64,000 nucleotides of DNA, from NCBI RefSeq assembly GCF_003231275.1, contig NZ_QKVL01000006.1, positions 124,001 to 188,000 of the forward strand, written 5' to 3'. Positions 1 through 64,000 of this stretch are shown here, in pieces. The position numbers were made by a program, and so were the translations under genes. The notes beneath the pieces are model-generated. The model saw nothing but the letters and a program-made list of their open reading frames with translations, did not search any database and was not told the origin of the DNA. Positions within the stretch are counted from its first letter, which is position 1, and each line of letters starts with the position of its first letter. The DNA is from Pseudomonas huaxiensis. GTDB taxonomy: Bacteria; Pseudomonadota; Gammaproteobacteria; Pseudomonadales; Pseudomonadaceae.

Positions 1-725
1 GCCTGATCGCCTGCGACATGCTCGGCTTCGGCGATTCGGCCAAACCGCCGCGACACCGCTACAGCCTGCTGGAGCAGGCTGATCTGCAACAGGCGTTGCT
101 GGCACACCTGCAGGTGCATGAACCCGTGCACATCCTTGCCCACGACTACGGCGGCAGCGTCGCCCAGGAACTGTTGGCCCGACACCATGAAGGCGTGGCC
201 GAAGTCGCGACCTGCGCCTTTCTCAATGCCGGATTGTTTCCCGAACGTCACCGCTCGTTGCTGGCCCAACGGCTGCTGCTCAGCCACCTCGGCTGGCTGG
301 TGGCGCGAACCTTCAATCGCGATGATCTGGTGCACAGCGTCAGCCAGATCTATGGCCCCTGCACTCAGCCCAGTGAAAGCGCGCTGGACGATTGCTGGAG
401 CCTGATCACCTCGAACGGCGGCAATCGCATCCTGCACCGATTGTCGGCCTACGTGCCTGAGCGCCATCACCATCGAGAGCGATGGGTGGGCGCGCTGCAA
501 CAGGCGCGGATGCCGTTGCGCTTTATCAGCGGTGCGGTGGACCCGGTGTGCGGTGCGCACATGCTCGAGCGCTACCGTGAACTGGTGCCGCTGCCCGACA
601 CCGTGGCCCTTCCGGGCATCGGCCACTACCCTCATACCGAAGCACCGGCGCAGGTGCTGCGGCACTACCTGGATTTTCGTCAGCAACCCTTGACCAGTAG
701 CCTGCAGAAAGTCGCCTGGTCCTGA
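1..725 (+). CDS. alpha/beta hydrolase, 5'-truncated by window edge
   Basis: The reading frame is open from base 3, ahead of the first ATG at 18, and reads LIACDMLGFGDSAKP, so the N-terminus lies outside the window. The nucleophile elbow is A-H-D-Y-G, with Asp (about residue 43 counted from the ATG at 18) where serine hydrolases have Ser. This is the pattern of the epoxide hydrolase/haloalkane dehalogenase branch. A later G-A-V-D-P Asp and the G-I-G-H-Y-P His fit the rest of the triad. The substrate cannot be told. An SDR gene follows about 110 bp downstream on the same strand, which suggests a shared catabolic role but does not prove it. Confidence 0.85.
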   Translation, partial: LIACDMLGFGDSAKPPRHRYSLLEQADLQQALLAHLQVHEPVHILAHDYGGSVAQELLARHHEGVAEVATCAFLNAGLFPERHRSLLAQRLLLSHLGWLVARTFNRDDLVHSVSQIYGPCTQPSESALDDCWSLITSNGGNRILHRLSAYVPERHHHRERWVGALQQARMPLRFISGAVDPVCGAHMLERYRELVPLPDTVALPGIGHYPHTEAPAQVLRHYLDFRQQPLTSSLQKVAWS

Positions 726-834
726 CCTCGTCGTCACTTATTGCCCGCCATTCAGCGTCCGCCCGGTTGATTGTTCCGGGTCGGGCGCTGGCCGACACTG
801 GGCGTTCCGTTCCCTGTTCAGTTGGAGTTGTGCC

Positions 835-1749
835 ATGACCGATTCGGTGCGCCTGGAAGATAAAGTGGTGATCATCACGGGAGCCGGCGGCGGCCTCGGC
901 CGTGCCCACGCCCTGCTGTTCGCTCGCCACGGGGCGAAAGTGGTGGTCAACGACCTCGGCGGTTCGACCCACGGCGAGGGCGCCAATGCTTCGGCGGCAG
1001 ACCGTGTGGTGGCGCAGATCCGCGAAGCCGGCGGCACCGCGGTAGCCAACCACGACTCGGTCACCGACGGCCAGCGCATCGTCGAACAGGCCCTGGACAG
1101 CTTCGGCCGCGTCGATGTGGTGGTGAACAACGCCGGCATCCTGCGGGACAAGACCTTCCACAAAATGGACGACGCCGATTGGGACCTCGTCTACAAGGTC
1201 CACGTCGAGGGCGCCTACAAAGTCACCCGCGCCGCCTGGCCGCACTTGCGCGAGCAGAACTGGGGGCGGGTGATCTTCACCTCGTCGACCTCGGGCATCT
1301 ACGGCAACTTCGGTCAGGCCAACTACGGCATGGCCAAGCTTGGTCTGTACGGCCTGACCCGCACCCTGGCGCTGGAAGGGCGCAAGAGCGGCGTGCTGGT
1401 CAACGCCATTGCCCCGACGGGCGGCACGCGCATGACCGAAGGCCTGATTCCGCCGCAGGTGTTCGAACAGCTCAAGCCCGAGCTGGTCAGCCCGCTGGTG
1501 GTGTATCTGGGCAGTGAGCAGTGCCAGGACAGCGGCAACCTCTATGAAGTCGGCGGCGGCTGGATCGGCCAGGTGCGCTGGGAGCGCAGCCTGGGCGCCG
1601 GATTCGATCCGCAGCAGGGTTTCAGCGTCGAAGACGTCGCGGCCAACTGGGGCCGTATTGGCGACTTCGAAGGCGCCGTGCATCCGAAGGACAGCCTGGA
1701 AGCGCTGCAAGAGATGATGGCCAATCTGCAGGCGTTCGCCGGTCGCTGA
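835..1749 (+). CDS. SDR family oxidoreductase, multifunctional-enzyme-2 (3-hydroxyacyl-CoA dehydrogenase) type
   Basis: A 304-residue classical short-chain dehydrogenase/reductase. The dinucleotide-binding motif TGAGGGLG is at residues 15-22, NNAG follows the central strand, and the catalytic Ser, Tyr and Lys lie in the stretch around residues 149-168 (SSTSGIYG then NYGMAK). The long insert after the first helix (VNDLGGSTHGEG) is typical of the peroxisomal multifunctional enzyme type 2 / 17-beta-HSD4 branch, which oxidises 3-hydroxyacyl-CoAs. The ATG at 835 follows a GTTGGAG Shine-Dalgarno. The neighbouring hydrolase suggests lipid or xenobiotic catabolism. Exact substrate unknown. Confidence 0.85.
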   Translation: MTDSVRLEDKVVIITGAGGGLGRAHALLFARHGAKVVVNDLGGSTHGEGANASAADRVVAQIREAGGTAVANHDSVTDGQRIVEQALDSFGRVDVVVNNAGILRDKTFHKMDDADWDLVYKVHVEGAYKVTRAAWPHLREQNWGRVIFTSSTSGIYGNFGQANYGMAKLGLYGLTRTLALEGRKSGVLVNAIAPTGGTRMTEGLIPPQVFEQLKPELVSPLVVYLGSEQCQDSGNLYEVGGGWIGQVRWERSLGAGFDPQQGFSVEDVAANWGRIGDFEGAVHPKDSLEALQEMMANLQAFAGR

Positions 1750-1811
1750 AGCGGCTCGTTTCCCGTCGTGATCTATGCTGGGAAGCCGTGATCGCGACAG
1801 GAGTGCGAACG

Positions 1812-2150
1812 ATGTATGAATCAAAAAATGACGCTGTCATCTCGACCGAACAGTTCCGCACCCGCCTGCTGCTGCATGCGCTGGGCGCGGGTTTGCTGGT
1901 GGTGGGCTCGATCCTGATCGGGGTGACCGGGCATCTGTATTTCGAAGAAGGCGTGGAATGGTACGACGCGGCGTTCAACGCCACCTTGCTGCTGGGTGGC
2001 ATGGGCCCGGTGGACCTGCCGGAGACGCCGGGCGGCAAGGTATTTTTCGCTGTGTACGGGTTGTATGTGGGGCTGGTGTTTGTCGCCAGTATCGGCCTGA
2101 TTCTGGCGCCGGTGGCGCATCGGTTGTTGCACCGGTTTCATTGCGATTGA
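1812..2150 (+). CDS. small two-helix membrane protein with a potassium-channel-like pore loop
   Basis: A 112-residue protein starting at ATG 1812, chosen because ACAGGAG at 1797-1803 sits 8 nt ahead; a GTG at 1788 in the same frame has no such site. There are two strong membrane segments (about residues 21-42 and 79-102). Between them the stretch WYDAAFNATLLLGGMGPVD resembles the pore helix and filter of two-TM potassium channels, but the T-x-G-Y-G-D filter is replaced by L-L-G-G-M-G-P. The family is unnamed to me. It may be a degenerate channel or a sensor derived from one. No operon partner is evident. Confidence 0.7.
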   Translation: MYESKNDAVISTEQFRTRLLLHALGAGLLVVGSILIGVTGHLYFEEGVEWYDAAFNATLLLGGMGPVDLPETPGGKVFFAVYGLYVGLVFVASIGLILAPVAHRLLHRFHCD

Positions 2151-2244
2151 AGCAGCTACGAGTGGCAAGCGCAAAGCTGCAAGATTGACCGCGGCGCACC
2201 TTGCTCTTCCTTGCAACTTGCAGCTTCAAACTTGCGGCTGCTCC

Positions 2245-2276
2245 AAATAAAAAAGGCCGCTGCAAAGGCAGCGGCC
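2245..2276 (-). terminator. rho-independent terminator
   Basis: The stem GGCCGCTGC (2255-2263) pairs perfectly with GCAGCGGCC (2268-2276) around a 4-nt loop. On the minus strand it is followed by TTTTTTATTT, so it stops minus-strand transcription coming from the hmgR / candidate sRNA side. Confidence 0.85.
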
Positions 2277-2442
2277 AAGTAAGACGCAGATCAAGGAGCT
2301 TCAAAATCAACGTCGGTGAAACTGAAGGGTGACGCTTCGGAACAACAATCGAGGAGCACTCTAGGGGGAGAGCATTAACCGACCATTAAGGGGGCCGAAG
2401 CGTCAACTTCGCGCCTTGGCGAACACCGGATCGCCAAGACAG
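2245..2442 (-). ncRNA. candidate intergenic small RNA, about 195 nt
   Basis: On the minus strand a TATCCT -10-like box (2448-2453) precedes a perfect 7-bp hairpin (TTGGCGA 2416-2422 with TCGCCAA 2431-2437). A long-range 10-bp stem follows (GACGCTTCGG 2331-2340 with CCGAAGCGTC 2395-2404), and the unit ends in an intrinsic terminator with a T tract at 2245-2276. The segment has no convincing ORF. It lies just downstream of hmgR but is separated from it by another hairpin (2494-2518). The -35 region is poor (TTTTTC). I do not recognise a named RNA family. It could instead be a structured hmgR 3' UTR. Confidence 0.45.
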
Positions 2443-2493
2443 GACAAAGGATAGTCAGCTCCAACCTGCGGAAAAATAGTGCTTTCTGACATT

Positions 2494-2518
2494 CACTGTT
2501 GCGCTGTTCGCAACAGTG
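2494..2518 (-). terminator. hairpin directly downstream of hmgR
   Basis: CACTGTTGCG (2494-2503) and CGCAACAGTG (2509-2518) form a perfect 10-bp inverted repeat with a 5-nt loop, 12 bp beyond the hmgR stop. There is no good T tract, so it may be an imperfect terminator, an RNA-stabilising 3' hairpin or a protein site. Confidence 0.4.
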
Positions 2519-2530
2519 CACCAAAGCGGG

Positions 2531-3313
2531 TCACTGCGCCTCTTCATAGCCCATTCGCCAACTGATCGCCTTCGCCGTCGCCAGCAGCGTCTCGGCGGCC
2601 GGGCCTTGTTCGTCGGCGTGGAAGATCGAAGTCGGGCCGACCACGGTGATCACCGCGGCAATCTTGCCCATCGCGTTGAACACCGGCGCTGATAGCGCGT
2701 CCACTCCCGGCATCAGCAAACCGTGCACATGGTGCAGGCCACGTTTGCGGATTTGGGCGAACAGTTGCTCATACTCCGTAGCGCTGTGGCCGGCTTGCGC
2801 CAATTCCTCGTCACGCAGTTCGATGGTTTCCCGCTCCGGCAGGTAGGCGCCGAACACCAGCCCGGTGGACGAGCTGAGCAGTGGCAGTACCGAACCGATC
2901 TGCGTGACCACCGTCACCGCACGCACCGCCGGCTCGATATTCACCACCGTCGCACCCTGATTCCCCCACACGGCGATGAAGCAGCTTTCATTCAGCTCGT
3001 CGCGCAATTGCGACAGCGGCATCGCCGCGACTTTCAGCACCTCCATTCCGCCCAACGCCGCCAGACCGACCCGCAGCGCTTCGCGACCCAGGCCGTAATG
3101 GTTGGTGGCCTGGTCCTGCTCGGCGAAGCCGCTGGCGATCAGCGCCTGGAGATAGCGATGGACCTTGCTCGCCGGCATCTGCACGTGTTCGGCCAGGCGC
3201 GACAGCGAGGTGGCCGGGGACAACTGCGCGAGGGCCTTGAGAATGTCGGTGCCGACTTCCGCCGAGCGAACCTTCTGTTTGCCGTTGTCGGCGGGGGGCG
3301 TGGCTTTGGGCAT
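2531..3313 (-). CDS. hmgR: IclR-family repressor of homogentisate catabolism
   Basis: A 260-residue IclR-type regulator. The N-terminal winged HTH covers about residues 20-80 (LSRLAEHVQMPASKVHRYLQ) and the C-terminal IclR effector domain occupies the rest. I use the ATG at 3313; a GTG at 3325 would add four residues and neither start has a clear ribosome site. It is divergent from hmgA-fahA-maiA. In P. putida, HmgR is an IclR-type repressor of hmgABC that responds to homogentisate, so the position and family together support the name. The operator predicted for it lies at 3531-3562. Confidence 0.85.
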   Translation of the reverse strand: MPKATPPADNGKQKVRSAEVGTDILKALAQLSPATSLSRLAEHVQMPASKVHRYLQALIASGFAEQDQATNHYGLGREALRVGLAALGGMEVLKVAAMPLSQLRDELNESCFIAVWGNQGATVVNIEPAVRAVTVVTQIGSVLPLLSSSTGLVFGAYLPERETIELRDEELAQAGHSATEYEQLFAQIRKRGLHHVHGLLMPGVDALSAPVFNAMGKIAAVITVVGPTSIFHADEQGPAAETLLATAKAISWRMGYEEAQ

Positions 3314-3361
3314 GGCGGCGGTCACTGTGCGAGAGCGGGAGAGGGCACTGCGGTATGACCC

Positions 3362-3475
3362 ATCGCTGGCAAGCCAGCTCCCACAAAAGCTATGTGAAAA
3401 CCTCGGGTCTTCGAAGAGCGCCTGGGTTTTTCACACGGCCTCCACAGGCACTGTGGGAGCTGGCTTGCCAGCGAT
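3362..3475. repeat. inverted REP pair (REPIN-like)
   Basis: ATCGCTGGCAAGCCAGCTCCCAC (3362-3384) is mirrored by its exact reverse complement at 3453-3475. The pair, about 114 bp, fills much of the space between divergent hmgR and hmgA. Confidence 0.9.
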
Positions 3476-3515
3476 CGGTCATACCGCGGTGCACGAGGAC
3501 GGAGGTCTTTATAAC

Positions 3516-3562
3516 TTGACGCCCCCAGGCAATCAAATTACGTTATGCGTAATCAAATTACG
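3516..3562 (+). promoter_or_regulatory. hmgA promoter and HmgR operator
   Basis: A TTGACG -35-like box at 3516-3521 is followed at normal spacing by a weak -10 region (about 3539-3547). AATCAAATTACG occurs twice, at 3531-3542 and 3551-3562, exactly 20 bp apart. The second copy completes a perfect palindrome CGTAAT-CAA-ATTACG (3548-3562). The HmgR site described in P. putida is a palindromic motif of about 17 bp plus an external direct repeat, which is the same layout. Repressor bound here would cover the -10 and start site. Confidence 0.8.
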
Positions 3563-3655
3563 AATAACAATAACGCAGAAGCGCCGCCATCGCTGCCTAC
3601 GGCAGGCCGGGTGGTCAACCTGCCACAACCGGCCCGGACACGGCCTGGAGGCTCG

Positions 3656-4957
3656 ATGAACCTCGATTCCACTTCCGCCCTCGCTTACCAGAGCGGCTTC
3701 GGCAACGAATTTGCCAGCGAGGCACTGCCCGGTGCCCTGCCGGTCGGCCAGAATTCCCCGCAGAAAGCGCCGTACGGGCTGTACGCCGAATTGCTGTCGG
3801 GCACCGCGTTCACCATGACCCGCCACGAACAGCGCCGCACCTGGTTGTACCGCATCCGTCCTTCGGCACTGCACCCGGCGTTCGTGCGTCTGGAGCGGCA
3901 ACTGGCCGGCGGTTCGCTGGGCGCGATCACGCCCAACCGGCTGCGCTGGAGCCCGCTGGAAATGCCGGCCGAGCCCACCGACTTCATCGACGGCTGGGTC
4001 ACCATGGCGGCCAACTCGGCGGCGGAAAAACCAGCCGGTATCAGCATTCATTGCTACCGCGCCAATCGCTCCATGGAACGCGTGTTCTTCAATGCCGACG
4101 GTGAATTGCTGCTGGTGCCGCAACAGGGCCGCCTGGGTCTGTTCACCGAATTGGGCCGGCTGGAAGTGGGGCCGCTGGAAATCGCGGTGATCCCGCGCGG
4201 GATGAAATTCCGTGTCGAGCTGCTTGACGGTGAGGCCCGCGGCTACATCGCCGAAAACCACGGCGCGCCGCTGCGAATCCCGGACCTTGGCCCGATCGGC
4301 AGCAACGGCCTGGCCAATCCGCGCGACTTCCTTGCGCCGGTGGCGCACTACGAGGAGCAGACCGGCCCGGTGCAACTGGTGCAGAAATTCCTCGGCGAAC
4401 TGTGGGGCTGCGAGTTGCAGCATTCGCCGCTGGATGTGGTCGCCTGGCACGGCAACAACGTGCCGTACAAATACGACCTGCGCCTGTTCAACACCATCGG
4501 CACCGTCAGCTACGACCATCCCGATCCGTCGATCTTCACCGTGCTGACCTCGCCGACCAGCGTGCCGGGCATGGCCAACCTCGACTTCGTGATCTTCCCG
4601 CCGCGCTGGATGGTCGCCGAGAAGACCTTCCGTCCACCGTGGTTCCACCGCAACCTGATGAACGAGTTCATGGGCCTGATCCAGGGCGAGTACGACGCCA
4701 AGGCCGAAGGCTTCCTGCCCGGCGGCGCTTCGCTGCACGCCTGCATGAGCGCCCATGGCCCGGACGCCGAGACTTGCGCCAAGGCCATCGCCGTGGACCT
4801 GGCGCCCAACAAGATCGACAACACCATGGCCTTCATGTTCGAGACCAGCCAGGTGCTGCGTCCGAGCCGCCATGCGCTGGACTGCCCGCAGTTGCAGAAC
4901 GACTACGATAGTTGCTGGGCCACGCTGCCGAGCACCTTCACCCCGAACCGGAGATAA
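3656..4957 (+). CDS. hmgA: homogentisate 1,2-dioxygenase
   Basis: A 433-residue enzyme that opens the homogentisate ring to maleylacetoacetate in tyrosine/phenylalanine breakdown. The start is the ATG at 3656 behind GGAGG, which gives the family-typical N-terminus [19 protein letters not shown]; the open frame reaches back to 3545 but that part would overlap the operator. The C-terminal cupin carries the iron ligands: the His and Glu of [11 protein letters not shown] and the His of HGPD. It is the first gene of hmgA-fahA-maiA, with fahA 2 nt downstream. It is likely repressed by HmgR and induced by homogentisate. Confidence 0.97.
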
Positions 4958-4959
4958 GC

Positions 4960-6252
4960 ATGAATCAGACCGCCATTGCCCGCAGTTGGGTCGAGCACGC
5001 CAACGGGCATAGCGACTTCCCGCTGCAGAACCTGCCGCTGGGGATCTTCAGCCGCGCCGGTGGAGAGCGCCGTTGCGGCGTCGCCATCGGTGATGCCATT
5101 CTCGATCTGGATGCCGTACTGACTGCCGGCCTGTTCGACGGTGAAGCCCGTGCGGCTGCCGAAGCCACTCGCGGCGGCGCACTCAACGCCTTCTTTGCCC
5201 TGGGTCGCGGCGCCCGTGTCGCCCTGCGCCAGCGGCTGCTGGAACTGCTGACTGAAGGCAGTCCGCACCAGGCTGTGCTGCAGGCCGCGCTGTACCCGGC
5301 CAGCGAGTGCGAACTGCACCTGCCGGCGCGGATCGGTGACTACACCGACTTCTACGTCGGTATCGAGCACGCCAAGAACGTCGGCAAGCTGTTCCGTCCC
5401 GACAACCCGCTGCTGCCCAATTACAAATACGTGCCGATCGGCTACCACGGCCGCGCCTCGACCATTCGTCCGTCTGGTACCGACGTGCGCCGTCCGAAGG
5501 GCCAGACCCTGCCGGCCGGCCAGACCGAGCCGAGCTTCGGCCCGTGCGCGCGCCTGGACTACGAACTGGAAATCGGCATCTGGATCGGCCAGGGCAACGA
5601 CCTGGGCGACGCCATCCCGGTGGCTGAGGCCGCCGAGCACATCGCCGGTTTCTGCCTGCTCAACGACTGGTCGGCGCGGGATATCCAGGCGTGGGAATAC
5701 CAGCCGCTGGGTCCGTTCCTGTCCAAGAGCTTCATTTCCACCGTCTCGCCCTGGGTCGTCACTGCCGAGGCGCTTGAGCCGTTCCGTTGCGCCCAGCCGG
5801 CGCGTCCGGAAGGTGATCCACAGCCGCTGTCCTACTTGCTGGACAAGCGTGATCAAGCGGGCGGCGCCTTCGATATCGAACTGGAAGTGCTGCTGCTCAC
5901 CGAGAGCATGCGCGAGCAAAACCTGCCCGCCCATCGCCTGACCCTGAGCAACACCCTGAGCATGTACTGGACCGTGGCGCAGATGGTTGCGCACCACAGC
6001 GTCAACGGTTGCCAGTTGCAGCCCGGCGACCTGTTCGGTTCCGGCACTTTGTCTGGCGCCAAGCCCGGTCAGTTCGGCAGCCTGCTGGAGATCACCGAGG
6101 GCGGCAAACTGCCGGTGGAACTGGCGAGCGGTGAAGTGCGCAAGTTCCTTGAAGACGGCGACGAAATCATCCTGCGCGCACGTGCCAGGCGCGACGGCGT
6201 GGCCAGCATCGGCTTCGGCGAATGCCGCGGCAAAGTCGTCGCGGCGCACTGA
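4960..6252 (+). CDS. fahA: fumarylacetoacetase
   Basis: A 430-residue cytoplasmic hydrolase that splits fumarylacetoacetate to fumarate and acetoacetate, the last step of tyrosine catabolism (hmgB in the P. putida naming). The family active-site residues are visible: Asp and His in YTDFYVGIEHAKN, acidic metal ligands in DYELEIG, NDWSARDIQAWEY, and the Lys of GPFLSKSF. The start at 4960 follows a GGAG box that overlaps the end of hmgA, so translation is probably coupled. The length is normal for the family. Confidence 0.97.
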   Translation: MNQTAIARSWVEHANGHSDFPLQNLPLGIFSRAGGERRCGVAIGDAILDLDAVLTAGLFDGEARAAAEATRGGALNAFFALGRGARVALRQRLLELLTEGSPHQAVLQAALYPASECELHLPARIGDYTDFYVGIEHAKNVGKLFRPDNPLLPNYKYVPIGYHGRASTIRPSGTDVRRPKGQTLPAGQTEPSFGPCARLDYELEIGIWIGQGNDLGDAIPVAEAAEHIAGFCLLNDWSARDIQAWEYQPLGPFLSKSFISTVSPWVVTAEALEPFRCAQPARPEGDPQPLSYLLDKRDQAGGAFDIELEVLLLTESMREQNLPAHRLTLSNTLSMYWTVAQMVAHHSVNGCQLQPGDLFGSGTLSGAKPGQFGSLLEITEGGKLPVELASGEVRKFLEDGDEIILRARARRDGVASIGFGECRGKVVAAH

Positions 6253-6264
6253 GAGGGCAGGGGC

Positions 6265-6900
6265 ATGGAACTCTTCACCTACTACCGTTCCACCTCGTCG
6301 TATCGGGTGCGCATTGCGCTGGCGCTCAAGCAACTGGAGTTCCAGTCGCTGCCGGTCAACCTGCTCAAGGGCGAACAGCGCGAGGAACACTTCCTTGCGC
6401 TCAATCCCCAGGGCCGGGTGCCGGCGCTGAAGGCCGATTCCGGCGAACTGCTGGTACAGTCACCGGCAATCATCGAGTACCTGGAAGAGGTTTATCCACA
6501 GCCCGCGCTATTGCCGCAGGACCCGGTGCAACGCGCCCGGGCCCGGGGCGTGGCGGCGTTGATCGGCTGTGATATCCATCCGTTGCACAACGTCAGCGTG
6601 CTGAACCAGTTGCGTCAACTGGGGCAGGACGAGGCGGCGGTGAATCAGTGGATTGCCCACTGGATCAGCCAGGGGCTGGCGGCGGTGGAGCAGTTGATTG
6701 GCGACAGCGGCTTCTGCTTCGGCGATGAGCCGGGGTTGGCGGATGTGTACCTGATTCCGCAGGTGTATGCGGCCAAGCGCTTCAATATCGACCTGGGCGG
6801 CTATCCACGGATCTTGCGGGTGGTGGAATTGACGGAGGAGCATCCGGCGTTCGTCATGGCGCACCCTTCGCGGCAGCCGGATACGCCGGCTGCTGGGTGA
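6265..6900 (+). CDS. maiA: maleylacetoacetate isomerase (zeta-class GST)
   Basis: A 211-residue glutathione S-transferase-fold protein that isomerises maleylacetoacetate to fumarylacetoacetate with glutathione (hmgC in the P. putida naming). The N-terminal thioredoxin-like domain holds YYRSTSSYRVRIALALK. The zeta-class S-S-C-x-x-R motif appears here as S-T-S-S-Y-R, with Ser for Cys as in many bacterial members. QSPAIIEYLEE is the gamma-glutamyl binding motif. It lies 12 nt after fahA and closes the operon. A REP pair follows and no obvious intrinsic terminator is seen. Confidence 0.95.
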   Translation: MELFTYYRSTSSYRVRIALALKQLEFQSLPVNLLKGEQREEHFLALNPQGRVPALKADSGELLVQSPAIIEYLEEVYPQPALLPQDPVQRARARGVAALIGCDIHPLHNVSVLNQLRQLGQDEAAVNQWIAHWISQGLAAVEQLIGDSGFCFGDEPGLADVYLIPQVYAAKRFNIDLGGYPRILRVVELTEEHPAFVMAHPSRQPDTPAAG

Positions 6901-6934
6901 ATTCATGGGCCTAATCGCTGCGGTTCGGCGCCCC

Positions 6935-7001
6935 GACAAGCCAGCTCCCACAGTGATCGTTTGCTCAGCACAAACCCTGTGGGAGCTGGCTTGCCAGCGA
7001 T
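6935..7001. repeat. inverted REP pair (REPIN-like)
   Basis: A shortened left arm (CAAGCCAGCTCCCAC, ending at 6951) faces a full GTGGGAGCTGGCTTGCCAGCGAT at 6979-7001. It lies between the convergent genes maiA and the SirB1-like gene. Confidence 0.85.
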
Positions 7002-7019
7002 AAGGCCCTGAAGTTTTCC

Positions 7020-7826
7020 CTAATGAACTGACCTTTTCCCCGGCGGTAACTGCGCCAACCGCTCCGTCAGCCGCAACCGCTGGATCGGATCATCCGTCAG
7101 CAACAACGCATGCTCCAGGTCGAAGCGTTCGGCGTGGGGGCAATCCAGATGCTGATAAAGCGTCGCCCGCGCCAGGTAATCACTGGCCAGCGGCGGCCCC
7201 AGGTCCAGCACCCGTTCGGCATCCTTCAACGCCGCCAGATCGTTGTCATGGGTCGCATGCAACTGCCGCAAATTACGCGACAGGCGCTGAAGCATCTGCC
7301 GCGCACTGGCGACCTGCAGATGTTCTGCACTCAACGGCACCTGCGGACCGAACTGGCGACCAAGCAATTCGCGGCAATCGGCCGGGTACAACCGCCGCCC
7401 GCCGCACGGATCAAGCAGATGATCCGCCCCCGGCACCCGCAGCAGAAAATGCCCCGGAAAATTCACCCCCTCCAATGGAATCGACAACCCGCGAGCCAAC
7501 TCCAGCGTCAACAGCGCCAGCGTCAACGGCTGGCCGCGACGGCGTAGCAGCAATTGATCGAGCATTCCGGCCTGGGGCCGCAGCGGGTGATATTCGTCTT
7601 CCTGGAAACCCAGTGCGCAGAGCTTGCGCAGCAGGGGCTGGGCCAGCTCGGCCAGCGGCAGCATCGGCAGGCTGTTGCTCACCTCATGCTGCAGCGCCAG
7701 CACGGCGTTCATCACCTGCGACGGCTGCACCTTTTCGTCATGCTCGGCGGCAATCCACAGCCCGGCCTCGAACAAGGCCAGGGGAGTGCGTTCCAGACAG
7801 GCCAGGCAGGCTTGGCGTGGGTTCAT
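7020..7826 (-). CDS. SirB1-family protein (transglutaminase-like plus TPR-like tail)
   Basis: A 268-residue soluble protein of the SirB1 / DUF1338-neighbour type found across proteobacteria. The central block (QPLTLALLTLELARGLSIPL, then FPGHFLLRV and DPCGGR) is the SirB1 transglutaminase-like core, with an invariant-looking His in PGHFLL and Asp in LDPCGG. The Cys expected of true transglutaminases is not evident, so catalysis is doubtful. The last third is helical, with ALKDAERVLDLGP resembling a TPR. It is divergently arranged with the downstream dehydrogenase. Role unknown. Confidence 0.8.
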   Translation of the reverse strand: MNPRQACLACLERTPLALFEAGLWIAAEHDEKVQPSQVMNAVLALQHEVSNSLPMLPLAELAQPLLRKLCALGFQEDEYHPLRPQAGMLDQLLLRRRGQPLTLALLTLELARGLSIPLEGVNFPGHFLLRVPGADHLLDPCGGRRLYPADCRELLGRQFGPQVPLSAEHLQVASARQMLQRLSRNLRQLHATHDNDLAALKDAERVLDLGPPLASDYLARATLYQHLDCPHAERFDLEHALLLTDDPIQRLRLTERLAQLPPGKRSVH

Positions 7827-7942
7827 GGTGGTCTCCGCTGAGAGCTTCTGTTTTAGCCCTAGCGCATCGTTTCGTCCAGTGCTCCGGCAGGGTTCGGGGC
7901 GACGCCTATACTTGTTTCAGCACTGTAACCGAGGGCCTGTAG

Positions 7943-8965
7943 ATGTTCGCTCTCATGCAAAGCACGCGCACCCAGTCATTGCACCTGTGTATCGACCCGA
8001 CCACCGGCCTCAAGGCGGTGATCGCGATCCACAACGAGCGGCTGGGCCCCGCACTGGGCGGTTGTCGCTATCTGGCCTACCCGGATGACGACAGCGCCAT
8101 GACCGACGCCATTCGTCTGGCCCAGGGCATGACCTACAAGGCGGCGCTCGCCGGCTTGCCGCTGGGCGGCGGCAAAGCGGTGATCATCCGCAACCCCCAT
8201 GTGGAAAATCGCGCGGCGCTATTCGAGGCGTTCGGGCGTTTCATCGAGTCGCTGGAAGGCCGCTACATCACCGCGACCGATAGCGGCACCTCGACCCTGG
8301 ACATGGACTGCATCGCCCAGACCACCCGCCACGTCACCAGTACCACCCGCGCAGGCGACCCCTCACCGCATTCCGCCATGGGCGTGTTCGCCGGCATCCG
8401 CGCCACTTCGATGGCGCGGCTGGGCAGCGACAACCTGGAAGGTTTGCGGGTGGCGGTTCAGGGCTTGGGGAATGTCGGCTATGCGCTGGCCGAGCAACTG
8501 CATGCGGCGGGGGCGGAATTACTGGTCAGCGATCACGATCGGGGGCGGGTGCAACTGGCCATGGAGCAGTTCAATGCGCAGCCGGTGGCAACGGAAGCAC
8601 TGGTCGGCACGCCCTGCGATATCTTCGCCCCGTGCGGACTGGGTTCGGTGCTGACCGCACAGAGCGTGATGCAACTGCGCTGCGCGGCGGTGGCGGGCTC
8701 GGCCAACAACCAGTTGACCAGCCTGCAAGTGGCCGACCAACTGGAAAACCGCGGCATTCTCTATGCCCCGGATTACGTCATCAATTCCGGCGGACTGATC
8801 TACGTGGCCCTGACCCATCAAGGCCATGACCCCGTCGCCATCACCGCGCACCTGTCGCGGATTCCCACCCGGCTGACCGAAGTGTTCGCCCACGCCCAGG
8901 CGGAAAAACGCTCACCGGCGCGGGTCGCCGAGCAACTGGCCGAGCGGCTGGTGTACGGCAGCTGA
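7943..8965 (+). CDS. Leu/Phe/Val/Glu dehydrogenase family protein
   Basis: A 340-residue NAD-dependent amino-acid dehydrogenase that oxidatively deaminates a branched-chain or related amino acid to the 2-oxo acid. The N-terminal domain has GPALGGCRYL and the catalytic-lysine region QGMTYKAALAGLPLGGGK. The Rossmann domain has the fingerprint VQGLGNVGYALAEQL. The C-terminus includes SANNQLTS and PDYVINSGGLIYVA, standard for leucine dehydrogenases. ATG 7943 follows GAGGG at 7931. It is convergent with yebG. The exact substrate cannot be fixed from the sequence; leucine or valine is most likely. Confidence 0.9.
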   Translation: MFALMQSTRTQSLHLCIDPTTGLKAVIAIHNERLGPALGGCRYLAYPDDDSAMTDAIRLAQGMTYKAALAGLPLGGGKAVIIRNPHVENRAALFEAFGRFIESLEGRYITATDSGTSTLDMDCIAQTTRHVTSTTRAGDPSPHSAMGVFAGIRATSMARLGSDNLEGLRVAVQGLGNVGYALAEQLHAAGAELLVSDHDRGRVQLAMEQFNAQPVATEALVGTPCDIFAPCGLGSVLTAQSVMQLRCAAVAGSANNQLTSLQVADQLENRGILYAPDYVINSGGLIYVALTHQGHDPVAITAHLSRIPTRLTEVFAHAQAEKRSPARVAEQLAERLVYGS

Positions 8966-8968
8966 GGC

Positions 8969-9229
8969 TTATTCCGCTGGTGCGTCGAGCAGTTCGGACA
9001 GGGCGTCCGGCTGGCTCTTGAACGCCTTGGCGAAGACATCGCGGTTTTTCGCCATGTAGATGCCGGCTTCCTCGACCTGCTGCTCGCTCAGCGACGGCAC
9101 GGCCTTTTTCAATACGTCGGCCAACAACTCGGCCAGTTCCAGCATCTTGTCGTGACGATCTGCTTCGGCTTTATCCATGAACAAGCGCTCCAGGTCGCGG
9201 CTGCTGCGGTACACCACTTCGACGGCCAT
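8969..9229 (-). CDS. yebG: YebG-family SOS-induced protein
   Basis: An 86-residue protein starting MAVEVVYRSSRDLERLFMDK, matching the YebG family (E. coli YebG also begins MAVEVKY and is induced by DNA damage). It has the DKMLELAELLADVL helix typical of the family. GAGGTGA lies 6-7 nt before ATG 9229. A LexA-type box at 9272-9287 overlaps the predicted promoter, so the gene is probably in the SOS regulon. Molecular function is not established for the family. Confidence 0.85.
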   Translation of the reverse strand: MAVEVVYRSSRDLERLFMDKAEADRHDKMLELAELLADVLKKAVPSLSEQQVEEAGIYMAKNRDVFAKAFKSQPDALSELLDAPAE

Positions 9230-9260
9230 TCATCACCTCACATGCCTTTCGATAATTGAA

Positions 9261-9287
9261 TAATACGAATACTGGGTTTTTATACAG
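9261..9287 (-). promoter_or_regulatory. LexA (SOS) box and promoter of yebG
   Basis: CTG-N10-CAG at 9272-9287 (CTGGGTTTTTATACAG) matches the gammaproteobacterial LexA consensus spacing. On the minus strand a TATTAT -10 box (9261-9266) lies just downstream, so the LexA site covers the -35 region. Confidence 0.8.
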
Positions 9288-9471
9288 TAATCCGACAAAG
9301 CTGGATAGTGGCATTTTATAGCCCAGATTTTGCAGGTTGATGGAGAACACGCGTGCCTTGCGGCAATCGGTCGCCTTCTCAAGCGAGGCCGCTGGCCTTT
9401 TTACTGCATGCAGGCAAAGCGTCATGTGCTTGTCGCATCCTCCGTCGAAGTCGTACCAAGGAATCCGCATC

Positions 9472-9942
9472 GTGAACATCAAATGGGCTGACAAACTGCG
9501 CAAAGGCCTGCATGGCGCCGCCGACTCGCTGGGCAATCTGTGCGTCGAGTCGTTCCACTATCTGGCCCTGTTCGGCATCGGCGGCATCACCGCCTGGGCT
9601 GCGGTAATGACCTTCATCGACATGCTCGGCAAGGGCGGGGTCAGCGTCGACGACATCCTCCTGCTGTTCATCTACCTCGAGCTGGGCGCGATGGTGGGGA
9701 TCTACTTCAAGACCAACCACATGCCGATCCGCTTCCTGCTGTATGTGGCAATCACTGCGCTGACCCGCCTGCTGATCGGCGACGTTTCGCACCACAAGGC
9801 GCCGGATGTCGGGCTGCTGTACCTGTGCGGCGGAATCCTGCTGCTGTCGTTCTCGATCCTGGTGGTGCGTTACGCATCGTCGCGCTATCCGTCGAGCCGG
9901 GTGATCGACGCCAATGGCAAGGAGATCGAGGAGGGGCGCTGA
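9472..9942 (+). CDS. psiE: PsiE-family phosphate-starvation-inducible membrane protein
   Basis: A 156-residue inner-membrane protein with four hydrophobic segments. Family-typical sequence includes NLCVESFHYLALFGIGG and LLLFIYLELGAMVGIYFKTN, and RLLIGDVSHH. I place the start at GTG 9472 because AAGGA (9458-9462) lies 9 nt ahead and PsiE homologues begin here; the frame is open further upstream from 9337. The biochemical role of PsiE is not established; E. coli psiE is phosphate and cAMP controlled. No Pho box was clearly seen. Confidence 0.85.
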   Translation: MNIKWADKLRKGLHGAADSLGNLCVESFHYLALFGIGGITAWAAVMTFIDMLGKGGVSVDDILLLFIYLELGAMVGIYFKTNHMPIRFLLYVAITALTRLLIGDVSHHKAPDVGLLYLCGGILLLSFSILVVRYASSRYPSSRVIDANGKEIEEGR

Positions 9943-9960
9943 AGGATTCGTGAGGCGCTT

Positions 9961-9984
9961 ATAACCAAACGATCTGCAAGATTT
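9961..9984 (+). promoter_or_regulatory. 24-bp shared upstream element, copy 1
   Basis: ATAACCAAACGATCTGCAAGATTT here differs at only one position from 14461-14484. This copy precedes the desaturase-like gene by about 50 bp. It is probably a promoter or regulator site shared with the TonB receptor gene. No family match is known to me. Confidence 0.55.
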
Positions 9985-10016
9985 TTTCGTCTCGTCCCAC
10001 AAGCGGAGGTCAGCCC

Positions 10017-10133
10017 ATGATCCAGGACCTCCGCGAATGCCCCATTACCTCGACGACGCCCAGCGCGAAGATGTGTTGCGCCTGCAAGCCAGTTTTCTCG
10101 GGCGCAGCGAATGGCCGACCTGGCTGTTGCTGA
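10017..10133 (+). CDS. possible 38-codon leader ORF overlapping the desaturase start
   Basis: The best Shine-Dalgarno in this leader (GCGGAGGT, 7 nt before ATG 10017) serves not the desaturase frame but a short ORF in another frame that runs across the desaturase start and ends at TGA 10131-10133. It encodes a Cys-rich C-terminus and resembles no known protein. It may be a translational coupling or attenuation device, or simply chance. Confidence 0.3.
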   Translation: MIQDLRECPITSTTPSAKMCCACKPVFSGAANGRPGCC

Positions 10134-10978
10134 TCGGTGTCTATGCCGGCTGGTTCGCGCTGTTGCTGGCCAGCCCGGTTCTCGGCGTGTGGCCCACCAC
10201 CGTGCTGCTGGTGCCGCTGCTGGTGCTCTGGCTGTCGCTGCAACATGAGCTGCTGCACGGCCATCCGACGCGCTTCCTCTGGCTGAACAAATTGATCGGC
10301 TACGCGCCGTTCGCGGTCTGGTATCCGTACACCCTGTACCGCGACAGCCACCTGCTGCACCACCGCGACGAAGACCTCACCCTGCCGGGCCGCGACCCGG
10401 AAAGCCGCTACCTCAGCCGTCACCATTGGCAAAAAGCGCCACGCCTGGCGCGGGCGCTGCGTTGGCTGGACAAGACCGTGCCGGGACGGGTGCTCAGCGG
10501 TGCACCGCAGGCGCTGTTCGGCCTGGCGCGGGAAGAGCTCGCCCGGCTGGCGAAGGGCGATCGACAGGCGTGGCTGATGTGGCTGACCCACGGCGCCGTG
10601 ACCCTGCTGATGTTCGTCTTCATCGCCGAATACAGCGCGCTGTCGGTGGCGCACTACGTGTTTTTCGTCAGCGTGCCGGCGTTGTCGGTGGCGATGGTGC
10701 GTTCTTTTTATGAACACCGTCCCGCCGAGCGACCGGAGCAGCGCACTGTGCTCAACGAGGCCGGTTGGCCCTGGAGCTGGCTGTTCCTGCACCTGAACCT
10801 GCACCTGGTGCATCACGATCTTCCGGGCTTGCAATGGTATTTCCTGCCGCAGGTCTACCGCCGCCGCCGCGAGCAGTGGCTGGCGCGCAGCGGCGGTTTC
10901 CTGGTGCACGGCTATGGCGAGTTGTGGCGCCGCAATGCTTTCAGTCCTGTCGATAGCCCTGAACATCCCCACGCCTGA
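10037..10978 (+). CDS. membrane fatty-acid-desaturase-fold diiron oxygenase
   Basis: A 313-residue integral membrane protein of the FA_desaturase superfamily. The three histidine clusters that bind the diiron centre are present: HELLHGH, HLLHHRDED and HLVHHDLPG, with paired membrane segments before and between them (about residues 27-72 and 175-205). Members include acyl desaturases and hydroxylases, and the substrate is not predictable. ATG 10037 has only AGGA 10 nt upstream. The PhnD-like gene follows after 14 bp, so the two form an operon. Because of the shared upstream element and the downstream genes, it may oxidise a small amine rather than a lipid; this is inference. Confidence 0.8.
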   Translation: MPHYLDDAQREDVLRLQASFLGRSEWPTWLLLIGVYAGWFALLLASPVLGVWPTTVLLVPLLVLWLSLQHELLHGHPTRFLWLNKLIGYAPFAVWYPYTLYRDSHLLHHRDEDLTLPGRDPESRYLSRHHWQKAPRLARALRWLDKTVPGRVLSGAPQALFGLAREELARLAKGDRQAWLMWLTHGAVTLLMFVFIAEYSALSVAHYVFFVSVPALSVAMVRSFYEHRPAERPEQRTVLNEAGWPWSWLFLHLNLHLVHHDLPGLQWYFLPQVYRRRREQWLARSGGFLVHGYGELWRRNAFSPVDSPEHPHA

Positions 10979-10992
10979 ACCGGAGTCCGCCC

Positions 10993-11796
10993 ATGTCCCA
11001 GGGTTTTGCCGAGTTGTTGATGTACGTCGCGCCGCCGCGGGTTTGTGCTGCCAGTGAGGCGTGGTTGCAGCGCACGCTGGCGCTGCTCGGTGCCAGCCGC
11101 CTCGACGCGGGCGGGCTGGACCTGCCGGGCCTGTGGCTGTCGCCGCAATTGCTGTTCACCCAGACTTGCGGCTATCCGCTGATGACCCTGCTGCGCGGCA
11201 AGGTGCAGGTGATTGGCCGGCCCGTCTACGAACTGCCCTACAGCGGCGGTGGCGACCATTGCAGCCTGCTGGTGGCCCGGGCCGACGACCCGCGCCGCGA
11301 GCTGGCGGCGTTTTTCGACAGCCACGGCCTGATCAACAGCCCCGACTCCAATTCCGGCATGAACCTGCTGCGCCATCGCCTCGCGCCACTGCAACGCGAG
11401 GGCCGCTTTTTTTCGGCCATCAGCTACACCGGCGGCCATCGCGACAGCCTGCGCGCCTTGCGCGAGCGGCGTGGCGATCTGGCGGCCATCGACAGCGTGA
11501 CCTGGGGTTACCTCGCCCGTGACCACAGCGAAGAAGTCGCCGGGCTGCGCATCATCGACATCAGCGCGCCAAGCCCGAGCCTACCGTTCATCGGCCCTGC
11601 GCACCTCGACCCCAACGCTGCGGCGCTTATCCGCGACGCGCTGAACCAGGCGCTGCAGGACTTGCCGGAAGTCGCCACGACCCTCGCGATCAGTCGCGTG
11701 CTACCGGCGAGCGAGGCGGATTACCAGGTGCTGCTGGATTACCGCGACGAGGCTGCCAGACGGGGCTTGGCGCGGATTCATCCCGAAGACGGGTAA
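10993..11796 (+). CDS. PhnD/SsuA-like periplasmic-binding-fold protein without signal peptide
   Basis: A 267-residue protein with the phosphonate-binding PhnD fold: the TQTCGYPL strand, the Y-S-G-G-G-D loop, NSPDSNSGMNLLRH and the second-lobe motif SAISYTGGHRDSLRAL. PhnD-like receptors normally begin with a signal peptide, but this one starts MSQGFAELLMYVAPPRV and has none, so it is predicted to be cytoplasmic. It may bind a ligand as a sensor or chaperone. A Shine-Dalgarno CGGAG precedes ATG 10993. No permease or ATPase gene is adjacent. It sits between the desaturase-like gene and fecI/fecR. Confidence 0.75.
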   Translation: MSQGFAELLMYVAPPRVCAASEAWLQRTLALLGASRLDAGGLDLPGLWLSPQLLFTQTCGYPLMTLLRGKVQVIGRPVYELPYSGGGDHCSLLVARADDPRRELAAFFDSHGLINSPDSNSGMNLLRHRLAPLQREGRFFSAISYTGGHRDSLRALRERRGDLAAIDSVTWGYLARDHSEEVAGLRIIDISAPSPSLPFIGPAHLDPNAAALIRDALNQALQDLPEVATTLAISRVLPASEADYQVLLDYRDEAARRGLARIHPEDG

Positions 11797-11912
11797 TTCC
11801 ATTAATGAATATAAGAATGCTTTTTAAATATTTTTAAAGAATAAGACCTCCCACTAGCATGGCGTCACCGGACCACCGGACATTTCAAGCAATCCTCCTT
11901 CTGGAGCCATTC

Positions 11913-12419
11913 ATGTCCGGTATCGAAAACTCTCACAGCGATTACGTGGGCGGCCTGTTCCGCAGTCATTACCAGTGGCTGTGCCTGCGTTTGCGCCGGC
12001 ATCTGGGCGACAGCGGCGCGGAAGACATCGCCGCCGACACCTTCGTGCAGTTGCTCAGCGCGCCGGGTGTGGAACCGATCCGCCAGCCACGGGCGCTGCT
12101 CACCACCATCGCCCAGCGCCTGATGTACCAGCTCTGGCGCCGCCGTGACCTGGAGCGGGCCTACCTTGAGGCCCTGCACCTTGATGACGAGGCGCAGGCG
12201 CCGTCGCCGGAAGAACTGACGCAAATGATCGAGGCCCTGCAGATCATCGACGGCCTGCTCGACGGCCTGCCGGCCAAGGTCAAGGCGACCTTCCTGCTGT
12301 CCCAGGTCAACGGCCTGACGTACCCGGAAATTTCCGCGCAACTGGGCATCTCGCAACGCTCGGTGAGCGACTACATGGCCAAGGCCATCCACCGTTGTCT
12401 CAAGGCCAGTCTGGAGTGA
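11913..12419 (+). CDS. FecI-like ECF sigma factor (first of three in the window)
   Basis: A 168-residue ECF sigma factor. Region 2 is near the N-terminus (LFRSHYQWLCLRLRRHLG, then AEDIAADTFVQLL) and region 4 near the C-terminus (LPAKVKATFLLSQVNGLTYPEISAQLGISQRSVSDYM). ATG 11913 follows CTGGAG by 6 nt. The upstream 116 bp are AT-rich with only a weak resemblance to a Fur box. The cognate anti-sigma follows directly. The natural partner receptor is the STN-bearing TonB receptor at 14561, now separated by the hipBA remnant. Confidence 0.9.
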   Translation: MSGIENSHSDYVGGLFRSHYQWLCLRLRRHLGDSGAEDIAADTFVQLLSAPGVEPIRQPRALLTTIAQRLMYQLWRRRDLERAYLEALHLDDEAQAPSPEELTQMIEALQIIDGLLDGLPAKVKATFLLSQVNGLTYPEISAQLGISQRSVSDYMAKAIHRCLKASLE

Positions 12420-12420
12420 T

Positions 12421-13371
12421 ATGAGCGTTGAACAGGACCACCTGATCGAACAGGCCACCCGCTGGGTCGTGCTGCTGCGCTCGGGGCATGCCAGCGATGC
12501 GGAGCGCCAGGCCTTCCAGGCCTGGCGCGCCCGCGACCCGCGTCACGAAGAACTGTGCCTGCGCCTCGAACGTACCCTCGGAGTGTTCCAGGTCCCGGTC
12601 GCCCAGGGCATCGACGGCAGCGTGCTGCAACGCGCGCTGAATGCGCCGTCGAGCCGACGCAAGGTGCTGCAACGGGCGTTGCTGGGTGCCGGGCTGATGA
12701 TCGGCGGTGGCCTGACCCTCAGCCCCGGGTTGCCGTCACTGGACAGCCTGAGCGCAGATATCTCCACCGGCATCGGCCAGCGCCAGACCGTGCAACTGGA
12801 CGACGGCAGTGAACTGGTGCTCAACGCACAGAGCTCTGCCGACGTGCGTTTCGACGAGCAGCGTCGGCTGCTCAAATGGCGCGGTGGCGAGGGCCTGGTG
12901 CGGGTGGTCAACGATCGTCGGCCGTTTATCGTCCAGACCGACGCCGGCGACCTGTTCGCCCGTGCTGCGCAGGTGTTGGTACGCGAGCGCGGTGCGCAAT
13001 GCCGGGTTGGTGCGCTGGATGCACCGGTGCAGATCGTCACCCGCGGCGGCGATCGCTTGCAGCTCCAGGCTGGACAGGAAGTCAGCTTCGACCGCTACCG
13101 CTTCGGCGTCGTCGAGGCCGTGCGCAACGGCGACAGCGCCTGGGTAAACGGCCTGCTGGAAGTGCGCGACAGCCCGCTCAGCGAGGTGATCGAAGCATTG
13201 CGGCCTTACCGCCACGGCGTCCTGCGCCTCGACCCGGCGATCGCCGGGCTGCGGGTCAGCGGACTCTATCGGCTGGACCAGAGCGATATGGTGCTGGAAG
13301 CGCTGAGTCGGACCTTGCCGATTCGGGTGGCCCGGCGTAGCGATTATTGGGTGACGTTGGTTCCGGCATAA
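12421..13371 (+). CDS. FecR-like anti-sigma factor / regulator
   Basis: A 316-residue FecR-family protein that relays signal from a TonB receptor to the sigma factor. The N-terminal cytoplasmic DUF4880-type domain contains EQATRWVVLLRSGHASDAER and FQAWRARDPRH. One membrane segment lies around residues 82-102. The periplasmic FecR domain follows (QRQTVQLDDGSELVLNAQS). The C-terminus is the STN-like part that touches the receptor. Its ATG lies 1 nt beyond the sigma-factor stop. Together with the upstream gene it forms a cell-surface signalling pair. Confidence 0.9.
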   Translation: MSVEQDHLIEQATRWVVLLRSGHASDAERQAFQAWRARDPRHEELCLRLERTLGVFQVPVAQGIDGSVLQRALNAPSSRRKVLQRALLGAGLMIGGGLTLSPGLPSLDSLSADISTGIGQRQTVQLDDGSELVLNAQSSADVRFDEQRRLLKWRGGEGLVRVVNDRRPFIVQTDAGDLFARAAQVLVRERGAQCRVGALDAPVQIVTRGGDRLQLQAGQEVSFDRYRFGVVEAVRNGDSAWVNGLLEVRDSPLSEVIEALRPYRHGVLRLDPAIAGLRVSGLYRLDQSDMVLEALSRTLPIRVARRSDYWVTLVPA

Positions 13372-13443
13372 ATCAAATCGCCAAGGTGCAGTTTTTGCTC
13401 CCCGTGAGTCCGCGTAAAACTGCCAAAGACAATGTTGGTGAGT

Positions 13444-14050
13444 TCACTTTTCCAGTTTCTCGGCGCCCATTGCCGCGATTGCCAACTGCAACTCGGCCGC
13501 CTGCAACTGCTCGTGATAATGCTCTTTCAACTCAGGAGCCCAGCCAGCAACTTCATTGATCACGGCTGTAGCCTCAGCCTCAGTCAAACCGAAGTGACCG
13601 ACCTGGCTCAGCAGGTTGCGCCGTGATAGTTCATGCCCATAGCGACCGATACCCATCGCCAACCTGGAAGGCGCCTGCCCTTCAGTCGTGGGCACCACGT
13701 CGTACAGGGGAGAAAGACGCCAGCCGCCATTTGTGAATATCACTGCTGTGTTTTTCGGGTGATCGTCGTCGTTGCCCACCAGAATGTTGAAGCAGATGCG
13801 TTTGAACAGCTCCTGCCGGTCCCCTTCGGGGATGTTGCGCCTTGTCATTTCGTCTACGAGATAGCCGTAGTGCTTTGCCGTAGGGCTGGGATCGCAGCGG
13901 AAAACGGACAGGGTCCGGCACCCAGCCACCGGCATCGACCCAGGCCGGGCTGTAGACGAATTCGCCGATGCCGTTACGGACTTCCAGGCGGCCCAGTGTG
14001 GTGACGTCATCCGAGCCGGGTATTTGCATGTAGATGTAAACGGAAGCCAT
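13444..14050 (-). pseudogene. hipA-type toxin kinase remnant with internal deletion and frameshift
   Basis: The first 50 or so codons (from ATG 14050) read a canonical HipA N-terminus ending GGWVPDPVRFPL. Near 13898-13905 the homology jumps to another frame that gives the HipA C-terminus (GYLVDEMTRRNIPEGDRQEL, NILVGNDDDHPKN, SPLYDVVPT) and ends at 13444. HipA proteins are about 420-440 residues; only about 200 remain. The missing middle contains the nucleotide-binding lobe and activation loop, so a working kinase cannot be made although the DDHPKN catalytic loop survives. It overlaps hipB by 1 nt (TGATG). Confidence 0.85.
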
Positions 14051-14355
14051 CAGAAGTCTTCCTCGGAAAATTTCCTGAGACGGACGCGGTGCTCCGTGGC
14101 ACGCGGAGCAATGGTGGGAACAGCGGGATCTTGGAAGGCCTCGTCCAGCAGCCCCAGGTGCCAGAGGGCTGTCATGTAGCTGCGTATCTCGACGCTTGGA
14201 ATGCCGGACTCGATCTTGCCGAGTGTCGTTGTGGACAGTCCTGTTTGAGCGGCAAGGTCTTTCTGGCGAATTTTTCGCTCCAGGCGTCTGGTTTTGACCA
14301 GAAGCCCAATCTTTTCGAGCCTGTCAGCGCAGGCCAGTGGAAAGATGCTCGTCAT
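14050..14355 (-). CDS. HipB-like XRE-family antitoxin/repressor
   Basis: A 101-residue helix-turn-helix protein. The HTH is in residues 27-55 (RQKDLAAQTGLSTTTLGKIE). HipB normally neutralises and co-represses hipA. Here the partner toxin is broken, so the repressor is an orphan, still apparently intact. It is on the opposite strand to the genes on both sides and lies between fecR and the TonB receptor. That placement suggests the module was inserted into an older fecI-fecR-receptor cluster. Confidence 0.8.
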   Translation of the reverse strand: MTSIFPLACADRLEKIGLLVKTRRLERKIRQKDLAAQTGLSTTTLGKIESGIPSVEIRSYMTALWHLGLLDEAFQDPAVPTIAPRATEHRVRLRKFSEEDF

Positions 14356-14460
14356 AAGAACTCTTTTGAGAATGCTTAATTGATTTAAGGTCGACTGTAG
14401 CAGCTCTTATGTGTCGGTGATTTTTGCCGGCGTAGCGGCTTCACACCCGGTTCTAAGCCC

Positions 14461-14484
14461 ATAACCAATCGATCTGCAAGATTT
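14461..14484 (+). promoter_or_regulatory. 24-bp shared upstream element, copy 2
   Basis: ATAACCAATCGATCTGCAAGATTT is the near-identical partner of 9961-9984. It lies 76 bp upstream of the TonB receptor start, in the 190-bp gap between the divergent hipB and the receptor. Confidence 0.55.
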
Positions 14485-14560
14485 CCCCTTCCTGCGCCAC
14501 ACCCTTCCCGTAAGCGCTGCCGAGGGAGCAGCGTCGTTTGATTCCGTGGGGGGAATCGTT

Positions 14561-17227
14561 GTGCGCAAGAGCAAAGACAAGATCCAACGCAACACGACAT
14601 CCGCAACCGGTGCCATCGCGTTCAGCCTGCTGCTGAGCGGCATGGCGCTCGCCGACGAGGCGCGGCAGAACTGGCATATCAATCCCGGCCCGCTGGACGA
14701 GGTGCTGCTGAGCATCAGCCGGCAGAGCGGTCAGGTGATTTCCTTTACGCCGGAACTGGGCCGTTATTCTTCGGCGCGGGTCGACGGCAATCTCTCCGCC
14801 GAGCAGGCGATCAACGCTGCCTTGCGCGGCACCGGCCTGGAGCTGGAAGTCAGCCCGACTGGCGCGTTCATTATCAAGGGCAATGGCACCGAGCCCGCAG
14901 CAGCCAACGCCGCCAGCGCCAGCACGGTAGCGCGCAACCAGACTTCCGCAGCCAGCGTGCCGACTCTGGACCGGGTGGTCGCCCTCGGTACCCGGCGCAG
15001 TGACGCTACCGCGCTGACCAGCGCCGCGCCGGTAGACGTGATCAACAGCGAAGAGCTGGTGCAGACCGGCGCCACCACCCTGAACCAGGCGCTGTTCCAG
15101 TTGCTGCCGTCGTTCAACTTCCCGCAGAACCAGAGCGCCACCCGCGGCCAGAACCCCAAGGGCGCCTCGTTGCGCGGGCTGGCGCCGGACCAGACGCTGG
15201 TGCTGGTCAACGGCAAGCGCCGGCATGCCTCGGCGGTGGTGAACATTTCCAGCGGCGTGCCGTTCATTGGCGCCCAGCCGGTGGATCTGGACATGATCCC
15301 GATCAGCGCCATCGACCACGTCGAAGTGCTGCGTGACGGCGCGTCGGCGCAGTACGGCTCCGACGCGGTGGCCGGGGTGGTCAACATCGTGCTCAAGGAG
15401 CGCGACACGGGTGGGCAACTCAATACCCAGGTCGGCCAGTACGGCCAGGGCGACGGTTTCAACAAGAGTGCCGATGGCTGGTACGGCATCGGGCTGCCGG
15501 GTGACGGTTTCCTGACCCTGAGCTTCAACGGCGTCAACAGCAAACCCACCGATATCGGTGACAGATACGTCGCCGACGGCAAGCTGCAGGACCCGCGCTG
15601 GGGTGGTGCAGGCCGTGACAAATACAACCTCGCGGCGAACGCCGAGGTCGGTCTGAACGATCAATGGCGACTGTACAGCTTCGCCACCTTCGGTCAGGAC
15701 AAGTCGATCAACAACACGCCGCCGTTGCTGGCGTCCAGCCCCAATAACGTCGCGGCGATCTACCCTAACGGGACCATCCCGAAATACCGCTTCCGCTACG
15801 AAGATTCCTCGCTGACGGTGGGTTCACGCTTTGAAGACGAGGTTATCGGCCGCCTCGATATCAGCGCTACCTACGGCCGCGACAAGCACGACGAACTGGC
15901 CTTCGACACGGTCAACCCGAGTTATGGCGCCAGCAGCCCGACCAAGTTCGACGTCGCCACCCTGATCAACGAACAGACCAACGTCGGCATCGACTACACC
16001 AAGGACCTGCCGGTGGCCTGGTCGGACAACCCGCTGACGGTGTCCGCCGGCGTCGCCTACCGCCACGAGGAGTACACCTTGGAGGCGGGCGACTACGACT
16101 CCTATTCCTACGGCGGCATCGACGGTGTGCAGGTCGGCGCGGTGCAGGCGTCCGGGCTGACGCCGGATGACGCAGGCGTCTACAAGCGTGATGTTGGCGG
16201 CGTGTACTTCGGCCTGGAAAACCAGCTCACCGAGAAATTCCAGGTGGGTATCGCCGGGCGTACCGAGCACTACTCGGACTTCGGTTCGGCCACCACCGGC
16301 AAGCTCTCGGCGCGCTACGAACTGACCCCGCAAGTGGGCCTGCGGGCCACGGTCAACAGCGCCTACCGCGCACCGACCCTGGGGCAGATCGGCACGTCCT
16401 GGACCACCACCACCAACGTCGATGTCAACGGCAACCCGGTGCTGACCCGCATGCTGCCGGTGGACCACCCGGCCGCCCAGGCGCTGGGCGCCGAGGCACT
16501 GAAACCGGAGAAATCCACCAACTACTCGCTGGGCGTGGTGTTCCGGCCGAGCGAGCAGGCTTCGCTGACCATCGACGCCTACCAGATCACCATCCGCGAC
16601 CGCCTGCTCTATAGCGGCGGCATCTCCGGGCCGGATGCCGAGCGCATCCTCGCCGCTGCCGGCTACGGTCAGTACAGCTGGGCGCAGTTCATGACCAATG
16701 CGGCCAACACCCGGACCCGCGGCGTCGACATCGTCGGCAAGTACAACCTCGACCTCAAGCAGTTCGGCAGCCTGGCGCTGTCGGCCGGCTTCACCAAGGC
16801 GCGGACCACCATCGAGTCGGTCAATGCCAGCCCTTACGGCTTCGACATCCTGACCCGCGAGGCCCGTGGCTTCCTTGAGCACGGTTACCCGGAAAGCAAG
16901 CTGGTGCTTGGCGCGGTGCATCGCTACGGCCCGTGGACGGTGAGCCTGTCCGAGACGCGCTACGGCGAGTACCGCAAATACGCGGCCTCGGCCACCAACG
17001 CCCAGTACGACCAGACCTTCTCGGCGCAGTGGAACACCGATCTGGACGTGAACTACGCGTTCACCAGGCAATTGAAGCTCTCGGTGGGCGCCAACAACCT
17101 GTTCAACAGCAAGCCGGACGACTTCAACCTCCGCCTGCGCCAGACGCCGGGGCAGCAGTACAGCTACCTCGCGCCATCGGCGCCCGAGGGGGCGTTCTAT
17201 TACACCAAGCTCACTTACGACTTCTGA
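14561..17227 (+). CDS. TonB-dependent outer-membrane receptor with STN signalling domain
   Basis: An 888-residue receptor. I start it at GTG 14561 behind GGGGGGAA; a GTG at 14546 is also open. Signal peptide about residues 1-31 (SLLLSGMALA-DE), STN domain about 35-90 (INPGPLDEVLLSISRQSGQV), a linker, plug from about 140 (APVDVINSEELVQTGATTLNQ, VEVLRDGASAQYGSDAVAG), then a barrel ending in a C-terminal Phe. The plug type is that of large non-siderophore receptors. The STN domain fits signalling to the FecR at 12421. Downstream are a REP pair and then genes for a betaine-type binding protein and two catabolic enzymes, so its ligand may be organic. Confidence 0.9.
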   Translation: MRKSKDKIQRNTTSATGAIAFSLLLSGMALADEARQNWHINPGPLDEVLLSISRQSGQVISFTPELGRYSSARVDGNLSAEQAINAALRGTGLELEVSPTGAFIIKGNGTEPAAANAASASTVARNQTSAASVPTLDRVVALGTRRSDATALTSAAPVDVINSEELVQTGATTLNQALFQLLPSFNFPQNQSATRGQNPKGASLRGLAPDQTLVLVNGKRRHASAVVNISSGVPFIGAQPVDLDMIPISAIDHVEVLRDGASAQYGSDAVAGVVNIVLKERDTGGQLNTQVGQYGQGDGFNKSADGWYGIGLPGDGFLTLSFNGVNSKPTDIGDRYVADGKLQDPRWGGAGRDKYNLAANAEVGLNDQWRLYSFATFGQDKSINNTPPLLASSPNNVAAIYPNGTIPKYRFRYEDSSLTVGSRFEDEVIGRLDISATYGRDKHDELAFDTVNPSYGASSPTKFDVATLINEQTNVGIDYTKDLPVAWSDNPLTVSAGVAYRHEEYTLEAGDYDSYSYGGIDGVQVGAVQASGLTPDDAGVYKRDVGGVYFGLENQLTEKFQVGIAGRTEHYSDFGSATTGKLSARYELTPQVGLRATVNSAYRAPTLGQIGTSWTTTTNVDVNGNPVLTRMLPVDHPAAQALGAEALKPEKSTNYSLGVVFRPSEQASLTIDAYQITIRDRLLYSGGISGPDAERILAAAGYGQYSWAQFMTNAANTRTRGVDIVGKYNLDLKQFGSLALSAGFTKARTTIESVNASPYGFDILTREARGFLEHGYPESKLVLGAVHRYGPWTVSLSETRYGEYRKYAASATNAQYDQTFSAQWNTDLDVNYAFTRQLKLSVGANNLFNSKPDDFNLRLRQTPGQQYSYLAPSAPEGAFYYTKLTYDF

Positions 17228-17241
17228 TCCTCCGGGTTTCC

Positions 17242-17313
17242 CTCGCTGGCAAGCCAGCTCCCACACGGTCAGCGGTGCATGCACACCCCTGTGGGAGCCG
17301 GCTTGCCGGCGAT
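17242..17313. repeat. inverted REP pair (REPIN-like)
   Basis: The left arm ends GGCAAGCCAGCTCCCAC (17264); the right arm is GTGGGAGCCGGCTTGCCGGCGAT (17291-17313), the C/G variant, so the arms differ by compensating positions. It separates the receptor from the binding-protein gene. Confidence 0.85.
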
Positions 17314-17350
17314 GAGGCCCTGACGGTCAGGCCGAATTCGAGGCACTACC

Positions 17351-18355
17351 ATGAAACCACTGAAAACCCTCCTGGCCGGCTCGCTGCTGACCTTATCCCT
17401 GCTCACCCACGCCGCCGACAAACCGCAGCCCATCCACTTCGGCGACATCACCTGGGAAAGCGGCAGCCTGATCACCGAGATCCTCCGCACCCTGGTGGAA
17501 AAGGGCTACGGCTACACCACCGACACGCTGCCGGGCAGCACCGTCAGCCTCGAGGCGGCGCTGGCGAAAAACGATATCCAGGTCATTGGTGAAGAATGGG
17601 CCGGGCGCAGTCCGGCCTGGGTCAGGGCCGAAGCCGAAGGCAAGGTGTTCGGCCTCGGCGACACGGTCAAGGGCGCTACCGAAGGCTGGTGGGTGCCGGA
17701 ATTCGTCATCAAGGGCGACCCCGAGCGTGGCCTTGCACCGCTGGCGCCGGAGCTCAAATCGGTGGCCGACCTGCCGCGCTACGCCCACGTCTTCAAAGAC
17801 CCGGAATCCCCCGACAAGGGCCGCTTCCTCAACAGCCCAACCGGCTGGACCTCGGAAATCGTCAACAGCCAGAAGCTCAAGGCTTATGGGCTCACCGACA
17901 GCTACGTCAACTTCCGCACCGGCTCCGGCGCGGCGCTGGATGCCGAGGTCGGCGCATCGATCCGCCGTGGCAAGCCGGTGCTGTTCTACTACTGGTCGCC
18001 GACGCCGCTGCTGGGCCGTTACAAGCTGGTGAAACTGGAAGAACCGCCGTTCGACGCAGAGGCCTGGAAGACCCTGTCCGATACCAACAACCCCAACCCG
18101 CGCGGCACCCGCTCGATGCCGGCGCGCCTGGCGATCGGCGTGTCCGCGCCGTTCCGCACGCAGTACCCGGAACTGGTGGCGTTCTTCGAGAAAGTCGATT
18201 TGCCCATCGACCTGCTCAACCAGACCCTCGGCCAGATGGCAGAAAAGCGTCTGCAACCCAAGGCCGTGGCCCAGGCGTTTTTGCGCGACCACCCCGACGT
18301 GTGGCGTGCCTGGCTGCCAGCGGACGTTGCGGCGAAGGTGAGCGGGAGCCTGTGA
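17351..18355 (+). CDS. ProX/OpuAC-type periplasmic substrate-binding protein
   Basis: A 334-residue glycine-betaine-family ABC substrate-binding protein. Signal peptide about residues 1-21 (TLLAGSLLTLSLLTHA-AD). The OpuAC-type core shows FGDITWESGSLI, an EEWAGR loop, GWWVPEFV and FYYWSPTPLL; the Trp/Tyr residues are of the kind that cage quaternary ammonium groups in this family. No permease or ATPase gene lies nearby, so it must use a transporter encoded elsewhere or act with the TonB receptor upstream. The OCD gene starts 4 nt after its stop. It is the clearest hint that the cluster handles a betaine. Confidence 0.88.
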   Translation: MKPLKTLLAGSLLTLSLLTHAADKPQPIHFGDITWESGSLITEILRTLVEKGYGYTTDTLPGSTVSLEAALAKNDIQVIGEEWAGRSPAWVRAEAEGKVFGLGDTVKGATEGWWVPEFVIKGDPERGLAPLAPELKSVADLPRYAHVFKDPESPDKGRFLNSPTGWTSEIVNSQKLKAYGLTDSYVNFRTGSGAALDAEVGASIRRGKPVLFYYWSPTPLLGRYKLVKLEEPPFDAEAWKTLSDTNNPNPRGTRSMPARLAIGVSAPFRTQYPELVAFFEKVDLPIDLLNQTLGQMAEKRLQPKAVAQAFLRDHPDVWRAWLPADVAAKVSGSL

Positions 18356-18359
18356 TTGC

Positions 18360-19370
18360 ATGAACACACGACCGATCTACATCGACTTCCTCAATGGCCT
18401 CGACGTCGCCGAGCTGAACCTGAACAACGATGAAATCCTCGCCGCCGTCGAAGCCGGCCTTGCCCTTCAGGGGCAGGGCGCGGCAGTGATCGAGCCGCGC
18501 ACGCACTTGATTCCCGGCGGCGCCATCAATGGCCATTTCAACGTGCTGCGCGGCGTGCTCGGCGGCGATGTTGGCCGCGCCGGAGTCAAGGTGGTGGGCG
18601 ACTTCGTCGACAACTACCAGCAAGGCCTGCCTTCGGAACTGGCCATCCTCAACCTGCTGGACCCGGCCACCGGCGTGCCCCAGGCGATTCTCGACGCCTC
18701 GGCGATCACCGACATGCGCACCGGCGCGCTGACCGCCATCGGCGCCCGACACCTGGCCAATCCGCGCAGCAAGGTGCTGGCGCACATCGGCGCGCGGGGC
18801 ACGGCGTACTGGAATGTGCGGCTGCTGGATCACCTGTTCGACTTCGACGAGATCCGCGTGCACTCGCGCCGGGCCGAGAGCCGCGAAGCCTTCGCTGAGC
18901 GCCTGCGCCGCGATCTGGGCAAGCCGGTGATCGTCACGGAAGACTGGGAAAGCACCGTGCGCGACGCCGATATCGTGGTCGAAGCCTCGCGCCTGCAACA
19001 GCCCGAGCCGCTGCTGCGCACGGAGTGGATCAAGCCCGGCGCCTTTGTCGTGCCCTACGGCACCATGAGTGCGGTGGAGCTGTCGCTGACCGACATCATG
19101 GACAAGCTGGTGGTGGACGACTGGGGCCAGTGCAAGGGTGGCCAGTTCGGCTCGCTGCGTGCCCATGTCGAGGCCGGCAGGCTCAGCGAGCAGACTTTGC
19201 ATGCAGAGCTTGGGCAGATCGTCGCCGGGCTGAAACCCGGTCGCGAGCACCCGCAGGAAACCATTCTGTTCTGGCACCGCGGCCTGAGCCTGAGCGATAT
19301 CGCCCTCGGCCATGCACTGCTGGAAAAGGCCCGTCGGCTGGGTATCGGCCAGCGGCTGCGCTTTGCATGA
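18360..19370 (+). CDS. ornithine cyclodeaminase / mu-crystallin family protein
   Basis: A 336-residue NAD(P)-binding protein of the OCD/mu-crystallin family. It has the family core THLIPGGAINGHFNVLRG, VKVVGDFVDNYQQGLPSE, and DASAITDMRTGALTAIGARH, then the Rossmann strand VLAHIGARGTAYWNVRL. Members are cyclodeaminases, amino-acid dehydrogenases or ketimine reductases, so the reaction is open. The usual G-x-G-x-x-G is G-A-R-G-T-A here. It overlaps the lyase homologue downstream by ATGA, so the two are translationally coupled, and it follows the binding protein by 4 nt. Confidence 0.85.
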   Translation: MNTRPIYIDFLNGLDVAELNLNNDEILAAVEAGLALQGQGAAVIEPRTHLIPGGAINGHFNVLRGVLGGDVGRAGVKVVGDFVDNYQQGLPSELAILNLLDPATGVPQAILDASAITDMRTGALTAIGARHLANPRSKVLAHIGARGTAYWNVRLLDHLFDFDEIRVHSRRAESREAFAERLRRDLGKPVIVTEDWESTVRDADIVVEASRLQQPEPLLRTEWIKPGAFVVPYGTMSAVELSLTDIMDKLVVDDWGQCKGGQFGSLRAHVEAGRLSEQTLHAELGQIVAGLKPGREHPQETILFWHRGLSLSDIALGHALLEKARRLGIGQRLRFA

Positions 19371-20833
19371 GTGCACTGGAACTGGGGGTTGATGGCCTCG
19401 CGCTGCCTCAGTTGCTGGCGTTGGTGGACGATGACGCACCGCTGCAACTGAGCAGCACGGCGCGCGGCCGCATCGAGGCCGGGCATCGCCTGTTGCGTGG
19501 GCTGATCGCCGCCGGTGAACCGGTCTACGGCGTGACCACCGGGCTTGGTGCAGCAGTGGATCAGGCGCAGGCACTGGACGATGTGGCGTTCCAGCAACGC
19601 ATCGCCGCAGGCCGGGCGGTGGGTGTCGGGCGCCTGGCGCAGCGGCGCGAGGTGCGGGCGATCATCTGCGCCCGCCTGGCCGGGCTGGTCCAGGGGCGCT
19701 CCGGTATTTCCCTGACCTGCGCCGAGCGCCTGCTTGATCTGCTCAACCATGGCATCCATCCCGAAGTGCCTTTGCTCGGTTCCCTGGGCGAAAGTGATCT
19801 GGCGCCATTGGCCCATCTGACCCTGGCCTTGCAGGGGCAGGGCTGGGTCGAATACCGCGGAGAGCGACTGACGGCGGATGAGGCCCTGCGCCGTGCCGGG
19901 CTGAGTCCGATCGTGCCAGGGGACAAGGACGGTCTGGCGCTGGTCTCGGCCAATGCGGCGAGCATCGGCCTTGGCGCCTTGCTGGTGATCGAGGCAGAGC
20001 GTGTGCTGGCGCGGCAACTGGCGGCGCTGGCGTTGTCTTGCGAAGGCTACCGCGCCAGCCTCGCGCCGTTTCAGCCCCGGGCGGCGGGGCTGCGTCCGGC
20101 GCCGGGGCAGGTCGAGGCGGCGGCCGATTTGCTCGGGTTGCTGGCGGGCAGCGACTTGAACGATCCGTCGCATGCTCGGCGTTTGCAGGACCCATTGAGT
20201 TTCCGTTGTTCGACCATCGTCGTCGGCGCCGCCCGGCGCGCCTGGGCTTGTGCCCGCGAAGTGCTGGAAATCGAGCTGGCCAGCGGCGCGGACAACCCGG
20301 CGCTGGTGGACGAAAGCCGGCAGGTGCTGGTGACTGCCAACTTCGACAGCACGCATCTGGCGTTGGCCTTTGAAGGACTGGGACTGGCGTTGAGCCGGGT
20401 AGCGGTGGCGAGTGCGGAGCGCATGGCCAAGCTGCTGTCGCCGTCGTCCAGTGACCTGCCGCGTTCGCTCAGCCCGCGTCCGGGGCGCGTCGGGCTGGCG
20501 GCGTTGCAGCGCACGGCGGCGGCATTGGTGGCGGAGATCAGCCATCTGGCCAACCCGATTCCGGCCATCAGCGTGCCGGTGGCTGACCGCGTGGAGGACT
20601 ACGCCGGGCAGGCGCTGGCGGTGATCGAAAAGACCCGCGCGCTGCTGCAACGGCTGGAATGGCTGACCCGCATCGAAGCGGTGATTGCGGCGCAGGCGGT
20701 GGACCTGCGCGGCGGGATTCGTTTGGGCGAAGGCGTGCGCCGGGTGTACGAACAGGTTCGCTGTCGGGTGCCGTTCGTCGATGAGGACCGGACTGTGGAC
20801 GTAACGGGCGACGAATGGTGGTCGCTGGATTAG
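19367..20833 (+). CDS. aromatic amino-acid ammonia-lyase homologue lacking the MIO triad
   Basis: A 488-residue HAL/PAL-superfamily protein (ATG 19367 overlaps the OCD stop). YGVTTGLG carries the conserved catalytic Tyr. At the cofactor site, where HutH has G-S-V-G-A-S-G-D-L-A-P-L-A-H, this reads G-S-L-G-E-S-D-L-A-P-L-A-H: the Ala-Ser-Gly that cyclises to MIO is gone and one residue is missing, with codons GGC GAA AGT GAT intact. The NGT motif is S-A-N and the QDxYSxRC Tyr is Leu (QDPLSFRC). MIO-less homologues include ergothionase, which expels trimethylamine. A similar elimination on a betaine substrate is plausible here. Confidence 0.85.
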   Translation: MSALELGVDGLALPQLLALVDDDAPLQLSSTARGRIEAGHRLLRGLIAAGEPVYGVTTGLGAAVDQAQALDDVAFQQRIAAGRAVGVGRLAQRREVRAIICARLAGLVQGRSGISLTCAERLLDLLNHGIHPEVPLLGSLGESDLAPLAHLTLALQGQGWVEYRGERLTADEALRRAGLSPIVPGDKDGLALVSANAASIGLGALLVIEAERVLARQLAALALSCEGYRASLAPFQPRAAGLRPAPGQVEAAADLLGLLAGSDLNDPSHARRLQDPLSFRCSTIVVGAARRAWACAREVLEIELASGADNPALVDESRQVLVTANFDSTHLALAFEGLGLALSRVAVASAERMAKLLSPSSSDLPRSLSPRPGRVGLAALQRTAAALVAEISHLANPIPAISVPVADRVEDYAGQALAVIEKTRALLQRLEWLTRIEAVIAAQAVDLRGGIRLGEGVRRVYEQVRCRVPFVDEDRTVDVTGDEWWSLD

Positions 20834-21144
20834 TGCGTGGTGGCGCTGGTGCCCCAGCGACTGTCACGCCTGCTGTGCGGTGCACCTTGTTCGGTCATGG
20901 CCGCGAGGATGTCCATGGCGCTGTGGCCCTGCTCGATGGCGATGCCGAAACGCACGCTGTCGATCAGTCGATCCAGGCGTTGCGGGTCGTTGCGCTGGGC
21001 CGGGCTGATCAGGCGTTTGGCGACCACACCGCCGGTTTCGTTGGACAGCGTCAGCATGATGCTGCCGTCCAGCCGCTCGATACTCAGGTTGACCCGGTAC
21101 TGCGCCGAAAAGGCGGCGCTGATCTGCTGAAAGGGATTGTGCAT
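20830..21144 (-). CDS. DUF3509-family protein
   Basis: A 104-residue protein starting MHNPFQQISAAFSAQYRVNL, with RNDPQRLDRLIDSVRFGIA, which matches the small Pseudomonas DUF3509 family as I recall it. The ATG at 21144 follows AGGTGAG and is preferred to the upstream in-frame start at 21171. It converges on the lyase gene with a 4-bp overlap of the stops. There are no membrane segments or recognised catalytic motifs. Role unknown. Confidence 0.7.
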   Translation of the reverse strand: MHNPFQQISAAFSAQYRVNLSIERLDGSIMLTLSNETGGVVAKRLISPAQRNDPQRLDRLIDSVRFGIAIEQGHSAMDILAAMTEQGAPHSRRDSRWGTSATTH

Positions 21145-21246
21145 GGTGCTCACCTGACAAATGACGTGCATCGATTGACTGGCCTCGAGGCGGGTAGTTC
21201 AGCTCAGGTTGCAAGGGTCGGGCCGGACGGTGGGGTGCCGGTGCAT

Positions 21247-21280
21247 AAAAAAAGCCCCGGGCCTCAAGGCCAGGGGCTTT
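21247..21280 (-). terminator. rho-independent terminator of the HPF-like gene
   Basis: AAAGCCCC...GGCCT and AGGCC...GGGGCTTT form a long stem. On the minus strand it is followed by a run of T, and it lies 29 bp after the HPF-like stop. Confidence 0.8.
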
Positions 21281-21308
21281 CTCTACCGTCCGCGTTACCG
21301 CGTGATTA

Positions 21309-21713
21309 TCAGCTCAGACGAGCCTGTTCGTTTTCCAGGAATTCTTCCTGCAGCAGCCCGTCGGCGTCATTGGCACTGCTTTCTTGCTGGGTGACTGCGC
21401 GTTTGCTGCGCTGCTTGCCGTAATAGTGCTCCAGCGCGTGGTTCAATTTCTCTGCGGCGCCCTCGACAGCCAGTTCCAGCGATTCGGCTTTGTGGGATAC
21501 GGAAATCGGTTGATGGCCTTTTGGGCGTGCCTCCATCTGGCAGCGTTTGTCATGCGGGCCTGGCTTGTCGCCGTTTTCATCGCGCATGTGGACTTCAATT
21601 CGGGTGAGGTCCTCTTCGTAGCGTTCGAGCCTGCTTTCTACCGTGCTGCGAACCCACTCGTTCAGCCGGATACTGCCTTGAATATGGTTGTCGCTGTTGA
21701 CCTGGATTTGCAT
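21309..21713 (-). CDS. HPF/RaiA-type ribosome-associated protein
   Basis: A 134-residue protein with the sigma-54-modulation/HPF fold: MQIQVNSDNHIQGSIRLNEW, VESRLERYEEDLTRIEVHMRD, and AVEGAAEKLNHALEHYYGK. Family members bind and inactivate ribosomes in stationary phase. It is distinct from the short HPF near rpoN because of its acidic C-terminal tail (NDADGLLQEEFLENEQ). It is monocistronic, with its own terminator. The 236 bp upstream are AT-rich around 21830-21860 and likely hold the promoter. Confidence 0.85.
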   Translation of the reverse strand: MQIQVNSDNHIQGSIRLNEWVRSTVESRLERYEEDLTRIEVHMRDENGDKPGPHDKRCQMEARPKGHQPISVSHKAESLELAVEGAAEKLNHALEHYYGKQRSKRAVTQQESSANDADGLLQEEFLENEQARLS

Positions 21714-21922
21714 GGTTCCAATCCTTATTCAGCTAGCTCGCAAGAGACTGACCAGGAGCTTTGCGCTCTGTGGGAATCATTGCCTCTTGACTACAAGGTC
21801 AGGCACTTGGACGAACATTTCAACCCCCTAAAAAATAAAAATATTTTGTTTCAAGTGGGTTGGGAAATGGGGTTAGGATCCGGTAGATAAGTTGCATGGG
21901 GGCATTTCACTCTTGCCCAGGA

Positions 21923-21941
21923 AGGGCCGCAACGCGGCCCC
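21923..21941 (-). terminator. possible fecA terminator hairpin
   Basis: GGGCCGC-AAC-GCGGCCC forms a perfect 7-bp stem immediately after the fecA stop. The following minus-strand sequence has only a short pyrimidine stretch. Confidence 0.45.
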
Positions 21942-21949
21942 CAGGGTCT

Positions 21950-24274
21950 TCAGAACGCCACGGACGTTTGCAGATAAACCGTGCGCGGCTCACCCACGTA
22001 TTTGCCCTTGTTGTTGTCGTCGAACGAGCGCGTGAAGTACTCACGATTGAAGATGTTCTTCACCCCTACCGCCACGTTCAGGTTCGACAGTTGCGGACCG
22101 AAGTCGTACGCCGCGCGGCTGCTGAACAGCATGTAGCCGGGGATGCGTCCGGTGCTGCCGTCGGCGCTTTCTGCCGAGGTATTGGCGTTGTCGGCAAACT
22201 GGTCGCTCTGGTAGGTGCTGTCCAGGTTGAGCTTCCACGCACCTTCGCTGTAACCCACACCCAGCGTGCCCTTGTGCCGCGACGAGAACGGTACGCGGTT
22301 GCCCTTGTTGGCGCCGTCTTCGCGGATGGTGGCGTCGACGAATGCATAGCTGGCGTACACATCGAAACCGGCCAGCGCCGGGGTCAGCCCATCGAGTGCA
22401 TATTTCACGCTGGTTTCCAGGCCCTGGTGACGGGTTTCGCCGCGGGCGATGACGCTGTCGTTGGTCTGGTTGCTCTCATACTGATTGTCGAAGTTGATGA
22501 GGAACAGGCCGGCTTCTGCCTGCAAGTTGCCGTTATCGTAGCGAGTGCCGACTTCCCAGGTACGCGCCTTCTCCGGCTTCACTTCACCCTGGTTCACGCG
22601 GTTCGGCATCTGGCTGTACTGCACGCTGCCGAAGGAGCCTTCGGTGTTGGCATAGAGGTTCCAGCTCTCACTCAGGTGGTACATCACGTTCAGCGCTGGC
22701 AGGGCGGTGTTGTAGCTGCCCTGGTAGTCCTTGCCGGTGAGGTTGTTGTTCTGCCGCGAGTCGATCATCTCGTAGCGGATGCCCGGCGTGATGGTCCACT
22801 GGCCGATGTCGATGCGGTCATCGAGGAACAGCGCGTGGGCTTCGGTGGCGCCACGGGTGTCGCGGTCGTTGAGGCTGGCGGTGGACGGCAGGCGATTGGC
22901 GCTCACCGCTTCCATGAAGCGCAGTTCGTGGCCGGCCTCGTTGACGTAGCGGTAGCCGAGGCCGACTTCGTGGTGGCTGTCGCCCAGCGCGAAGCCTTGG
23001 GTGAAGCGGGTCTCGAGGCCGCGCACCCAGTACTCGCGTGGTGACAGCGAAATCGAGTTGCCCTGGCGCAGGTAGCCGCTGCGCAGGGTCTTGGTGAAGA
23101 AGCTGTTGACGCTGAACTGGCGCTCGCCGTCCTTGTAGTCGTAGCCGGCGTTGAACATCGTGCGCCGGCCCCAGAACTCGTCCTGCAGGCGGGTCGACTG
23201 GTACGGATCGGCGTCGTACGCGGCCGTGCTCAGGCCGCCGGGCATCTGCGCTTCGCCCTCGTAGTACTGGGCCATGGCATGCAGGCTGTTGGCCTCGTCG
23301 ATCTGGAATTTGCCTTTGAGGATCAGGTCGTCGATCTGCGTGTCGCTGTGCTCGCGCCAGTCGCCGCCGCGGGTGCCGGAGTAGAGCAGGGCGCCACCGA
23401 GGCCGTTGTCAGCGGTGCCGCCGGCGAGCAGGTTGGCGCTGCTCTTGAAGCCGTCGTGGCTGGACGACGGGCTGGTCTGGGTTTGCAGGCCGGCCTTGAC
23501 GGTCGGTTCGTCCGGGATCGCCCGGGTCACGAAGTTGACGATGCCGCCGACGTTCTGCGGCCCGTAGCGCACCGCGCCGCCGCCGCGCACCACGTCCACC
23601 GCGTCCATGTTGCCCATGCTGATCGGGGCAAAGGACAGTTGCGGCTGGCCATAGGGCGCGAAGGGTACCGGAATGCCGTCCATCAGTACCGTGGAGCGCG
23701 AAGCCAGGCGTGGATTGAGGCCGCGGATGCCGAAGTTCAGCGCCATGTCGTGGCTGCCGGTGCCGTTGTTTTCCGGCGCGTTGACCCCCGGGATGCGGTT
23801 GAGCACTTCCCGCGCGCTGCTGGCGCCGGTGCGTTCGAATTCTTCGCGGCGGATCACGTCACGGGCACCGGCGTGCTCGAAGACGTTGTCCTGCGCCGCG
23901 TCGCCGAGCCAGTCGCCCACCACGCTGGAAGCGCCCAGTTCGACCGGCGCACTGGCGGCGCTGTTCGCCGGTTGCAGACTGAAAGCGTTGTCGCCTTCGG
24001 CGCGTGCGTACAGGCCGGTGCCGTGCAGCAGCGCGGCGAGGGCTTGCTCGGCGGTGAAGTTGCCGCTCAGGCCGTGGCTTTGCAGACCCTGGGTGACTTC
24101 CGAACCGAAGGAAATCAGCACACCGCTTTCCCGGCCGAACTGGTTCAGGGCGTTTTCCAGTGGCATCGGCGCGATCTGGTAAGTGCGCGCCGGGGCATCG
24201 GCGGCCTGGGTCGGGGCGATGGCGCTGAAGGTCAGCAGCAGGGCGAGAGCAAGCGGGCTTGGGCGCAAGGGCAT
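21950..24274 (-). CDS. fecA: ferric citrate outer-membrane receptor FecA
   Basis: A 774-residue TonB-dependent receptor. Signal peptide about residues 1-24 (APTQA-AD), STN signalling domain about 32-80, then a plug that closely follows E. coli FecA as I recall it (VVGDWLGDA, FEHAGARDVIRREEF, IPGVNAPENNGTGSHD, LMDGIPVPFAPYGQPQLS, VDVVRGGGAVRYGPQ), and a 22-strand-type barrel ending in Phe. This level of identity supports dinuclear ferric citrate as ligand. It is third in fecI-fecR-fecA, with a REP pair in the 185-bp gap after fecR. Expression should need FecI, and Fur through the fecI promoter. Confidence 0.95.
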   Translation of the reverse strand: MPLRPSPLALALLLTFSAIAPTQAADAPARTYQIAPMPLENALNQFGRESGVLISFGSEVTQGLQSHGLSGNFTAEQALAALLHGTGLYARAEGDNAFSLQPANSAASAPVELGASSVVGDWLGDAAQDNVFEHAGARDVIRREEFERTGASSAREVLNRIPGVNAPENNGTGSHDMALNFGIRGLNPRLASRSTVLMDGIPVPFAPYGQPQLSFAPISMGNMDAVDVVRGGGAVRYGPQNVGGIVNFVTRAIPDEPTVKAGLQTQTSPSSSHDGFKSSANLLAGGTADNGLGGALLYSGTRGGDWREHSDTQIDDLILKGKFQIDEANSLHAMAQYYEGEAQMPGGLSTAAYDADPYQSTRLQDEFWGRRTMFNAGYDYKDGERQFSVNSFFTKTLRSGYLRQGNSISLSPREYWVRGLETRFTQGFALGDSHHEVGLGYRYVNEAGHELRFMEAVSANRLPSTASLNDRDTRGATEAHALFLDDRIDIGQWTITPGIRYEMIDSRQNNNLTGKDYQGSYNTALPALNVMYHLSESWNLYANTEGSFGSVQYSQMPNRVNQGEVKPEKARTWEVGTRYDNGNLQAEAGLFLINFDNQYESNQTNDSVIARGETRHQGLETSVKYALDGLTPALAGFDVYASYAFVDATIREDGANKGNRVPFSSRHKGTLGVGYSEGAWKLNLDSTYQSDQFADNANTSAESADGSTGRIPGYMLFSSRAAYDFGPQLSNLNVAVGVKNIFNREYFTRSFDDNNKGKYVGEPRTVYLQTSVAF

Positions 24275-24364
24275 TTCGGGATCCTTGAGAAGTCAGGAGC
24301 GGAAGGGTTCTGTCTTCTCTGTCACGCGAGGCGGGGGAAACGGCTCACTGAATTTTTGAGTTGT

Positions 24365-24452
24365 TCTTTAGGGCCTCATCGCTGGCAAGCCAGCTCCCAC
24401 AGGTTTTGCGCAATCTGTGGGAGCTGGCTTGCCAGCGATGAGGCCCTAAAGA
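24365..24452. repeat. inverted REP pair with extended flanks, fecR-fecA gap
   Basis: The REP arms are 24378-24400 and 24417-24439. The symmetry extends outward through TTTAGGGCCTC / GAGGCCCTAAA, giving two arms of about 37 bp around a short 13-bp loop. It could attenuate or stabilise the fec transcript between fecR and fecA. Confidence 0.9.
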
Positions 24453-24459
24453 ATACCCA

Positions 24460-25395
24460 TCAAGCCCGGCCTTCCACCGTCACCCAATACCGCGTAAAGC
24501 GCTTCACCCGCACCGGCAACGCCACTTCCAGCAGATCAAGAATCCGCTCGCTGTCCGCCAGTGGATAACTCCCCGATACCAGCAGCCCCGCGACCCTCGG
24601 ATCGCAATTGAGCTGCCCGCGACGGTAGCGGCCCAACTCGTCGAGGAACTCGCCCAGCGGCATGTGCGCGGCCACCAGCATACCGTCGACCCAGGCGCCG
24701 CTGTTGGCGTCCAGCGGGCGTCTGGCGCTCCAGCCGCTGGCGTCGAAGCGGGCCTGGCGGCCGCTTTCCAGCAAGGCACCATCAAGGCTGGCGCTGCCCT
24801 GGAACACCGCCACGCTGCTGTGCCGCGACCACTGGCGAACGTTGAAACGCCCGGCGGAAAGGTCCAGCAGGCCGTCGTCGGTCTGTACCCGCAACGGGCG
24901 ACTGTCATTGGTCACGGTGAGCAGCAACTCGCCTTCGAGCAGGTGAATCAGGCGCTGCTCGGCGTCGAAACGCACATCGGCGGCGCTGGCGGTGTTCAGG
25001 TGCAGTTGGCTGCCGTCGTCCAGGCGCATTTGCCGGCGCTGGCCCAGCGGGCTGCGGTAATCAGCCAGCAGCGGCGTCAAGCTGTGGTTGGCGTTCAGGC
25101 CAAACCCGACGGCGCTGCCGGCGCCCAGCAGCAACAGCATTTTCAGCGCACGACGGCGGCTGGCCGAGGCGGGCGCCTGCAAGGTGGCATGGGCCAGCGG
25201 CGAGGACAGCCCGCCCAGGCGCTGGTTGACCCGCTGGATATGCGCCCACGCCCGACGGTGTTCTTCGCTGGCCTGCAACCAGCGCTCCATGGCCAGTTGC
25301 TGACGGTGATCCAGCGTGCCGCCCTGGAGTTCGATCAGCCAGTGCACGGCCTGCTCGGCCACTTGATGGGAAAACGCGGGATTCGGTGTGTTCAC
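24460..25395 (-). CDS. fecR: FecR anti-sigma/regulator of the ferric citrate system
   Basis: A 311-residue FecR. The cytoplasmic N-terminus has EQAVHWLIELQGGTLDHRQQ and ERWLQASEEHRRAWAH, one membrane span lies near residues 85-105 (MLLLLGAGSAVGFGL), and the periplasmic FecR domain contains QRRQMRLDDGSQLHLNTAS. It passes the FecA STN signal to FecI. Its ATG overlaps the fecI stop by 4 nt. Role inferred from family and gene order. Confidence 0.92.
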   Translation of the reverse strand: MNTPNPAFSHQVAEQAVHWLIELQGGTLDHRQQLAMERWLQASEEHRRAWAHIQRVNQRLGGLSSPLAHATLQAPASASRRRALKMLLLLGAGSAVGFGLNANHSLTPLLADYRSPLGQRRQMRLDDGSQLHLNTASAADVRFDAEQRLIHLLEGELLLTVTNDSRPLRVQTDDGLLDLSAGRFNVRQWSRHSSVAVFQGSASLDGALLESGRQARFDASGWSARRPLDANSGAWVDGMLVAAHMPLGEFLDELGRYRRGQLNCDPRVAGLLVSGSYPLADSERILDLLEVALPVRVKRFTRYWVTVEGRA

Positions 25396-25895
25396 AGGGC
25401 GAAGTAGCAGCGCAGGGCGGCCTTGTTCAGATGGCGTTTGACCGTGGCCAGGGAAATCCCCAGTTGCGCGGCGATTTCGTTGTAGGTCAGGCCGTCGACC
25501 TGGGCCAGCAGGAAGGCGCGCTTGACCTGCGCCGGCAGGCCGTCGAGCAGACGGTCCAGTTCCAGCAGGGTGTCGAAGATGATCGCCCGGTGTTCTTCCG
25601 ACGGTGCGACCTCTTCCGGCAGTTGCGCCAGCGCCTGCAGGTAGGCGCGCTCCAGCTCCTGGCGGCGGTAGTGGTTGAACAGCACGCGCTTGGCCACGGT
25701 GGTGAGGAACGCCCGCGGCTCGTTCGGCGCCGGCGTTTCGCGGGCCTGGAGCAGGCGCATGAAGGTGTCCTGCGCCAGGTCGGCGGCGCTGTCCGGGCAG
25801 CCGAGACGGCGCCGCAACCAGCCGGTCAGCCAGTGGTGGTGATCGTGGTAAAGACCTTCGACCGATGTAGACAGGGCGGTTGGGGCACTGGGCAC
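25392..25895 (-). CDS. fecI: FecI ECF sigma factor of the ferric citrate system
   Basis: A 167-residue ECF sigma factor. Region 2 includes WLRRRLGCPDSAADLAQDTFMRLLQ, with region 4 at the end (GLTYNEIAAQLGISLATVKRHL). The frame is open up to an ATG at 25973, but a Fur-like box (25930-25944) and a TACAAT -10 box (25949-25954) would then lie inside the gene. GTG 25895 has GGAG exactly 8 nt upstream and gives the usual FecI length, so I use it. It heads fecI-fecR-fecA. Confidence 0.88.
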   Translation of the reverse strand: MPSAPTALSTSVEGLYHDHHHWLTGWLRRRLGCPDSAADLAQDTFMRLLQARETPAPNEPRAFLTTVAKRVLFNHYRRQELERAYLQALAQLPEEVAPSEEHRAIIFDTLLELDRLLDGLPAQVKRAFLLAQVDGLTYNEIAAQLGISLATVKRHLNKAALRCYFAL

Positions 25896-25929
25896 CGTGG
25901 ACACTCCGGCGCCGGGATGCGCAACAGAA

Positions 25930-25954
25930 TAAGAATTGTTCGCATTGTATGAGT
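25930..25954 (-). promoter_or_regulatory. fecI promoter with Fur-like box
   Basis: TAAGAATTGTTCGCA (25930-25944) fits the 7-1-7 Fur pattern with symmetric AGAAT/GTTC halves. It overlaps the start site set by the minus-strand TACAAT -10 (25949-25954). Confidence 0.65.
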
Positions 25955-26038
25955 GAAAGCCGGAATTCGGCAATCGGACGTTGACTGGCGGTCTGTAGGA
26001 ATCATTCGGCGAGGGCGTCGGTCAGACAGTTTTGCTTG

Positions 26039-26053
26039 TGAGAATCCTTATCA
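26039..26053 (+). promoter_or_regulatory. Fur box ahead of the DUF3649-PepSY operon
   Basis: TGAGAATCCTTATCA matches the 7-1-7 Fur consensus TGATAAT-N-ATTATCA at all but two positions. It is 39 bp upstream of ATG 26092, so the operon 26092-32370 is probably iron-repressed. Confidence 0.8.
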
Positions 26054-26091
26054 TTTATATTGGCGGCCTTTTCCGCCCTGGAATCTCCCTC

Positions 26092-26397
26092 ATGAAAAGC
26101 AAAGCCGCCGGGCTGCCGTTGAGTTACCGCATGGCCGTGGCGTCCCGCTGCCTTGCGGCGCTGCTCGGCGGCTACCTGCTGGCGGCGATGGCCAGTGTCT
26201 GTTTCAGCCTGCTGCTGCCGATTCCCCGGGCCGAAGCGGTGCTCAGCGGGATGATGCTGTCGTTCCTGTTTTACCTGGGGGCGTTCATCTGGGTCTTTGC
26301 TGCGCGCAGCGCGTTGCTGGCCTGGTTCGGCGTGCTGGCGCCCAGTGCGCTGCTGGGGGTGATCAACGGACTGACGTGGTGGGTGACCAACGCATGA
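26092..26397 (+). CDS. DUF3649-family small membrane protein (iron uptake operon)
   Basis: A 101-residue inner-membrane protein with three hydrophobic segments (about residues 18-44, 48-70 and 74-96). The sequence pattern, including SYRMAVASRCLAALLGGYLL, matches the DUF3649 proteins that accompany PepSY reductase-like genes in Pseudomonas siderophore loci. ATG 26092 lies just behind a strong Fur box. It overlaps the next gene by ATGA. Probable accessory of ferric-siderophore reduction; mechanism unknown. Confidence 0.75.
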   Translation: MKSKAAGLPLSYRMAVASRCLAALLGGYLLAAMASVCFSLLLPIPRAEAVLSGMMLSFLFYLGAFIWVFAARSALLAWFGVLAPSALLGVINGLTWWVTNA

Positions 26398-27977
26398 AAG
26401 AGGGCTTTCGCCAGGCCATGGCCTGGCTGCACACCTGGGCCGGACTGATTTTCGGCTGGCTGCTGTTCGCGATTTTCCTGACCGGCACGATGTCTTACTT
26501 CAAGTCCGAGATTACCCACTGGAGCCAGCCGGAAATCCCGCTGCGCCCGCTCGACGGCGCCGCCAGTCTGGCGATGGCCCAGGATTACCTGCAACGCAAC
26601 GCCGCCGATGCCGGCAGTTGGTTCATCCAGTTGCCGCACGCCCGCGAGCCGGCGCTGACGGTGGGTTGGCGCGCGCCCGGCGCCGGGCGGCGCGACTTCA
26701 CGGAAAAGACCCTCGACCCGGCCAGCGGGGCTGAAATCACCCCGCGTGACAGCCTGGGCGGCGAGTTCTTCTACCGCTTCCATTTCCAGTTGGAGATGCC
26801 GTACCCGTGGGGCCGCTGGCTGTCCACGTTTGCCGCGCTGATGATGCTGGTGGGGCTGGTGACCGGGATCATCACCCACAAGAAGATCTTCAAGGAGTTC
26901 TTCACCTTCCGCCCCGGCAAGGGCCAGCGCTCCTGGCTCGACGGGCATAACGCGATCGGCGTGCTGGTGCTGCCCTTCCACCTGATGATCAGCTACAGCA
27001 GCCTGGTGATCTTCATGTCCATGGTCATGCCGGCGAGCATCCTCGCCAGCTACGGCAACGACACCCGGGCGTTCTTCAACGAAGTGTTCGGTCCGCAGCC
27101 CACCGTCGAGCGGGCCAACCAGCCGGTGCCGTTGCAGTCGCTGGCGGCGCTGCACCACAAGATCGTCGAAGCGGCGCCGGGCAGTTCTATCGGCTGGGTC
27201 GAAGTGCAGCAGCCGGGCGACCTCAATGCGCGCATTCGTTTCATCCCCGAAACCGGCGCGCACATTGCCCGTCAGCGCGGTGTTGGCTGGGTGGTCGAGG
27301 GCGCTGGTGGCACCCTGGCCTACAGCGAACTGGCCAACCCGGCACCGGTGCTGATCGCGGGTGGTTTCTACGGCCTGCACATGGGCGAGTTCGCCGGGCC
27401 GCTGCTGCGCTGGCTGTACTTCTTCTTCGGTCTGGCCGGCACGGCGGTGATCGGTACCGGGCTGGTGATGTGGCTGGGCAAGCGCCAGCTCAAGCACGCG
27501 AAAAGTGGCACCCAACCGTTCGAACTGCGGCTGGTGGAAGTGCTGAACATCGCCAGCATGAGCGGGCTGATCCTCGGAATCGCCGGCTTCTTCTGGGCCA
27601 ATCGCCTGTTGCCGGTGGCGCTGGAAGGACGCTCCGCTTGGGAGGTCAACACCTTCTTCGGCGTCTGGCTGCTGGGCTTGCTGCATGCGCTGCTGCGACC
27701 TGGCCGCAAAGCCTGGGGCGAACAACTGGCGCTGGCGGCGTTGGCCTGGGGCGGACTGCCGTTGCTCAACGGCCTGACCACCGGCGCCGGCCTCAACCAC
27801 TCGCTGGCCGCAGGCGACTGGGCCATGGCCGGCTTCGACCTGACGGCCCTGGGCTGCGGCCTGTTCTTCGCCTGGACCGCCAGCAAGATGCTGCGCCCGG
27901 CGGTGCAGGCGGCAAAGCGCGCGCCGAAAGCGGCGAAGGCCGCACCGGTGGCCACCCGTGAAGTGGAGGTGCACTGA
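26394..27977 (+). CDS. PepSY-associated TM protein, putative ferric-siderophore reductase
   Basis: A 527-residue inner-membrane protein of the PepSY_TM family. TM1 is near residues 13-38 (WLHTWAGLIFGWLLFAIFLTG), and others are near 135-155, 195-215, 325-360 and in the C-terminal third. PepSY-type periplasmic loops lie between. His residues in LHTWAG, DGHNAIG, and GGFYGLHMGEF are positioned like haem-binding ligands of the siderophore reductases of this family (FoxB-like). The C-terminal tail is Ala/Lys-rich and probably disordered. It is embedded in a Fur-boxed operon with sigma, anti-sigma and receptor genes. Confidence 0.85.
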   Translation: MKEGFRQAMAWLHTWAGLIFGWLLFAIFLTGTMSYFKSEITHWSQPEIPLRPLDGAASLAMAQDYLQRNAADAGSWFIQLPHAREPALTVGWRAPGAGRRDFTEKTLDPASGAEITPRDSLGGEFFYRFHFQLEMPYPWGRWLSTFAALMMLVGLVTGIITHKKIFKEFFTFRPGKGQRSWLDGHNAIGVLVLPFHLMISYSSLVIFMSMVMPASILASYGNDTRAFFNEVFGPQPTVERANQPVPLQSLAALHHKIVEAAPGSSIGWVEVQQPGDLNARIRFIPETGAHIARQRGVGWVVEGAGGTLAYSELANPAPVLIAGGFYGLHMGEFAGPLLRWLYFFFGLAGTAVIGTGLVMWLGKRQLKHAKSGTQPFELRLVEVLNIASMSGLILGIAGFFWANRLLPVALEGRSAWEVNTFFGVWLLGLLHALLRPGRKAWGEQLALAALAWGGLPLLNGLTTGAGLNHSLAAGDWAMAGFDLTALGCGLFFAWTASKMLRPAVQAAKRAPKAAKAAPVATREVEVH

Positions 27978-28303
27978 TGCTGGCCATTGCGCTGTTGGCC
28001 TTCGCCGGTTCTGCCGCTTTGTGCCTGGCCATGGAAAAGCACTTCAGCGACCTGCTCGAACGCAAGCCGACCCGGCGGCAACTTAAAGGGCTGCGTGTCG
28101 CCGGCTGGCTGTTGATGGCGTTGGCCCTGGCCGCCGCCGTGCATCACAGCGGCTGGGCGATGGGCCTGGTCGAATTGTCCGGCGTGCTGATGGCCGGCCT
28201 GTGCCTGTGGGTGTTCGCCTTGCCGTACCGGCCGCGCTGGCTGCTGGGGCTGGCGGCGGCGAGCCTGTTGCTGGCGCCGTTTTCCGCACTGGGGCTGATC
28301 TGA
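27977..28303 (+). CDS. DUF3325-family membrane protein
   Basis: A 108-residue inner-membrane protein with about four hydrophobic stretches. AGSAALCLAMEKHFSDLL and LRVAGWLLMALALAAAVHHSGWAMG are typical of DUF3325, a family that commonly follows PepSY_TM reductase genes. Its ATG shares a base with the PepSY gene stop (TGATG), so translation is coupled. Function unknown, probably part of the reductase complex. Confidence 0.8.
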   Translation: MLAIALLAFAGSAALCLAMEKHFSDLLERKPTRRQLKGLRVAGWLLMALALAAAVHHSGWAMGLVELSGVLMAGLCLWVFALPYRPRWLLGLAAASLLLAPFSALGLI

Positions 28304-28307
28304 ACCG

Positions 28308-28874
28308 ATGAGCGAACCCCTCGACCCGCCGTCCGCCGACGCCCCGGCCCGCGCCCGCTTTCTGCAGGTGTTTCTGGCCCAGCGTGCGCGGATGGAAAGC
28401 CTGGTCAGCCGGCGGGTCGGTTGCCGGGCCACGGCGGCCGATCTGGTACAGGAGCTGTTCCTGCGCTTCTGGCGTCGGCCGCAGGTCGAGGTTGAAGCGC
28501 TGGACAGCTACCTGATGCGCTGCGCCGGCAATATCGCCATCGACCACCTGCGCAGTGAAGGCGCTCGCGAGCGGATCAACGACAACCTGCCCGAGCCGAT
28601 TCAACAGGCGCTGGAAAGCGAGCCCCAGGCCGCGCTCGAAGCCGACAGCGACCTGCGTCGGATCGAAGCGGCGCTGCGGGAGCTGCCCGAGCGCACCCGG
28701 CACATCTTTTTGCTCAACCGCATTCACGGACGCACCTACGGCGAAATCGCCAAGGTCATGCAGGTGTCCCAAAGCGCGGTGGAAAAACATATGATGCGGG
28801 CCCTCGAGGCCTGCAAGGCGAGTGTCGCCGCAGAGCCCGAGCTGCCCCGCAAGCCTGGAACCGCGCCGCGATGA
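28308..28874 (+). CDS. FecI-like ECF sigma factor (third)
   Basis: A 188-residue ECF sigma factor. Region 2 spans RVGCRATAADLVQELFLRFW and region 4 spans ELPERTRHIFLLNRIHGRTYGEIAKVMQVSQSAVEKHMMRAL. It begins 4 nt after DUF3325, which places the sigma gene inside the same Fur-controlled unit. It overlaps the next fecR by 4 nt. Likely drives the receptor at 29965. Confidence 0.92.
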   Translation: MSEPLDPPSADAPARARFLQVFLAQRARMESLVSRRVGCRATAADLVQELFLRFWRRPQVEVEALDSYLMRCAGNIAIDHLRSEGARERINDNLPEPIQQALESEPQAALEADSDLRRIEAALRELPERTRHIFLLNRIHGRTYGEIAKVMQVSQSAVEKHMMRALEACKASVAAEPELPRKPGTAPR

Positions 28875-29857
28875 ACGCTTCAGCCACTCCCCAACAGCAG
28901 CAGATGGCCCTCGACTGGCTGACCCGCATCAGCGGGCAGCCGGCGCTGGCCGAAGGCGCCGCCTTCAAGCGCTGGCTGCTGGCCGATCCGGCGCATGCGC
29001 GGGCCTATCGCGAGGCCCAGGCGCTATGGCAACGCAGCGCGGAACCGGCGGCGCGGCTGGCGCAGGAAGAGGACGCGGTGTTGCAAGCATACCTGCGCGC
29101 CATGGCTCGGCCCGCCGCGGCACCCTGGTCGAGAATCGGCCGGCGTGTTGGCGGTCTGGCCGCGGCGGCAGCGGTAGTGTTGATGGTCAGCGTCGGCGCC
29201 GGTTGGCATCCCGGCGACTGGTTGCGCGACCTCGGTGCGGATTATGTGGCCGACGTCGGGCAGATTCGCCAGGTGACCCTGGCCGACAACTCGCAGCTCG
29301 TGCTGGATGCCGACACCGCCATCAGCGTCGATTTCAGCAAGGGCCAGCGCCGTATCGAGTTGCACCGCGGTGCGGTGTTCTTCCAGGTCAGTCATACCGG
29401 CGAACCGTTCATCGTCGAAGCCGAGGGCGGCCGCACCGAGGTGCTGGGCACGCGGTTCGAAGTCCGTCGCCAGCAGGAAGGCGCCGAGGTCACGGTGCTC
29501 TCCGGCCGGGTCGGTGTCACTGCCGCCGAAGGCCAGCCGCAGCAGGTGCTCGGCGCCAGCCAGCAAGTGGATTACCGCGACGGTCGCGCCGGCAATGTCC
29601 ATGGCGTCGACAGCGAAAGCCGCCTGGCCTGGCGTCAGGGCTGGCTGAATTATTACCAGGCGCCGCTGGGCCAGGTGGTGGACGACCTCGCCCGTTATTA
29701 CCCGGGGCGCATCGTCCTGGTCGGCGACGAGCTGGCGGCGCGCAAGGTCAGCGGCAGCTTCCCCAGTAACGACCCGCTGGCGGCCCTCGACGCCCTTGGC
29801 GCGGTGGCCGGATTCCAGCGTCACACCCTGCTCGGGCGGGTCACTTTGCTGCGCTGA
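28871..29857 (+). CDS. FecR-like anti-sigma/regulator (third)
   Basis: A 328-residue FecR-family protein. The N-terminus has MALDWLTRISGQPALAEGA and FKRWLLADPAHARAY, the membrane span is near residues 95-115, and the FecR domain contains GQIRQVTLADNSQLVLDAD, HRGAVFFQVSHTGEPF and VLGTRFEVRR. It pairs with the overlapping sigma gene and the STN-bearing receptor downstream. Confidence 0.92.
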   Translation: MNASATPQQQQMALDWLTRISGQPALAEGAAFKRWLLADPAHARAYREAQALWQRSAEPAARLAQEEDAVLQAYLRAMARPAAAPWSRIGRRVGGLAAAAAVVLMVSVGAGWHPGDWLRDLGADYVADVGQIRQVTLADNSQLVLDADTAISVDFSKGQRRIELHRGAVFFQVSHTGEPFIVEAEGGRTEVLGTRFEVRRQQEGAEVTVLSGRVGVTAAEGQPQQVLGASQQVDYRDGRAGNVHGVDSESRLAWRQGWLNYYQAPLGQVVDDLARYYPGRIVLVGDELAARKVSGSFPSNDPLAALDALGAVAGFQRHTLLGRVTLLR

Positions 29858-29964
29858 AAAAATATTTTCAGATTCAGGTGAGGTATCCCGCGGCGGCGTC
29901 CGTGTAGTGAGTGGAAGTGCGATTGATTCGCATATATGAAGGCTTCTCTCACAGGTTCATCGGC

Positions 29965-32370
29965 ATGAAGGCAAGATCGGCGGTGGTTCACAGCATTTCT
30001 ATCGGTGTGGCGGCGGGGCTTATGGCTGCCTGCGCGGTTCCGGCGTTCGCCGCCGAGCAGGTCGAGCAGGTCTACGCGTTCGACCAGCCCGGCAAGCCGT
30101 TGCCCCAGGCCCTGAGCGATTTCAGCCGGGTGACCGGGCTGAGTGTGGTCTACACCGTCGATCTGCCGAACCTGCAAGCGCCCGCACTCAGTGGCCGGCT
30201 CAGCGCCGAGCAGGCCCTGCAACGCCTGCTGGCGAATTCGGGCTACGGCTACCGCCGGATCAACGCCCGCACCCTGACCCTCGAACCGCTGGCCCGCGAT
30301 GCCGGCGCCCTGAACCTTGATGCCACCACCGTCTCTTCGCAGCGTGATGGTGTTGGTAGCTACCGCCAGCCGGAGACCAGCTCGATCATGCGCGGCGCGG
30401 CGTCGAGCATGGAAATCCCTCACGCCATCAACGTCGTGCCGGAACAGGTGCTCAAGGACCAGACTCCGCGCAACCTCGACGACGCGCTGTACAACGTCAG
30501 CGGCATCACCCAGGGCAACAACTTCGGCGGCACCTCCGACACCGTGATGAAGCGTGGCTTCGGCGACAACCGCGACGGCTCGATCATGCGCGACGGCATG
30601 CCCATCGTGCAGGGCCGCAGCCTCAACGCCACCACCGAGCGGGTCGAAGTGCTCAAGGGCCCGGCCTCGCTGCTGTACGGCATCCAGGACCCGGGCGGGG
30701 TGATCAACGTGGTCAGCAAGCGCCCGCAACTGCAAAGCTACAACGCCATCAACCTGCGCGGCTCGACCTACGGCGAAGGCAAGAACGGCAGCGGCGGCGG
30801 CATCGACAGCACCGGCGCGCTGGGCGACAGCGGGCTGGCCTACCGGATGGTGCTCGACCACGAAGACGAAGATTACTGGCGCAACTTCGGTGTCCACCGC
30901 GAAACGCTGGTGGCGCCGTCGCTGGCCTGGTACGGCGAAAACACCCAGGTGCAGCTGGCCTACGAGCACCGCGAATTCCTCTACCCGTTCGACCGTGGCA
31001 CCGCGATCGACCCGCGCACCAATCGCGCGCTGAACATCCCCCGCGAGCGTCGCCTGGACGAGCCGTTCAACGACATGGAAGGCCGCTCCGACCTGTACCG
31101 GCTGGAAATCGACCACCAGTTTTCTGATGACTGGAAAGCCCACTTCGGCTACAGCTTCAACCGCGAAACCTACGACGCCAGCCAGGTCCGGGTGACCGGC
31201 GTGAACACCACCGCCGGCACCCTGACCCGCAGCATCGACGGCACCCGTGGCTCGCTGAGCACCGACCGCTTTGCCACCCTCAGTTTCGACGGCAAGGTGC
31301 AGATCGCCGGCTTGCAGAACGACCTGCTGTTCGGCGTCGACAGCGAGTACCGCAAGATCTACCGCTCCGACCTGATCCGCCAGACCAGCCGTAGCACCTT
31401 CAGCTACCTCAACCCGGTGTATGGCCGCGAAGTCGAAGGCACCACCGTCCGCGCCAGCGACAGCGCCCAGACCGACAAACTGCGCAACGACTCGATCTTC
31501 TTCCAGGACTCCCTGCATCTGGACGAGCACTGGATTCTGGTGGCGGGTGCGCGCTGGCAGACCTACGACCAGCTCGCGGGTCGTGGTCGCCCGTTCAAGG
31601 CCAACACCAACAACCAGGACCAGGCCTGGACACCCCATGCCGGCGTGGTCTATCGCGTCGATGACACCCTGTCGTTCTATGGCAGCTACAGCGAATCGTT
31701 CAAACCCAACTCCAGCATCGCCCCGCTGACTGGCGGCCTGGTGCTGGACTCGGCGATCGCGCCGGAAGAGGGCAAGTCCTGGGAACTGGGTGCCAAGCTC
31801 GACTTGCCGGATTCGCTCAGCGCCACCGTCGCGCTGTTCGATATCACCAAGCAGAACGTGCTGGTTTCCAACTTCGATACCACCACCGGTGACACCGTCT
31901 ACAGCAACGCCGGCGAAGTGCGTTCCCGTGGGCTGGAAGTCGACGTCAGCGGCCAGTTGAGCGAGCGCTGGAGCCTGATCGGCAGCTACGCCTTCACCGA
32001 TGCCGAAGTGACCAAGGACCCGGATTACAAGGGCAACCGTTTGCAGAACGTGGCGAAGCACAGTGGCTCGGTGTCGGCGGTGTATGACGTTGGCAGCGTG
32101 TTCGGCGGTGACCGCCTGCGGGTGGGCGCGGGCGCGCGTTATGTGGGTGAGCGGGCGGGGAACCCGGTCAACGACTTCGACCTGCCGTCTTATACCGTGG
32201 CGGATGCGTTCGCCAGCTACGAGACCCGGATGGACGAGCACAAAGTGCGCTTTCAGTTGAACGTGAAGAACCTGTTCGACAAGACCTACTACAGCTCGGC
32301 GGTGAACCGGTACTTTGTGGCGGTGGGGGATTCGCGGCAGGTGAGTTTGTCGAGCACGCTGGAGTTCTGA
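29965..32370 (+). CDS. TonB-dependent siderophore receptor with STN domain
   Basis: An 801-residue FhuA/FiuA-type ferric-siderophore receptor. I use ATG 29965 since it gives a clean signal peptide (about residues 1-29, AVPAFA-AE); GTG 29911 is an in-frame alternative. STN domain about 33-85, plug about 130-240 (MEIPHAINVVPEQVLKDQTP, VEVLKGPASLLYGIQDPGG), then the barrel ending LSSTLEF. Gene order sigma-FecR-receptor resembles the fiu and fox systems of P. aeruginosa, which import ferrichrome or ferrioxamine. The siderophore cannot be fixed here. Confidence 0.9.
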   Translation: MKARSAVVHSISIGVAAGLMAACAVPAFAAEQVEQVYAFDQPGKPLPQALSDFSRVTGLSVVYTVDLPNLQAPALSGRLSAEQALQRLLANSGYGYRRINARTLTLEPLARDAGALNLDATTVSSQRDGVGSYRQPETSSIMRGAASSMEIPHAINVVPEQVLKDQTPRNLDDALYNVSGITQGNNFGGTSDTVMKRGFGDNRDGSIMRDGMPIVQGRSLNATTERVEVLKGPASLLYGIQDPGGVINVVSKRPQLQSYNAINLRGSTYGEGKNGSGGGIDSTGALGDSGLAYRMVLDHEDEDYWRNFGVHRETLVAPSLAWYGENTQVQLAYEHREFLYPFDRGTAIDPRTNRALNIPRERRLDEPFNDMEGRSDLYRLEIDHQFSDDWKAHFGYSFNRETYDASQVRVTGVNTTAGTLTRSIDGTRGSLSTDRFATLSFDGKVQIAGLQNDLLFGVDSEYRKIYRSDLIRQTSRSTFSYLNPVYGREVEGTTVRASDSAQTDKLRNDSIFFQDSLHLDEHWILVAGARWQTYDQLAGRGRPFKANTNNQDQAWTPHAGVVYRVDDTLSFYGSYSESFKPNSSIAPLTGGLVLDSAIAPEEGKSWELGAKLDLPDSLSATVALFDITKQNVLVSNFDTTTGDTVYSNAGEVRSRGLEVDVSGQLSERWSLIGSYAFTDAEVTKDPDYKGNRLQNVAKHSGSVSAVYDVGSVFGGDRLRVGAGARYVGERAGNPVNDFDLPSYTVADAFASYETRMDEHKVRFQLNVKNLFDKTYYSSAVNRYFVAVGDSRQVSLSSTLEF

Positions 32371-32878
32371 TACTTCTGTGAAGTTGAGGGTGCTATCGCT
32401 GCGTGGGTATCTACATAACTTTTTGAATGGTAGCGGCCGCAAAGCGCTCGTCGTGAGGCCCGGTTACGGCTGCTATGCATATGTCGATGGATTTTCAGCG
32501 CTCTTGAGATCGAGCGCCGCCCGCGCGGCGCATCGCGAGCAAGCTCGCTCCTACATGGGTTGCAACGCGCCATGGCCTGACAGAGAGGAGATGCCTGCCC
32601 TTGGCGTTTGGCGATGAATCGCGGGGAGGCTGTTCAAACCGACCCAATACCGCGTCGTACAAACAAGGCGTTCAACTATGGCCTGACAGACATAGGCGCG
32701 TTGCAACCCATGTAGGAGCGAGCTTGCTCGCGATGCGCCGCGCGGGCGGCGCTCGATCTTGAAAGCGCTGAAAAACTGTCGGCTAGCACCTGATAGCAAT
32801 TACTCGGTCTTATGACAGGCGCCTTCCAGTTACCACGTGACCGAAAGGTGTGTAGAACCCATGCAGCGATGAGACCCT
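32371..32878. repeat. 510-bp gene-free region with a composite REP palindrome
   Basis: The core is two arms of about 80 bp (about 32493-32572 and 32694-32774), nearly perfect reverse complements. Each holds ATCGCGAGCAAGCTCGCTCCTAC or its complement (32532-32554, 32712-32734) plus a flank with GCGCTCGATCT. They surround about 120 bp of unique sequence. Related flanks recur near 41900-41945 and 50030-50055. I see no ORF, tRNA or strong promoter. The element sits downstream of the receptor gene and of the convergent AraC-family gene. Confidence 0.85.
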
Positions 32879-33757
32879 TCAACCCAACCGCAACGCCAAC
32901 CGATAAGCCCCCGGCGTCGCCCCCACCGCTTGCCGGAACCGGTTGCTGAAATGGCTGGCACTGGCAAACCCGCACGCCAGCGCCACTTCAACCAGTGGCA
33001 GATCCCCGCAAGCCAGCAACTGCCGCGCTTTGGCCAGGCGCCGGGCCAGCAGGTACTGGTGCGGCGGCAGGCCGAAGCTCTCTCGGAACATCCGCGCAAA
33101 ATGGTATTCGGACAGGTTGCACAGCGCCGCCAGTTCGCTCAGGCCAATGGACTGTTCCAGGTGGCTGTCGATGTAATCCACCAGTTGCCGACGCTGGTGC
33201 GCGGCCAGTCCGCCCTTGCGCTTGAGCCCTTCACGCAACCCGACTTCGCTGAGAATCGCGTGGCTGAGAATCTCGTGGGCCAGGCTGCTGGTCAGCAGGC
33301 GTTCGCCGGGTTCTTCCCAGTTCAGGGTGATCAGTTGGCGAAAGCGCCGCGCCTGCTCCGGGTCTTCGACGAAGTCCGCTTCGCGCAGTTGCAGTTCGCG
33401 GGGTTCGCGGTCGAGCAGGGTGACGCAGCCGAGAGCAAACTGTTCTTCGCTGATGTACAGGTGGGCCAGTCGGATATTGCCGTTGACCACCCAGTTCGAG
33501 ACGCAGCCGGCCGGCATGATGCACAGCTTGTCCGGGGCGCCTTTGGTGGCCGGGCGTTCGCGGCGGAAGGTGCCGGTGCCGTCGGCGATGTAGCACGACA
33601 ACGTGTGGTGGCTGGGCGCCTCGTAGTCGCGGGCGTCATGGCGGTTGCTCCACAGGGCCGCGGCCATGCCGTCGCCGAGCTGCGCGCTGTGTTCCAGGCG
33701 AGCGTGGGGGGACGCGTGCATGGATTTGAAAACCTGTAACTGATCGAGCGCGGTCAT
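32879..33757 (-). CDS. AraC-family transcriptional regulator
   Basis: A 292-residue regulator with an N-terminal cupin-like sensing domain (SHHTLSCYIADGTGTFRR, PDKLCIMPAG) and two C-terminal AraC HTH motifs (GLSELAALCNLSEYHFARMF and PLVEVALACGFASASHFSNR). ATG 33757 follows GGAGG by 8 nt; the frame is open to 34447 but that part is antisense to the transporter gene. It is divergent from the EamA transporter, with a 133-bp shared control region, so it probably controls that gene. Confidence 0.88.
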   Translation of the reverse strand: MTALDQLQVFKSMHASPHARLEHSAQLGDGMAAALWSNRHDARDYEAPSHHTLSCYIADGTGTFRRERPATKGAPDKLCIMPAGCVSNWVVNGNIRLAHLYISEEQFALGCVTLLDREPRELQLREADFVEDPEQARRFRQLITLNWEEPGERLLTSSLAHEILSHAILSEVGLREGLKRKGGLAAHQRRQLVDYIDSHLEQSIGLSELAALCNLSEYHFARMFRESFGLPPHQYLLARRLAKARQLLACGDLPLVEVALACGFASASHFSNRFRQAVGATPGAYRLALRLG

Positions 33758-33890
33758 GGCGGCTACCTCCGACGCCATCCTACGCCTGTGAGATGGCCCT
33801 GACAGCGGCTGGCCCGACAAAAGCGCAAGTTTGTGCAAGCGGCCCGCCCGAACGGCGCGGGACACTGACGGCAACCTTGGGAGGCTTGCC

Positions 33891-34793
33891 ATGAACCTGT
33901 CGCTGTATCTGCTTACCGTCCTGATCTGGGGCACCACCTGGATTGCCCTGAAACTGCAACTGGGCGTGGTGGCGATTCCTGTGTCCATCGTCTGGCGCTT
34001 CGCCCTGGCGGCACTGGTGCTGTTCGTCGTGCTGTTGCTGACGCGCAAGCTGCAACCGATGAACCGCCGCGGACATCTGGTCTGCGTGGCGCAAGGGCTG
34101 TGCCTGTTCTGCGTCAACTTCATGTGCTTCCTGACTGCCAGCCAGTGGGTCACCACCGGGCTGATCGCCGTGGTGTTTTCCACCGCCACCCTATGGAACG
34201 CGCTGAATGCGCGGCTGTTCTTCGGGCAGAAGATCGCCGCCAACGTGCTGTTGGGCGGGGCGCTCGGTTTGAGCGGGCTGGGGCTGCTGTTCTGGCCGGA
34301 GTTGTCCGGGCAGGCTGCCAGCCATGAAACCCTGATGGGCTTGGGCCTGGCACTGGCCGGCACGCTGTGTTTCTCGGCGGGGAACATGCTTTCCAGCGTG
34401 CAGCAGAAGGCCGGGCTGCGGCCGATGACCACCAATGCCTGGGGCATGGCCTATGGCGCGGGGATGCTGGCGATGTACTGCCTGGTCAGCGGGATTCCGT
34501 TTGCCATGGACTGGAGCGCGCAGTATGTCGGGTCGCTGCTGTATCTGGTGATTCCGGGGTCGGTGATCGGCTTTACCGCGTATCTGACGTTGGTCGGGCG
34601 CATGGGGCCTGAGCGGGCGGCGTATTGCACCGTGCTGTTCCCGTTGGTGGCGCTGAATGTATCGGCGGTGGTGGAGGGGTATCAGTGGACGGCGCCGGCG
34701 TTGATGGGGCTGGTGTTGGTGATGGTGGGGAATGTGTTGGTGTTTCGCAAACCCAAGCCGAAGGTTGCGGTGGGTGGGGCTGTGTTGAGGTAG
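33891..34793 (+). CDS. EamA-family (DMT) transporter
   Basis: A 300-residue inner-membrane protein with ten hydrophobic segments in two EamA repeats. It begins MNLSLYLLTVLIWGTTWIAL, the typical DMT start, and the second repeat starts around residue 150. GGGAGG lies 7 nt before ATG 33891. The family exports amino acids, nucleosides or other metabolites. The divergent AraC-type gene may sense the exported compound. Substrate unknown. Confidence 0.88.
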   Translation: MNLSLYLLTVLIWGTTWIALKLQLGVVAIPVSIVWRFALAALVLFVVLLLTRKLQPMNRRGHLVCVAQGLCLFCVNFMCFLTASQWVTTGLIAVVFSTATLWNALNARLFFGQKIAANVLLGGALGLSGLGLLFWPELSGQAASHETLMGLGLALAGTLCFSAGNMLSSVQQKAGLRPMTTNAWGMAYGAGMLAMYCLVSGIPFAMDWSAQYVGSLLYLVIPGSVIGFTAYLTLVGRMGPERAAYCTVLFPLVALNVSAVVEGYQWTAPALMGLVLVMVGNVLVFRKPKPKVAVGGAVLR

Positions 34794-34803
34794 TCAGGGC
34801 CTT

Positions 34804-34872
34804 ATCGCTGGCAAGCCAGCTCCCACAGGACCAGCATGCACCGCACCCTGTGGGAGCCGGCTTGCCGGCGAT
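34804..34872. repeat. inverted REP pair (REPIN-like)
   Basis: Left arm ATCGCTGGCAAGCCAGCTCCCAC 34804-34826, right arm GTGGGAGCCGGCTTGCCGGCGAT 34850-34872. It lies between the convergent EamA and dehydrogenase genes. Confidence 0.9.
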
Positions 34873-34885
34873 GAGGCCCGAAAAA

Positions 34886-35857
34886 TTACTTCCAGACCTG
34901 CGGATTCACCAGATCCCGCGGCCGCTCGCCCAGCAGCGCCGCCCGCAGGTTGTCGATGGCGCGGTTGGCCATGGCTTCGCGGGTCTCGGCGGTTGCCGAA
35001 CCCACATGGGGCAAGGTCACCGCATTGCTCAACGCGAACAGCGGCGATTCAGTCAGCGGCTCTTTCTCGTACACGTCCAGCCCCGCGCCGCGAATCACGC
35101 CGTTCTGCAGCGCTTGCACCAGCGCCGCCTCATCCACCACCGGCCCGCGGGAAATGTTGATCAGGAATGCACTGCGCTTCATCTGCTGCAGTTGTTCAGC
35201 ACCGATCAGGTGTTTGGTCTGCGCACTGAGCGGCACCACCAAACACACGAAATCCGCCTCGGCCAGCAACTGCTCAAGACTCACATGGCGTGCGCCCAGT
35301 TCTTGCTCCAGCGCTTCCTTGCGGCTGTTACCGGCGTAGATCACCGGCATGTTGAAGCCGAGACGTCCGCGCCGGGCAATAGCCGCGCCGATGTTGCCGA
35401 GGCCGACGATGCCGAGGGTCTTGCCGAACACGTCACTGCCGAACTGCGCCGGGCCGACGGTGGCTTGCCACTGGCCGGCCTTGGTCCAGGCGTCCAGTTC
35501 GGCGGTGCGCCGGGCGGCGCTCATGATCAGGGCGAAACCGAGGTCGGCGGTGCTTTCGGTCAGCACGTCCGGGGTGTTGGTCAGGGCCAGACCGCGTTCG
35601 TTGAAATAGGCCAGGTCGTAGTTGTCGTAGCCCACCGACACACTGGACACCACCTCGAGTTTCGCGGCGTTTTCCAGTTGCGCGCGGCCCAGCTTGCGGC
35701 CTACGCCGATCAGGCCGTGGGCCTCGGGCAGGGCTTCGTTGAACTGTGCGGCGATATCGCCCAGCTTCGGGTTGGGCACGATCACATTGAAGTCTTGCTG
35801 GAGGCGTTCGACCATCGGCGCGGTAATGCGACTGAAGGCAAGGACGGTCTTTTTCAT
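34886..35857 (-). CDS. D-2-hydroxyacid dehydrogenase (GhrB/KguD-like)
   Basis: A 323-residue NAD(P)H-dependent 2-hydroxyacid dehydrogenase. The cofactor loop is GIVGLGNIGAAIARR, with catalytic Arg in NISRGPVVDE, Glu in GLDVYEKEP, and His in LPHVGSATAET. The length and these motifs match glyoxylate/hydroxypyruvate reductase B and 2-ketogluconate reductases. The cluster of kgu genes is not here, so the physiological substrate stays open. It is monocistronic, next to a LysR gene on the same strand. Confidence 0.88.
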   Translation of the reverse strand: MKKTVLAFSRITAPMVERLQQDFNVIVPNPKLGDIAAQFNEALPEAHGLIGVGRKLGRAQLENAAKLEVVSSVSVGYDNYDLAYFNERGLALTNTPDVLTESTADLGFALIMSAARRTAELDAWTKAGQWQATVGPAQFGSDVFGKTLGIVGLGNIGAAIARRGRLGFNMPVIYAGNSRKEALEQELGARHVSLEQLLAEADFVCLVVPLSAQTKHLIGAEQLQQMKRSAFLINISRGPVVDEAALVQALQNGVIRGAGLDVYEKEPLTESPLFALSNAVTLPHVGSATAETREAMANRAIDNLRAALLGERPRDLVNPQVWK

Positions 35858-35930
35858 CGGCGAAATCTCTGCGGGCGGTGGAGAATGGGTAGCACGCTAT
35901 CATTCCCCGCCGCCGCTGTGCATCAAGATT

Positions 35931-36878
35931 TCAGTTGGCAACGCGCAGTTCGTGGGTCTTCAGGTCGGCCTCATGGGCGGCGAGGATTTCCGGCAGGGAG
36001 TTGCGCAAGTACTCGACCCAGGTCTTGATCTTGGCATCGAGGTACTGCCGCGACGGGTAGATCGCGTACAGGTTCAGCTCCTGCAAGCGGTACTCGGGCA
36101 TCACCCGCACCAGGCTGCCGTCGCGCAGGCCGTCGATTGCCGAATAGATCGGCAGCACGCCGACGCCCATGCCGCTGCGGATCGCGGCTTTCATCGCGTC
36201 GGCGGAGTTCACCTGGAACGGCGCGTGGGTGATGTTCACCACTTCCTGGCCTTCCGGGCCGTCGAACAGCCATTTCTCCAGCGGAATTACCGGGCTGACC
36301 ATGCGCAGGCAGGCGTGTTTGAGCAGGTCAGACGGTTTCTGCGCGATGCCGTGTTGGGCCACGTATTCAGGCGATGCGCAGACGATGCTGTAGGTGATGC
36401 CCAGGCGCTGCGAGACGAACCCGGAGTCCGGCAGCTCGCTGGCCAGCACGATGGACACGTCATAGCCTTCGTCCAGCAGGTCCGGCACGCGGTTGGCCAT
36501 GGTCAGGTCGAAGGTGACGTCCGGGTGGGTCTGGCGGTAGCGGGCAATGGCATCAATCACGAAATGCTGTCCAACGCCGGTCATCGAATGCACTTTCAGT
36601 TGTCCGGCGGGGCGGGCGTGGGCGTCGCTGGCCTCGGCCTCGGCTTCCTCTACGTAGGTGAGGATCTGCTCGCAGCGCATCAGGTAGCGCTTGCCGGCCT
36701 CGGTCAACGCGATGCGCCGGGTGGTGCGGTTGAGCAGGCGGGTTTGCAGGTGCGCTTCAAGATTGGAAACCGCCCGCGAGACGTTCGCGGTGGTTGTATC
36801 CAGTTGCACGGCTGCGGCGGTGAAGCTGCCGACTTGCGCGACGCAACTGAAAGCACGCATGTTTTGCAGGGTGTCCAT
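35931..36878 (-). CDS. LysR-family regulator, divergent from the FUSC efflux operon
   Basis: A 315-residue LysR regulator. The N-terminal winged HTH reads MRAFSCVAQVGSFTAAAVQLDTTTAN in part, followed by the substrate-binding domain (VGQHFVIDAIARYRQTHPDV, SGMGVGVLPIYSA). It is divergent from the efflux operon that starts at 37060, with a 181-bp gap. By analogy with AaeR/aaeAB it likely activates those genes in response to an aromatic acid. Confidence 0.88.
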   Translation of the reverse strand: MDTLQNMRAFSCVAQVGSFTAAAVQLDTTTANVSRAVSNLEAHLQTRLLNRTTRRIALTEAGKRYLMRCEQILTYVEEAEAEASDAHARPAGQLKVHSMTGVGQHFVIDAIARYRQTHPDVTFDLTMANRVPDLLDEGYDVSIVLASELPDSGFVSQRLGITYSIVCASPEYVAQHGIAQKPSDLLKHACLRMVSPVIPLEKWLFDGPEGQEVVNITHAPFQVNSADAMKAAIRSGMGVGVLPIYSAIDGLRDGSLVRVMPEYRLQELNLYAIYPSRQYLDAKIKTWVEYLRNSLPEILAAHEADLKTHELRVAN

Positions 36879-37059
36879 GGGGCGCTCTCAAGGAAGACGA
36901 CAGAATTGTGACATGAAGTAACCAGGCCGGTCTTGCGACTAAAGCCGGATTATCGCCAATTCGGTAACAAAGATTCGCAGGAAAGCACGCTTATCGCCAC
37001 CGCGGCGGCCCCCTAGAATTGCCCGGCCTCATCCACCTCTACGTCGGGAACTCGCAGCT

Positions 37060-38586
37060 GTGCCGCGTCGCATCATCAGAGCGCTGAATGCGCTCAGTGT
37101 CTGTGCCTTTAGCTTGACCTTGAGCGGCTGTATCGGAACCTGGGGCATTGCCCCGCAAAGCAAGACGCTGCAAGCCAACAACCTGACCCCCGACGCGGCG
37201 ATCACCGAAGCCGCGCGCGATGCCCATTGGCCCGACCAGCAATGGTGGCGCGCCTATGGCGATCCGCAACTGGACCGCTGGATCACCCTGGCGATGAACG
37301 GCAGCCCGAGCATTGCCATGGCTGCTGCGCGGGTGCGCGAGGCCAGGGCCATGGCTGGCGTGGTCGAGTCGGCGGAAAAACTCCAGGTCAACGGCGACGC
37401 CAGCCTGAAACGCCACAACTGGCCGGAAGACCAGTTCTATGGCCCCGGCGGCTTGTCTGGCGCCAACACCTGGGACAACAACGCCGCGCTCGGCTTCAGC
37501 TACGCCCTCGACCTCTGGGGTCGTGAGCGCAATGCCAGCGAGCAGGCCGTGGACATGGCGCACATGAGCGTGGCCCAGGCGCGCCAGGCCCAGCTCGAAT
37601 TGCAGAACAACGTGGTGCGGGTCTACATCCAGCTTTCCCTGCACTTTGCCCAGCGCGACGTGGTCAAGGCTGAACTGGCCCAACAGGAGCAGATCCTGGC
37701 CCTTGCCGAACGGCGGCTGGCCGGCGGCATCGGCACCCAGTTCGAAATCAGCCAGGCGCAGACGCCGCTGCCGGAAACCCACCGCCAGCTCGACGCCCTC
37801 AATGAAGAAATCGCCCTGGCCCGCAACCAGTTGGCGGCGCTCGCCGGTAAAGGACCGGGGGAGGGCGCGCAACTGCAGCGTCCGCAACTGTCCCTCGGCG
37901 CACCGCTGAAATTGCCGTCGGCGCTGCCGGCGGAGCTGGTCGGCCAGCGCCCCGACGTGGTCGCCAGCCGCTGGCAGGTCGCGGCCCAGGCCCGTGGCAT
38001 CGACGTTGCTCATGCTGGCTTCTTCCCCAATGTCGACCTGATCGGCGGCCTCGGCTTCATGGCCACCGGCGGCGGCCCGCTGGAATTCCTGACCGGACGC
38101 AAGTTCAACTACAACGTCGGTCCGGCCATCAGCCTGCCGATCTTCGACGGCGGTCGCCTGCGTTCTCAGCTCGGCGTGGCCTCGGCCGGCTACGACATCG
38201 CCGTGGCGCGCTACAACCAGACCGTGGTGGAAGCGCTCAAGGGCATTTCCGATCAGCTCATCCGCCGCGAGTCGATGAAGGAACAGGCGCACTTCGCCGC
38301 CGAATCCGTGGCCTCGGCGCAGAAGACCTACGACATCGCCATGATCGCCTTCCAGCGTGGCCTGACCGATTACCTCAATGTGCTCAACGCCCAGACCCTG
38401 CTGTTCAAGCAGCAGATGATCCAGCAGCAGGTCCAGGCCGCGCGCCTGAGCGCCCATGCCGGATTGGTCACGGCGCTGGGCGGCGGCCTCGGTGCCGGCA
38501 CCGATGTGCCCGAGCCCGGCAAACAGGACGCTCCCGCGACACCCCGCACCCTGGCGATTTTCGATAAAGCCGATCACTCAGAATGA
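37060..38586 (+). CDS. outer-membrane efflux lipoprotein (NodT/OprM family)
   Basis: A 508-residue outer-membrane channel lipoprotein. The lipobox L-S-G-C is at residues 20-23 after a short signal, and two OEP repeats follow (DPQLDRWITLAMNGSPSIAM, ALDLWGRERNASEQAVDMA; second repeat from about 290). The start is GTG 37060. It overlaps the FUSC gene by 4 nt. It supplies the outer-membrane channel of a tripartite pump with the next three genes. Confidence 0.92.
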   Translation: MPRRIIRALNALSVCAFSLTLSGCIGTWGIAPQSKTLQANNLTPDAAITEAARDAHWPDQQWWRAYGDPQLDRWITLAMNGSPSIAMAAARVREARAMAGVVESAEKLQVNGDASLKRHNWPEDQFYGPGGLSGANTWDNNAALGFSYALDLWGRERNASEQAVDMAHMSVAQARQAQLELQNNVVRVYIQLSLHFAQRDVVKAELAQQEQILALAERRLAGGIGTQFEISQAQTPLPETHRQLDALNEEIALARNQLAALAGKGPGEGAQLQRPQLSLGAPLKLPSALPAELVGQRPDVVASRWQVAAQARGIDVAHAGFFPNVDLIGGLGFMATGGGPLEFLTGRKFNYNVGPAISLPIFDGGRLRSQLGVASAGYDIAVARYNQTVVEALKGISDQLIRRESMKEQAHFAAESVASAQKTYDIAMIAFQRGLTDYLNVLNAQTLLFKQQMIQQQVQAARLSAHAGLVTALGGGLGAGTDVPEPGKQDAPATPRTLAIFDKADHSE

Positions 38587-40769
38587 ACGCCCTGACCCTG
38601 CCGTTCCGCTGGCTGGCCTCGCTTGAGTGGCGCCGCGGATTCTTCCACTGGGCGCGCACCGACGGCGTGACCTGGGTGTACATCTTCAAGGTGCTGGTCG
38701 CCGCCTTCGCCACCCTCTGGCTGGCCATGCGCCTGGAACTGCCGCAGCCGCGCACGGCGATGATCACCGTGTTCATCGTCATGCAGCCGCAGAGCGGGCA
38801 CGTATTCGCCAAGAGCTTCTACCGGGTGCTCGGCACCCTGGCCGGCTCGGCGATGATGGTGGCGCTGATCGCGATCTTTCCGCAGAACACCGAGCTGTTT
38901 CTGCCCAGCCTGGCGGTGTGGGTCGGCCTGTGCTCGGCGGGGGCGATGCGCTACCGCACCTTCCGTGCCTACGGCTTCGTCCTCGCCGGCTACACCGCCG
39001 CGATGATCGGTCTGCCGATCCTCGACCAGCCGCAGCAAGCCTTCATGGCTGCGGTCTGGCGGGTATTGGAAATCGGCCTGGGGATCTTCATTTCGACCCT
39101 GGTCAGCGCCGCGATCCTGCCGCAATCGGCCAGCGCCGCGATGCGCAACGCCTTGTATCAGCGCTTTGGCGTGTTCGCCGGCGTGGTGGTGGAAGGGCTG
39201 CGCGGCGACAGCCAGCGTGATCGCCTGGAGAGCAGCAACGTGCGTTTCATCGCCGAAGCGGTGGGTCTGGAAAGCCTGCGCAGCGTGACCACCTTCGAAG
39301 ACCCGCACATGCGCCGCCGCAGCGGCCGGCTGGTGCGCATGAACAGCGAGTTCATGGCCATCACCACACGCTACAACGCCCTGCACCAGTTGCTCGAACG
39401 CCTGCGTTTGCGTGGACCGTTGCAGATCGTCAGCGCCATCGAACCGGGCCTGAAAACCCTCGTCGAGCTGCTCGACCCTTACGTTGGCCGTGCCCTGACC
39501 GATGCCGACGCCCTGCGCCTGACCCTCGAACTGGCTGCGTACAAAGAAGGTCTGCCGGCCCAGGTGCGCAGCCTGCGCGCGGCCTTCGAGGAAACCGGGC
39601 CGAGCGAAACCGAACTGCTGGATTTCCATACCGCCTACGAGCTGCTTTACCGCTTTGTCGACGACATGCACAGCTACGCCGAGACGCACGCCTCGCTGGC
39701 CGCGCACAACCACGAACGCGAGCAGTGGGACGAGCCCTATGTGGCGCAGACCAACTGGCTGGTGTCGGCTGCCGCCGGCGTGCGCGCGGCGGCGGTGTTG
39801 CTGCTGCTCGGCAGCTACTGGCTGGTCAGTAACTGGCCCAGCGGCGGCATGATGACCCTGATCGCGACCGTCACCGTGGGCCTCTCGGCAGCGTCGCCGA
39901 ACCCCAAGCGCATGTCGTTCCAGATGGCTTGCGGCACGCTGTTCGGCGCCTTCGTCGGCTTCTTCGAAACCTTCTTCGTGTTCCCCTGGATCGATGGCTT
40001 CCCGCTGCTGTGCATGGTGCTGGCGCCGGTCTTCGTGCTCGGCGCCTTCCTCGCCTCGCGCCCGGCCTACGCGGGTTACGGCATCGGCCTGCTGGTGTTC
40101 TTCGCCATCGGCTCGGTGCCGAACAACCTGACGGTGTACAACCCCTACACCTACATCAACGACTACATCGGCATGATCATCGGCATGCTGGTCTGCGCCG
40201 CCGCCGGCGCAATCATCCTGCCGCCCAACAGCCGCTGGTTGTGGAGCCGCCTGGAGCAGGACTTGCGCGAACAGGTGCTGTTCGCCATCACCGGGCGCCT
40301 GCGCGGCCTTGGCTCGGGCTTCGAAAGCCGCACCCGTGACCTGCTGCACCAGGCCTATGGCCTGGCGGTGGGTCAGCCGCTGGTGCAGAGCCGCTTGTTG
40401 CGCTGGATGTTCGTAGTGCTGGAAGTCGGTCACGCGATCATCGAGCTGCGCAAGGAACAGGCGATCCTGCCGGTGCACCCGAGCTACGCCGAGTCGCAGC
40501 CGTGGCGCCAGGCGATCCGGGTCATGGGCCGGGCGCTGGCGCGGCTGTTCCTGCAACCGACGGCGAGCAACCACGAGCGCGCGCTGATCGCCGTGGACCA
40601 CGCCATCAGCCGCGTGCAGGCCACCGACGAACCGTTCGCCCGCCACTTCGATACCTCGGCGCTGCGCCGGGTGCAGAGCTACCTGCACTTCATCCGGACC
40701 TCACTGCTCGACCCTCAATCGCCGCTGGCCGAGCTCGGCCCGTCGCAAGGACTGCCCCATGCTCCGTGA
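38583..40769 (+). CDS. FUSC/AaeB-like inner-membrane efflux protein
   Basis: A 728-residue membrane protein with two blocks of about five to six hydrophobic segments (about residues 25-185 and 400-540), separated by a long helical cytoplasmic domain. This is the FUSC layout of the aromatic-acid exporters AaeB and YccS. The sequence MITVFIVMQPQSGHVFAKSF is characteristic of the family. It works with the channel upstream and the DUF1656 and HlyD proteins downstream. Confidence 0.9.
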   Translation: MNALTLPFRWLASLEWRRGFFHWARTDGVTWVYIFKVLVAAFATLWLAMRLELPQPRTAMITVFIVMQPQSGHVFAKSFYRVLGTLAGSAMMVALIAIFPQNTELFLPSLAVWVGLCSAGAMRYRTFRAYGFVLAGYTAAMIGLPILDQPQQAFMAAVWRVLEIGLGIFISTLVSAAILPQSASAAMRNALYQRFGVFAGVVVEGLRGDSQRDRLESSNVRFIAEAVGLESLRSVTTFEDPHMRRRSGRLVRMNSEFMAITTRYNALHQLLERLRLRGPLQIVSAIEPGLKTLVELLDPYVGRALTDADALRLTLELAAYKEGLPAQVRSLRAAFEETGPSETELLDFHTAYELLYRFVDDMHSYAETHASLAAHNHEREQWDEPYVAQTNWLVSAAAGVRAAAVLLLLGSYWLVSNWPSGGMMTLIATVTVGLSAASPNPKRMSFQMACGTLFGAFVGFFETFFVFPWIDGFPLLCMVLAPVFVLGAFLASRPAYAGYGIGLLVFFAIGSVPNNLTVYNPYTYINDYIGMIIGMLVCAAAGAIILPPNSRWLWSRLEQDLREQVLFAITGRLRGLGSGFESRTRDLLHQAYGLAVGQPLVQSRLLRWMFVVLEVGHAIIELRKEQAILPVHPSYAESQPWRQAIRVMGRALARLFLQPTASNHERALIAVDHAISRVQATDEPFARHFDTSALRRVQSYLHFIRTSLLDPQSPLAELGPSQGLPHAP

Positions 40770-40959
40770 AATCGCCTTCCATGGCCTTTACATGCCGACC
40801 GTGACCCTGATGTTCCTGTTCGCAGCCGTCCTGGCCTGGGGGCTGGACCGCTTTATCGCGAGCGTCGATGGCTACCGTTTTTTCTGGCACCCGGCGCTGC
40901 TGCGCCTGTGCCTGTTCATCTGCCTGTTTGGCGCCATGGCGCTGACCGTTTACCGTTGA
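40759..40959 (+). CDS. DUF1656-family small inner-membrane protein
   Basis: A 66-residue protein with two membrane segments (about residues 12-33 and 44-63) starting MLREIAFHGLYMPTVTLMFL. The DUF1656 family is the small third membrane component found between FUSC and HlyD genes (AaeX-like). It overlaps the FUSC gene by 11 nt. Confidence 0.88.
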   Translation: MLREIAFHGLYMPTVTLMFLFAAVLAWGLDRFIASVDGYRFFWHPALLRLCLFICLFGAMALTVYR

Positions 40960-40969
40960 GAGCCCGTCG

Positions 40970-41821
40970 ATGAAGAAGTTTTTCAGCCTGATCGCCACCT
41001 TGCTCGTGCTGCTTGCCGCCGTGGCCATCGGCCGGCAGCTCTGGGTGAGCTACATGACCACACCCTGGACCCGCGACGGCCGGGTGCGCGCTGACATCAT
41101 CAACGTCGCCGCCGACGTGCCGGGCTACGTGGTGGACGTGCCGGTGAAGGACAACCAGTTGGTGAAAAAGGGCGACGTACTGCTGCGCATCGACCCGGAG
41201 CACTACGAAGTTGCGGTGCGCCAGGCCGAAGCACTGGTGGCTTCGCGCAAGGCCACCTGGGAAATGCGCAAGGTCAACGCCAGCCGCCGTGCCGACATGG
41301 ACAACCTGGTGATCTCCAAAGAAAACCGCGACGACGCCAGCAACATTGCCAACGCCGCCCAGGCGGATTACCAGCAGGCCCAGGCCCAACTGGCGGCTGC
41401 GCAACTCGACCTCAAGCGCACCACGATCCTTGCCACGGTCGACGGCTACGTCACCAACCTCAACGTCCACCGCGGCGACTACGCCCGTACCGGCGAAGCG
41501 AAAATGGCGGTGGTCGACAGCAACTCGTTCTGGGTTTACGGCTTCTTCGAAGAAACCAAACTGCCCCATGTGAAAGTGGGCGCCGAAGCCGAGTTGCAGA
41601 TGATGAGCGGCGAAGTGCTCAAGGGCCATGTGGAGAGCATCTCCCGCGGCATCTACGACCGCGACAACCCCGAGAGCCGCGAACTGATCGCTGATGTGAA
41701 CCCGACCTTCAACTGGGTGCGCCTGGCGCAGCGGGTGCCGGTGCGGATTCATATCGATGAAGTGCCGGACGGGTTTTTGTTGGCGGCGGGGACTACTTGT
41801 ACGGTGGTGGTGAAGCCTTGA
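40970..41821 (+). CDS. HlyD-family periplasmic adaptor (AaeA-like)
   Basis: A 283-residue membrane-fusion protein. The N-terminal anchor is residues 5-25 (LIATLLVLLAAVAIG), then the biotinyl-lipoyl-like half VRADIINVAADVPGYVVDVP, a coiled-coil hairpin about 85-145, and the beta-barrel part (FWVYGFFEETKLPHVKVGA). It completes the pump channel-FUSC-DUF1656-HlyD. A REP pair follows 8 bp after the stop. Confidence 0.92.
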   Translation: MKKFFSLIATLLVLLAAVAIGRQLWVSYMTTPWTRDGRVRADIINVAADVPGYVVDVPVKDNQLVKKGDVLLRIDPEHYEVAVRQAEALVASRKATWEMRKVNASRRADMDNLVISKENRDDASNIANAAQADYQQAQAQLAAAQLDLKRTTILATVDGYVTNLNVHRGDYARTGEAKMAVVDSNSFWVYGFFEETKLPHVKVGAEAELQMMSGEVLKGHVESISRGIYDRDNPESRELIADVNPTFNWVRLAQRVPVRIHIDEVPDGFLLAAGTTCTVVVKP

Positions 41822-41829
41822 TTGAGCGC

Positions 41830-41945
41830 ATCGCTGGCAAGCCAGCTCCCACAGGTTGTGGTGTACACCATTCCCTGTGGGAGCCGGCTTGCCGGCGATG
41901 CGCCGCGTGAGCGGCGCTCGATCTCAAGAGCACTGAAGATCTATC
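41830..41945. repeat. inverted REP pair with composite flank
   Basis: Left arm 41830-41852, right arm GTGGGAGCCGGCTTGCCGGCGAT 41877-41899. The right side continues into GCGGCGCTCGATCTCAAGAG (41911-41930), the same flank seen in the 32.5-kb palindrome. It lies between convergent genes. Confidence 0.88.
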
Positions 41946-41955
41946 GACAGGCCCC

Positions 41956-42405
41956 TCAGCCAGCAACCCCCACCAACACCGGACACCCCACCCGGTCAAT
42001 CACCTTCCCGCTAACCGACGGATCCAGCAACCTCCCCAGCCGCGACAGATGCCGGTGCCCCATGACGATCAGCTCGCACTCCAGCGCCTTGGCCTGGTCG
42101 ACAATCGCCGCCACCGGCTCGGCCGCCACAACGCTGCCGTCACAGGTGAACCCGCTTTCGCGCAGAACCGCCACCGCGTCTTGTACCGCTCGCTCAGCCT
42201 GCTGCTGCTCTTCGCAGGCGGCGGGGTATTCCTCTTCTTCGCCGCGGGTGTAGAGCGCAGGTTGGCCGTGCACGGCGAAGGTGGCGTCGATGGCCAGCAG
42301 CACGTGCAGGTGATGCTGTTCCGGGCGGCAGTAACGGCGGGCGAGGTCGAGCAGGCTGGTGCAGGCGGGGGAGGCGTCGATGGCGATAAGTACCGGGCTG
42401 GGCAT
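41956..42405 (-). CDS. universal stress protein (UspA family)
   Basis: A 149-residue UspA-fold protein: start MPSPVLIAIDASPACTSLLD, ending with the nucleotide-site pattern IVMGHRHLSRLGRLLDPSVS and GCPVLVGVA, a G-H-R-x(n)-G-S-V variant of the ATP-binding motif. AAGGA lies 7 nt before ATG 42405, which I prefer over the upstream in-frame start at 42489. It is divergent from the LysR gene. Stress role by family only. Confidence 0.88.
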   Translation of the reverse strand: MPSPVLIAIDASPACTSLLDLARRYCRPEQHHLHVLLAIDATFAVHGQPALYTRGEEEEYPAACEEQQQAERAVQDAVAVLRESGFTCDGSVVAAEPVAAIVDQAKALECELIVMGHRHLSRLGRLLDPSVSGKVIDRVGCPVLVGVAG

Positions 42406-42557
42406 GCGGGTTCCTTGGCTGGGGCGGAGACAGGGCATTTTCGGCCGCCAAGGGCGCCCGGATAAATGGCCCGGCGTGCACTGGATCATTGCACCAGACG
42501 CAATCCATCGAGCTGCTAATATCGCGTTTCCATCACGTCACCCCACGGAGCCCGGCC

Positions 42558-43463
42558 ATGCAACTCCCGGACATGAACCTGCTTGTCGCCCTCGATGCTC
42601 TGCTGGACGAGGGCAGTGTGGTCGGCGCGGCCCAGCGCATGAACCTGAGTCCCGCAGCCATGAGCCGGACCCTCAGCCGCATCCGCGAAGCGCTGGGTGA
42701 TCCGATTCTGGTCCGCGCCGGCCGCGGCCTGGTGCCGACGCCGCGGGCGCTGGCGCTGCAGGAGCAGGTGCGGGTGCTGGTGGAGCAGGCCGGGCAGGTG
42801 TTTCGGGGCGGCGATGAGGTGGATCTGCCGAACCTCGACCGGGCCTTCAATATCCGCACCAACGACCTGTTCATCGCCCTCTATGGCGCGCAGTTGCTGC
42901 GCAAGATGCACGAGCAGGCACCGCGCACGGTGCTGCGCTTCGTCCCGGAAACCGGCGGCGATGACGATGTGGTGCTGCGCGACGGGCGCACCGACCTGAT
43001 CATCAGTTCGAGCATCGACCTCGGCCCGGAGATCAAGGTGCAGAGCCTGTTCCATACCGTCTATGTCGGACTGGTGCGCCGCGATCACCCGATCTTCGAC
43101 AGTGAGATCACGCCGGAGAGTTTTGCAGCTTATCCACAGATCAGCGTGTCGCGGCGCGGGCGGGCCAACGGGCCGATCGATGTCGAGCTGGCCAACTTCA
43201 AGGTGCAGCGGCGGGTGGCACTGATCACGCCGAGTTTTCACTCGGCGATGTTCTCGCTACCGGCGTCGGACCTGATCCTGCCGATGCCGGCGAACATCCT
43301 CAACAGCGTCGCCCGGCTCGGCCTGCCGTTGCGTTCGTTCGAGATTCCACTGCCGATGGAACGGGTGACGGTGATGCAAGCCTGGCACCCGCGTTTCCAC
43401 AACGATCCGGCGCACCGCTGGCTGCGCCAGACCCTGAAAACCTGCTGCAGCGTCGACCCATGA
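42558..43463 (+). CDS. LysR-family regulator of the MFS efflux operon
   Basis: A 301-residue LysR protein. The HTH covers LLVALDALLDEGSVVGAAQRMNL in part, then PAAMSRTLSRIREALGDPIL. The effector domain resembles the PcpR/NahR-like branch (LRDGRTDLIISSSIDLGPEI). ATG 42558 follows GGAG by 7 nt. It reads toward and lies 109 bp before the MFS-HlyD-OMF-SDR genes on the same strand, and probably regulates them. Confidence 0.88.
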   Translation: MQLPDMNLLVALDALLDEGSVVGAAQRMNLSPAAMSRTLSRIREALGDPILVRAGRGLVPTPRALALQEQVRVLVEQAGQVFRGGDEVDLPNLDRAFNIRTNDLFIALYGAQLLRKMHEQAPRTVLRFVPETGGDDDVVLRDGRTDLIISSSIDLGPEIKVQSLFHTVYVGLVRRDHPIFDSEITPESFAAYPQISVSRRGRANGPIDVELANFKVQRRVALITPSFHSAMFSLPASDLILPMPANILNSVARLGLPLRSFEIPLPMERVTVMQAWHPRFHNDPAHRWLRQTLKTCCSVDP

Positions 43464-43572
43464 CCAGTCGATTGCGTTTGGTGCAACTGTAAACTGTTGA
43501 GAAGTCAGTTTTCGTAAGCATTCAGTGTTTCTAGACTCGCTCCAGTCAATTTGTTGCTGGAGATTTCTACTG

Positions 43573-45114
43573 ATGACGTCCCTCACCGCGCCCCTTGCTG
43601 CGCCTGCCGCTGCCCCCGTGGCGGCCGCTCCCGCGCAACAGGCATTCGGCCTGCGGGTAGTGGTCGGGCTGTTCGGCGTGTTGCTGGCGGTGCTCTGCGC
43701 CGGGCTCAACGAGATGGTCACCAAGATCTCGCTGGGTGATATTCGCGGCGCCATGGGCATCGGCGCCGACGAAGGCGCCTGGCTGGTGGCGGTGTATGCC
43801 GCCGCGTCGGTCTCGGCGATGGCGTTCTCGCCATGGCTGGCGGCGACCTTTTCCCTGCGCCGCTTCACCCTCTGCGCGGTCGGCCTGTTCGCCGTGCTCG
43901 GGCTGGTGCAGCCCTATGCGCCAGACCTGCACAGCCTGATGCTGCTGCGAATACTCCAGGGCCTGGCCTCCGGCGCACTGCCGCCGATGCTGATGAGCGT
44001 GGCGCTGCGCTTCCTGCCGCCGGGCATCAAGGTCTACGGCCTGGCCTGCTACGCCCTGACCGCCACCTTCGGCCCCAACCTGGGCACGCCGCTGGCCGGC
44101 TTGTGGACTGAATACGTCGGCTGGCAATGGTCGTTCTGGCAAATCATCCTGCCCTCGGCGCTGGCGATGTTCTGCGTCGGCTGGGGCCTGCCGCAAGACC
44201 CGCTGCGCCTGGAACGCTTCCGCCAACTCGACTGGCGCGGTGTGCTGCTCGGCCTGCCGGCGATCAGCTCGCTGGTGCTCGGCCTGAGTCTGGGTGACCG
44301 CTGGGGCTGGTTCGATTCGACGCTGATCTGCTGGCTGCTGGGCGGTGGCCTGCTGTTGCTGGTGCTGTTCATGTTCAACGAATGGTCCGAGCCGCTGCCG
44401 TTCTTCCAGTTGCGCATGCTCGGCCGGCGTAACCTCAGCTTCGCCCTGGTGACCCTGGCCGGTGTGCTGGTGGTGCTGTCGGCGGTGATCAGCATTCCGT
44501 CCGCGTACCTGGCGCAGATCCAGGGTTACCGCCCGGCCCAGACCAGCCCGCTGATGTTGCTGGTGGCGATGCCGCAACTGATCTCGCTGCCGCTGGTGGC
44601 GGCGCTGTGCAACATCCGCGCGGTGGACTGCCGCTGGGTGCTGGCGGTGGGCCTGGGGATGCTGGCGCTGAGCTGTTTCGGCGGCACGCAACTGACCTCG
44701 GAATGGATTCGCGACAACTTCTACCTGCTGCAACTGTTGCAGGTGTTTGGCCAGCCGATGGCGGTGTTGCCGCTGCTGATGCTCGCGACCAACGGCATGA
44801 GCCCGCAAGAAGGCCCGTTCGCCTCGGCTTGGTTCAACACAGTCAAAGGCCTCTCGGCGGTGGTTGCTGGGGGCTTGCTGGATGCCCTCGGCACCCTGCG
44901 CCGGCATTTCCATTCCAACCACCTCACCGACAGCCTGGGCAACGCGCCCTTGCTCGACGACAGCGCTGCCAACCTGGCCCGGCGCATCCATGAACAGGCG
45001 CTGGTGCTGGCTTCGGCCGACCTCTATCTGGTTGTGGCGTGCATCGCCGTGGCGCTGATCTGCCTGATTCCTTTCGTGCCTGTCCGGGTCTATCCACCGC
45101 GTGCGGTGGCCTGA
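43573..45114 (+). CDS. DHA2-type MFS drug/metabolite exporter (EmrB-like)
   Basis: A 513-residue major facilitator with 12-14 hydrophobic segments. The start is ATG 43573 (GGAG 10 nt upstream); a GTG at 43525 is an alternative. The residues GADEGAWLVAVYAAASVSAM and LRILQGLASGALPPMLMSV match the DHA2 antiporter signature region. It is followed by adaptor and channel genes, so it acts as a tripartite EmrAB-TolC-like pump. Confidence 0.9.
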   Translation: MTSLTAPLAAPAAAPVAAAPAQQAFGLRVVVGLFGVLLAVLCAGLNEMVTKISLGDIRGAMGIGADEGAWLVAVYAAASVSAMAFSPWLAATFSLRRFTLCAVGLFAVLGLVQPYAPDLHSLMLLRILQGLASGALPPMLMSVALRFLPPGIKVYGLACYALTATFGPNLGTPLAGLWTEYVGWQWSFWQIILPSALAMFCVGWGLPQDPLRLERFRQLDWRGVLLGLPAISSLVLGLSLGDRWGWFDSTLICWLLGGGLLLLVLFMFNEWSEPLPFFQLRMLGRRNLSFALVTLAGVLVVLSAVISIPSAYLAQIQGYRPAQTSPLMLLVAMPQLISLPLVAALCNIRAVDCRWVLAVGLGMLALSCFGGTQLTSEWIRDNFYLLQLLQVFGQPMAVLPLLMLATNGMSPQEGPFASAWFNTVKGLSAVVAGGLLDALGTLRRHFHSNHLTDSLGNAPLLDDSAANLARRIHEQALVLASADLYLVVACIAVALICLIPFVPVRVYPPRAVA

Positions 45115-45141
45115 GCCTGGATGAATTAGAGACTTGCCGAC

Positions 45142-46203
45142 ATGACTAACACACGCAAAAACATCCTTATCGGCTCGGTGCTTGCCATTGCCGTTCTCGC
45201 CGCCATCGGCGGCCCGCACCTGCTGGGCAGCGACCACCGCCAGCGCACCAACGATGCCTACGTCAGCGCCGACTACACCGTGGTCGCGCCGAAGGTGGCG
45301 GGTTTCATCAAAGAGGTGCGGGTGGAAGACAACCAGCAGGTGCGCGCCGGGCAGTTGCTGGCGACCCTCGATGATCGCGATTACCAGGCCGCGCTGGACG
45401 CCGCCCAGGCCCAGTTGCTGGTGGCCCGCGCGCAGAGTGCCGATGCCCGCGCTACCCTTGAGCGCCAGGCCGCGCTGATCGCCCAGGCCGACGCTGCGCT
45501 CAAGGCCGCGCAGGCCGAAACGGCCTTCGCCAACCATGAAGTGACGCGCTACAGCCGCCTCGCCGAGCAGGGCGCAGGTACCGTGCAGAACGCCCAACAG
45601 GCGCGCAGCCGGGTCGATCAGGCCAGCGCTCGCCAGGCCAACGCCCAGGCCGCGCTACTGGCGACGCGCAAGCAGGTGGACATCCTCCAAGCCCAGGTCG
45701 CCAGTGCCGATGGCCAACTCAAACGCGCCGATGCCGGGGTGGAAAAAGCCCACCTGGACCTGTCCTACACGCGCATCGTCGCGCCGGTGGACGGCATGGT
45801 CGGCGAGCGCGCCTTGCGCGTCGGCGCCTACGTCAATCCGGGGGCGCGGCTGCTGTCGGTGGTGCCGCTGACCGAGGCCTACGTGGTCGGCAACTTTCAG
45901 GAAACTCAACTGACCCACGTGCAGCCCGGCCAGCCGGTGAGCATCAGCGTCGATACCTTCTCCGGCGAAACCCTGCGCGGCCATGTGCAGAGCATCGCCC
46001 CGGCCACCGGCGTGACCTTCGCCGCAGTCAAACCGGACAACGCCACCGGCAACTTCACCAAGGTGGTCCAGCGGATTCCGGTGAAGATCGTCTTCGACGC
46101 CGATCAGCCGCTGCTGGAGCGCTTGCGCGTTGGCATGTCGGTGGAGGCGACCATCGATACCCAGGGCGACACCCTCGGCGGCAAGGAGGTCAGCGCCCGA
46201 TGA
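45142..46203 (+). CDS. HlyD-family membrane-fusion protein (EmrA-like)
   Basis: A 353-residue adaptor with an N-terminal membrane anchor (residues 8-27), a lipoyl-like half (YTVVAPKVAGFIKEVRVEDN), a long Ala/Gln-rich coiled-coil hairpin (about 95-200) and a beta-barrel domain (YVVGNFQETQLTHVQPGQP). It follows the MFS gene by 27 nt and overlaps the channel gene by 4 nt. Confidence 0.92.
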   Translation: MTNTRKNILIGSVLAIAVLAAIGGPHLLGSDHRQRTNDAYVSADYTVVAPKVAGFIKEVRVEDNQQVRAGQLLATLDDRDYQAALDAAQAQLLVARAQSADARATLERQAALIAQADAALKAAQAETAFANHEVTRYSRLAEQGAGTVQNAQQARSRVDQASARQANAQAALLATRKQVDILQAQVASADGQLKRADAGVEKAHLDLSYTRIVAPVDGMVGERALRVGAYVNPGARLLSVVPLTEAYVVGNFQETQLTHVQPGQPVSISVDTFSGETLRGHVQSIAPATGVTFAAVKPDNATGNFTKVVQRIPVKIVFDADQPLLERLRVGMSVEATIDTQGDTLGGKEVSAR

Positions 46204-47642
46204 ATGCCGTCTTTCGTGTAAGCCCGTTGCTGCTCGGCCTGGTGTTGGCCGGCTGCAGCCTTGGCCCGGATTTCCAACGTCCCGACAGCCACGCGCCGAC
46301 TGATTGGGCGCCGTTGCAGGGCGACGTTGCGGCGAGCCAGCCGCAGGCCGAGCCGTTGGAACTGCGTTGGTGGGAAAGTTTTCATGACGCCCGGCTCAGC
46401 GGGTTGATCCAGCGTGTTGCCGACAACAACCTCGACCTGCGCATGGCCAGTGCCCGGCTGCTGCAAAGCCGGGCACTGCGCAGCAGCATCGCCGCCGACG
46501 AGACGCCGTCGGTCGGCCTGAATGCCGGTTACAGCCGCGCCCGCAACAGCGCCGAAGGCCTCAGCGACCCGTCCGGCAATTCCGGCAAGGCCGCCTACAA
46601 CCTGTGGCAGGGCGATCTGGTGGCGGGGTGGGAGCTCGACCTCTGGGGGCGTGTGCGGCGTCAGGTCGAAGCCGCCGACGCCACGGTGCAAGTGGCGGAA
46701 AACGACCGTCGCGGCGTACTGCTGGCACTGCTGGCGGAAACCGCCGGCGACTACATCCAGTTGCGTGCCGTGCAGCACACCTTGGCGGTGACCCGCGACA
46801 ACCTCGAGGTGGCCCGGCACAGCCTCAAGCTGTCCCGTGATCGCCAGGACCAGGGCGTCGCCACCCGTCTTGATGTCGCCCAGGCCAGCGCCCAAGTGGC
46901 GTCCATCGAGGCGCGCCTGCCGAGCCTGGAAGCGCGACAGGCTGACCTGATCAACGCCCTCAGCCTGCTCGCCGCCGAGCCTCCGCGCAGCCTGCAAAGC
47001 GACTTGCTGGAAGCCACCGAACTGCCGGCGCCGCAACAACGCTTCGCCATCGGTGTGCCGTCGGAACTGGCCGAGCGCCGACCGGATATCCGTCAGGCCG
47101 AGGCCCGGCTGCATGCCGCCACCGCCAGCATTGGCGTGGCCAAGGCGGACTTCTATCCGAGTATCCGCCTGTCCGGAAATCTTGGTTTCCAGGCCCTGCA
47201 ACTGAGCGATTTCGGCGCCTGGGATTCGCGTCGGTTCGCTATCGGCCCGCAGCTTTCCCTGCCGATTTTCGAGGGTGGGCGCTTGCAGGGCACCCTCGAA
47301 TTGCGCGAGGCCCAGCAACAGGAAGCGGCGCTGAATTACCGTCAGGTGGTGCTGCGTGCCTGGCACGAAATCGACGATGTGCTACGCCTGTACAACGCCA
47401 GTCAATTGCGCCGCGATCATCTCGCCGAAGCGGTGCGGCAGAACCGCATCGCCCTGGAAACCGCCCAGCGCCAGTACGTCGAAGGCGCGGTGGACTTCCT
47501 CAATGTGCTCAGCGTGCAAGGGGCGTTGCTGGCCAGTGAAGAACAATGGATCGACAGCTCGGCGGCGGTGTCACAGGCCCTGGTGGGGTTGTACAAGGCG
47601 CTGGGCGGGGGCTGGCAGGCATTTGACGTTGCCAGTAACTGA
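46200..47642 (+). CDS. outer-membrane efflux lipoprotein (NodT/OprM family)
   Basis: A 480-residue channel. Signal with lipobox L-A-G-C at residues 16-19 (LLLGLVLAGCSLGPDFQRP), then two OEP repeats (WELDLWGRVRRQVEAADATV; FYPSIRLSGNLGFQ). It supplies the outer-membrane duct of the MFS pump. The SDR gene follows 28 bp later. Confidence 0.92.
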   Translation: MNAVFRVSPLLLGLVLAGCSLGPDFQRPDSHAPTDWAPLQGDVAASQPQAEPLELRWWESFHDARLSGLIQRVADNNLDLRMASARLLQSRALRSSIAADETPSVGLNAGYSRARNSAEGLSDPSGNSGKAAYNLWQGDLVAGWELDLWGRVRRQVEAADATVQVAENDRRGVLLALLAETAGDYIQLRAVQHTLAVTRDNLEVARHSLKLSRDRQDQGVATRLDVAQASAQVASIEARLPSLEARQADLINALSLLAAEPPRSLQSDLLEATELPAPQQRFAIGVPSELAERRPDIRQAEARLHAATASIGVAKADFYPSIRLSGNLGFQALQLSDFGAWDSRRFAIGPQLSLPIFEGGRLQGTLELREAQQQEAALNYRQVVLRAWHEIDDVLRLYNASQLRRDHLAEAVRQNRIALETAQRQYVEGAVDFLNVLSVQGALLASEEQWIDSSAAVSQALVGLYKALGGGWQAFDVASN

Positions 47643-47670
47643 AGATTGATAACGGTAGGAGCAAGCTCGA

Positions 47671-48465
47671 ATGCATATTTCCCTGAACGGTAAACGCGCC
47701 ATCGTCAGCGGTTCCACCGCCGGTATCGGCCTGGCGATCGCCATCGGCCTGGCCGAGGCGGGCGCCGAAGTGGTGCTCAACGGCCGCACCCAGGCGCGGG
47801 TCGACCAGGCCCTCAAGCAGGTTCGCGAACGGGTGCCGGCGGCGCGGATCATCGGCATTGCCGCTGACCTGGGCACGGTGGATGGCGCTCGCGTGCTGTT
47901 CGAGCAGGTGCCGCAGACCGACATCCTGGTCAACAACCTGGGCATCTTCGAACCCAAGGGCTTCTTTGAGATCAGCGACGACGACTGGCAGCGCTTCTTC
48001 GACGTCAATGTCATGAGCGCGGTGCGCCTGTCGCGGCATTACGCGCCGGGGATGGCCGAGCGCAACTGGGGACGGGTGCTGTTCCTGTCCAGCGAGTCGG
48101 CGCTGGAAATTCCTACCGAGATGGTTCACTACGGCACCACCAAGACGGCGCTGCTGGCGATTTCCCGCGGACTGGCGGAAACCCTGGCTGGCACAGGGGT
48201 GACGGTCAACGCGGTGTTGCCGGGGCCGACCCGCTCGGAAGGTGTGGGTGATTTCTTCGCTGAAATGGCGAAAGAGCAGGGCGTGTCGGTGCAGGAGATG
48301 GAAGCCAACTTCATCGCCGAACACCGGCCCAGCTCGATCATCCAGCGTCTGGCGACGGTGGAAGAAGTGGCGAATCTGGTGGTGTACCTGTCGTCGCGCC
48401 AGGCCAGTGCGACCACCGGTGCAGCGATGCGGGTGGATGGTGGGGTGGTGCGGGCGATTGCTTGA
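47671..48465 (+). CDS. SDR oxidoreductase at the end of the efflux operon
   Basis: A 264-residue short-chain dehydrogenase. TGxxxGIG appears as SGSTAGIGLAIA near residue 13, NNLG replaces the usual NNAG, and the catalytic Ser, Tyr and Lys are in LSSESALEIPTEMVHYGTTK. The 28-bp gap to the channel gene suggests co-transcription. It may modify a compound related to the exported one; this is inference. Confidence 0.87.
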   Translation: MHISLNGKRAIVSGSTAGIGLAIAIGLAEAGAEVVLNGRTQARVDQALKQVRERVPAARIIGIAADLGTVDGARVLFEQVPQTDILVNNLGIFEPKGFFEISDDDWQRFFDVNVMSAVRLSRHYAPGMAERNWGRVLFLSSESALEIPTEMVHYGTTKTALLAISRGLAETLAGTGVTVNAVLPGPTRSEGVGDFFAEMAKEQGVSVQEMEANFIAEHRPSSIIQRLATVEEVANLVVYLSSRQASATTGAAMRVDGGVVRAIA

Positions 48466-48490
48466 TTGATGGGGTGGTTTTCAGGGCCTC

Positions 48491-48558
48491 ATCGCTGGCA
48501 AGCCAGCTCCCACAGGGTAGGTGCATGCAGTCCATGTGGGAGCTGGCTTGCCAGCGAT
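48491..48558. repeat. inverted REP pair (REPIN-like)
   Basis: Arms at 48491-48513 and 48536-48558, with GGGCCTC and GAGGCCC outside them extending the symmetry. It lies between convergent SDR genes. Confidence 0.9.
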
Positions 48559-48575
48559 GAGGCCCAGAGCACCCC

Positions 48576-49400
48576 CTACAAATCCCGATCCAGCCCAAAT
48601 TTCTTCTTCAACACCTTATCCAGCAACCGCGTCGGCAACCAACTCGCCAGCCACGGCAACGCCCGACTCCCATTCCCCAACCGCACCAGCGGCGGTGTCG
48701 GGCTTTGCTGCGCTGCCTTGAGCAATCCCTTGGCGAACTCCGTGGCCGGGGTCGGCTTGTCCTGCGAGGCCCGCGCCCGCGCTCGAATGCTTTCACGCAT
48801 CGGCCACCACGCCGATTCCGGCTTCAGCAACTGCTCAGCCTCATGCCCGGCATTGCTGGCGAAACTGGACTGGATCGCCCCCGGCTGCACTTCCATCACC
48901 CGGATGCCAAAGGGCGACAATTCAAGCCGCAACGCATCGCTCAACGCATGCACCGCCGCCTTCGACGCGCAGTAGGCACCGGCGAACGGTGTCACCAACA
49001 CGCCGGACACGCTGCCGATATTCACCACCAGCCCGCGGTTGCGCCGTAGCAAGCCGAACAGCGCGCGAGTGACCCCGATCACGGCAAACACATTGGTTTC
49101 GAACTGCCGGCGCATCGCCTCGACGCCGCCGTCCAGCAGCGGCCCCATGGCGCCGTAGCCGGCGTTGTTGATCAGCACATCGAGGCCGCCGTGGGCGTAG
49201 TCGATTTCTTCGCTCAAGTGTTGCAGAGCCTGTGGATCGTTCACGTCCAGTTGGCGGGCGCGAAACCCGGCGGACGTCAGCGCCGCCACATCCTCGGCCT
49301 TGCGTGCCGTGGCCCAGACCTCGTAGCCCGCCTGTTTGAACGTGTCGGCCAGGGCACGGCCGATACCACTGGAGCAACCGGTGATGAGAGCGATGGGCAT
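48576..49400 (-). CDS. SDR family oxidoreductase
   Basis: A 274-residue short-chain dehydrogenase. TGCSSGIGRALA is at residues 7-18, NNAGYGAMG follows the fourth strand, the catalytic Ser is in GSVSG and the Tyr and Lys in YCASKAA. The C-terminus (PWLASWLPTRLLDKVLKKKFG) is helical and basic and may touch membranes, as in the DltE/retinol-dehydrogenase-like SDRs. ATG 49400 follows AAGGA by 7 nt. It probably shares a transcript with the membrane-protein gene upstream. Confidence 0.87.
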   Translation of the reverse strand: MPIALITGCSSGIGRALADTFKQAGYEVWATARKAEDVAALTSAGFRARQLDVNDPQALQHLSEEIDYAHGGLDVLINNAGYGAMGPLLDGGVEAMRRQFETNVFAVIGVTRALFGLLRRNRGLVVNIGSVSGVLVTPFAGAYCASKAAVHALSDALRLELSPFGIRVMEVQPGAIQSSFASNAGHEAEQLLKPESAWWPMRESIRARARASQDKPTPATEFAKGLLKAAQQSPTPPLVRLGNGSRALPWLASWLPTRLLDKVLKKKFGLDRDL

Positions 49401-49454
49401 GGGGCGGTCCTTCGTTTGATTCAGGAAGAGGGGATTGTGCCGCAGTGGAAACAT

Positions 49455-49919
49455 CTAGTTGGCGAAGCTGCCTTGCAGGTGCTCGGCGCGAAACTCCAGG
49501 GTTTGTGGCCGATAACCGGGACGCACCGGCGGAAGGGGCAGGCAGTCGCTCCAGCTGGCGCCGGCCTGGAGTTCGCCAGGTCCACGGTAGCGGGGCGCGG
49601 CGTAGGTGTTTTCGGCGAGGTTGACGCTGTCGCCCGGCGCATAGGCCGCAACCCGCCAATGCAACTCCACCAGTGGCACGTCGTTGCCGTTGTTCATCTT
49701 CACCCGCAACGGGCGCCCGACGGGGCACTCTTGCGGCGCGTAGTCCAGGCGCAATTCCAGCCGGGCCAGTTGGCGTGCTTCGCGGTTATCCAGCCAGACC
49801 ACCCAGGCGCCGACCATGACCAGCCCGAGCAGCGCCGCCAGCGAGACCGGCAGCGCCTTGGCCGGGTAGCGCAGCAGCAGGACCAACCAGGTGAGGATGA
49901 GCAGGATGCCGATGATCAT
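49455..49919 (-). CDS. conserved inner-membrane protein of unknown function
   Basis: A 154-residue protein. Two membrane segments near the N-terminus (about residues 1-19 and 24-43) are followed by a soluble beta-rich domain with RLDYAPQECPVGRPLRVKMN and ELHWRVAAYAPGDS, which looks immunoglobulin-like. I place the start at ATG 49919; no clear ribosome site is seen there, and the frame is open to 50081. It precedes the SDR gene by 54 bp. I do not recognise the family. Confidence 0.65.
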   Translation of the reverse strand: MIIGILLILTWLVLLLRYPAKALPVSLAALLGLVMVGAWVVWLDNREARQLARLELRLDYAPQECPVGRPLRVKMNNGNDVPLVELHWRVAAYAPGDSVNLAENTYAAPRYRGPGELQAGASWSDCLPLPPVRPGYRPQTLEFRAEHLQGSFAN

Positions 49920-50138
49920 GTCCAGTACCGAAACAGAAGGGTTCCTTGATCCTAGCGGCAAGGGGGGCGGACTGTCATGTTTGTCTGGGGGAAATGGGGC
50001 GTTGGTGCTTTCAAGTGCATGGCAATGAGTTTTCAGCGCCGTTGAGATCGAGCGAGCAGGATATCTCTGGACCTGCACCAAGCGGGCCTCACCCGAACCC
50101 CAAGCAGCCGTGCCCCGAAGGACACGGCCCGGTCATCT
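49920..50138. repeat. gap after algA with REP-flank remnant and hairpin
   Basis: TTTTCAGCGCCGTTGAGATC starting near 50031 matches the flank of the 32.5-kb composite REP but lacks the REP core. A hairpin CCGTGCCC / GGACACGG (50108-50127) lies just past the algA stop and may end the alginate transcript, although there is no T tract. Confidence 0.55.
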
Positions 50139-51590
50139 TTACTGCGCAATCGTCTTGATCGACACCCCACGCTCGATCGGCGTCGAGCGCCCGTAGATGT
50201 CTTCGAAGCGCTCGATATCATCCTCACCCAGGTAACTGCCGGACTGCACTTCGATGATTTCCAGCGGAATCTTGCCGGGGTTGCGCAGGCGGTGGATGGA
50301 GGCGATCGGGATGTAGGTGGACTGGTTTTCGGTGAGCAGGAACACGTTCTCGTCGCAGGTCACTTCGGCGGTGCCGGTGACCACGATCCAGTGTTCAGCA
50401 CGGTGGTGGTGCATTTGCAGCGACAGGCTGGCTCCCGGCTTGACGGTGATGTGCTTGACCTGGAAGCGCCCGCCCATGTCCACCGAGTCATACGAGCCCC
50501 ACGGTCGGTAGACCTCGCAGTGGTTTTGCGTCTCGCTGCGGCCTTGGGCGTCGAGGGTGTTGACCATCTGCTTGACGCCCTGAACCTTGTCCTTGTGGGC
50601 GATCATCATGGCGTCCTTGGTCTCGACCACGACGATGTTTTCCAGGCCAATCACCGACACCAGTTTGCCGTTGCCGTGGATCATGCAGTTGTGGCTGTCC
50701 TGCACCACCACGTCGCCCTTGGTGACGTTGCCGTTGTCGTCTTTCGGGTGCACGTCCCATAGCGACGACCAGCAGCCGACATCGCTCCAGCCCGCAGACA
50801 GCGGCACCACGCAGGCGCGCTGGGTTTTTTCCATCACGGCGTAGTCGATGGAGTTGTCCGGGCAGCAGGCGAAGGTGGCCTCGTCGATGCTCAGGCTGTC
50901 GCCGTCTTCCTGGCTGCGTTCGAGGGTCAGCAGGCAGGTGTCGTAGATGTCCGGGTCGTGCTTTTTCAGCTCTTCGAGGAAGCGGCTGGCGCGGAACAGG
51001 AACATGCCGCTGTTCCAGAAATAACCGCCGGCATCGACGAATTCGCGGGCGCGTTTTTCATCGGGTTTTTCCACGAACTGCGCCACCCGGCTGACGCCTT
51101 CGGGCAGCAGCGCGTCCTGGCTGGAGCGGATGTAGCCGTAACCGGTTTCCGGTTTGGTCGCGGGGATGCCGAACAGCACCATCTCGCCGCGCTCGGCGGC
51201 CACGGTGGCCAGGGCGAGGGCGCGTTGCAGGGCTTTCTGGTCGTCGATCACGTGGTCGGCCGGCAGCACCAGCATCAACTCGTCACGGCCTTCATTGATC
51301 AGCTTCATCGCACTCAGCGCCACCGCCGGTGCGGTGTTGCGGCCGAAGGGTTCCATGAGGATGGCCTGGGTCTCCAGGCTCAGGGTGCTCAGTTGCTCGT
51401 TGACGATGAACCGGTGGTCTTTGTTGCAGACCACGATGGGCGTGTCCATGCCGTCGAACACCAGTCGCGACAGGGTCTGCTGGAACAGCGTGTGTTCGCC
51501 GGTGAGGGCCAGGAACTGCTTGGGGAATTGCTTGCGCGACAGTGGCCACAGACGCGAACCGTTACCGCCGGACAGGATGACTGGAATCAT
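50139..51590 (-). CDS. algA: mannose-1-phosphate guanylyltransferase / mannose-6-phosphate isomerase
   Basis: A 483-residue bifunctional enzyme giving mannose-6-P and GDP-mannose for alginate. The N-terminal transferase begins MIPVILSGGNGSRLWPLSRK, the pyrophosphorylase signature, and has FVEKPDEKRA. The C-terminal cupin isomerase holds the metal motif QMHHHRAEHWIVVTG. It is the last gene of the operon, as in other pseudomonads. No downstream alginate gene follows. Confidence 0.97.
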   Translation of the reverse strand: MIPVILSGGNGSRLWPLSRKQFPKQFLALTGEHTLFQQTLSRLVFDGMDTPIVVCNKDHRFIVNEQLSTLSLETQAILMEPFGRNTAPAVALSAMKLINEGRDELMLVLPADHVIDDQKALQRALALATVAAERGEMVLFGIPATKPETGYGYIRSSQDALLPEGVSRVAQFVEKPDEKRAREFVDAGGYFWNSGMFLFRASRFLEELKKHDPDIYDTCLLTLERSQEDGDSLSIDEATFACCPDNSIDYAVMEKTQRACVVPLSAGWSDVGCWSSLWDVHPKDDNGNVTKGDVVVQDSHNCMIHGNGKLVSVIGLENIVVVETKDAMMIAHKDKVQGVKQMVNTLDAQGRSETQNHCEVYRPWGSYDSVDMGGRFQVKHITVKPGASLSLQMHHHRAEHWIVVTGTAEVTCDENVFLLTENQSTYIPIASIHRLRNPGKIPLEIIEVQSGSYLGEDDIERFEDIYGRSTPIERGVSIKTIAQ

Positions 51591-51627
51591 GGGTGTTCTC
51601 CGAATCGTTCAATAAAGGGCAGTGGGA

Positions 51628-52284
51628 TTAACGGGTCGATACCGGGCGCTTGACCCAGACCGGGGACAGCGTGTTGCCGGAACCGGTGACGTAGAGCACG
51701 GCGGCTTCGCCGCGCTCCAGGGCGACCGGTTTGACGTCGCTGACTTTCTTGTCGCCTTCGTACAGCGCCAGGCTGACCTTGACCGGGTTGATCTCGCGCT
51801 CGCCGCGGCCGCTGGCGGCCACCGGCTTGACCACTTCGGTCTTGCCGTCGGCGGTCTTCAGGGTCAGGGCCTGGTCGCTCAGGTTCTGCACCCGAACCAG
51901 GGATTTCTGCTTGTTGCGAAACGGCGGTTCTTCCACCAGTTGCGGCTTGCCGTTGGCGTGGTTGACCAGGGTGTAGTAGTGGTCCGCAGCCAGTTTTACC
52001 GGCAGGTTGGCGCTGCCGACTTTGGCGCTGTAGTCGCCTTGCGGCATGAAGCTGAAGTCACTGCTGGCCTGCGCCCCGACCTGGTTGATCGGGGTGTTGC
52101 CGACCGTGGCTTCGACCGGCTGGCTGGAGGCGTTGTACAGGCGCACGAAGGTCGAGCCTTTTGGTGCGGTCGGGCCGTAGAGCGCGGCGTCTCCGCCGGC
52201 CCAGGCTTGCAGCGAGGCGAGGGTGAGGCCGGCAGCGAGGGCGCAGGCTTTGGCGATACGGTGCTTGGAAGTGTGCAAGGTCAT
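51628..52284 (-). CDS. algF: alginate O-acetylation adaptor AlgF
   Basis: A 218-residue periplasmic protein with a signal peptide (about residues 1-29, LQAWA-GG) and beta-rich body. DAALYGPTAPKGSTFVRLYN is characteristic of AlgF. In the acetylation complex with AlgI, AlgJ and AlgX it is thought to pass acetyl groups or scaffold partners. It lies 13 bp after algJ and 37 bp before algA. Confidence 0.93.
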   Translation of the reverse strand: MTLHTSKHRIAKACALAAGLTLASLQAWAGGDAALYGPTAPKGSTFVRLYNASSQPVEATVGNTPINQVGAQASSDFSFMPQGDYSAKVGSANLPVKLAADHYYTLVNHANGKPQLVEEPPFRNKQKSLVRVQNLSDQALTLKTADGKTEVVKPVAASGRGEREINPVKVSLALYEGDKKVSDVKPVALERGEAAVLYVTGSGNTLSPVWVKRPVSTR

Positions 52285-52297
52285 GTGCGTTTCCTCT

Positions 52298-53455
52298 TCA
52301 GTGTTCCGTCCGATGGGACGACAGGGCCAGCTCTTGATGGGATGTACGGGTTTTTTTCAGTTGCGCGATCCAGTGCGGATCGAAGCCGCTGAGATCGTTC
52401 TTGATTGGCAGATAACGCTCGGGGAATTCCCAGACCACGACTTGTGGCGGGCTGTTTTTGAATTCGTCGCTTTGCAGGTACTTGAGCATTGGCAGGATTG
52501 GGCCGTGGCCGTCTTCGGCGTAGTTGGCCACGTCGCTGCGCAGCGCTTGTTGAAGCGCGCCGAGGAAGTTCCAGTTGGGGTTGGCGCTGTAGCTGGTGCC
52601 GACCAGTGCTACCGGAATCTGCTTGTCGGCGAACAGCGCGCCGTCGTCGCCGTTGCCTTCTTCGGTGGCGCGGGTGCTGCGTTTTTGCAGTTGGTCGGGC
52701 TTGGGCAGCAGGTTGCTGAACAGCGGGTCCAGCGGCAGGAAGTTGGTCAGGTCGCCCTTGTACGGCGTCTGTTGCTGGTTCTCGGTGACGAAGGTCTGCG
52801 GCTCGCCGTTGAGCAGGGTCTGCCGGGCCACGGCTTCGGCCAGTTGCTGGGCGGCGACTTCCGCGCCCATCGGCGTCCAGTGGCTGTCGGTGCGCAGGAA
52901 CACCTGGCCGCGGGACTTGGCCGCTTGCAGCGGGCCGAACAGGTCCGGGGCGAAGATGTTGGCCTGGCGGGCCTGGGCGTGGAAGGCGTTGTAGAGGTCA
53001 TCGTGAAGGCTGGCTGGGGCCTGCTCGCCGATGTACTCGGGATAGACCCGCGCCTTGGCCGGGACGATCGCCAGCACCAGTTCCACTCCGTGCTCGCGCA
53101 GGGTGTCGCGCACGCCGCGCAGCAGGGCGAGGTTCTCGGCCTGGGTCTGTTCGGCGTTGGCCGCCGGCTTGAATTCCTCGTCGCTGAACAGCCACTGGTC
53201 GCGGCCCAGGACCACGCCGGGACGGCCTTCATTGAACAGCTTGAAGTCCAGCGCCGCCCACAGGTTGGTGCCGATGCGCTTGAGCGGGAATTGCTCGTCG
53301 TAGTGGGTTTCGGCGGCCTTGGCCAGCTTGCCGTCGAGCAGGCTCATCTGCGCCGTGCGCTGGAAGCCGCCGAGCCCGCCGAGGGACCACAGGCCCAGCG
53401 CCGCCAACAGCGCGAGGAACAGCAGGGAGTAGAGGATGCGTAATGATCGGGTCAT
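52298..53455 (-). CDS. algJ: alginate O-acetyltransferase AlgJ
   Basis: A 385-residue SGNH-like enzyme tethered by an N-terminal membrane helix (residues 7-28). The Asp-His pair in RTDSHWTPMG and the Ser in VGTSYS form the family triad. It contributes to O-acetylation of periplasmic alginate. algI lies 11 bp upstream and algF 13 bp downstream. Confidence 0.95.
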   Translation of the reverse strand: MTRSLRILYSLLFLALLAALGLWSLGGLGGFQRTAQMSLLDGKLAKAAETHYDEQFPLKRIGTNLWAALDFKLFNEGRPGVVLGRDQWLFSDEEFKPAANAEQTQAENLALLRGVRDTLREHGVELVLAIVPAKARVYPEYIGEQAPASLHDDLYNAFHAQARQANIFAPDLFGPLQAAKSRGQVFLRTDSHWTPMGAEVAAQQLAEAVARQTLLNGEPQTFVTENQQQTPYKGDLTNFLPLDPLFSNLLPKPDQLQKRSTRATEEGNGDDGALFADKQIPVALVGTSYSANPNWNFLGALQQALRSDVANYAEDGHGPILPMLKYLQSDEFKNSPPQVVVWEFPERYLPIKNDLSGFDPHWIAQLKKTRTSHQELALSSHRTEH

Positions 53456-53466
53456 GGTCGGCTCGC

Positions 53467-54924
53467 TCAGAACTGGAAGTAGAGGAAGGGCGAGTAGCTC
53501 TGCGCCGAGAGCTTGAGGATCGAGGCCACGAACAGCATCAGCACCAGCACGCGGGTGGCGTAGAGGCTCCAGTCGAGGCCGACGCTGCCGTCGTTGTGGA
53601 TCACCACCGGGCTGGCTTTGGCGGTCGGTTTGGCGTTGCGATAGAAGTCGCGCAGGCCGAACCAGGCCAGGGTGATGTAGGCCAGGATCAGCGTTGCCAC
53701 TTGCAGGCCGGTGAGGCTGGCGCGGTTGAGTTCCGAGAGGCTCCAGTCGCCGAGGCTGAACATGGCGGCGTACATGCGGCCGGCGACGTGCAGGTTTTCA
53801 GCGCGGAAGATTACCCAGCCGATCACCACCAGCAGGAAGGTGAAGGCCCATTTGACCGGGTTGAAGCGTTGCGGATTGGTGTCCAGGCCCAGCGCCCGCT
53901 CGATCGCCAGCCACATGCCGTGCCAGGCGCCCCAGAGGATGTAGGTGAAGTTGGCGCCGTGCCACAGGCCGCCCAGCAGCATGGTCAGGAACAGGTTGCG
54001 GTAGGTGGCGAAGGTGCCGCCGCGATTGCCGCCGAGGGTGATGTACAGGTAGTCGCGCAGCCAGGTCGACAGGCTGATGTGCCAGCGCCGCCAGAACTCG
54101 GTGATCGACTGGCTGATGTACGGCTGCTTGAAGTTCTCCATGAAGCGGAAGCCCATCATCAGGCCGAGACCGATGGCCATGTCGCTGTAACCGGAGAAGT
54201 CGAAGTACAGCTGTGCGGTGTAGGCCAGCGCGCCGAGCCAGGCATCGCCGGTGGTGGGGTTTTCCAGGGCGAAGCAATGGTCGGCGACCACCGCCAGGGT
54301 GTCGGCGATGAACACTTTCTTGATGAAGCCCTGCATGAAGCGGGTGCAGCCTTCGGCGAACTTGTCGACGGTGTGGGTGCGGTGGTTGAACTGGTCGGCC
54401 AGGTCCTTGAAGCGCAGCACGGGGCCGGCGATCAGGTGCGGGAAGATCGCGACGAAGGCGGCGAAGTCGATCAGGTTGCGGGTGGCCGGGGTGTCGCCGC
54501 GGTACACGTCGATGATGTAGCTGATGGACTCGAAGATGTAGAACGAGATCCCGATCGGCAGCAGCACGTGGGTGAGGATGAACGGTTCGAGGCCGAACGA
54601 CGTCATGATCGCGTTGATGCTGTCGACGCCGAAGTTGGCGTACTTGAAGTAGCCGAGGATGCACAGGTCCACCGCCACGCCGAGCAGCAGCCAGCGTTGT
54701 GCGGATTTGGTGCGCACGCCGGCGGCGCCGACTTTCAGGCCGATCCAGTAGTTCCACAGGGTGACTCCGGCGAACAACGCGAGGAAGTCCACCCGCCACC
54801 AGGCGTAGAACAGGTAGCTGGCCAGCAGCAACAGCAGGTTGCGGTAGCGTTGCCCGCTCAGGTAGTACAGGCCGAGGAAGGTCGGCAAAAACAGGAACAG
54901 GAACACGTTGGACGAGAAAACCAT
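53467..54924 (-). CDS. algI: alginate O-acetylation MBOAT protein AlgI
   Basis: A 485-residue polytopic membrane acyltransferase that moves acetyl groups across the inner membrane. It starts MVFSSNVFLFLFLPTFLGLY and has about ten hydrophobic segments. The MBOAT histidines are in RRWHISLSTWLRDYLYI and LLGGLWHGANFTYILWGAWHG in part. The gap to algL upstream (54925-55097) is filled by a REP pair, unusual for this tight operon. Confidence 0.96.
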   Translation of the reverse strand: MVFSSNVFLFLFLPTFLGLYYLSGQRYRNLLLLLASYLFYAWWRVDFLALFAGVTLWNYWIGLKVGAAGVRTKSAQRWLLLGVAVDLCILGYFKYANFGVDSINAIMTSFGLEPFILTHVLLPIGISFYIFESISYIIDVYRGDTPATRNLIDFAAFVAIFPHLIAGPVLRFKDLADQFNHRTHTVDKFAEGCTRFMQGFIKKVFIADTLAVVADHCFALENPTTGDAWLGALAYTAQLYFDFSGYSDMAIGLGLMMGFRFMENFKQPYISQSITEFWRRWHISLSTWLRDYLYITLGGNRGGTFATYRNLFLTMLLGGLWHGANFTYILWGAWHGMWLAIERALGLDTNPQRFNPVKWAFTFLLVVIGWVIFRAENLHVAGRMYAAMFSLGDWSLSELNRASLTGLQVATLILAYITLAWFGLRDFYRNAKPTAKASPVVIHNDGSVGLDWSLYATRVLVLMLFVASILKLSAQSYSPFLYFQF

Positions 54925-55016
54925 CCCGGTTCTCCTTGTTGTTCAAGCATCCGGGGCAACAGCGCCCCCCAAACCCCCCGCTGTTTGGCGGGGGAAACCA
55001 GTGTTTCAAGATCCTT

Positions 55017-55101
55017 GTAGGAGCGAGCTTGCTCGCGATCGCGTCAGCAGGTCCGGCGCCGGTGTCCGGGCGGGCCTCATCGCGAGCAAGCTCGCTCCTA
55101 C
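55017..55101. repeat. inverted REP pair at the algL 3' end
   Basis: GTAGGAGCGAGCTTGCTCGCGAT (55017-55039) faces its exact reverse complement at 55079-55101. The outer edge overlaps the algL stop codon (55098-55100), which is the TAG inside GTAGGAGCGAG. It separates algL from algI. Confidence 0.92.
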
Positions 55102-56186
55102 CGGGCTCCCGGGTCGTACACCCGCGTCACATCCCCGCCGAGGCGGAAGCTGTTGAAGGGCTGCAGGTCATGCCGGCGCTGCTGCACGTCGGCGCCGCAG
55201 GCGTAGACGCTGCACCACGGCTCCAGCCAGGCGTACTTGCTGCCGACCTTGAGGTCTTTCATGTCCTGGTCTTCGCCGTTCTTGCGCTCGAACGCCGACG
55301 GGTCCTTCGACCCGCTCAGCACCCGATCCCCCAGCCGCTTGAGGGCCTGATGGTTTTCATCGCGCAGGTCCACGCCGTTGACCTGGGCGAAGCTGGCGAT
55401 CATCGCCAGCGGCGGCAGGGCGTAGTTGTGGTAGGCGAGGGCGCGTTGTTTGCGCTTGAGTTCGTTGGGCAAGAAACCCTGGTCGTCGATCTGGTTGGCG
55501 GCGACGCGGTATTCCTTCACCGACCAGTCGAACAGGTCACGACGATCAGTAGCGACGGCGGTCGCCATTACCGACCAGGCGGCCCAGTAGCTGTGGTTGT
55601 TGATCTTGGCCAGCGGCAGGTTGCTCCAGTCGCTGACCACCTGGTCAGCCAGGCGGCCGAACCATTTTTCAATTTCTTCAGCCTGGGCCTGATGTGCTGC
55701 CAGCGGCCGCGCATTGGAGAACTTCAGGCGCAGCCAGGCGCTGCTCATGCTGCCCAGCGCCCATTTGCGCATCGACTTGCCGGTGTGGTTGAAGTCTTTC
55801 GACAGCAGCGCATCGGCCCGTGCCCAGGTGCCCAGCCAGGTGAGCGTGCAGTCCAGTTGTTGCGGACGGCCATCGCGCAGGTAGCGGTTGACCTGCTGGG
55901 CGACGCCGCGCTCCAGGGTGGTGATGCTGGCGGTGGAGTCGCGGAAGGCCTGTTCGGCGTCTTCGTTGAGGGTCGAGCGGGCGCGGTCCGAGCCTTCGTA
56001 CTTGCTGCGAAATTGCAGCTTGCCGGTATAAGGCGTCGGTACGGCATCGCACTTGAAGTCGTTCTTGCCGGTTTTCTGTTTCTCGATGCCGGCGTAGTAA
56101 CCGGGCGGCGGCACCAGCCCGGCAGCCATGACCTGGCCGCCGAGGCTGAGCAGTACCGCGCTGGCGAGCATGCTGAGTCTGTTCAT
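55098..56186 (-). CDS. algL: alginate lyase AlgL
   Basis: A 362-residue periplasmic PL5 lyase that clears misplaced polymer during export. The signal peptide is about residues 1-21 (LGGQVMA-AG). The catalytic region holds [19 protein letters not shown] (Asn-His) and the Tyr/Arg-rich barrel; the end has [15 protein letters not shown]. The start is ATG 56186, 7 bp after algX. The last sense codons are DPGAR and then a TAG that belongs to the adjacent REP, so the C-terminus may differ from relatives. Confidence 0.95.
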
Positions 56187-56193
56187 GGTGTCC

Positions 56194-57630
56194 TCACAGT
56201 CCGGCCTGGGCGTTGCGCGAGGCATCGCCTGAACCGCGTTTGCACAAGGTGGCCTGCACCTTCTGGCTGCCGTTTTCCGGACCCTGGAGTTCCACGGCCA
56301 GCAAGGTCTGCCCGGCCCAGTCCTCGTCCTCGCGCAACTGGAAGGTGAAACGGCCATCGGTGTCGGAGGTGGTCGGCTTGTCGATCTTCAGGTCTTCGTG
56401 GCGGCCGTTGAGGTACCAGAGGGTGGCCTGCAGGGTCTTCACCGAGGTGTCTTCGAAGCGGATATCGAGCTGGTGATTGCGGTTGGTCAGGTCCTTGATC
56501 ACGCCGTTGCGACCGTTGACCAGCAGCTCGTTGGTGCCCGGCTTGAGCGAGGAACTGGCGCTCATCTGCGCCGGCTTGCCTTCGCAGCCGTTGTCGAGCA
56601 GGGCGAGCATCTGCCGCCAGATGGTTTCCTGGTTGAGCGGGTACAGCGGCGAGAATTCCCAGACCAGAATCTTCGGCGGGTTCTTCTTGAATTCCTCGCT
56701 GCCCAGGTACTGGATCATCGAGCCTTCCAGGCCACCACCGGGGAAGGCGACGTTGAGCACGTCGGCGCCGATGTACTGTTCCAGGAAGCCGGCGAAGTTG
56801 TAGTTCTTGCCGCTGTGGCTGGTGCCGACCAGGGTGATCTGCGCGTTGCCGGAGTCGCCGAACAGGTCGTCGCCGCCGCTTTCGCCCTTGGGTTCGGTGG
56901 CGAACTGGTCCATGTACTGCACCGCGTAGCTGGTGCCGCAGAGCTGGCCGGCGACGTTGTGCAGGGTGCCGGTCTTGCCCATGCGCCCGGATTTGGTCGT
57001 CTCGAATTCCTTGCGCGGGATGCCTTCGAAGGCGGGCATCGAGTGCACCGTCTCGGCCACGATTTTCGCTGCGCGCTCGGCGCCGTAAGGCGTCCAGTGC
57101 TGGTCGCCGCGGAAGTAGAAATCCTTGCCCTGGTCGGCGGCGGCCAGTTGCTCGTTGGTCAGCGGCGACAGGTCGGGCACGTTGTAGCCCATGCCGCCAA
57201 AGCGCTTGAGCATCGCTTTGTAATTGCCGAGGGCCTTCTGGTAGTCGAAGCCGGCTTTGTCGGCGGGGTTGAGCATGTTGCGGTTCACCAGGCCACGGGT
57301 CGGTTGATAAACCACCACCAGCTCGATGCCGCGTGCCTTGAACGCATCGTGGATCTGCTGCAGGCGTTTGTAGCCGGCCGGGGTGGTGCTGAACTCGGTG
57401 CGCAAGTCTTCCTTGGTACGGAACAGCCAGTCGCCCTGGGCCTGCACCAGCGTGGTGAAGTTCTGCTGGTAGCGGGTGGTGTAGCGGCTGGCATCGTGAG
57501 CTTCCGGGCACAGTTGGCAGCAAGGCTCGGCGCTGAAGGTCGGCGCCTTGATCTCGTCGGCGCGCACGCCGTTGCTGATCGCCAGCAGGGCGGCGCTGAG
57601 GCCGAGGAGTTTCATCAGGTGTGGGGTCAT
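56194..57630 (-). CDS. algX: alginate O-acetyltransferase AlgX
   Basis: A 478-residue periplasmic SGNH acetyltransferase with a C-terminal carbohydrate-binding module. Signal peptide about residues 1-24 ([10 protein letters not shown]). The Asp-His pair is in [10 protein letters not shown] and the nucleophile in [14 protein letters not shown] lies 8 nt before ATG 57630; the frame is open to 58554 but overlaps algG antisense to sense. Gene order and length are standard. Confidence 0.96.
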
Positions 57631-57641
57631 GTCGGGCTTCC

Positions 57642-59204
57642 TCAATCCAGCATTTCGGTCTGGCGTTCGACCGGGTCGATCAGTACGGCCTTCTGCTGGC
57701 GCACCATCAGGTCGAGGATCTCGTCCTGACGCTCGCCGAGCACGCCGGAGAAACTGATGCCGCTGGCCTTGCTCGGGGCCAGCATCGACACCCGGTACAG
57801 CTCGACGCTCAGCGGCGAGTCGATGGACAGCGGGCCGCTGCCGTTGGCCGCCAGTTCGCCGCCGACGAGAATCAGCGAGACCTTGGTGTCGAACGGGTCG
57901 AGGGCGATGTCGCGGTCGGTGTCGGAGAGGTCCTTGATGTGCCCGTAGACACCCACCAGGCCGTTGGCCATGGCGAGGTTTTCGTACAGGCGGATGTTCA
58001 CGCTGTTGCGCACGCGGATGCCGTGGCGACGGTTGCTGATCAGCTTGTTGCCCCAGATCAGGTTGTCGCCGCTCTCGTACAGGGTGATGCCGTCGGTGTG
58101 GTTGCGGTAAATCTCGTTGTAGGCGATCAGGTTGTTGACGCTGTTGCGGTCGATCACCACGCCGGAGAGTTTGTTGTCGAAACTCTTGTTGTTGATGATC
58201 CAGCTGTCGTTGACCTCGCGGGAAATGATGATCCCGTGCTTCTTCTTCGTGCCGTGCACGGTGTTGCCGGCGATGATCAGCCGGTGCGAGCGGTCGTGGG
58301 GGTCGATGCCGTAGACGATGTTGTCGCGGTAGGTGCTGTCCTTGACCACGAAGTCGCTGGTCTCGTAGCAGTAGAAGCCGTACCACATGTCGCTGAAGGT
58401 CGAGCCGATGATCCAGCCGGTGGGTTCGGCGCGGCCCATCTGCTTGGCCATGTTCGGCGTGTACTGCGAGATGCTCACACCGTAGGACTTGCTCTTGGCG
58501 TAGCCGAAGCTGGCCATGGTGGTGTTGACGATGTAGGTCTCGGTGCCGCCCCACGACAGCAGGAACGGACGGAATTCATCCGGTTTGCGGAAGGTCGCCG
58601 GGCCGTTGTCGGCCTCGCGCCAGCCGACCACCCGGCTGTCGCTGACGAACAGTTTGCCGTCGTTGACCAGGAACGAGCCGCCTTCCTGGGACAGCCGCAG
58701 TTCCTTGACCTTGCCGTTGATTTCCAGGGTCGCGTCGTGGCCGACGACGATCGGCAGGCGGGCCAGGTACACGCCCGGCGAGACTTCACGGACATAGCGG
58801 TCGGGCACTTTTTTCGCCAGTTCGGCGAAGTCCACATGGCCGCCGTCGATGAAGATCGCCTGGGGAATGCCACGCTGGCGGGCGACCCATTCGGCGCCCT
58901 TGTTGTCGCCGCCGATGAACTCCTTGAGGGTGGTTTCCTGGAGCATGCGGCGCACCGAAACCTGGCCCTTGTGACTGCGGTCGATCTTCTTCTGCACCGC
59001 CTCGGCGGTGTAGCCGCTGAGGTCCGGCAGGGTCGGCGGGTCCATGTGCAAGGGCTCCACCGGCGCGCTGCTGACGGTGTAGGTCTTGGCGTGCTGCAGC
59101 CCTTTGGCGGTCGGCGCTGCCTGGCCATTGGCCTGGGCGATGCCGCTGGCCAGCAGCAGGGCGCCGGCCAGCAGGGCGTGGAGCCTGTTCGGATGAAGGT
59201 TCAT
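57642..59204 (-). CDS. algG: poly(beta-D-mannuronate) C5-epimerase AlgG
   Basis: A 520-residue periplasmic enzyme that turns mannuronate residues to guluronate. The signal peptide is about residues 1-25 (ASGIAQA-NG). The right-handed beta-helix repeats run about 190-430, with the catalytic D-P-H-D in VYGIDPHDRSH. It lies 18 bp after algE and 11 bp before algX. Confidence 0.97.
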   Translation of the reverse strand: MNLHPNRLHALLAGALLLASGIAQANGQAAPTAKGLQHAKTYTVSSAPVEPLHMDPPTLPDLSGYTAEAVQKKIDRSHKGQVSVRRMLQETTLKEFIGGDNKGAEWVARQRGIPQAIFIDGGHVDFAELAKKVPDRYVREVSPGVYLARLPIVVGHDATLEINGKVKELRLSQEGGSFLVNDGKLFVSDSRVVGWREADNGPATFRKPDEFRPFLLSWGGTETYIVNTTMASFGYAKSKSYGVSISQYTPNMAKQMGRAEPTGWIIGSTFSDMWYGFYCYETSDFVVKDSTYRDNIVYGIDPHDRSHRLIIAGNTVHGTKKKHGIIISREVNDSWIINNKSFDNKLSGVVIDRNSVNNLIAYNEIYRNHTDGITLYESGDNLIWGNKLISNRRHGIRVRNSVNIRLYENLAMANGLVGVYGHIKDLSDTDRDIALDPFDTKVSLILVGGELAANGSGPLSIDSPLSVELYRVSMLAPSKASGISFSGVLGERQDEILDLMVRQQKAVLIDPVERQTEMLD

Positions 59205-59222
59205 GTCAGTGCTCTCCGTGCA

Positions 59223-60710
59223 TCAGAAGCGCCAGACCACGTCAACGAAGGCGCGATGCATGTAGGAGTCGGCCTCTTTGCCGTAGGCGTCGCCCGGCTT
59301 GAACACGCCGCCGCGAAAACGCACCAGCGCCGAGGGTTCGTCGATCGACTTGCTCAGCGCCGCTGGCAGCAGGCCCTGTTTGAAGTACTTGGTGACCACC
59401 AGGTCCATTTCCTGCCCGACATCTTTTTCGCCCTGGATCAGCGGACGGTTGATGCCGCCGTCGTCGACCACAGCGTTGATGCCGCTGCCGCCGAGGTTCT
59501 GGTCGCCATCGACGCGCCAGAACTTGTGGTAGATCAGGCTGGCGTCGTAGTCGTCGCGCAGTTGCCAGGAGGTGAACAGGGTCGCCGCTTGCAGGTTGCC
59601 CAGCTCGCCGCGGAAGGCTTCGCCGAAGCGGTGTACACGCGAGCGGGTGCCGGTGAAGTTGGAGCGGTTGCTCTCAAGGCCGGTCTGCTCGTAGTTGTTC
59701 GAGCCGTCGCTGCCGCCACCACCGCTGCCGCGGGCGTAGGCGGCGCCGACTTGCCAGTTGGGATCGAGACGCAGGCGGATGCCGAGGTCGGTGGCCCAGG
59801 CGTTGACGTCGCCGCTCTGCTTGCCGGTGGCGACCTGTTCGCCGTTCACCGTGGTGCTGCCGAGGGTGTCGCGGTCGCCGGTCAGCCAGGTGAGGCTGCC
59901 CCAGTAATTGACGGTGTTCTGGTTGCGCCAGTTGTAGGCGTCGCTGTTGGCTTCAACACCGAGCCAGGTGAGGTCGCCGGTGCGGGTCTTGTCGAGGGCG
60001 TCGAGGGTTTCGCCGGGGTTCTTCAGCTTGCCGTCGTCGTGGGTGTGGTGGGCGCGCAGGCCGACCCAGTGGCCGGGTGTCCATTGCGCCGCCACATCGC
60101 CGTAGACATGCAGGCGGTCCTTGTCTTCGGCAGCCAGTTCCGTGAGGTCGGTGCGGTACTCGCTGAAGCGTTCGGCCACGCCGAGGTTGGCCCGCAGCAG
60201 GGTGGTGTCGAAGGTCCAGTTCAGCGCTTCGATGTTGGTGTCGCGCCACATGCCGTCGTCGTTGCGCAGGCGCTGGCGGCCGAAGCGCAACTGCTCGCCG
60301 GGGTAGGCGGTGAAGCCGCTGTAGCCGACCCAGAACTCGCGCATCGCCAGGTAGTTTTTCTTGGCTTCGCGGTCGTCGCTGCTGCTGTTGGCGTTGTCGA
60401 TTTCGCTGCCGTCGGCGGACTGGCGGCTGGTGTCGGTCTCGATGATGTCGGTGGCTGCGACGGCCTGGCCCATGGCGTAGGCGCTCCAGTCGCCGCGCTC
60501 GAAGAACACCCACGGGCGCAGGTCGAGGCCGAGGCCGTTGACGTCGCCGCCAGCGCGGGTGCCGAGGTCACGGTCGTCTTCGGACTGGCCGGTGATTTTC
60601 ACTTCCAGGCCGAAGTTCTTTTCGGCGGTTTCGGCGGCCAGGGTCGGGCAGGCCCAGAACAGCGCGAAGCTCAGGCCGAGGCCGGCTTTCATCCACGGAT
60701 TGAGCGTCAT
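59223..60710 (-). CDS. algE: alginate outer-membrane export porin AlgE
   Basis: A 495-residue beta-barrel that releases alginate. Signal peptide about residues 1-25 (ACPTLA-AE), alternating aromatic strands and a C-terminal Phe (FVDVVWRF). A Gly/Ser loop ([12 protein letters not shown]) lies near residue 325. Its ATG overlaps the algK stop by 4 nt, fitting the AlgK-AlgE export complex. Confidence 0.96.
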
Positions 60711-62203
60711 AGGGAGTCCTCAGCTTGTTCGTCGTCGGGGGCTTGCACCGTTTGTATGGCCAGGGCCGCAGGGCCTGGGCCCATGGCGCCACGGGCGGCA
60801 CGTTCCTGTTGCAGCAGGCGCTGGGCGGCGGCTTTCTGTTCGGGGCTGAGCTGGGCGTCGAGTTCGCCCGCCAGGGCGGTGGATTGCTCGCTGGCGTTGG
60901 CCTGCGCCAGTTGGGCGAAGACCCAGGCGTTTACAGGGTCCTGGCGAATGCCGTGACCTTCGCTGAACAACTGGGCCAGGGCGTAGTCGGCGCTGAGCTG
61001 GCCGCCGCGTGCGGCTTGCAGCAGGTGATCGACCGCCTTCTGTGGCTCGACATCGCCCAGGTAACCGCGGCGGTAAAGCTGGCCGAGGTAGTAATGGGCG
61101 CTGATCTCGCCGGCGCTGGCGGCGGCGAGCAGGTGGGATTCGGCTTTCGGCGCGTCGGCCGGCAGGGTCTTGCCTTCGTAGTAGAGGCGACCCAGCAGCA
61201 GTTCGGCGCGTGGTTGCTCGGCGGCGCGGCCCTTGTCGATGTAGCCCATCAACTGGTCGCTGTCGCCCAGTTCGGGGAAGTCGTAGAGCAGTTGCGCGAG
61301 ACTGACCCAGGACGCCGGGTTCTGCGGCGCGATGTTTTCGAGCAGGGCCTGCGCGGTTTTTTCGTCGGTCTGGCCGAGGTTGCGGTCGGCCAGTACACGG
61401 GCCACGCTGTCGACCCGGCTGGCCGGGACTACGCCGCGCTGGTAGGCGCTTTTGAGCTGGTCCAGCAGCGCCGCCTGTTGCTCGGGCTGGGCGCGTTTCT
61501 GGTAGACGGTGGCGAGTTCGACGTAGCAGATGTCGGTGCTGGTCAGCGCAGCCTTGCAGATGCGCTCGACGTCATCGAGGTGCTGGTCGTAAGTGTTCTG
61601 CGTGCGGTACAGCAGCACCTGGGCCAGGCCCGCTTCCGGGTAGCCGGCGGCGCGCCACTGGTCGATCTGGTTTTGCGCATTGATCCGCGGGAAGCTCTGC
61701 GGGTATTGCAGGTAGAGCATCGCCAGCGGGATCAGGGTGTTGCCCTCGCCGTTGGCGAAGGCTTTCTTCAACAGGGTTTCGGCTTCCTGGCGCTCGGCTT
61801 CGCTGGCATCGGGCTTGGCTGCCAGCAGACGGCCGAGGCGGGCCTGGGCGCGGGGCGAGACATCGGCGGCGGCGCGGTAGGTGGCTTCGGCTTCCTTCAG
61901 CTTGGCCGGGTCGCGGGTTTCCACCTGGATATCGGCAAGCCCGACCTGGGCTTCGCTGTAGCCGAGGTCGGCGAGTTGCCGGTAGTTGCGTTCGGCGGTG
62001 GCAGTGTCACCGTTTTTCAGGGCTTCGTTGGCCAGGCGCTGGTCGGGGAGGCCGGCGCAGCCGGTGAGGCTGATGGCCAGGGCCAGGGCGCAAATTAGTG
62101 TGGGCCTCATCGCTGGCAAGCCAGCTCCCACAGAGACTGCTTGCATTGAACTTGTGGGAGCTGGCTTGCCAGCGATTAGCCACAACGCGGTGTAATTGTT
62201 CAT
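60707..62203 (-). CDS. algK: alginate export lipoprotein AlgK with a REP insertion in its signal peptide
   Basis: A TPR/Sel1-repeat outer-membrane lipoprotein that localises AlgE. The native start is ATG 62203, since GAGGG lies 7 nt ahead and overlaps the alg44 end. It encodes MNNYTALWL, then 27 codons made by an inserted REP pair (62094-62178), then [13 protein letters not shown] with the lipobox. Removing the 81 bp gives [22 protein letters not shown], a normal signal. As it stands, the hydrophobic core begins only after about 34 residues. An internal ATG inside the REP (62112) could give a short signal [18 protein letters not shown] but has a poor ribosome site. Sel1-like repeats fill the mature part ([33 protein letters not shown]). 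Confidence 0.93.
62094..62179. repeat. inverted REP pair inside algK, flanked by CTAAT
   Basis: Arms ATCGCTGGCAAGCCAGCTCCCAC (62109-62131) and its complement (62154-62176). ATTAG occurs at 62094-62098 and 62175-62179, so the unit is 81 bp if one copy is counted. The length is a multiple of three, which keeps the algK frame open. Confidence 0.93.
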
Positions 62204-62216
62204 CGGAGAACCCTCT

Positions 62217-63383
62217 TCAGAGCCCATGCGCCACAGCGCTATCGATCAACCAGTCCAGCGACGGACCCCGCTTGGCGTTGACGCTCGCCGGCAAGCCGAT
62301 CAGGTTCGAAGGCATCGGCGCATCCGGTTTGATCTGCACGCGGATATCCGAAGACAGGTCGTCCTGGTTCAGGTTGCTGCTGCTGACGATCTGCCCGGTA
62401 CGGGTCTGCTCTTCACCGGCGACCTGGAAGTTGACCCGGGTGCCCGGCTTCACATCGTCGAACTGGCGATAGCTGAAGCGCGCCTCGACCGTCGGGTTGG
62501 TGGTGCGCGGGACCAACTGGAAGATCACCGTGCCCTTGGCGGCGTACTGGCCGTCGTCCACCAGTTGCCGCGCCACGGTGCAGTCGCACGGGCTGGTGAG
62601 GGTGCCGCTCATCTGCTTGCCGAACAGTTCTTCAACCTTGGCCGGCTCCAGTTGCTGGTCGTCCAGATGCCCCTTGAGCAGATCGAGCATGCTGGTGCTG
62701 AAAGACGCCAGCGGCGCGCCCTTGACCACTTCGCCACCGTTGTCCACCAACGCCTGCACCGTACCGTCGCGCGGCATGGTGACCTGGGTGGTCGGCACGC
62801 TGACCACGCCGGCCTCGGCATGGCTGACGAAGTACAGGCCGTAGATCGACTTGGCGACGAAGCCGAACGCCGCGACCCCGACCACGAATACGCCGAGGCT
62901 GAAGGTCACCGCCCGCAGCCGGCCCAGCGGGCTCAGGCCGCCATGGGTGTCTTTCTGCTTGCGCGCCTTGGTGAAGTTGTCGCGCTGCAGGGTGCTGAGC
63001 ACGTCGCCGATGCTGATCAATTCGCCGGACAGGTGCGAGGTGATGAGGTGGCGCAGGGTGGCGATGTCGCGCTGTTCGAGGTTCTGGAACTGCACCCCGG
63101 TGCGGCCGCTGGACGGATCGAAGGAGCGCACCTGGAATTCCACGTCCATCGACAGGCCGAGGTTGTCCACCGTGAATTGCAGGCGGCCGCGCAGCACGTC
63201 GCCGACCGTCAGTGGCTGTTTGGCGTGGAAGCTCAGGCCCCCGGCGGAAAGGTCGTCGACCTTCATTTCCAGGGTTTCGCGGTTGGCCCCCAGGTAGCGC
63301 AGCTTGGCGGGAATGCGCACCCTGGCATGCTGACGCTGGGTTTCGGACTCATGCACGACATTGACGTTCACGGCGGTATTCAT
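62217..63383 (-). CDS. alg44: alginate polymerase co-factor Alg44 (c-di-GMP receptor)
   Basis: A 388-residue inner-membrane protein. The cytoplasmic PilZ domain carries the c-di-GMP motifs R17-x3-R21 and D44-x-S-x-x-G49, both intact. One membrane span lies near residues 160-185 and the periplasmic half resembles HlyD adaptors (TQVTMPRDGTVQALVDNGG). Ligand binding by the PilZ domain activates polymerisation by Alg8. algK starts 13 bp after its stop. Confidence 0.96.
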   Translation of the reverse strand: MNTAVNVNVVHESETQRQHARVRIPAKLRYLGANRETLEMKVDDLSAGGLSFHAKQPLTVGDVLRGRLQFTVDNLGLSMDVEFQVRSFDPSSGRTGVQFQNLEQRDIATLRHLITSHLSGELISIGDVLSTLQRDNFTKARKQKDTHGGLSPLGRLRAVTFSLGVFVVGVAAFGFVAKSIYGLYFVSHAEAGVVSVPTTQVTMPRDGTVQALVDNGGEVVKGAPLASFSTSMLDLLKGHLDDQQLEPAKVEELFGKQMSGTLTSPCDCTVARQLVDDGQYAAKGTVIFQLVPRTTNPTVEARFSYRQFDDVKPGTRVNFQVAGEEQTRTGQIVSSSNLNQDDLSSDIRVQIKPDAPMPSNLIGLPASVNAKRGPSLDWLIDSAVAHGL

Positions 63384-63422
63384 GGTTATGTTTTCCTGTT
63401 GGGTCCGTTGGGTTACCGCGGC

Positions 63423-64000
63423 TCACACGACCACGAACAGCACAGCAACGAAGATGCTGGCCGCCGAGAAGGTCATGGTCCGGGAAGACCAGGTGTTGAA
63501 CCATTGTTGAAAGCTGGCGAGGTCGCGTTTGAGCGCGGTGGGCTGGCGGGTCCAGGACTGTCGGTCGAGGCGGAAGAACACGTAGATCTTCATCAGCGCG
63601 CCGACGATCTGGTTGTAGTAAAGGATCAGCGGATAAGCCGGGCCGATCTTGTGCCCCGAGCACAGCAACATGAGGGTCAGGATCAGGCGGGTCAGGCCGA
63701 TCCACAGCAGGTAGGCGAGGAGGAACTTGCCGCCGAACTTGAGGCTGGCGATCACCGCGACGGTGAGGCCCAGCAGGCTGGTCCACATCGACACGCGCTG
63801 GTCGAACAGCACCACGCTGGTGAACAGACCGAGGCGACGCATGCCCAGGCCGAGGGCGCGAGAGTTCTGCCGCAGGTTATTGCCGTACCAGCGGTACATC
63901 AGTTTGCGGCTGGCTTTGATGAAGCTCTTTTCCGGCGGGTGCTCGACGGTGTTGATCGCCGCGTCAGGCACGTAGAAGGTGTCGTAGCCCAGGCGCATCA
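63423..64000 (-). CDS. alg8: alginate glycosyltransferase Alg8, C-terminal part (cut by window edge)
   Basis: The C-terminal 191 residues or so of the GT2 mannuronan synthase, whose 5' part lies beyond the window. The start of the segment, [20 protein letters not shown], then [14 protein letters not shown] carries the R-W of the product-binding motif. Four membrane segments follow (about 63480-63860). It is upstream of alg44; algD should be next outside the window. Confidence 0.95.

Follow-up and report, generated by a model that had tools for sequence, protein, structure and literature searches.

Ergothioneine is a sulfur-containing histidine betaine that is abundant in fungi, and a five-step ergothioneine pathway is said to run via thiourocanate. 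Ergothionase also accepts ergothioneine sulfonic acid, and FecI/FecR pairs with TonB-dependent receptors usually serve ferric chelates. Both ergothioneine and ergothioneine sulfonate occur in mushrooms, according to PMC12785439, and an in vitro catabolic pathway for the sulfonate is announced by the title of Yan, Huang, Zhang 2022 (ACS Catal 12:4825), its trimethylamine lyase stemming from Agrobacterium radiobacter as given in a citing paper. Here, we compare with these systems a locus of eight genes in Pseudomonas huaxiensis (NZ_QKVL01000006.1; positions 9961-20833 of the window, i.e. the whole 64,000-nucleotide stretch that was analysed). An earlier note on this DNA had proposed an undescribed system for outer-membrane uptake, capture and C-N cleavage of a betaine such as ergothioneine, hercynine or another. 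This direction is supported by the conserved unit and by a MIO-less lyase whose nearest solved structure is a trimethylamine lyase, and the chemical area named, that of ergothioneine and hercynine, is the right one; the thiourocanate route, however, is disfavoured and an oxidised sulfur form indicated, and the catabolic core has probably been described already, to judge from the 2022 title.

A conserved eight-gene unit in Pseudomonas

Pfam searches recovered all eight families of the earlier note's gene list, each at its place (Table 1). Among 24 untruncated Pseudomonas loci retrieved via the lyase, each family is present in 23 or 24, gene order is identical in all 24, and protein identities range from 55 to 99%. 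Throughout this work, many gene names in unannotated loci were assigned by eye. The eight genes are a conserved unit whose linkage is real within Pseudomonas, and not the scattered, unlinked homologues that the earlier note had named as contrary evidence. Beyond these, the 24 loci have no gene in common, be it for a synthetase or an exporter, nor was a YeiH gene found in the Pseudomonas clusters. Carriers include P. gingeri, P. reactans and P. costantinii, all mushroom-associated species, and P. japonica DSM 22348. No description of this Pseudomonas cluster was recognised in a literature search that left most subscription papers outside its scope.

Table 1 Features of the locus in window coordinates
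Feature	Position	Strand	Family match or remark
24-bp element, copy 1	9961..9984	+	upstream of desaturase gene
DES, membrane diiron desaturase/hydroxylase-fold protein	10037-10978	+	FA_desaturase PF00487, 99.5 bits
PhnD-like protein	10993-11796	+	Phosphonate-bd PF12974
FecI-type sigma factor	11859-12419	+	Sigma70_r2, Sigma70_r4 (Pfam)
FecR-type anti-sigma/sensor protein	12421-13371	+	DUF4880 + FecR (Pfam)
Insertion relative to L041	13374-14443	n/a	about 1.07 kb between FecR and receptor
HipA-C match inside insertion	13444-14010	minus	
24-bp element, copy 2	14461..14484	+	upstream of receptor gene
TonB-dependent receptor	14561..17227	+	Plug + TonB barrel; GTG start 14561 or 14546
HutX-like periplasmic binding protein (ProX/OpuAC of the earlier note)	17351-18355	+	OpuAC PF04069
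OCD/mu-crystallin-family enzyme	18360-19370	+	OCD_Mu_crystall PF02423
MIO-less aromatic-lyase homologue	19367-20833	+	Lyase_aromatic PF00221

The close packing claimed for the last three genes holds, with a 4-nt gap between ProX and OCD and a 4-nt overlap between OCD and lyase. FecR and receptor genes are about 1.07 kb apart in the window versus 36 bp in the nearest relative, L041, and the intervening insertion is outside the system. The open reading frame at 20815-21423 was rejected as an operon member, having no Pfam or NCBIfam match and a translation that looks antisense by eye.

The two sub-operons do share a 24-bp element, the copies in the window differing at one position. Its core lies 5′ of DES in 22/22 regions examined, at a tolerance of up to 5 mismatches in 18 (a count that omits L048 and L052; a separate scan found the element in L052 and not in L048), and 5′ of the receptor gene in 23/23 (omitting L060, where it was seen by separate scan). 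The element is a candidate promoter for the cluster's own FecI. FecR scored 199 bits against PRK09774, under the cut-off of 385. As for the receptor, plug and barrel are present, but its STN domain is weaker than had been stated, reaching 20.1 bits against a Pfam cut-off of 28.4.

Similarly, the binding protein taken for a ProX/OpuAC betaine type does belong to the OpuAC family, but it is 51-52% identical to the binding protein of the hut operon in its own genome versus 24% to the resident choline-type protein. It failed the NCBIfam cut-offs for ProX and choline binding proteins (60.7 of 215 and 41.6 of 379 bits), as did the genome's own HutX. An SsuA-type (sulfonate-type) binding protein that passes two NCBIfam cut-offs is encoded between ProX and OCD in 21/24 Pseudomonas relatives, and is absent from the window and from L036, L038 and L041.

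Lyase, OCD enzyme and desaturase/PhnD pair

The lyase had been called a MIO-less ammonia-lyase homologue and indeed combines the PF00221 fold with a replaced ASG triad (GSLGES-DLAP versus GSVGASGDLAP, one residue shorter). HutH function was rejected on the missing MIO and a score of 320.6 of 539.15 bits against the NCBIfam HutH equivalog. Ergothionase was the best PDB match (6s7j, E 2.5e-76; next 2.2e-58) and again came first for the structural model. In our trees, which are unrooted and speak to grouping and not to the number of MIO losses, the window lyase falls outside the ergothionase clade, and it carries Arg where ergothionase and HutH carry His (HutH-His83 position). At the QK position of ergothionase, 16/17 MIO-less rows (ergothionase among them, the HutH paralogue L009 left out) have a basic residue, which is R in the window lyase, L036, L042 and L053 and K in the others, with L131 as the exception. 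The enzyme is a putative trimethylamine lyase. In PMC13276445, hutH deletion in Vibrio natriegens is reported to slow ergothioneine loss, which argues against a strict need for a MIO-less lyase.

The OCD enzyme fell under the cut-off in 13/13 NCBIfam matches to named families (SbnB, EutC, alanine dehydrogenase and others), the best reaching 170.3 of 409.15 bits; we propose it to be an NAD(P)H-dependent desulfonating reductase. In unrelated bacteria, namely Rhizobium, Polaromonas, Paracoccus, Martelella and the genomes G645 and G744, the OCD/lyase module adjoins hut genes, a repressor gene of the HutC type or the gene of a YeiH-type exporter, which ties it to hut and sulfur genes. Loci of Rhizobium, Polaromonas and Paracoccus combine lyase, OCD and PhnD but have neither receptor nor FecIR. 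No hut, HutC-type or YeiH-type partner accompanies OCD in 19/35 loci fetched outside Pseudomonas, and the enzyme may therefore do other work; partner absence means little on the short contigs L143, L144, L152 and L158, and the OCD matches G500, G503, G518 and G610 were left out of this locus set.

The histidine boxes of DES are invariant across 15 homologues, and its best NCBIfam match was GntB with just 22 of 380 bits. The PhnD-like protein, described in the earlier note as signal-less, matches PF12974, lacks a signal peptide as judged by eye and is probably cytosolic; its AlphaFold model (pLDDT 91.8) has AioX/ArrX as nearest structures, followed by PtxB/PhnD. One genome (G506) holds DES, PhnD, FecI, FecR, receptor and ProX together, with OCD absent. 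OCD and DES co-occur in 8/11 OCD genomes versus 47/398 overall (hypergeometric P 2.7e-6), which is weak evidence because six of the eight genomes belong to one Rhizobiaceae genus; DES neighbourhoods were examined in 18/46 DES genomes other than our own.

Candidate substrates

We give an even chance to the reading of this locus as an operon that scavenges ergothioneine sulfonate (ergothioneine in oxidised form), or a compound very close to it, under the control of a surface signal. An oxidised sulfur form is favoured by the OCD enzyme, by the SsuA-type protein and by the YeiH-type exporters, and the idea of desulfonation was shaped by the ergothionase specificity given above. Substrate, signal, permease partner and both reactions are what we infer. 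The TonB receptor would bind and import the betaine and, via FecR and FecI, activate both promoters with the 24-bp element. In the periplasm, the HutX-like protein, along with the SsuA-like one in most relatives, would capture the betaine and hand it to a permease encoded elsewhere, for which HutWV comes closest as a candidate. Once in the cytosol, ergothioneine sulfonate would be split by the MIO-less lyase into trimethylamine and sulfo-urocanate, and hydride transfer by the OCD enzyme to C2 of the imidazole would yield sulfite and urocanate, the latter entering the resident Hut pathway. Counting against this scheme are the Arg-for-His exchange and separate clade of the lyase, the lack of SsuA in the window, and the presence in Rhizobium clusters of genes for CoA-transferase, SDR and MaoC, which are superfluous to it. 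DES and the PhnD-like protein are unexplained by it. That these two form a new oxygenase pair turning the thione of ergothioneine into the sulfonate, in an operon that takes up ergothioneine through a dedicated FecIR-signalled TonB receptor and yields urocanate, sulfite and trimethylamine, we consider unlikely; if true, the pair would represent a new class of enzymes, and the operon would be the first case of TonB-dependent uptake and signalling for a histidine betaine.

Ergothioneine itself, converted to thiourocanate by the lyase with DES or OCD later removing or oxidising the sulfur, is a rather doubtful substrate: ergothionase is the lyase's nearest solved relative and DES has an oxygenase fold, but the lyase has that Arg in place of His, and the own genome has no thiourocanate hydratase over cut-off. 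Its single urocanase, inside the hut operon, scored 693.5 of 930 bits as a hydratase, and no match exceeded the cut-off in 7/9 genomes tested. Moreover, two module-bearing genomes keep a separate lyase/thiourocanate-hydratase operon, P. gingeri A6001 having both the cluster and that operon. Because of the under-cut-off urocanase and the separate operon in P. gingeri A6001, the plain thiourocanate route was set aside. Urocanase presence as such does not discriminate, as it was found in 16/16 OCD-bearing and 9/10 comparison genomes.

Hercynine or another histidine betaine free of sulfur, which the lyase would convert directly to urocanate with OCD in another role, fits the HutX-like binding protein and the hut neighbourhoods, yet gives no account of OCD, SsuA or the YeiH-type exporters, and we hold it to be distinctly improbable. 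It is very unlikely that the substrate is another betaine, aromatic or not, whose unsaturated acid is broken down via CoA esters: the CoA-transferase, SDR and MaoC genes of Rhizobium would suit this, but the versions examined from Polaromonas, Martelella and Pseudomonas lack them, and the hut links speak against it. Finally, a FecI/FecR and receptor system for a histidine-based chelator, itself made or taken apart by OCD and lyase, would match the usual ferric role of such sets and the OCD-family relative SbnB (136.8 of 326.9 bits), but with no synthetase or exporter in the 24-locus unit and the module elsewhere free of receptor and FecIR, we set metallophore biosynthesis aside as highly improbable.

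Comparison with known systems

Should the ergothioneine sulfonate reading be true, it would supply genes with which to test how a histidine betaine is taken up by a TonB-dependent, surface-signalled route, and "histidine ammonia-lyase" and "ornithine cyclodeaminase" entries in several records would be due for renaming. It would also bring to light a widespread desaturase/PhnD pair.

The window lyase resembles Treponema denticola ergothionase in sequence and model, in lacking MIO, in the identical one-residue shortening, in QDPLSFRC and in the basic residue after Q, but differs in the Arg at the HutH-His83 position, its separate clade and its OCD partner. With the five-step thiourocanate pathway the locus shares a MIO-less lyase as first enzyme, whereas the hydratase is missing from the own genome and sits in a separate operon in P. 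gingeri A6001. The PhnD-like protein has the fold of the oxyanion-binding proteins AioX, ArrX, PtxB and PhnD (TM 0.78-0.81 to AioX), but has no signal peptide, is 21-23% identical and is partnered with DES or OCD. The HutX-like binding protein is 51% identical to the HutX of HutXWV within the same genome, but is encoded outside the hut operon, with a TonB receptor and FecIR. As in FecI/FecR/FecA-type cell-surface signalling, sigma factor, anti-sigma factor and receptor genes are adjacent and in order, here joined to a betaine-type catabolic unit instead of iron chelate uptake. Compared by title and citing paper, the 2022 ergothioneine sulfonate pathway has the substrate proposed here, and Rhizobium plasmids carry a lyase-SBP-OCD-PhnD-ABC module, whereas the Pseudomonas version adds FecI/FecR, the TonB receptor and DES in a conserved unit without its own permease; the FecI/FecR/TonB signalling and the desaturase/PhnD pair are what is new.

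Conservation and layout of the cluster in Pseudomonas

Scanning genomes for the lyase gave 26 loci, of which 25 lie in Pseudomonas and one in an alphaproteobacterium. With one Pseudomonas locus cut at the OCD gene (L049) left out, gene order was identical in 24/24 Pseudomonas loci, the conserved linkage that the earlier note had named as a check; the cluster is a real unit. FecI and OCD were present at all 24 loci and DES, PhnD, FecR, the receptor and ProX at 23 each; the lyase, also at 24, is there by construction, the loci having been found through it. Locus L045 lacked DES, PhnD and ProX, and L057 lacked FecR and the receptor. The Pseudomonas cluster L112 misses the latter two as well as OCD and lyase; L057 and L112 are apparent cases of decay by gene loss. 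OCD was present in 16 of 298 Pseudomonas genomes sampled.

In the window, Pfam profiles placed all eight genes at the positions and in the families previously claimed, and the tight spacing was borne out (ProX-OCD gap, 4 nt; OCD/lyase overlap, 4 nt), as was a common 24-bp element in two copies differing by one base. Its core lies 5′ of DES in 22/22 regions examined, a list excluding L048 and L052, and 5′ of the receptor in 23/23; a separate comparison detected the element in L052 and not in L048. FecI may recognise this element. Overlooked by the earlier note was ~1.07 kb of extra sequence between FecR and receptor, missing from neighbourhood L041, which leaves the element undamaged. Also unmentioned there, the window cluster is without an SsuA-type protein, although 21/24 relatives carry one. 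The stretch 3′ of the cluster, retained in L041 and L039, includes several genes without Pfam match.

Coordinates of features, and gene content of OCD neighbourhoods in other bacteria
Source	Positions	Content
Window	9961; 14461	24-bp element copies
Window	13374-14443	insertion: HipA-C match (minus strand), short ORF
Window	28871-29857	second FecR gene, with PepSY_TM and other genes (25386-32370)
L172 (own-genome contig C195)	6-1130	paralogue of HutX-like protein, at contig end
L171 (own hut operon, C169)	22800-24188	second HutH-like gene without ASG triad (GSVGYLTHMAH), MIO-less paralogue
L009		comparable MIO-less HutH-like paralogue
L088	15478-17112	comparable MIO-less HutH-like paralogue
L173 (G044)	6448-14891	MIO-less lyase, thiourocanate hydratase, hydantoinase-like, M20-like (by eye)
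L174 (G691)	2077-9733	as L173
Rhizobium plasmids		sulfate exporter, CoA-transferase, SDR, MaoC, HutC-like, lyase, SBP, OCD, PhnD, two permeases, ATPase
Martelella		HutC-like, lyase, SBP, OCD, PhnD, permeases, ATPase
Polaromonas		YeiH, lyase, SBP, OCD, PhnD
Paracoccus (single plasmid stretch)		HutC, PhnD, OCD, sulfate exporter, HutF, I, H, G, U, MIO-less lyase
G645		HutU - OCD + PhnD - HutI; also canonical HutH
G744		HutU, HutH-like without ASG, HutI, HutG, then lyase, SBP, OCD, PhnD, ABC genes

OCD, DES and PhnD beyond the cluster

Among 35 OCD loci outside Pseudomonas, 16 had at least one partner (MIO-less lyase 8, DES 5, hut or HutC 6, PhnD 4). The other 19 had none, and OCD is therefore not bound to this system everywhere; two of these (L142, L155) contain distant lyase-family genes. 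The cluster partners point to histidine and sulfur.

DES homologues occur in 47/398 Pseudomonadota genomes. Of 18 DES neighbourhoods examined (L112-L129), 14 held PhnD as a pair with DES, mostly without OCD or lyase; some of the neighbourhoods have an XRE-type regulator. Read by eye, L120 and L122 have betaine-type ABC genes beside DES, and L114, L118 and L123 have DAO-type oxidoreductases there. Genome G506 combines DES, PhnD, FecI, FecR, receptor and ProX, OCD being absent, with SsuA-like, LLM monooxygenase, cysteine dioxygenase and rhodanese genes downstream (by eye). The predicted PhnD structure is closest to AioX, ArrX and PtxB. On the boldest reading, DES/PhnD would perform S-oxygenation of ergothioneine.

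Binding protein and lyase

The ProX/OpuAC betaine-type protein of the earlier note is present but closer to HutX, sharing 51% identity with the binding protein from the own-genome hut operon (operon identity checked) versus 24% with the choline-type protein. Beside a 71% identical paralogue (L172), no cluster genes were recognised on the readable side of the contig end.

The best solved-structure match of the lyase by sequence was T. denticola ergothionase (E 2.5e-76; runner-up 2.2e-58), again the top match for a predicted structure whose confidence was moderate overall (pLDDT 76.5) and poor in the loops of the active site. Confirming that the lyase is MIO-less, its triad is one residue shorter, as in ergothionase, an enzyme described in the literature as lacking MIO (PMC13405746). 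A basic residue occupies the ergothionase QK position in 16/17 MIO-less rows of the residue table (exception L131; HutH paralogue L009 set apart), and Val or Tyr in HutH rows. For all this likeness, the window lyase differs at the HutH-His83 position, where Pseudomonas, Rhizobium, BAL199, G564, G712 and G387 lyases carry Arg and ergothionase-type lyases His. In the lyase tree it joins the Rhizobium-type enzymes and falls outside the group of ergothionase, which disfavours plain identity with ergothionase.

Substrate and known pathways

Scored as a thiourocanate hydratase, the single urocanase of the own genome reached 693.5 bits against a cut-off of 930; a true hydratase was found in 2/9 genomes tested (G044, P. 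gingeri A6001, and G691), eight of the nine carrying OCD. Since G044 has, beside the cluster, a separate operon with a MIO-less His-type lyase near thiourocanate hydratase, the cluster is unlikely to be a thiourocanate pathway. The L173 and L174 operons are probably the ergothioneine pathway, in genomes also carrying the OCD module. Urocanase did not discriminate (16/16 OCD-bearing versus 9/10 comparison genomes).

Judged by gene content, ergothioneine sulfonate would fit as a histidine betaine needing sulfur removal, with SsuA and YeiH-type companions; OCD may catalyse reductive desulfonation. The direction of the joint function proposed earlier held, with ergothioneine sulfonate as the proposed refinement of its substrate. 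A 2022 paper reportedly concerns, by its title, an ergothioneine sulfonate catabolic pathway. For the system called possibly undescribed, the enzymatic core therefore probably has a precedent; new here are its FecIR/TonB version, the recognition of the binding protein as HutX-like, an Arg-type lyase group associated with OCD and the DES/PhnD pair.
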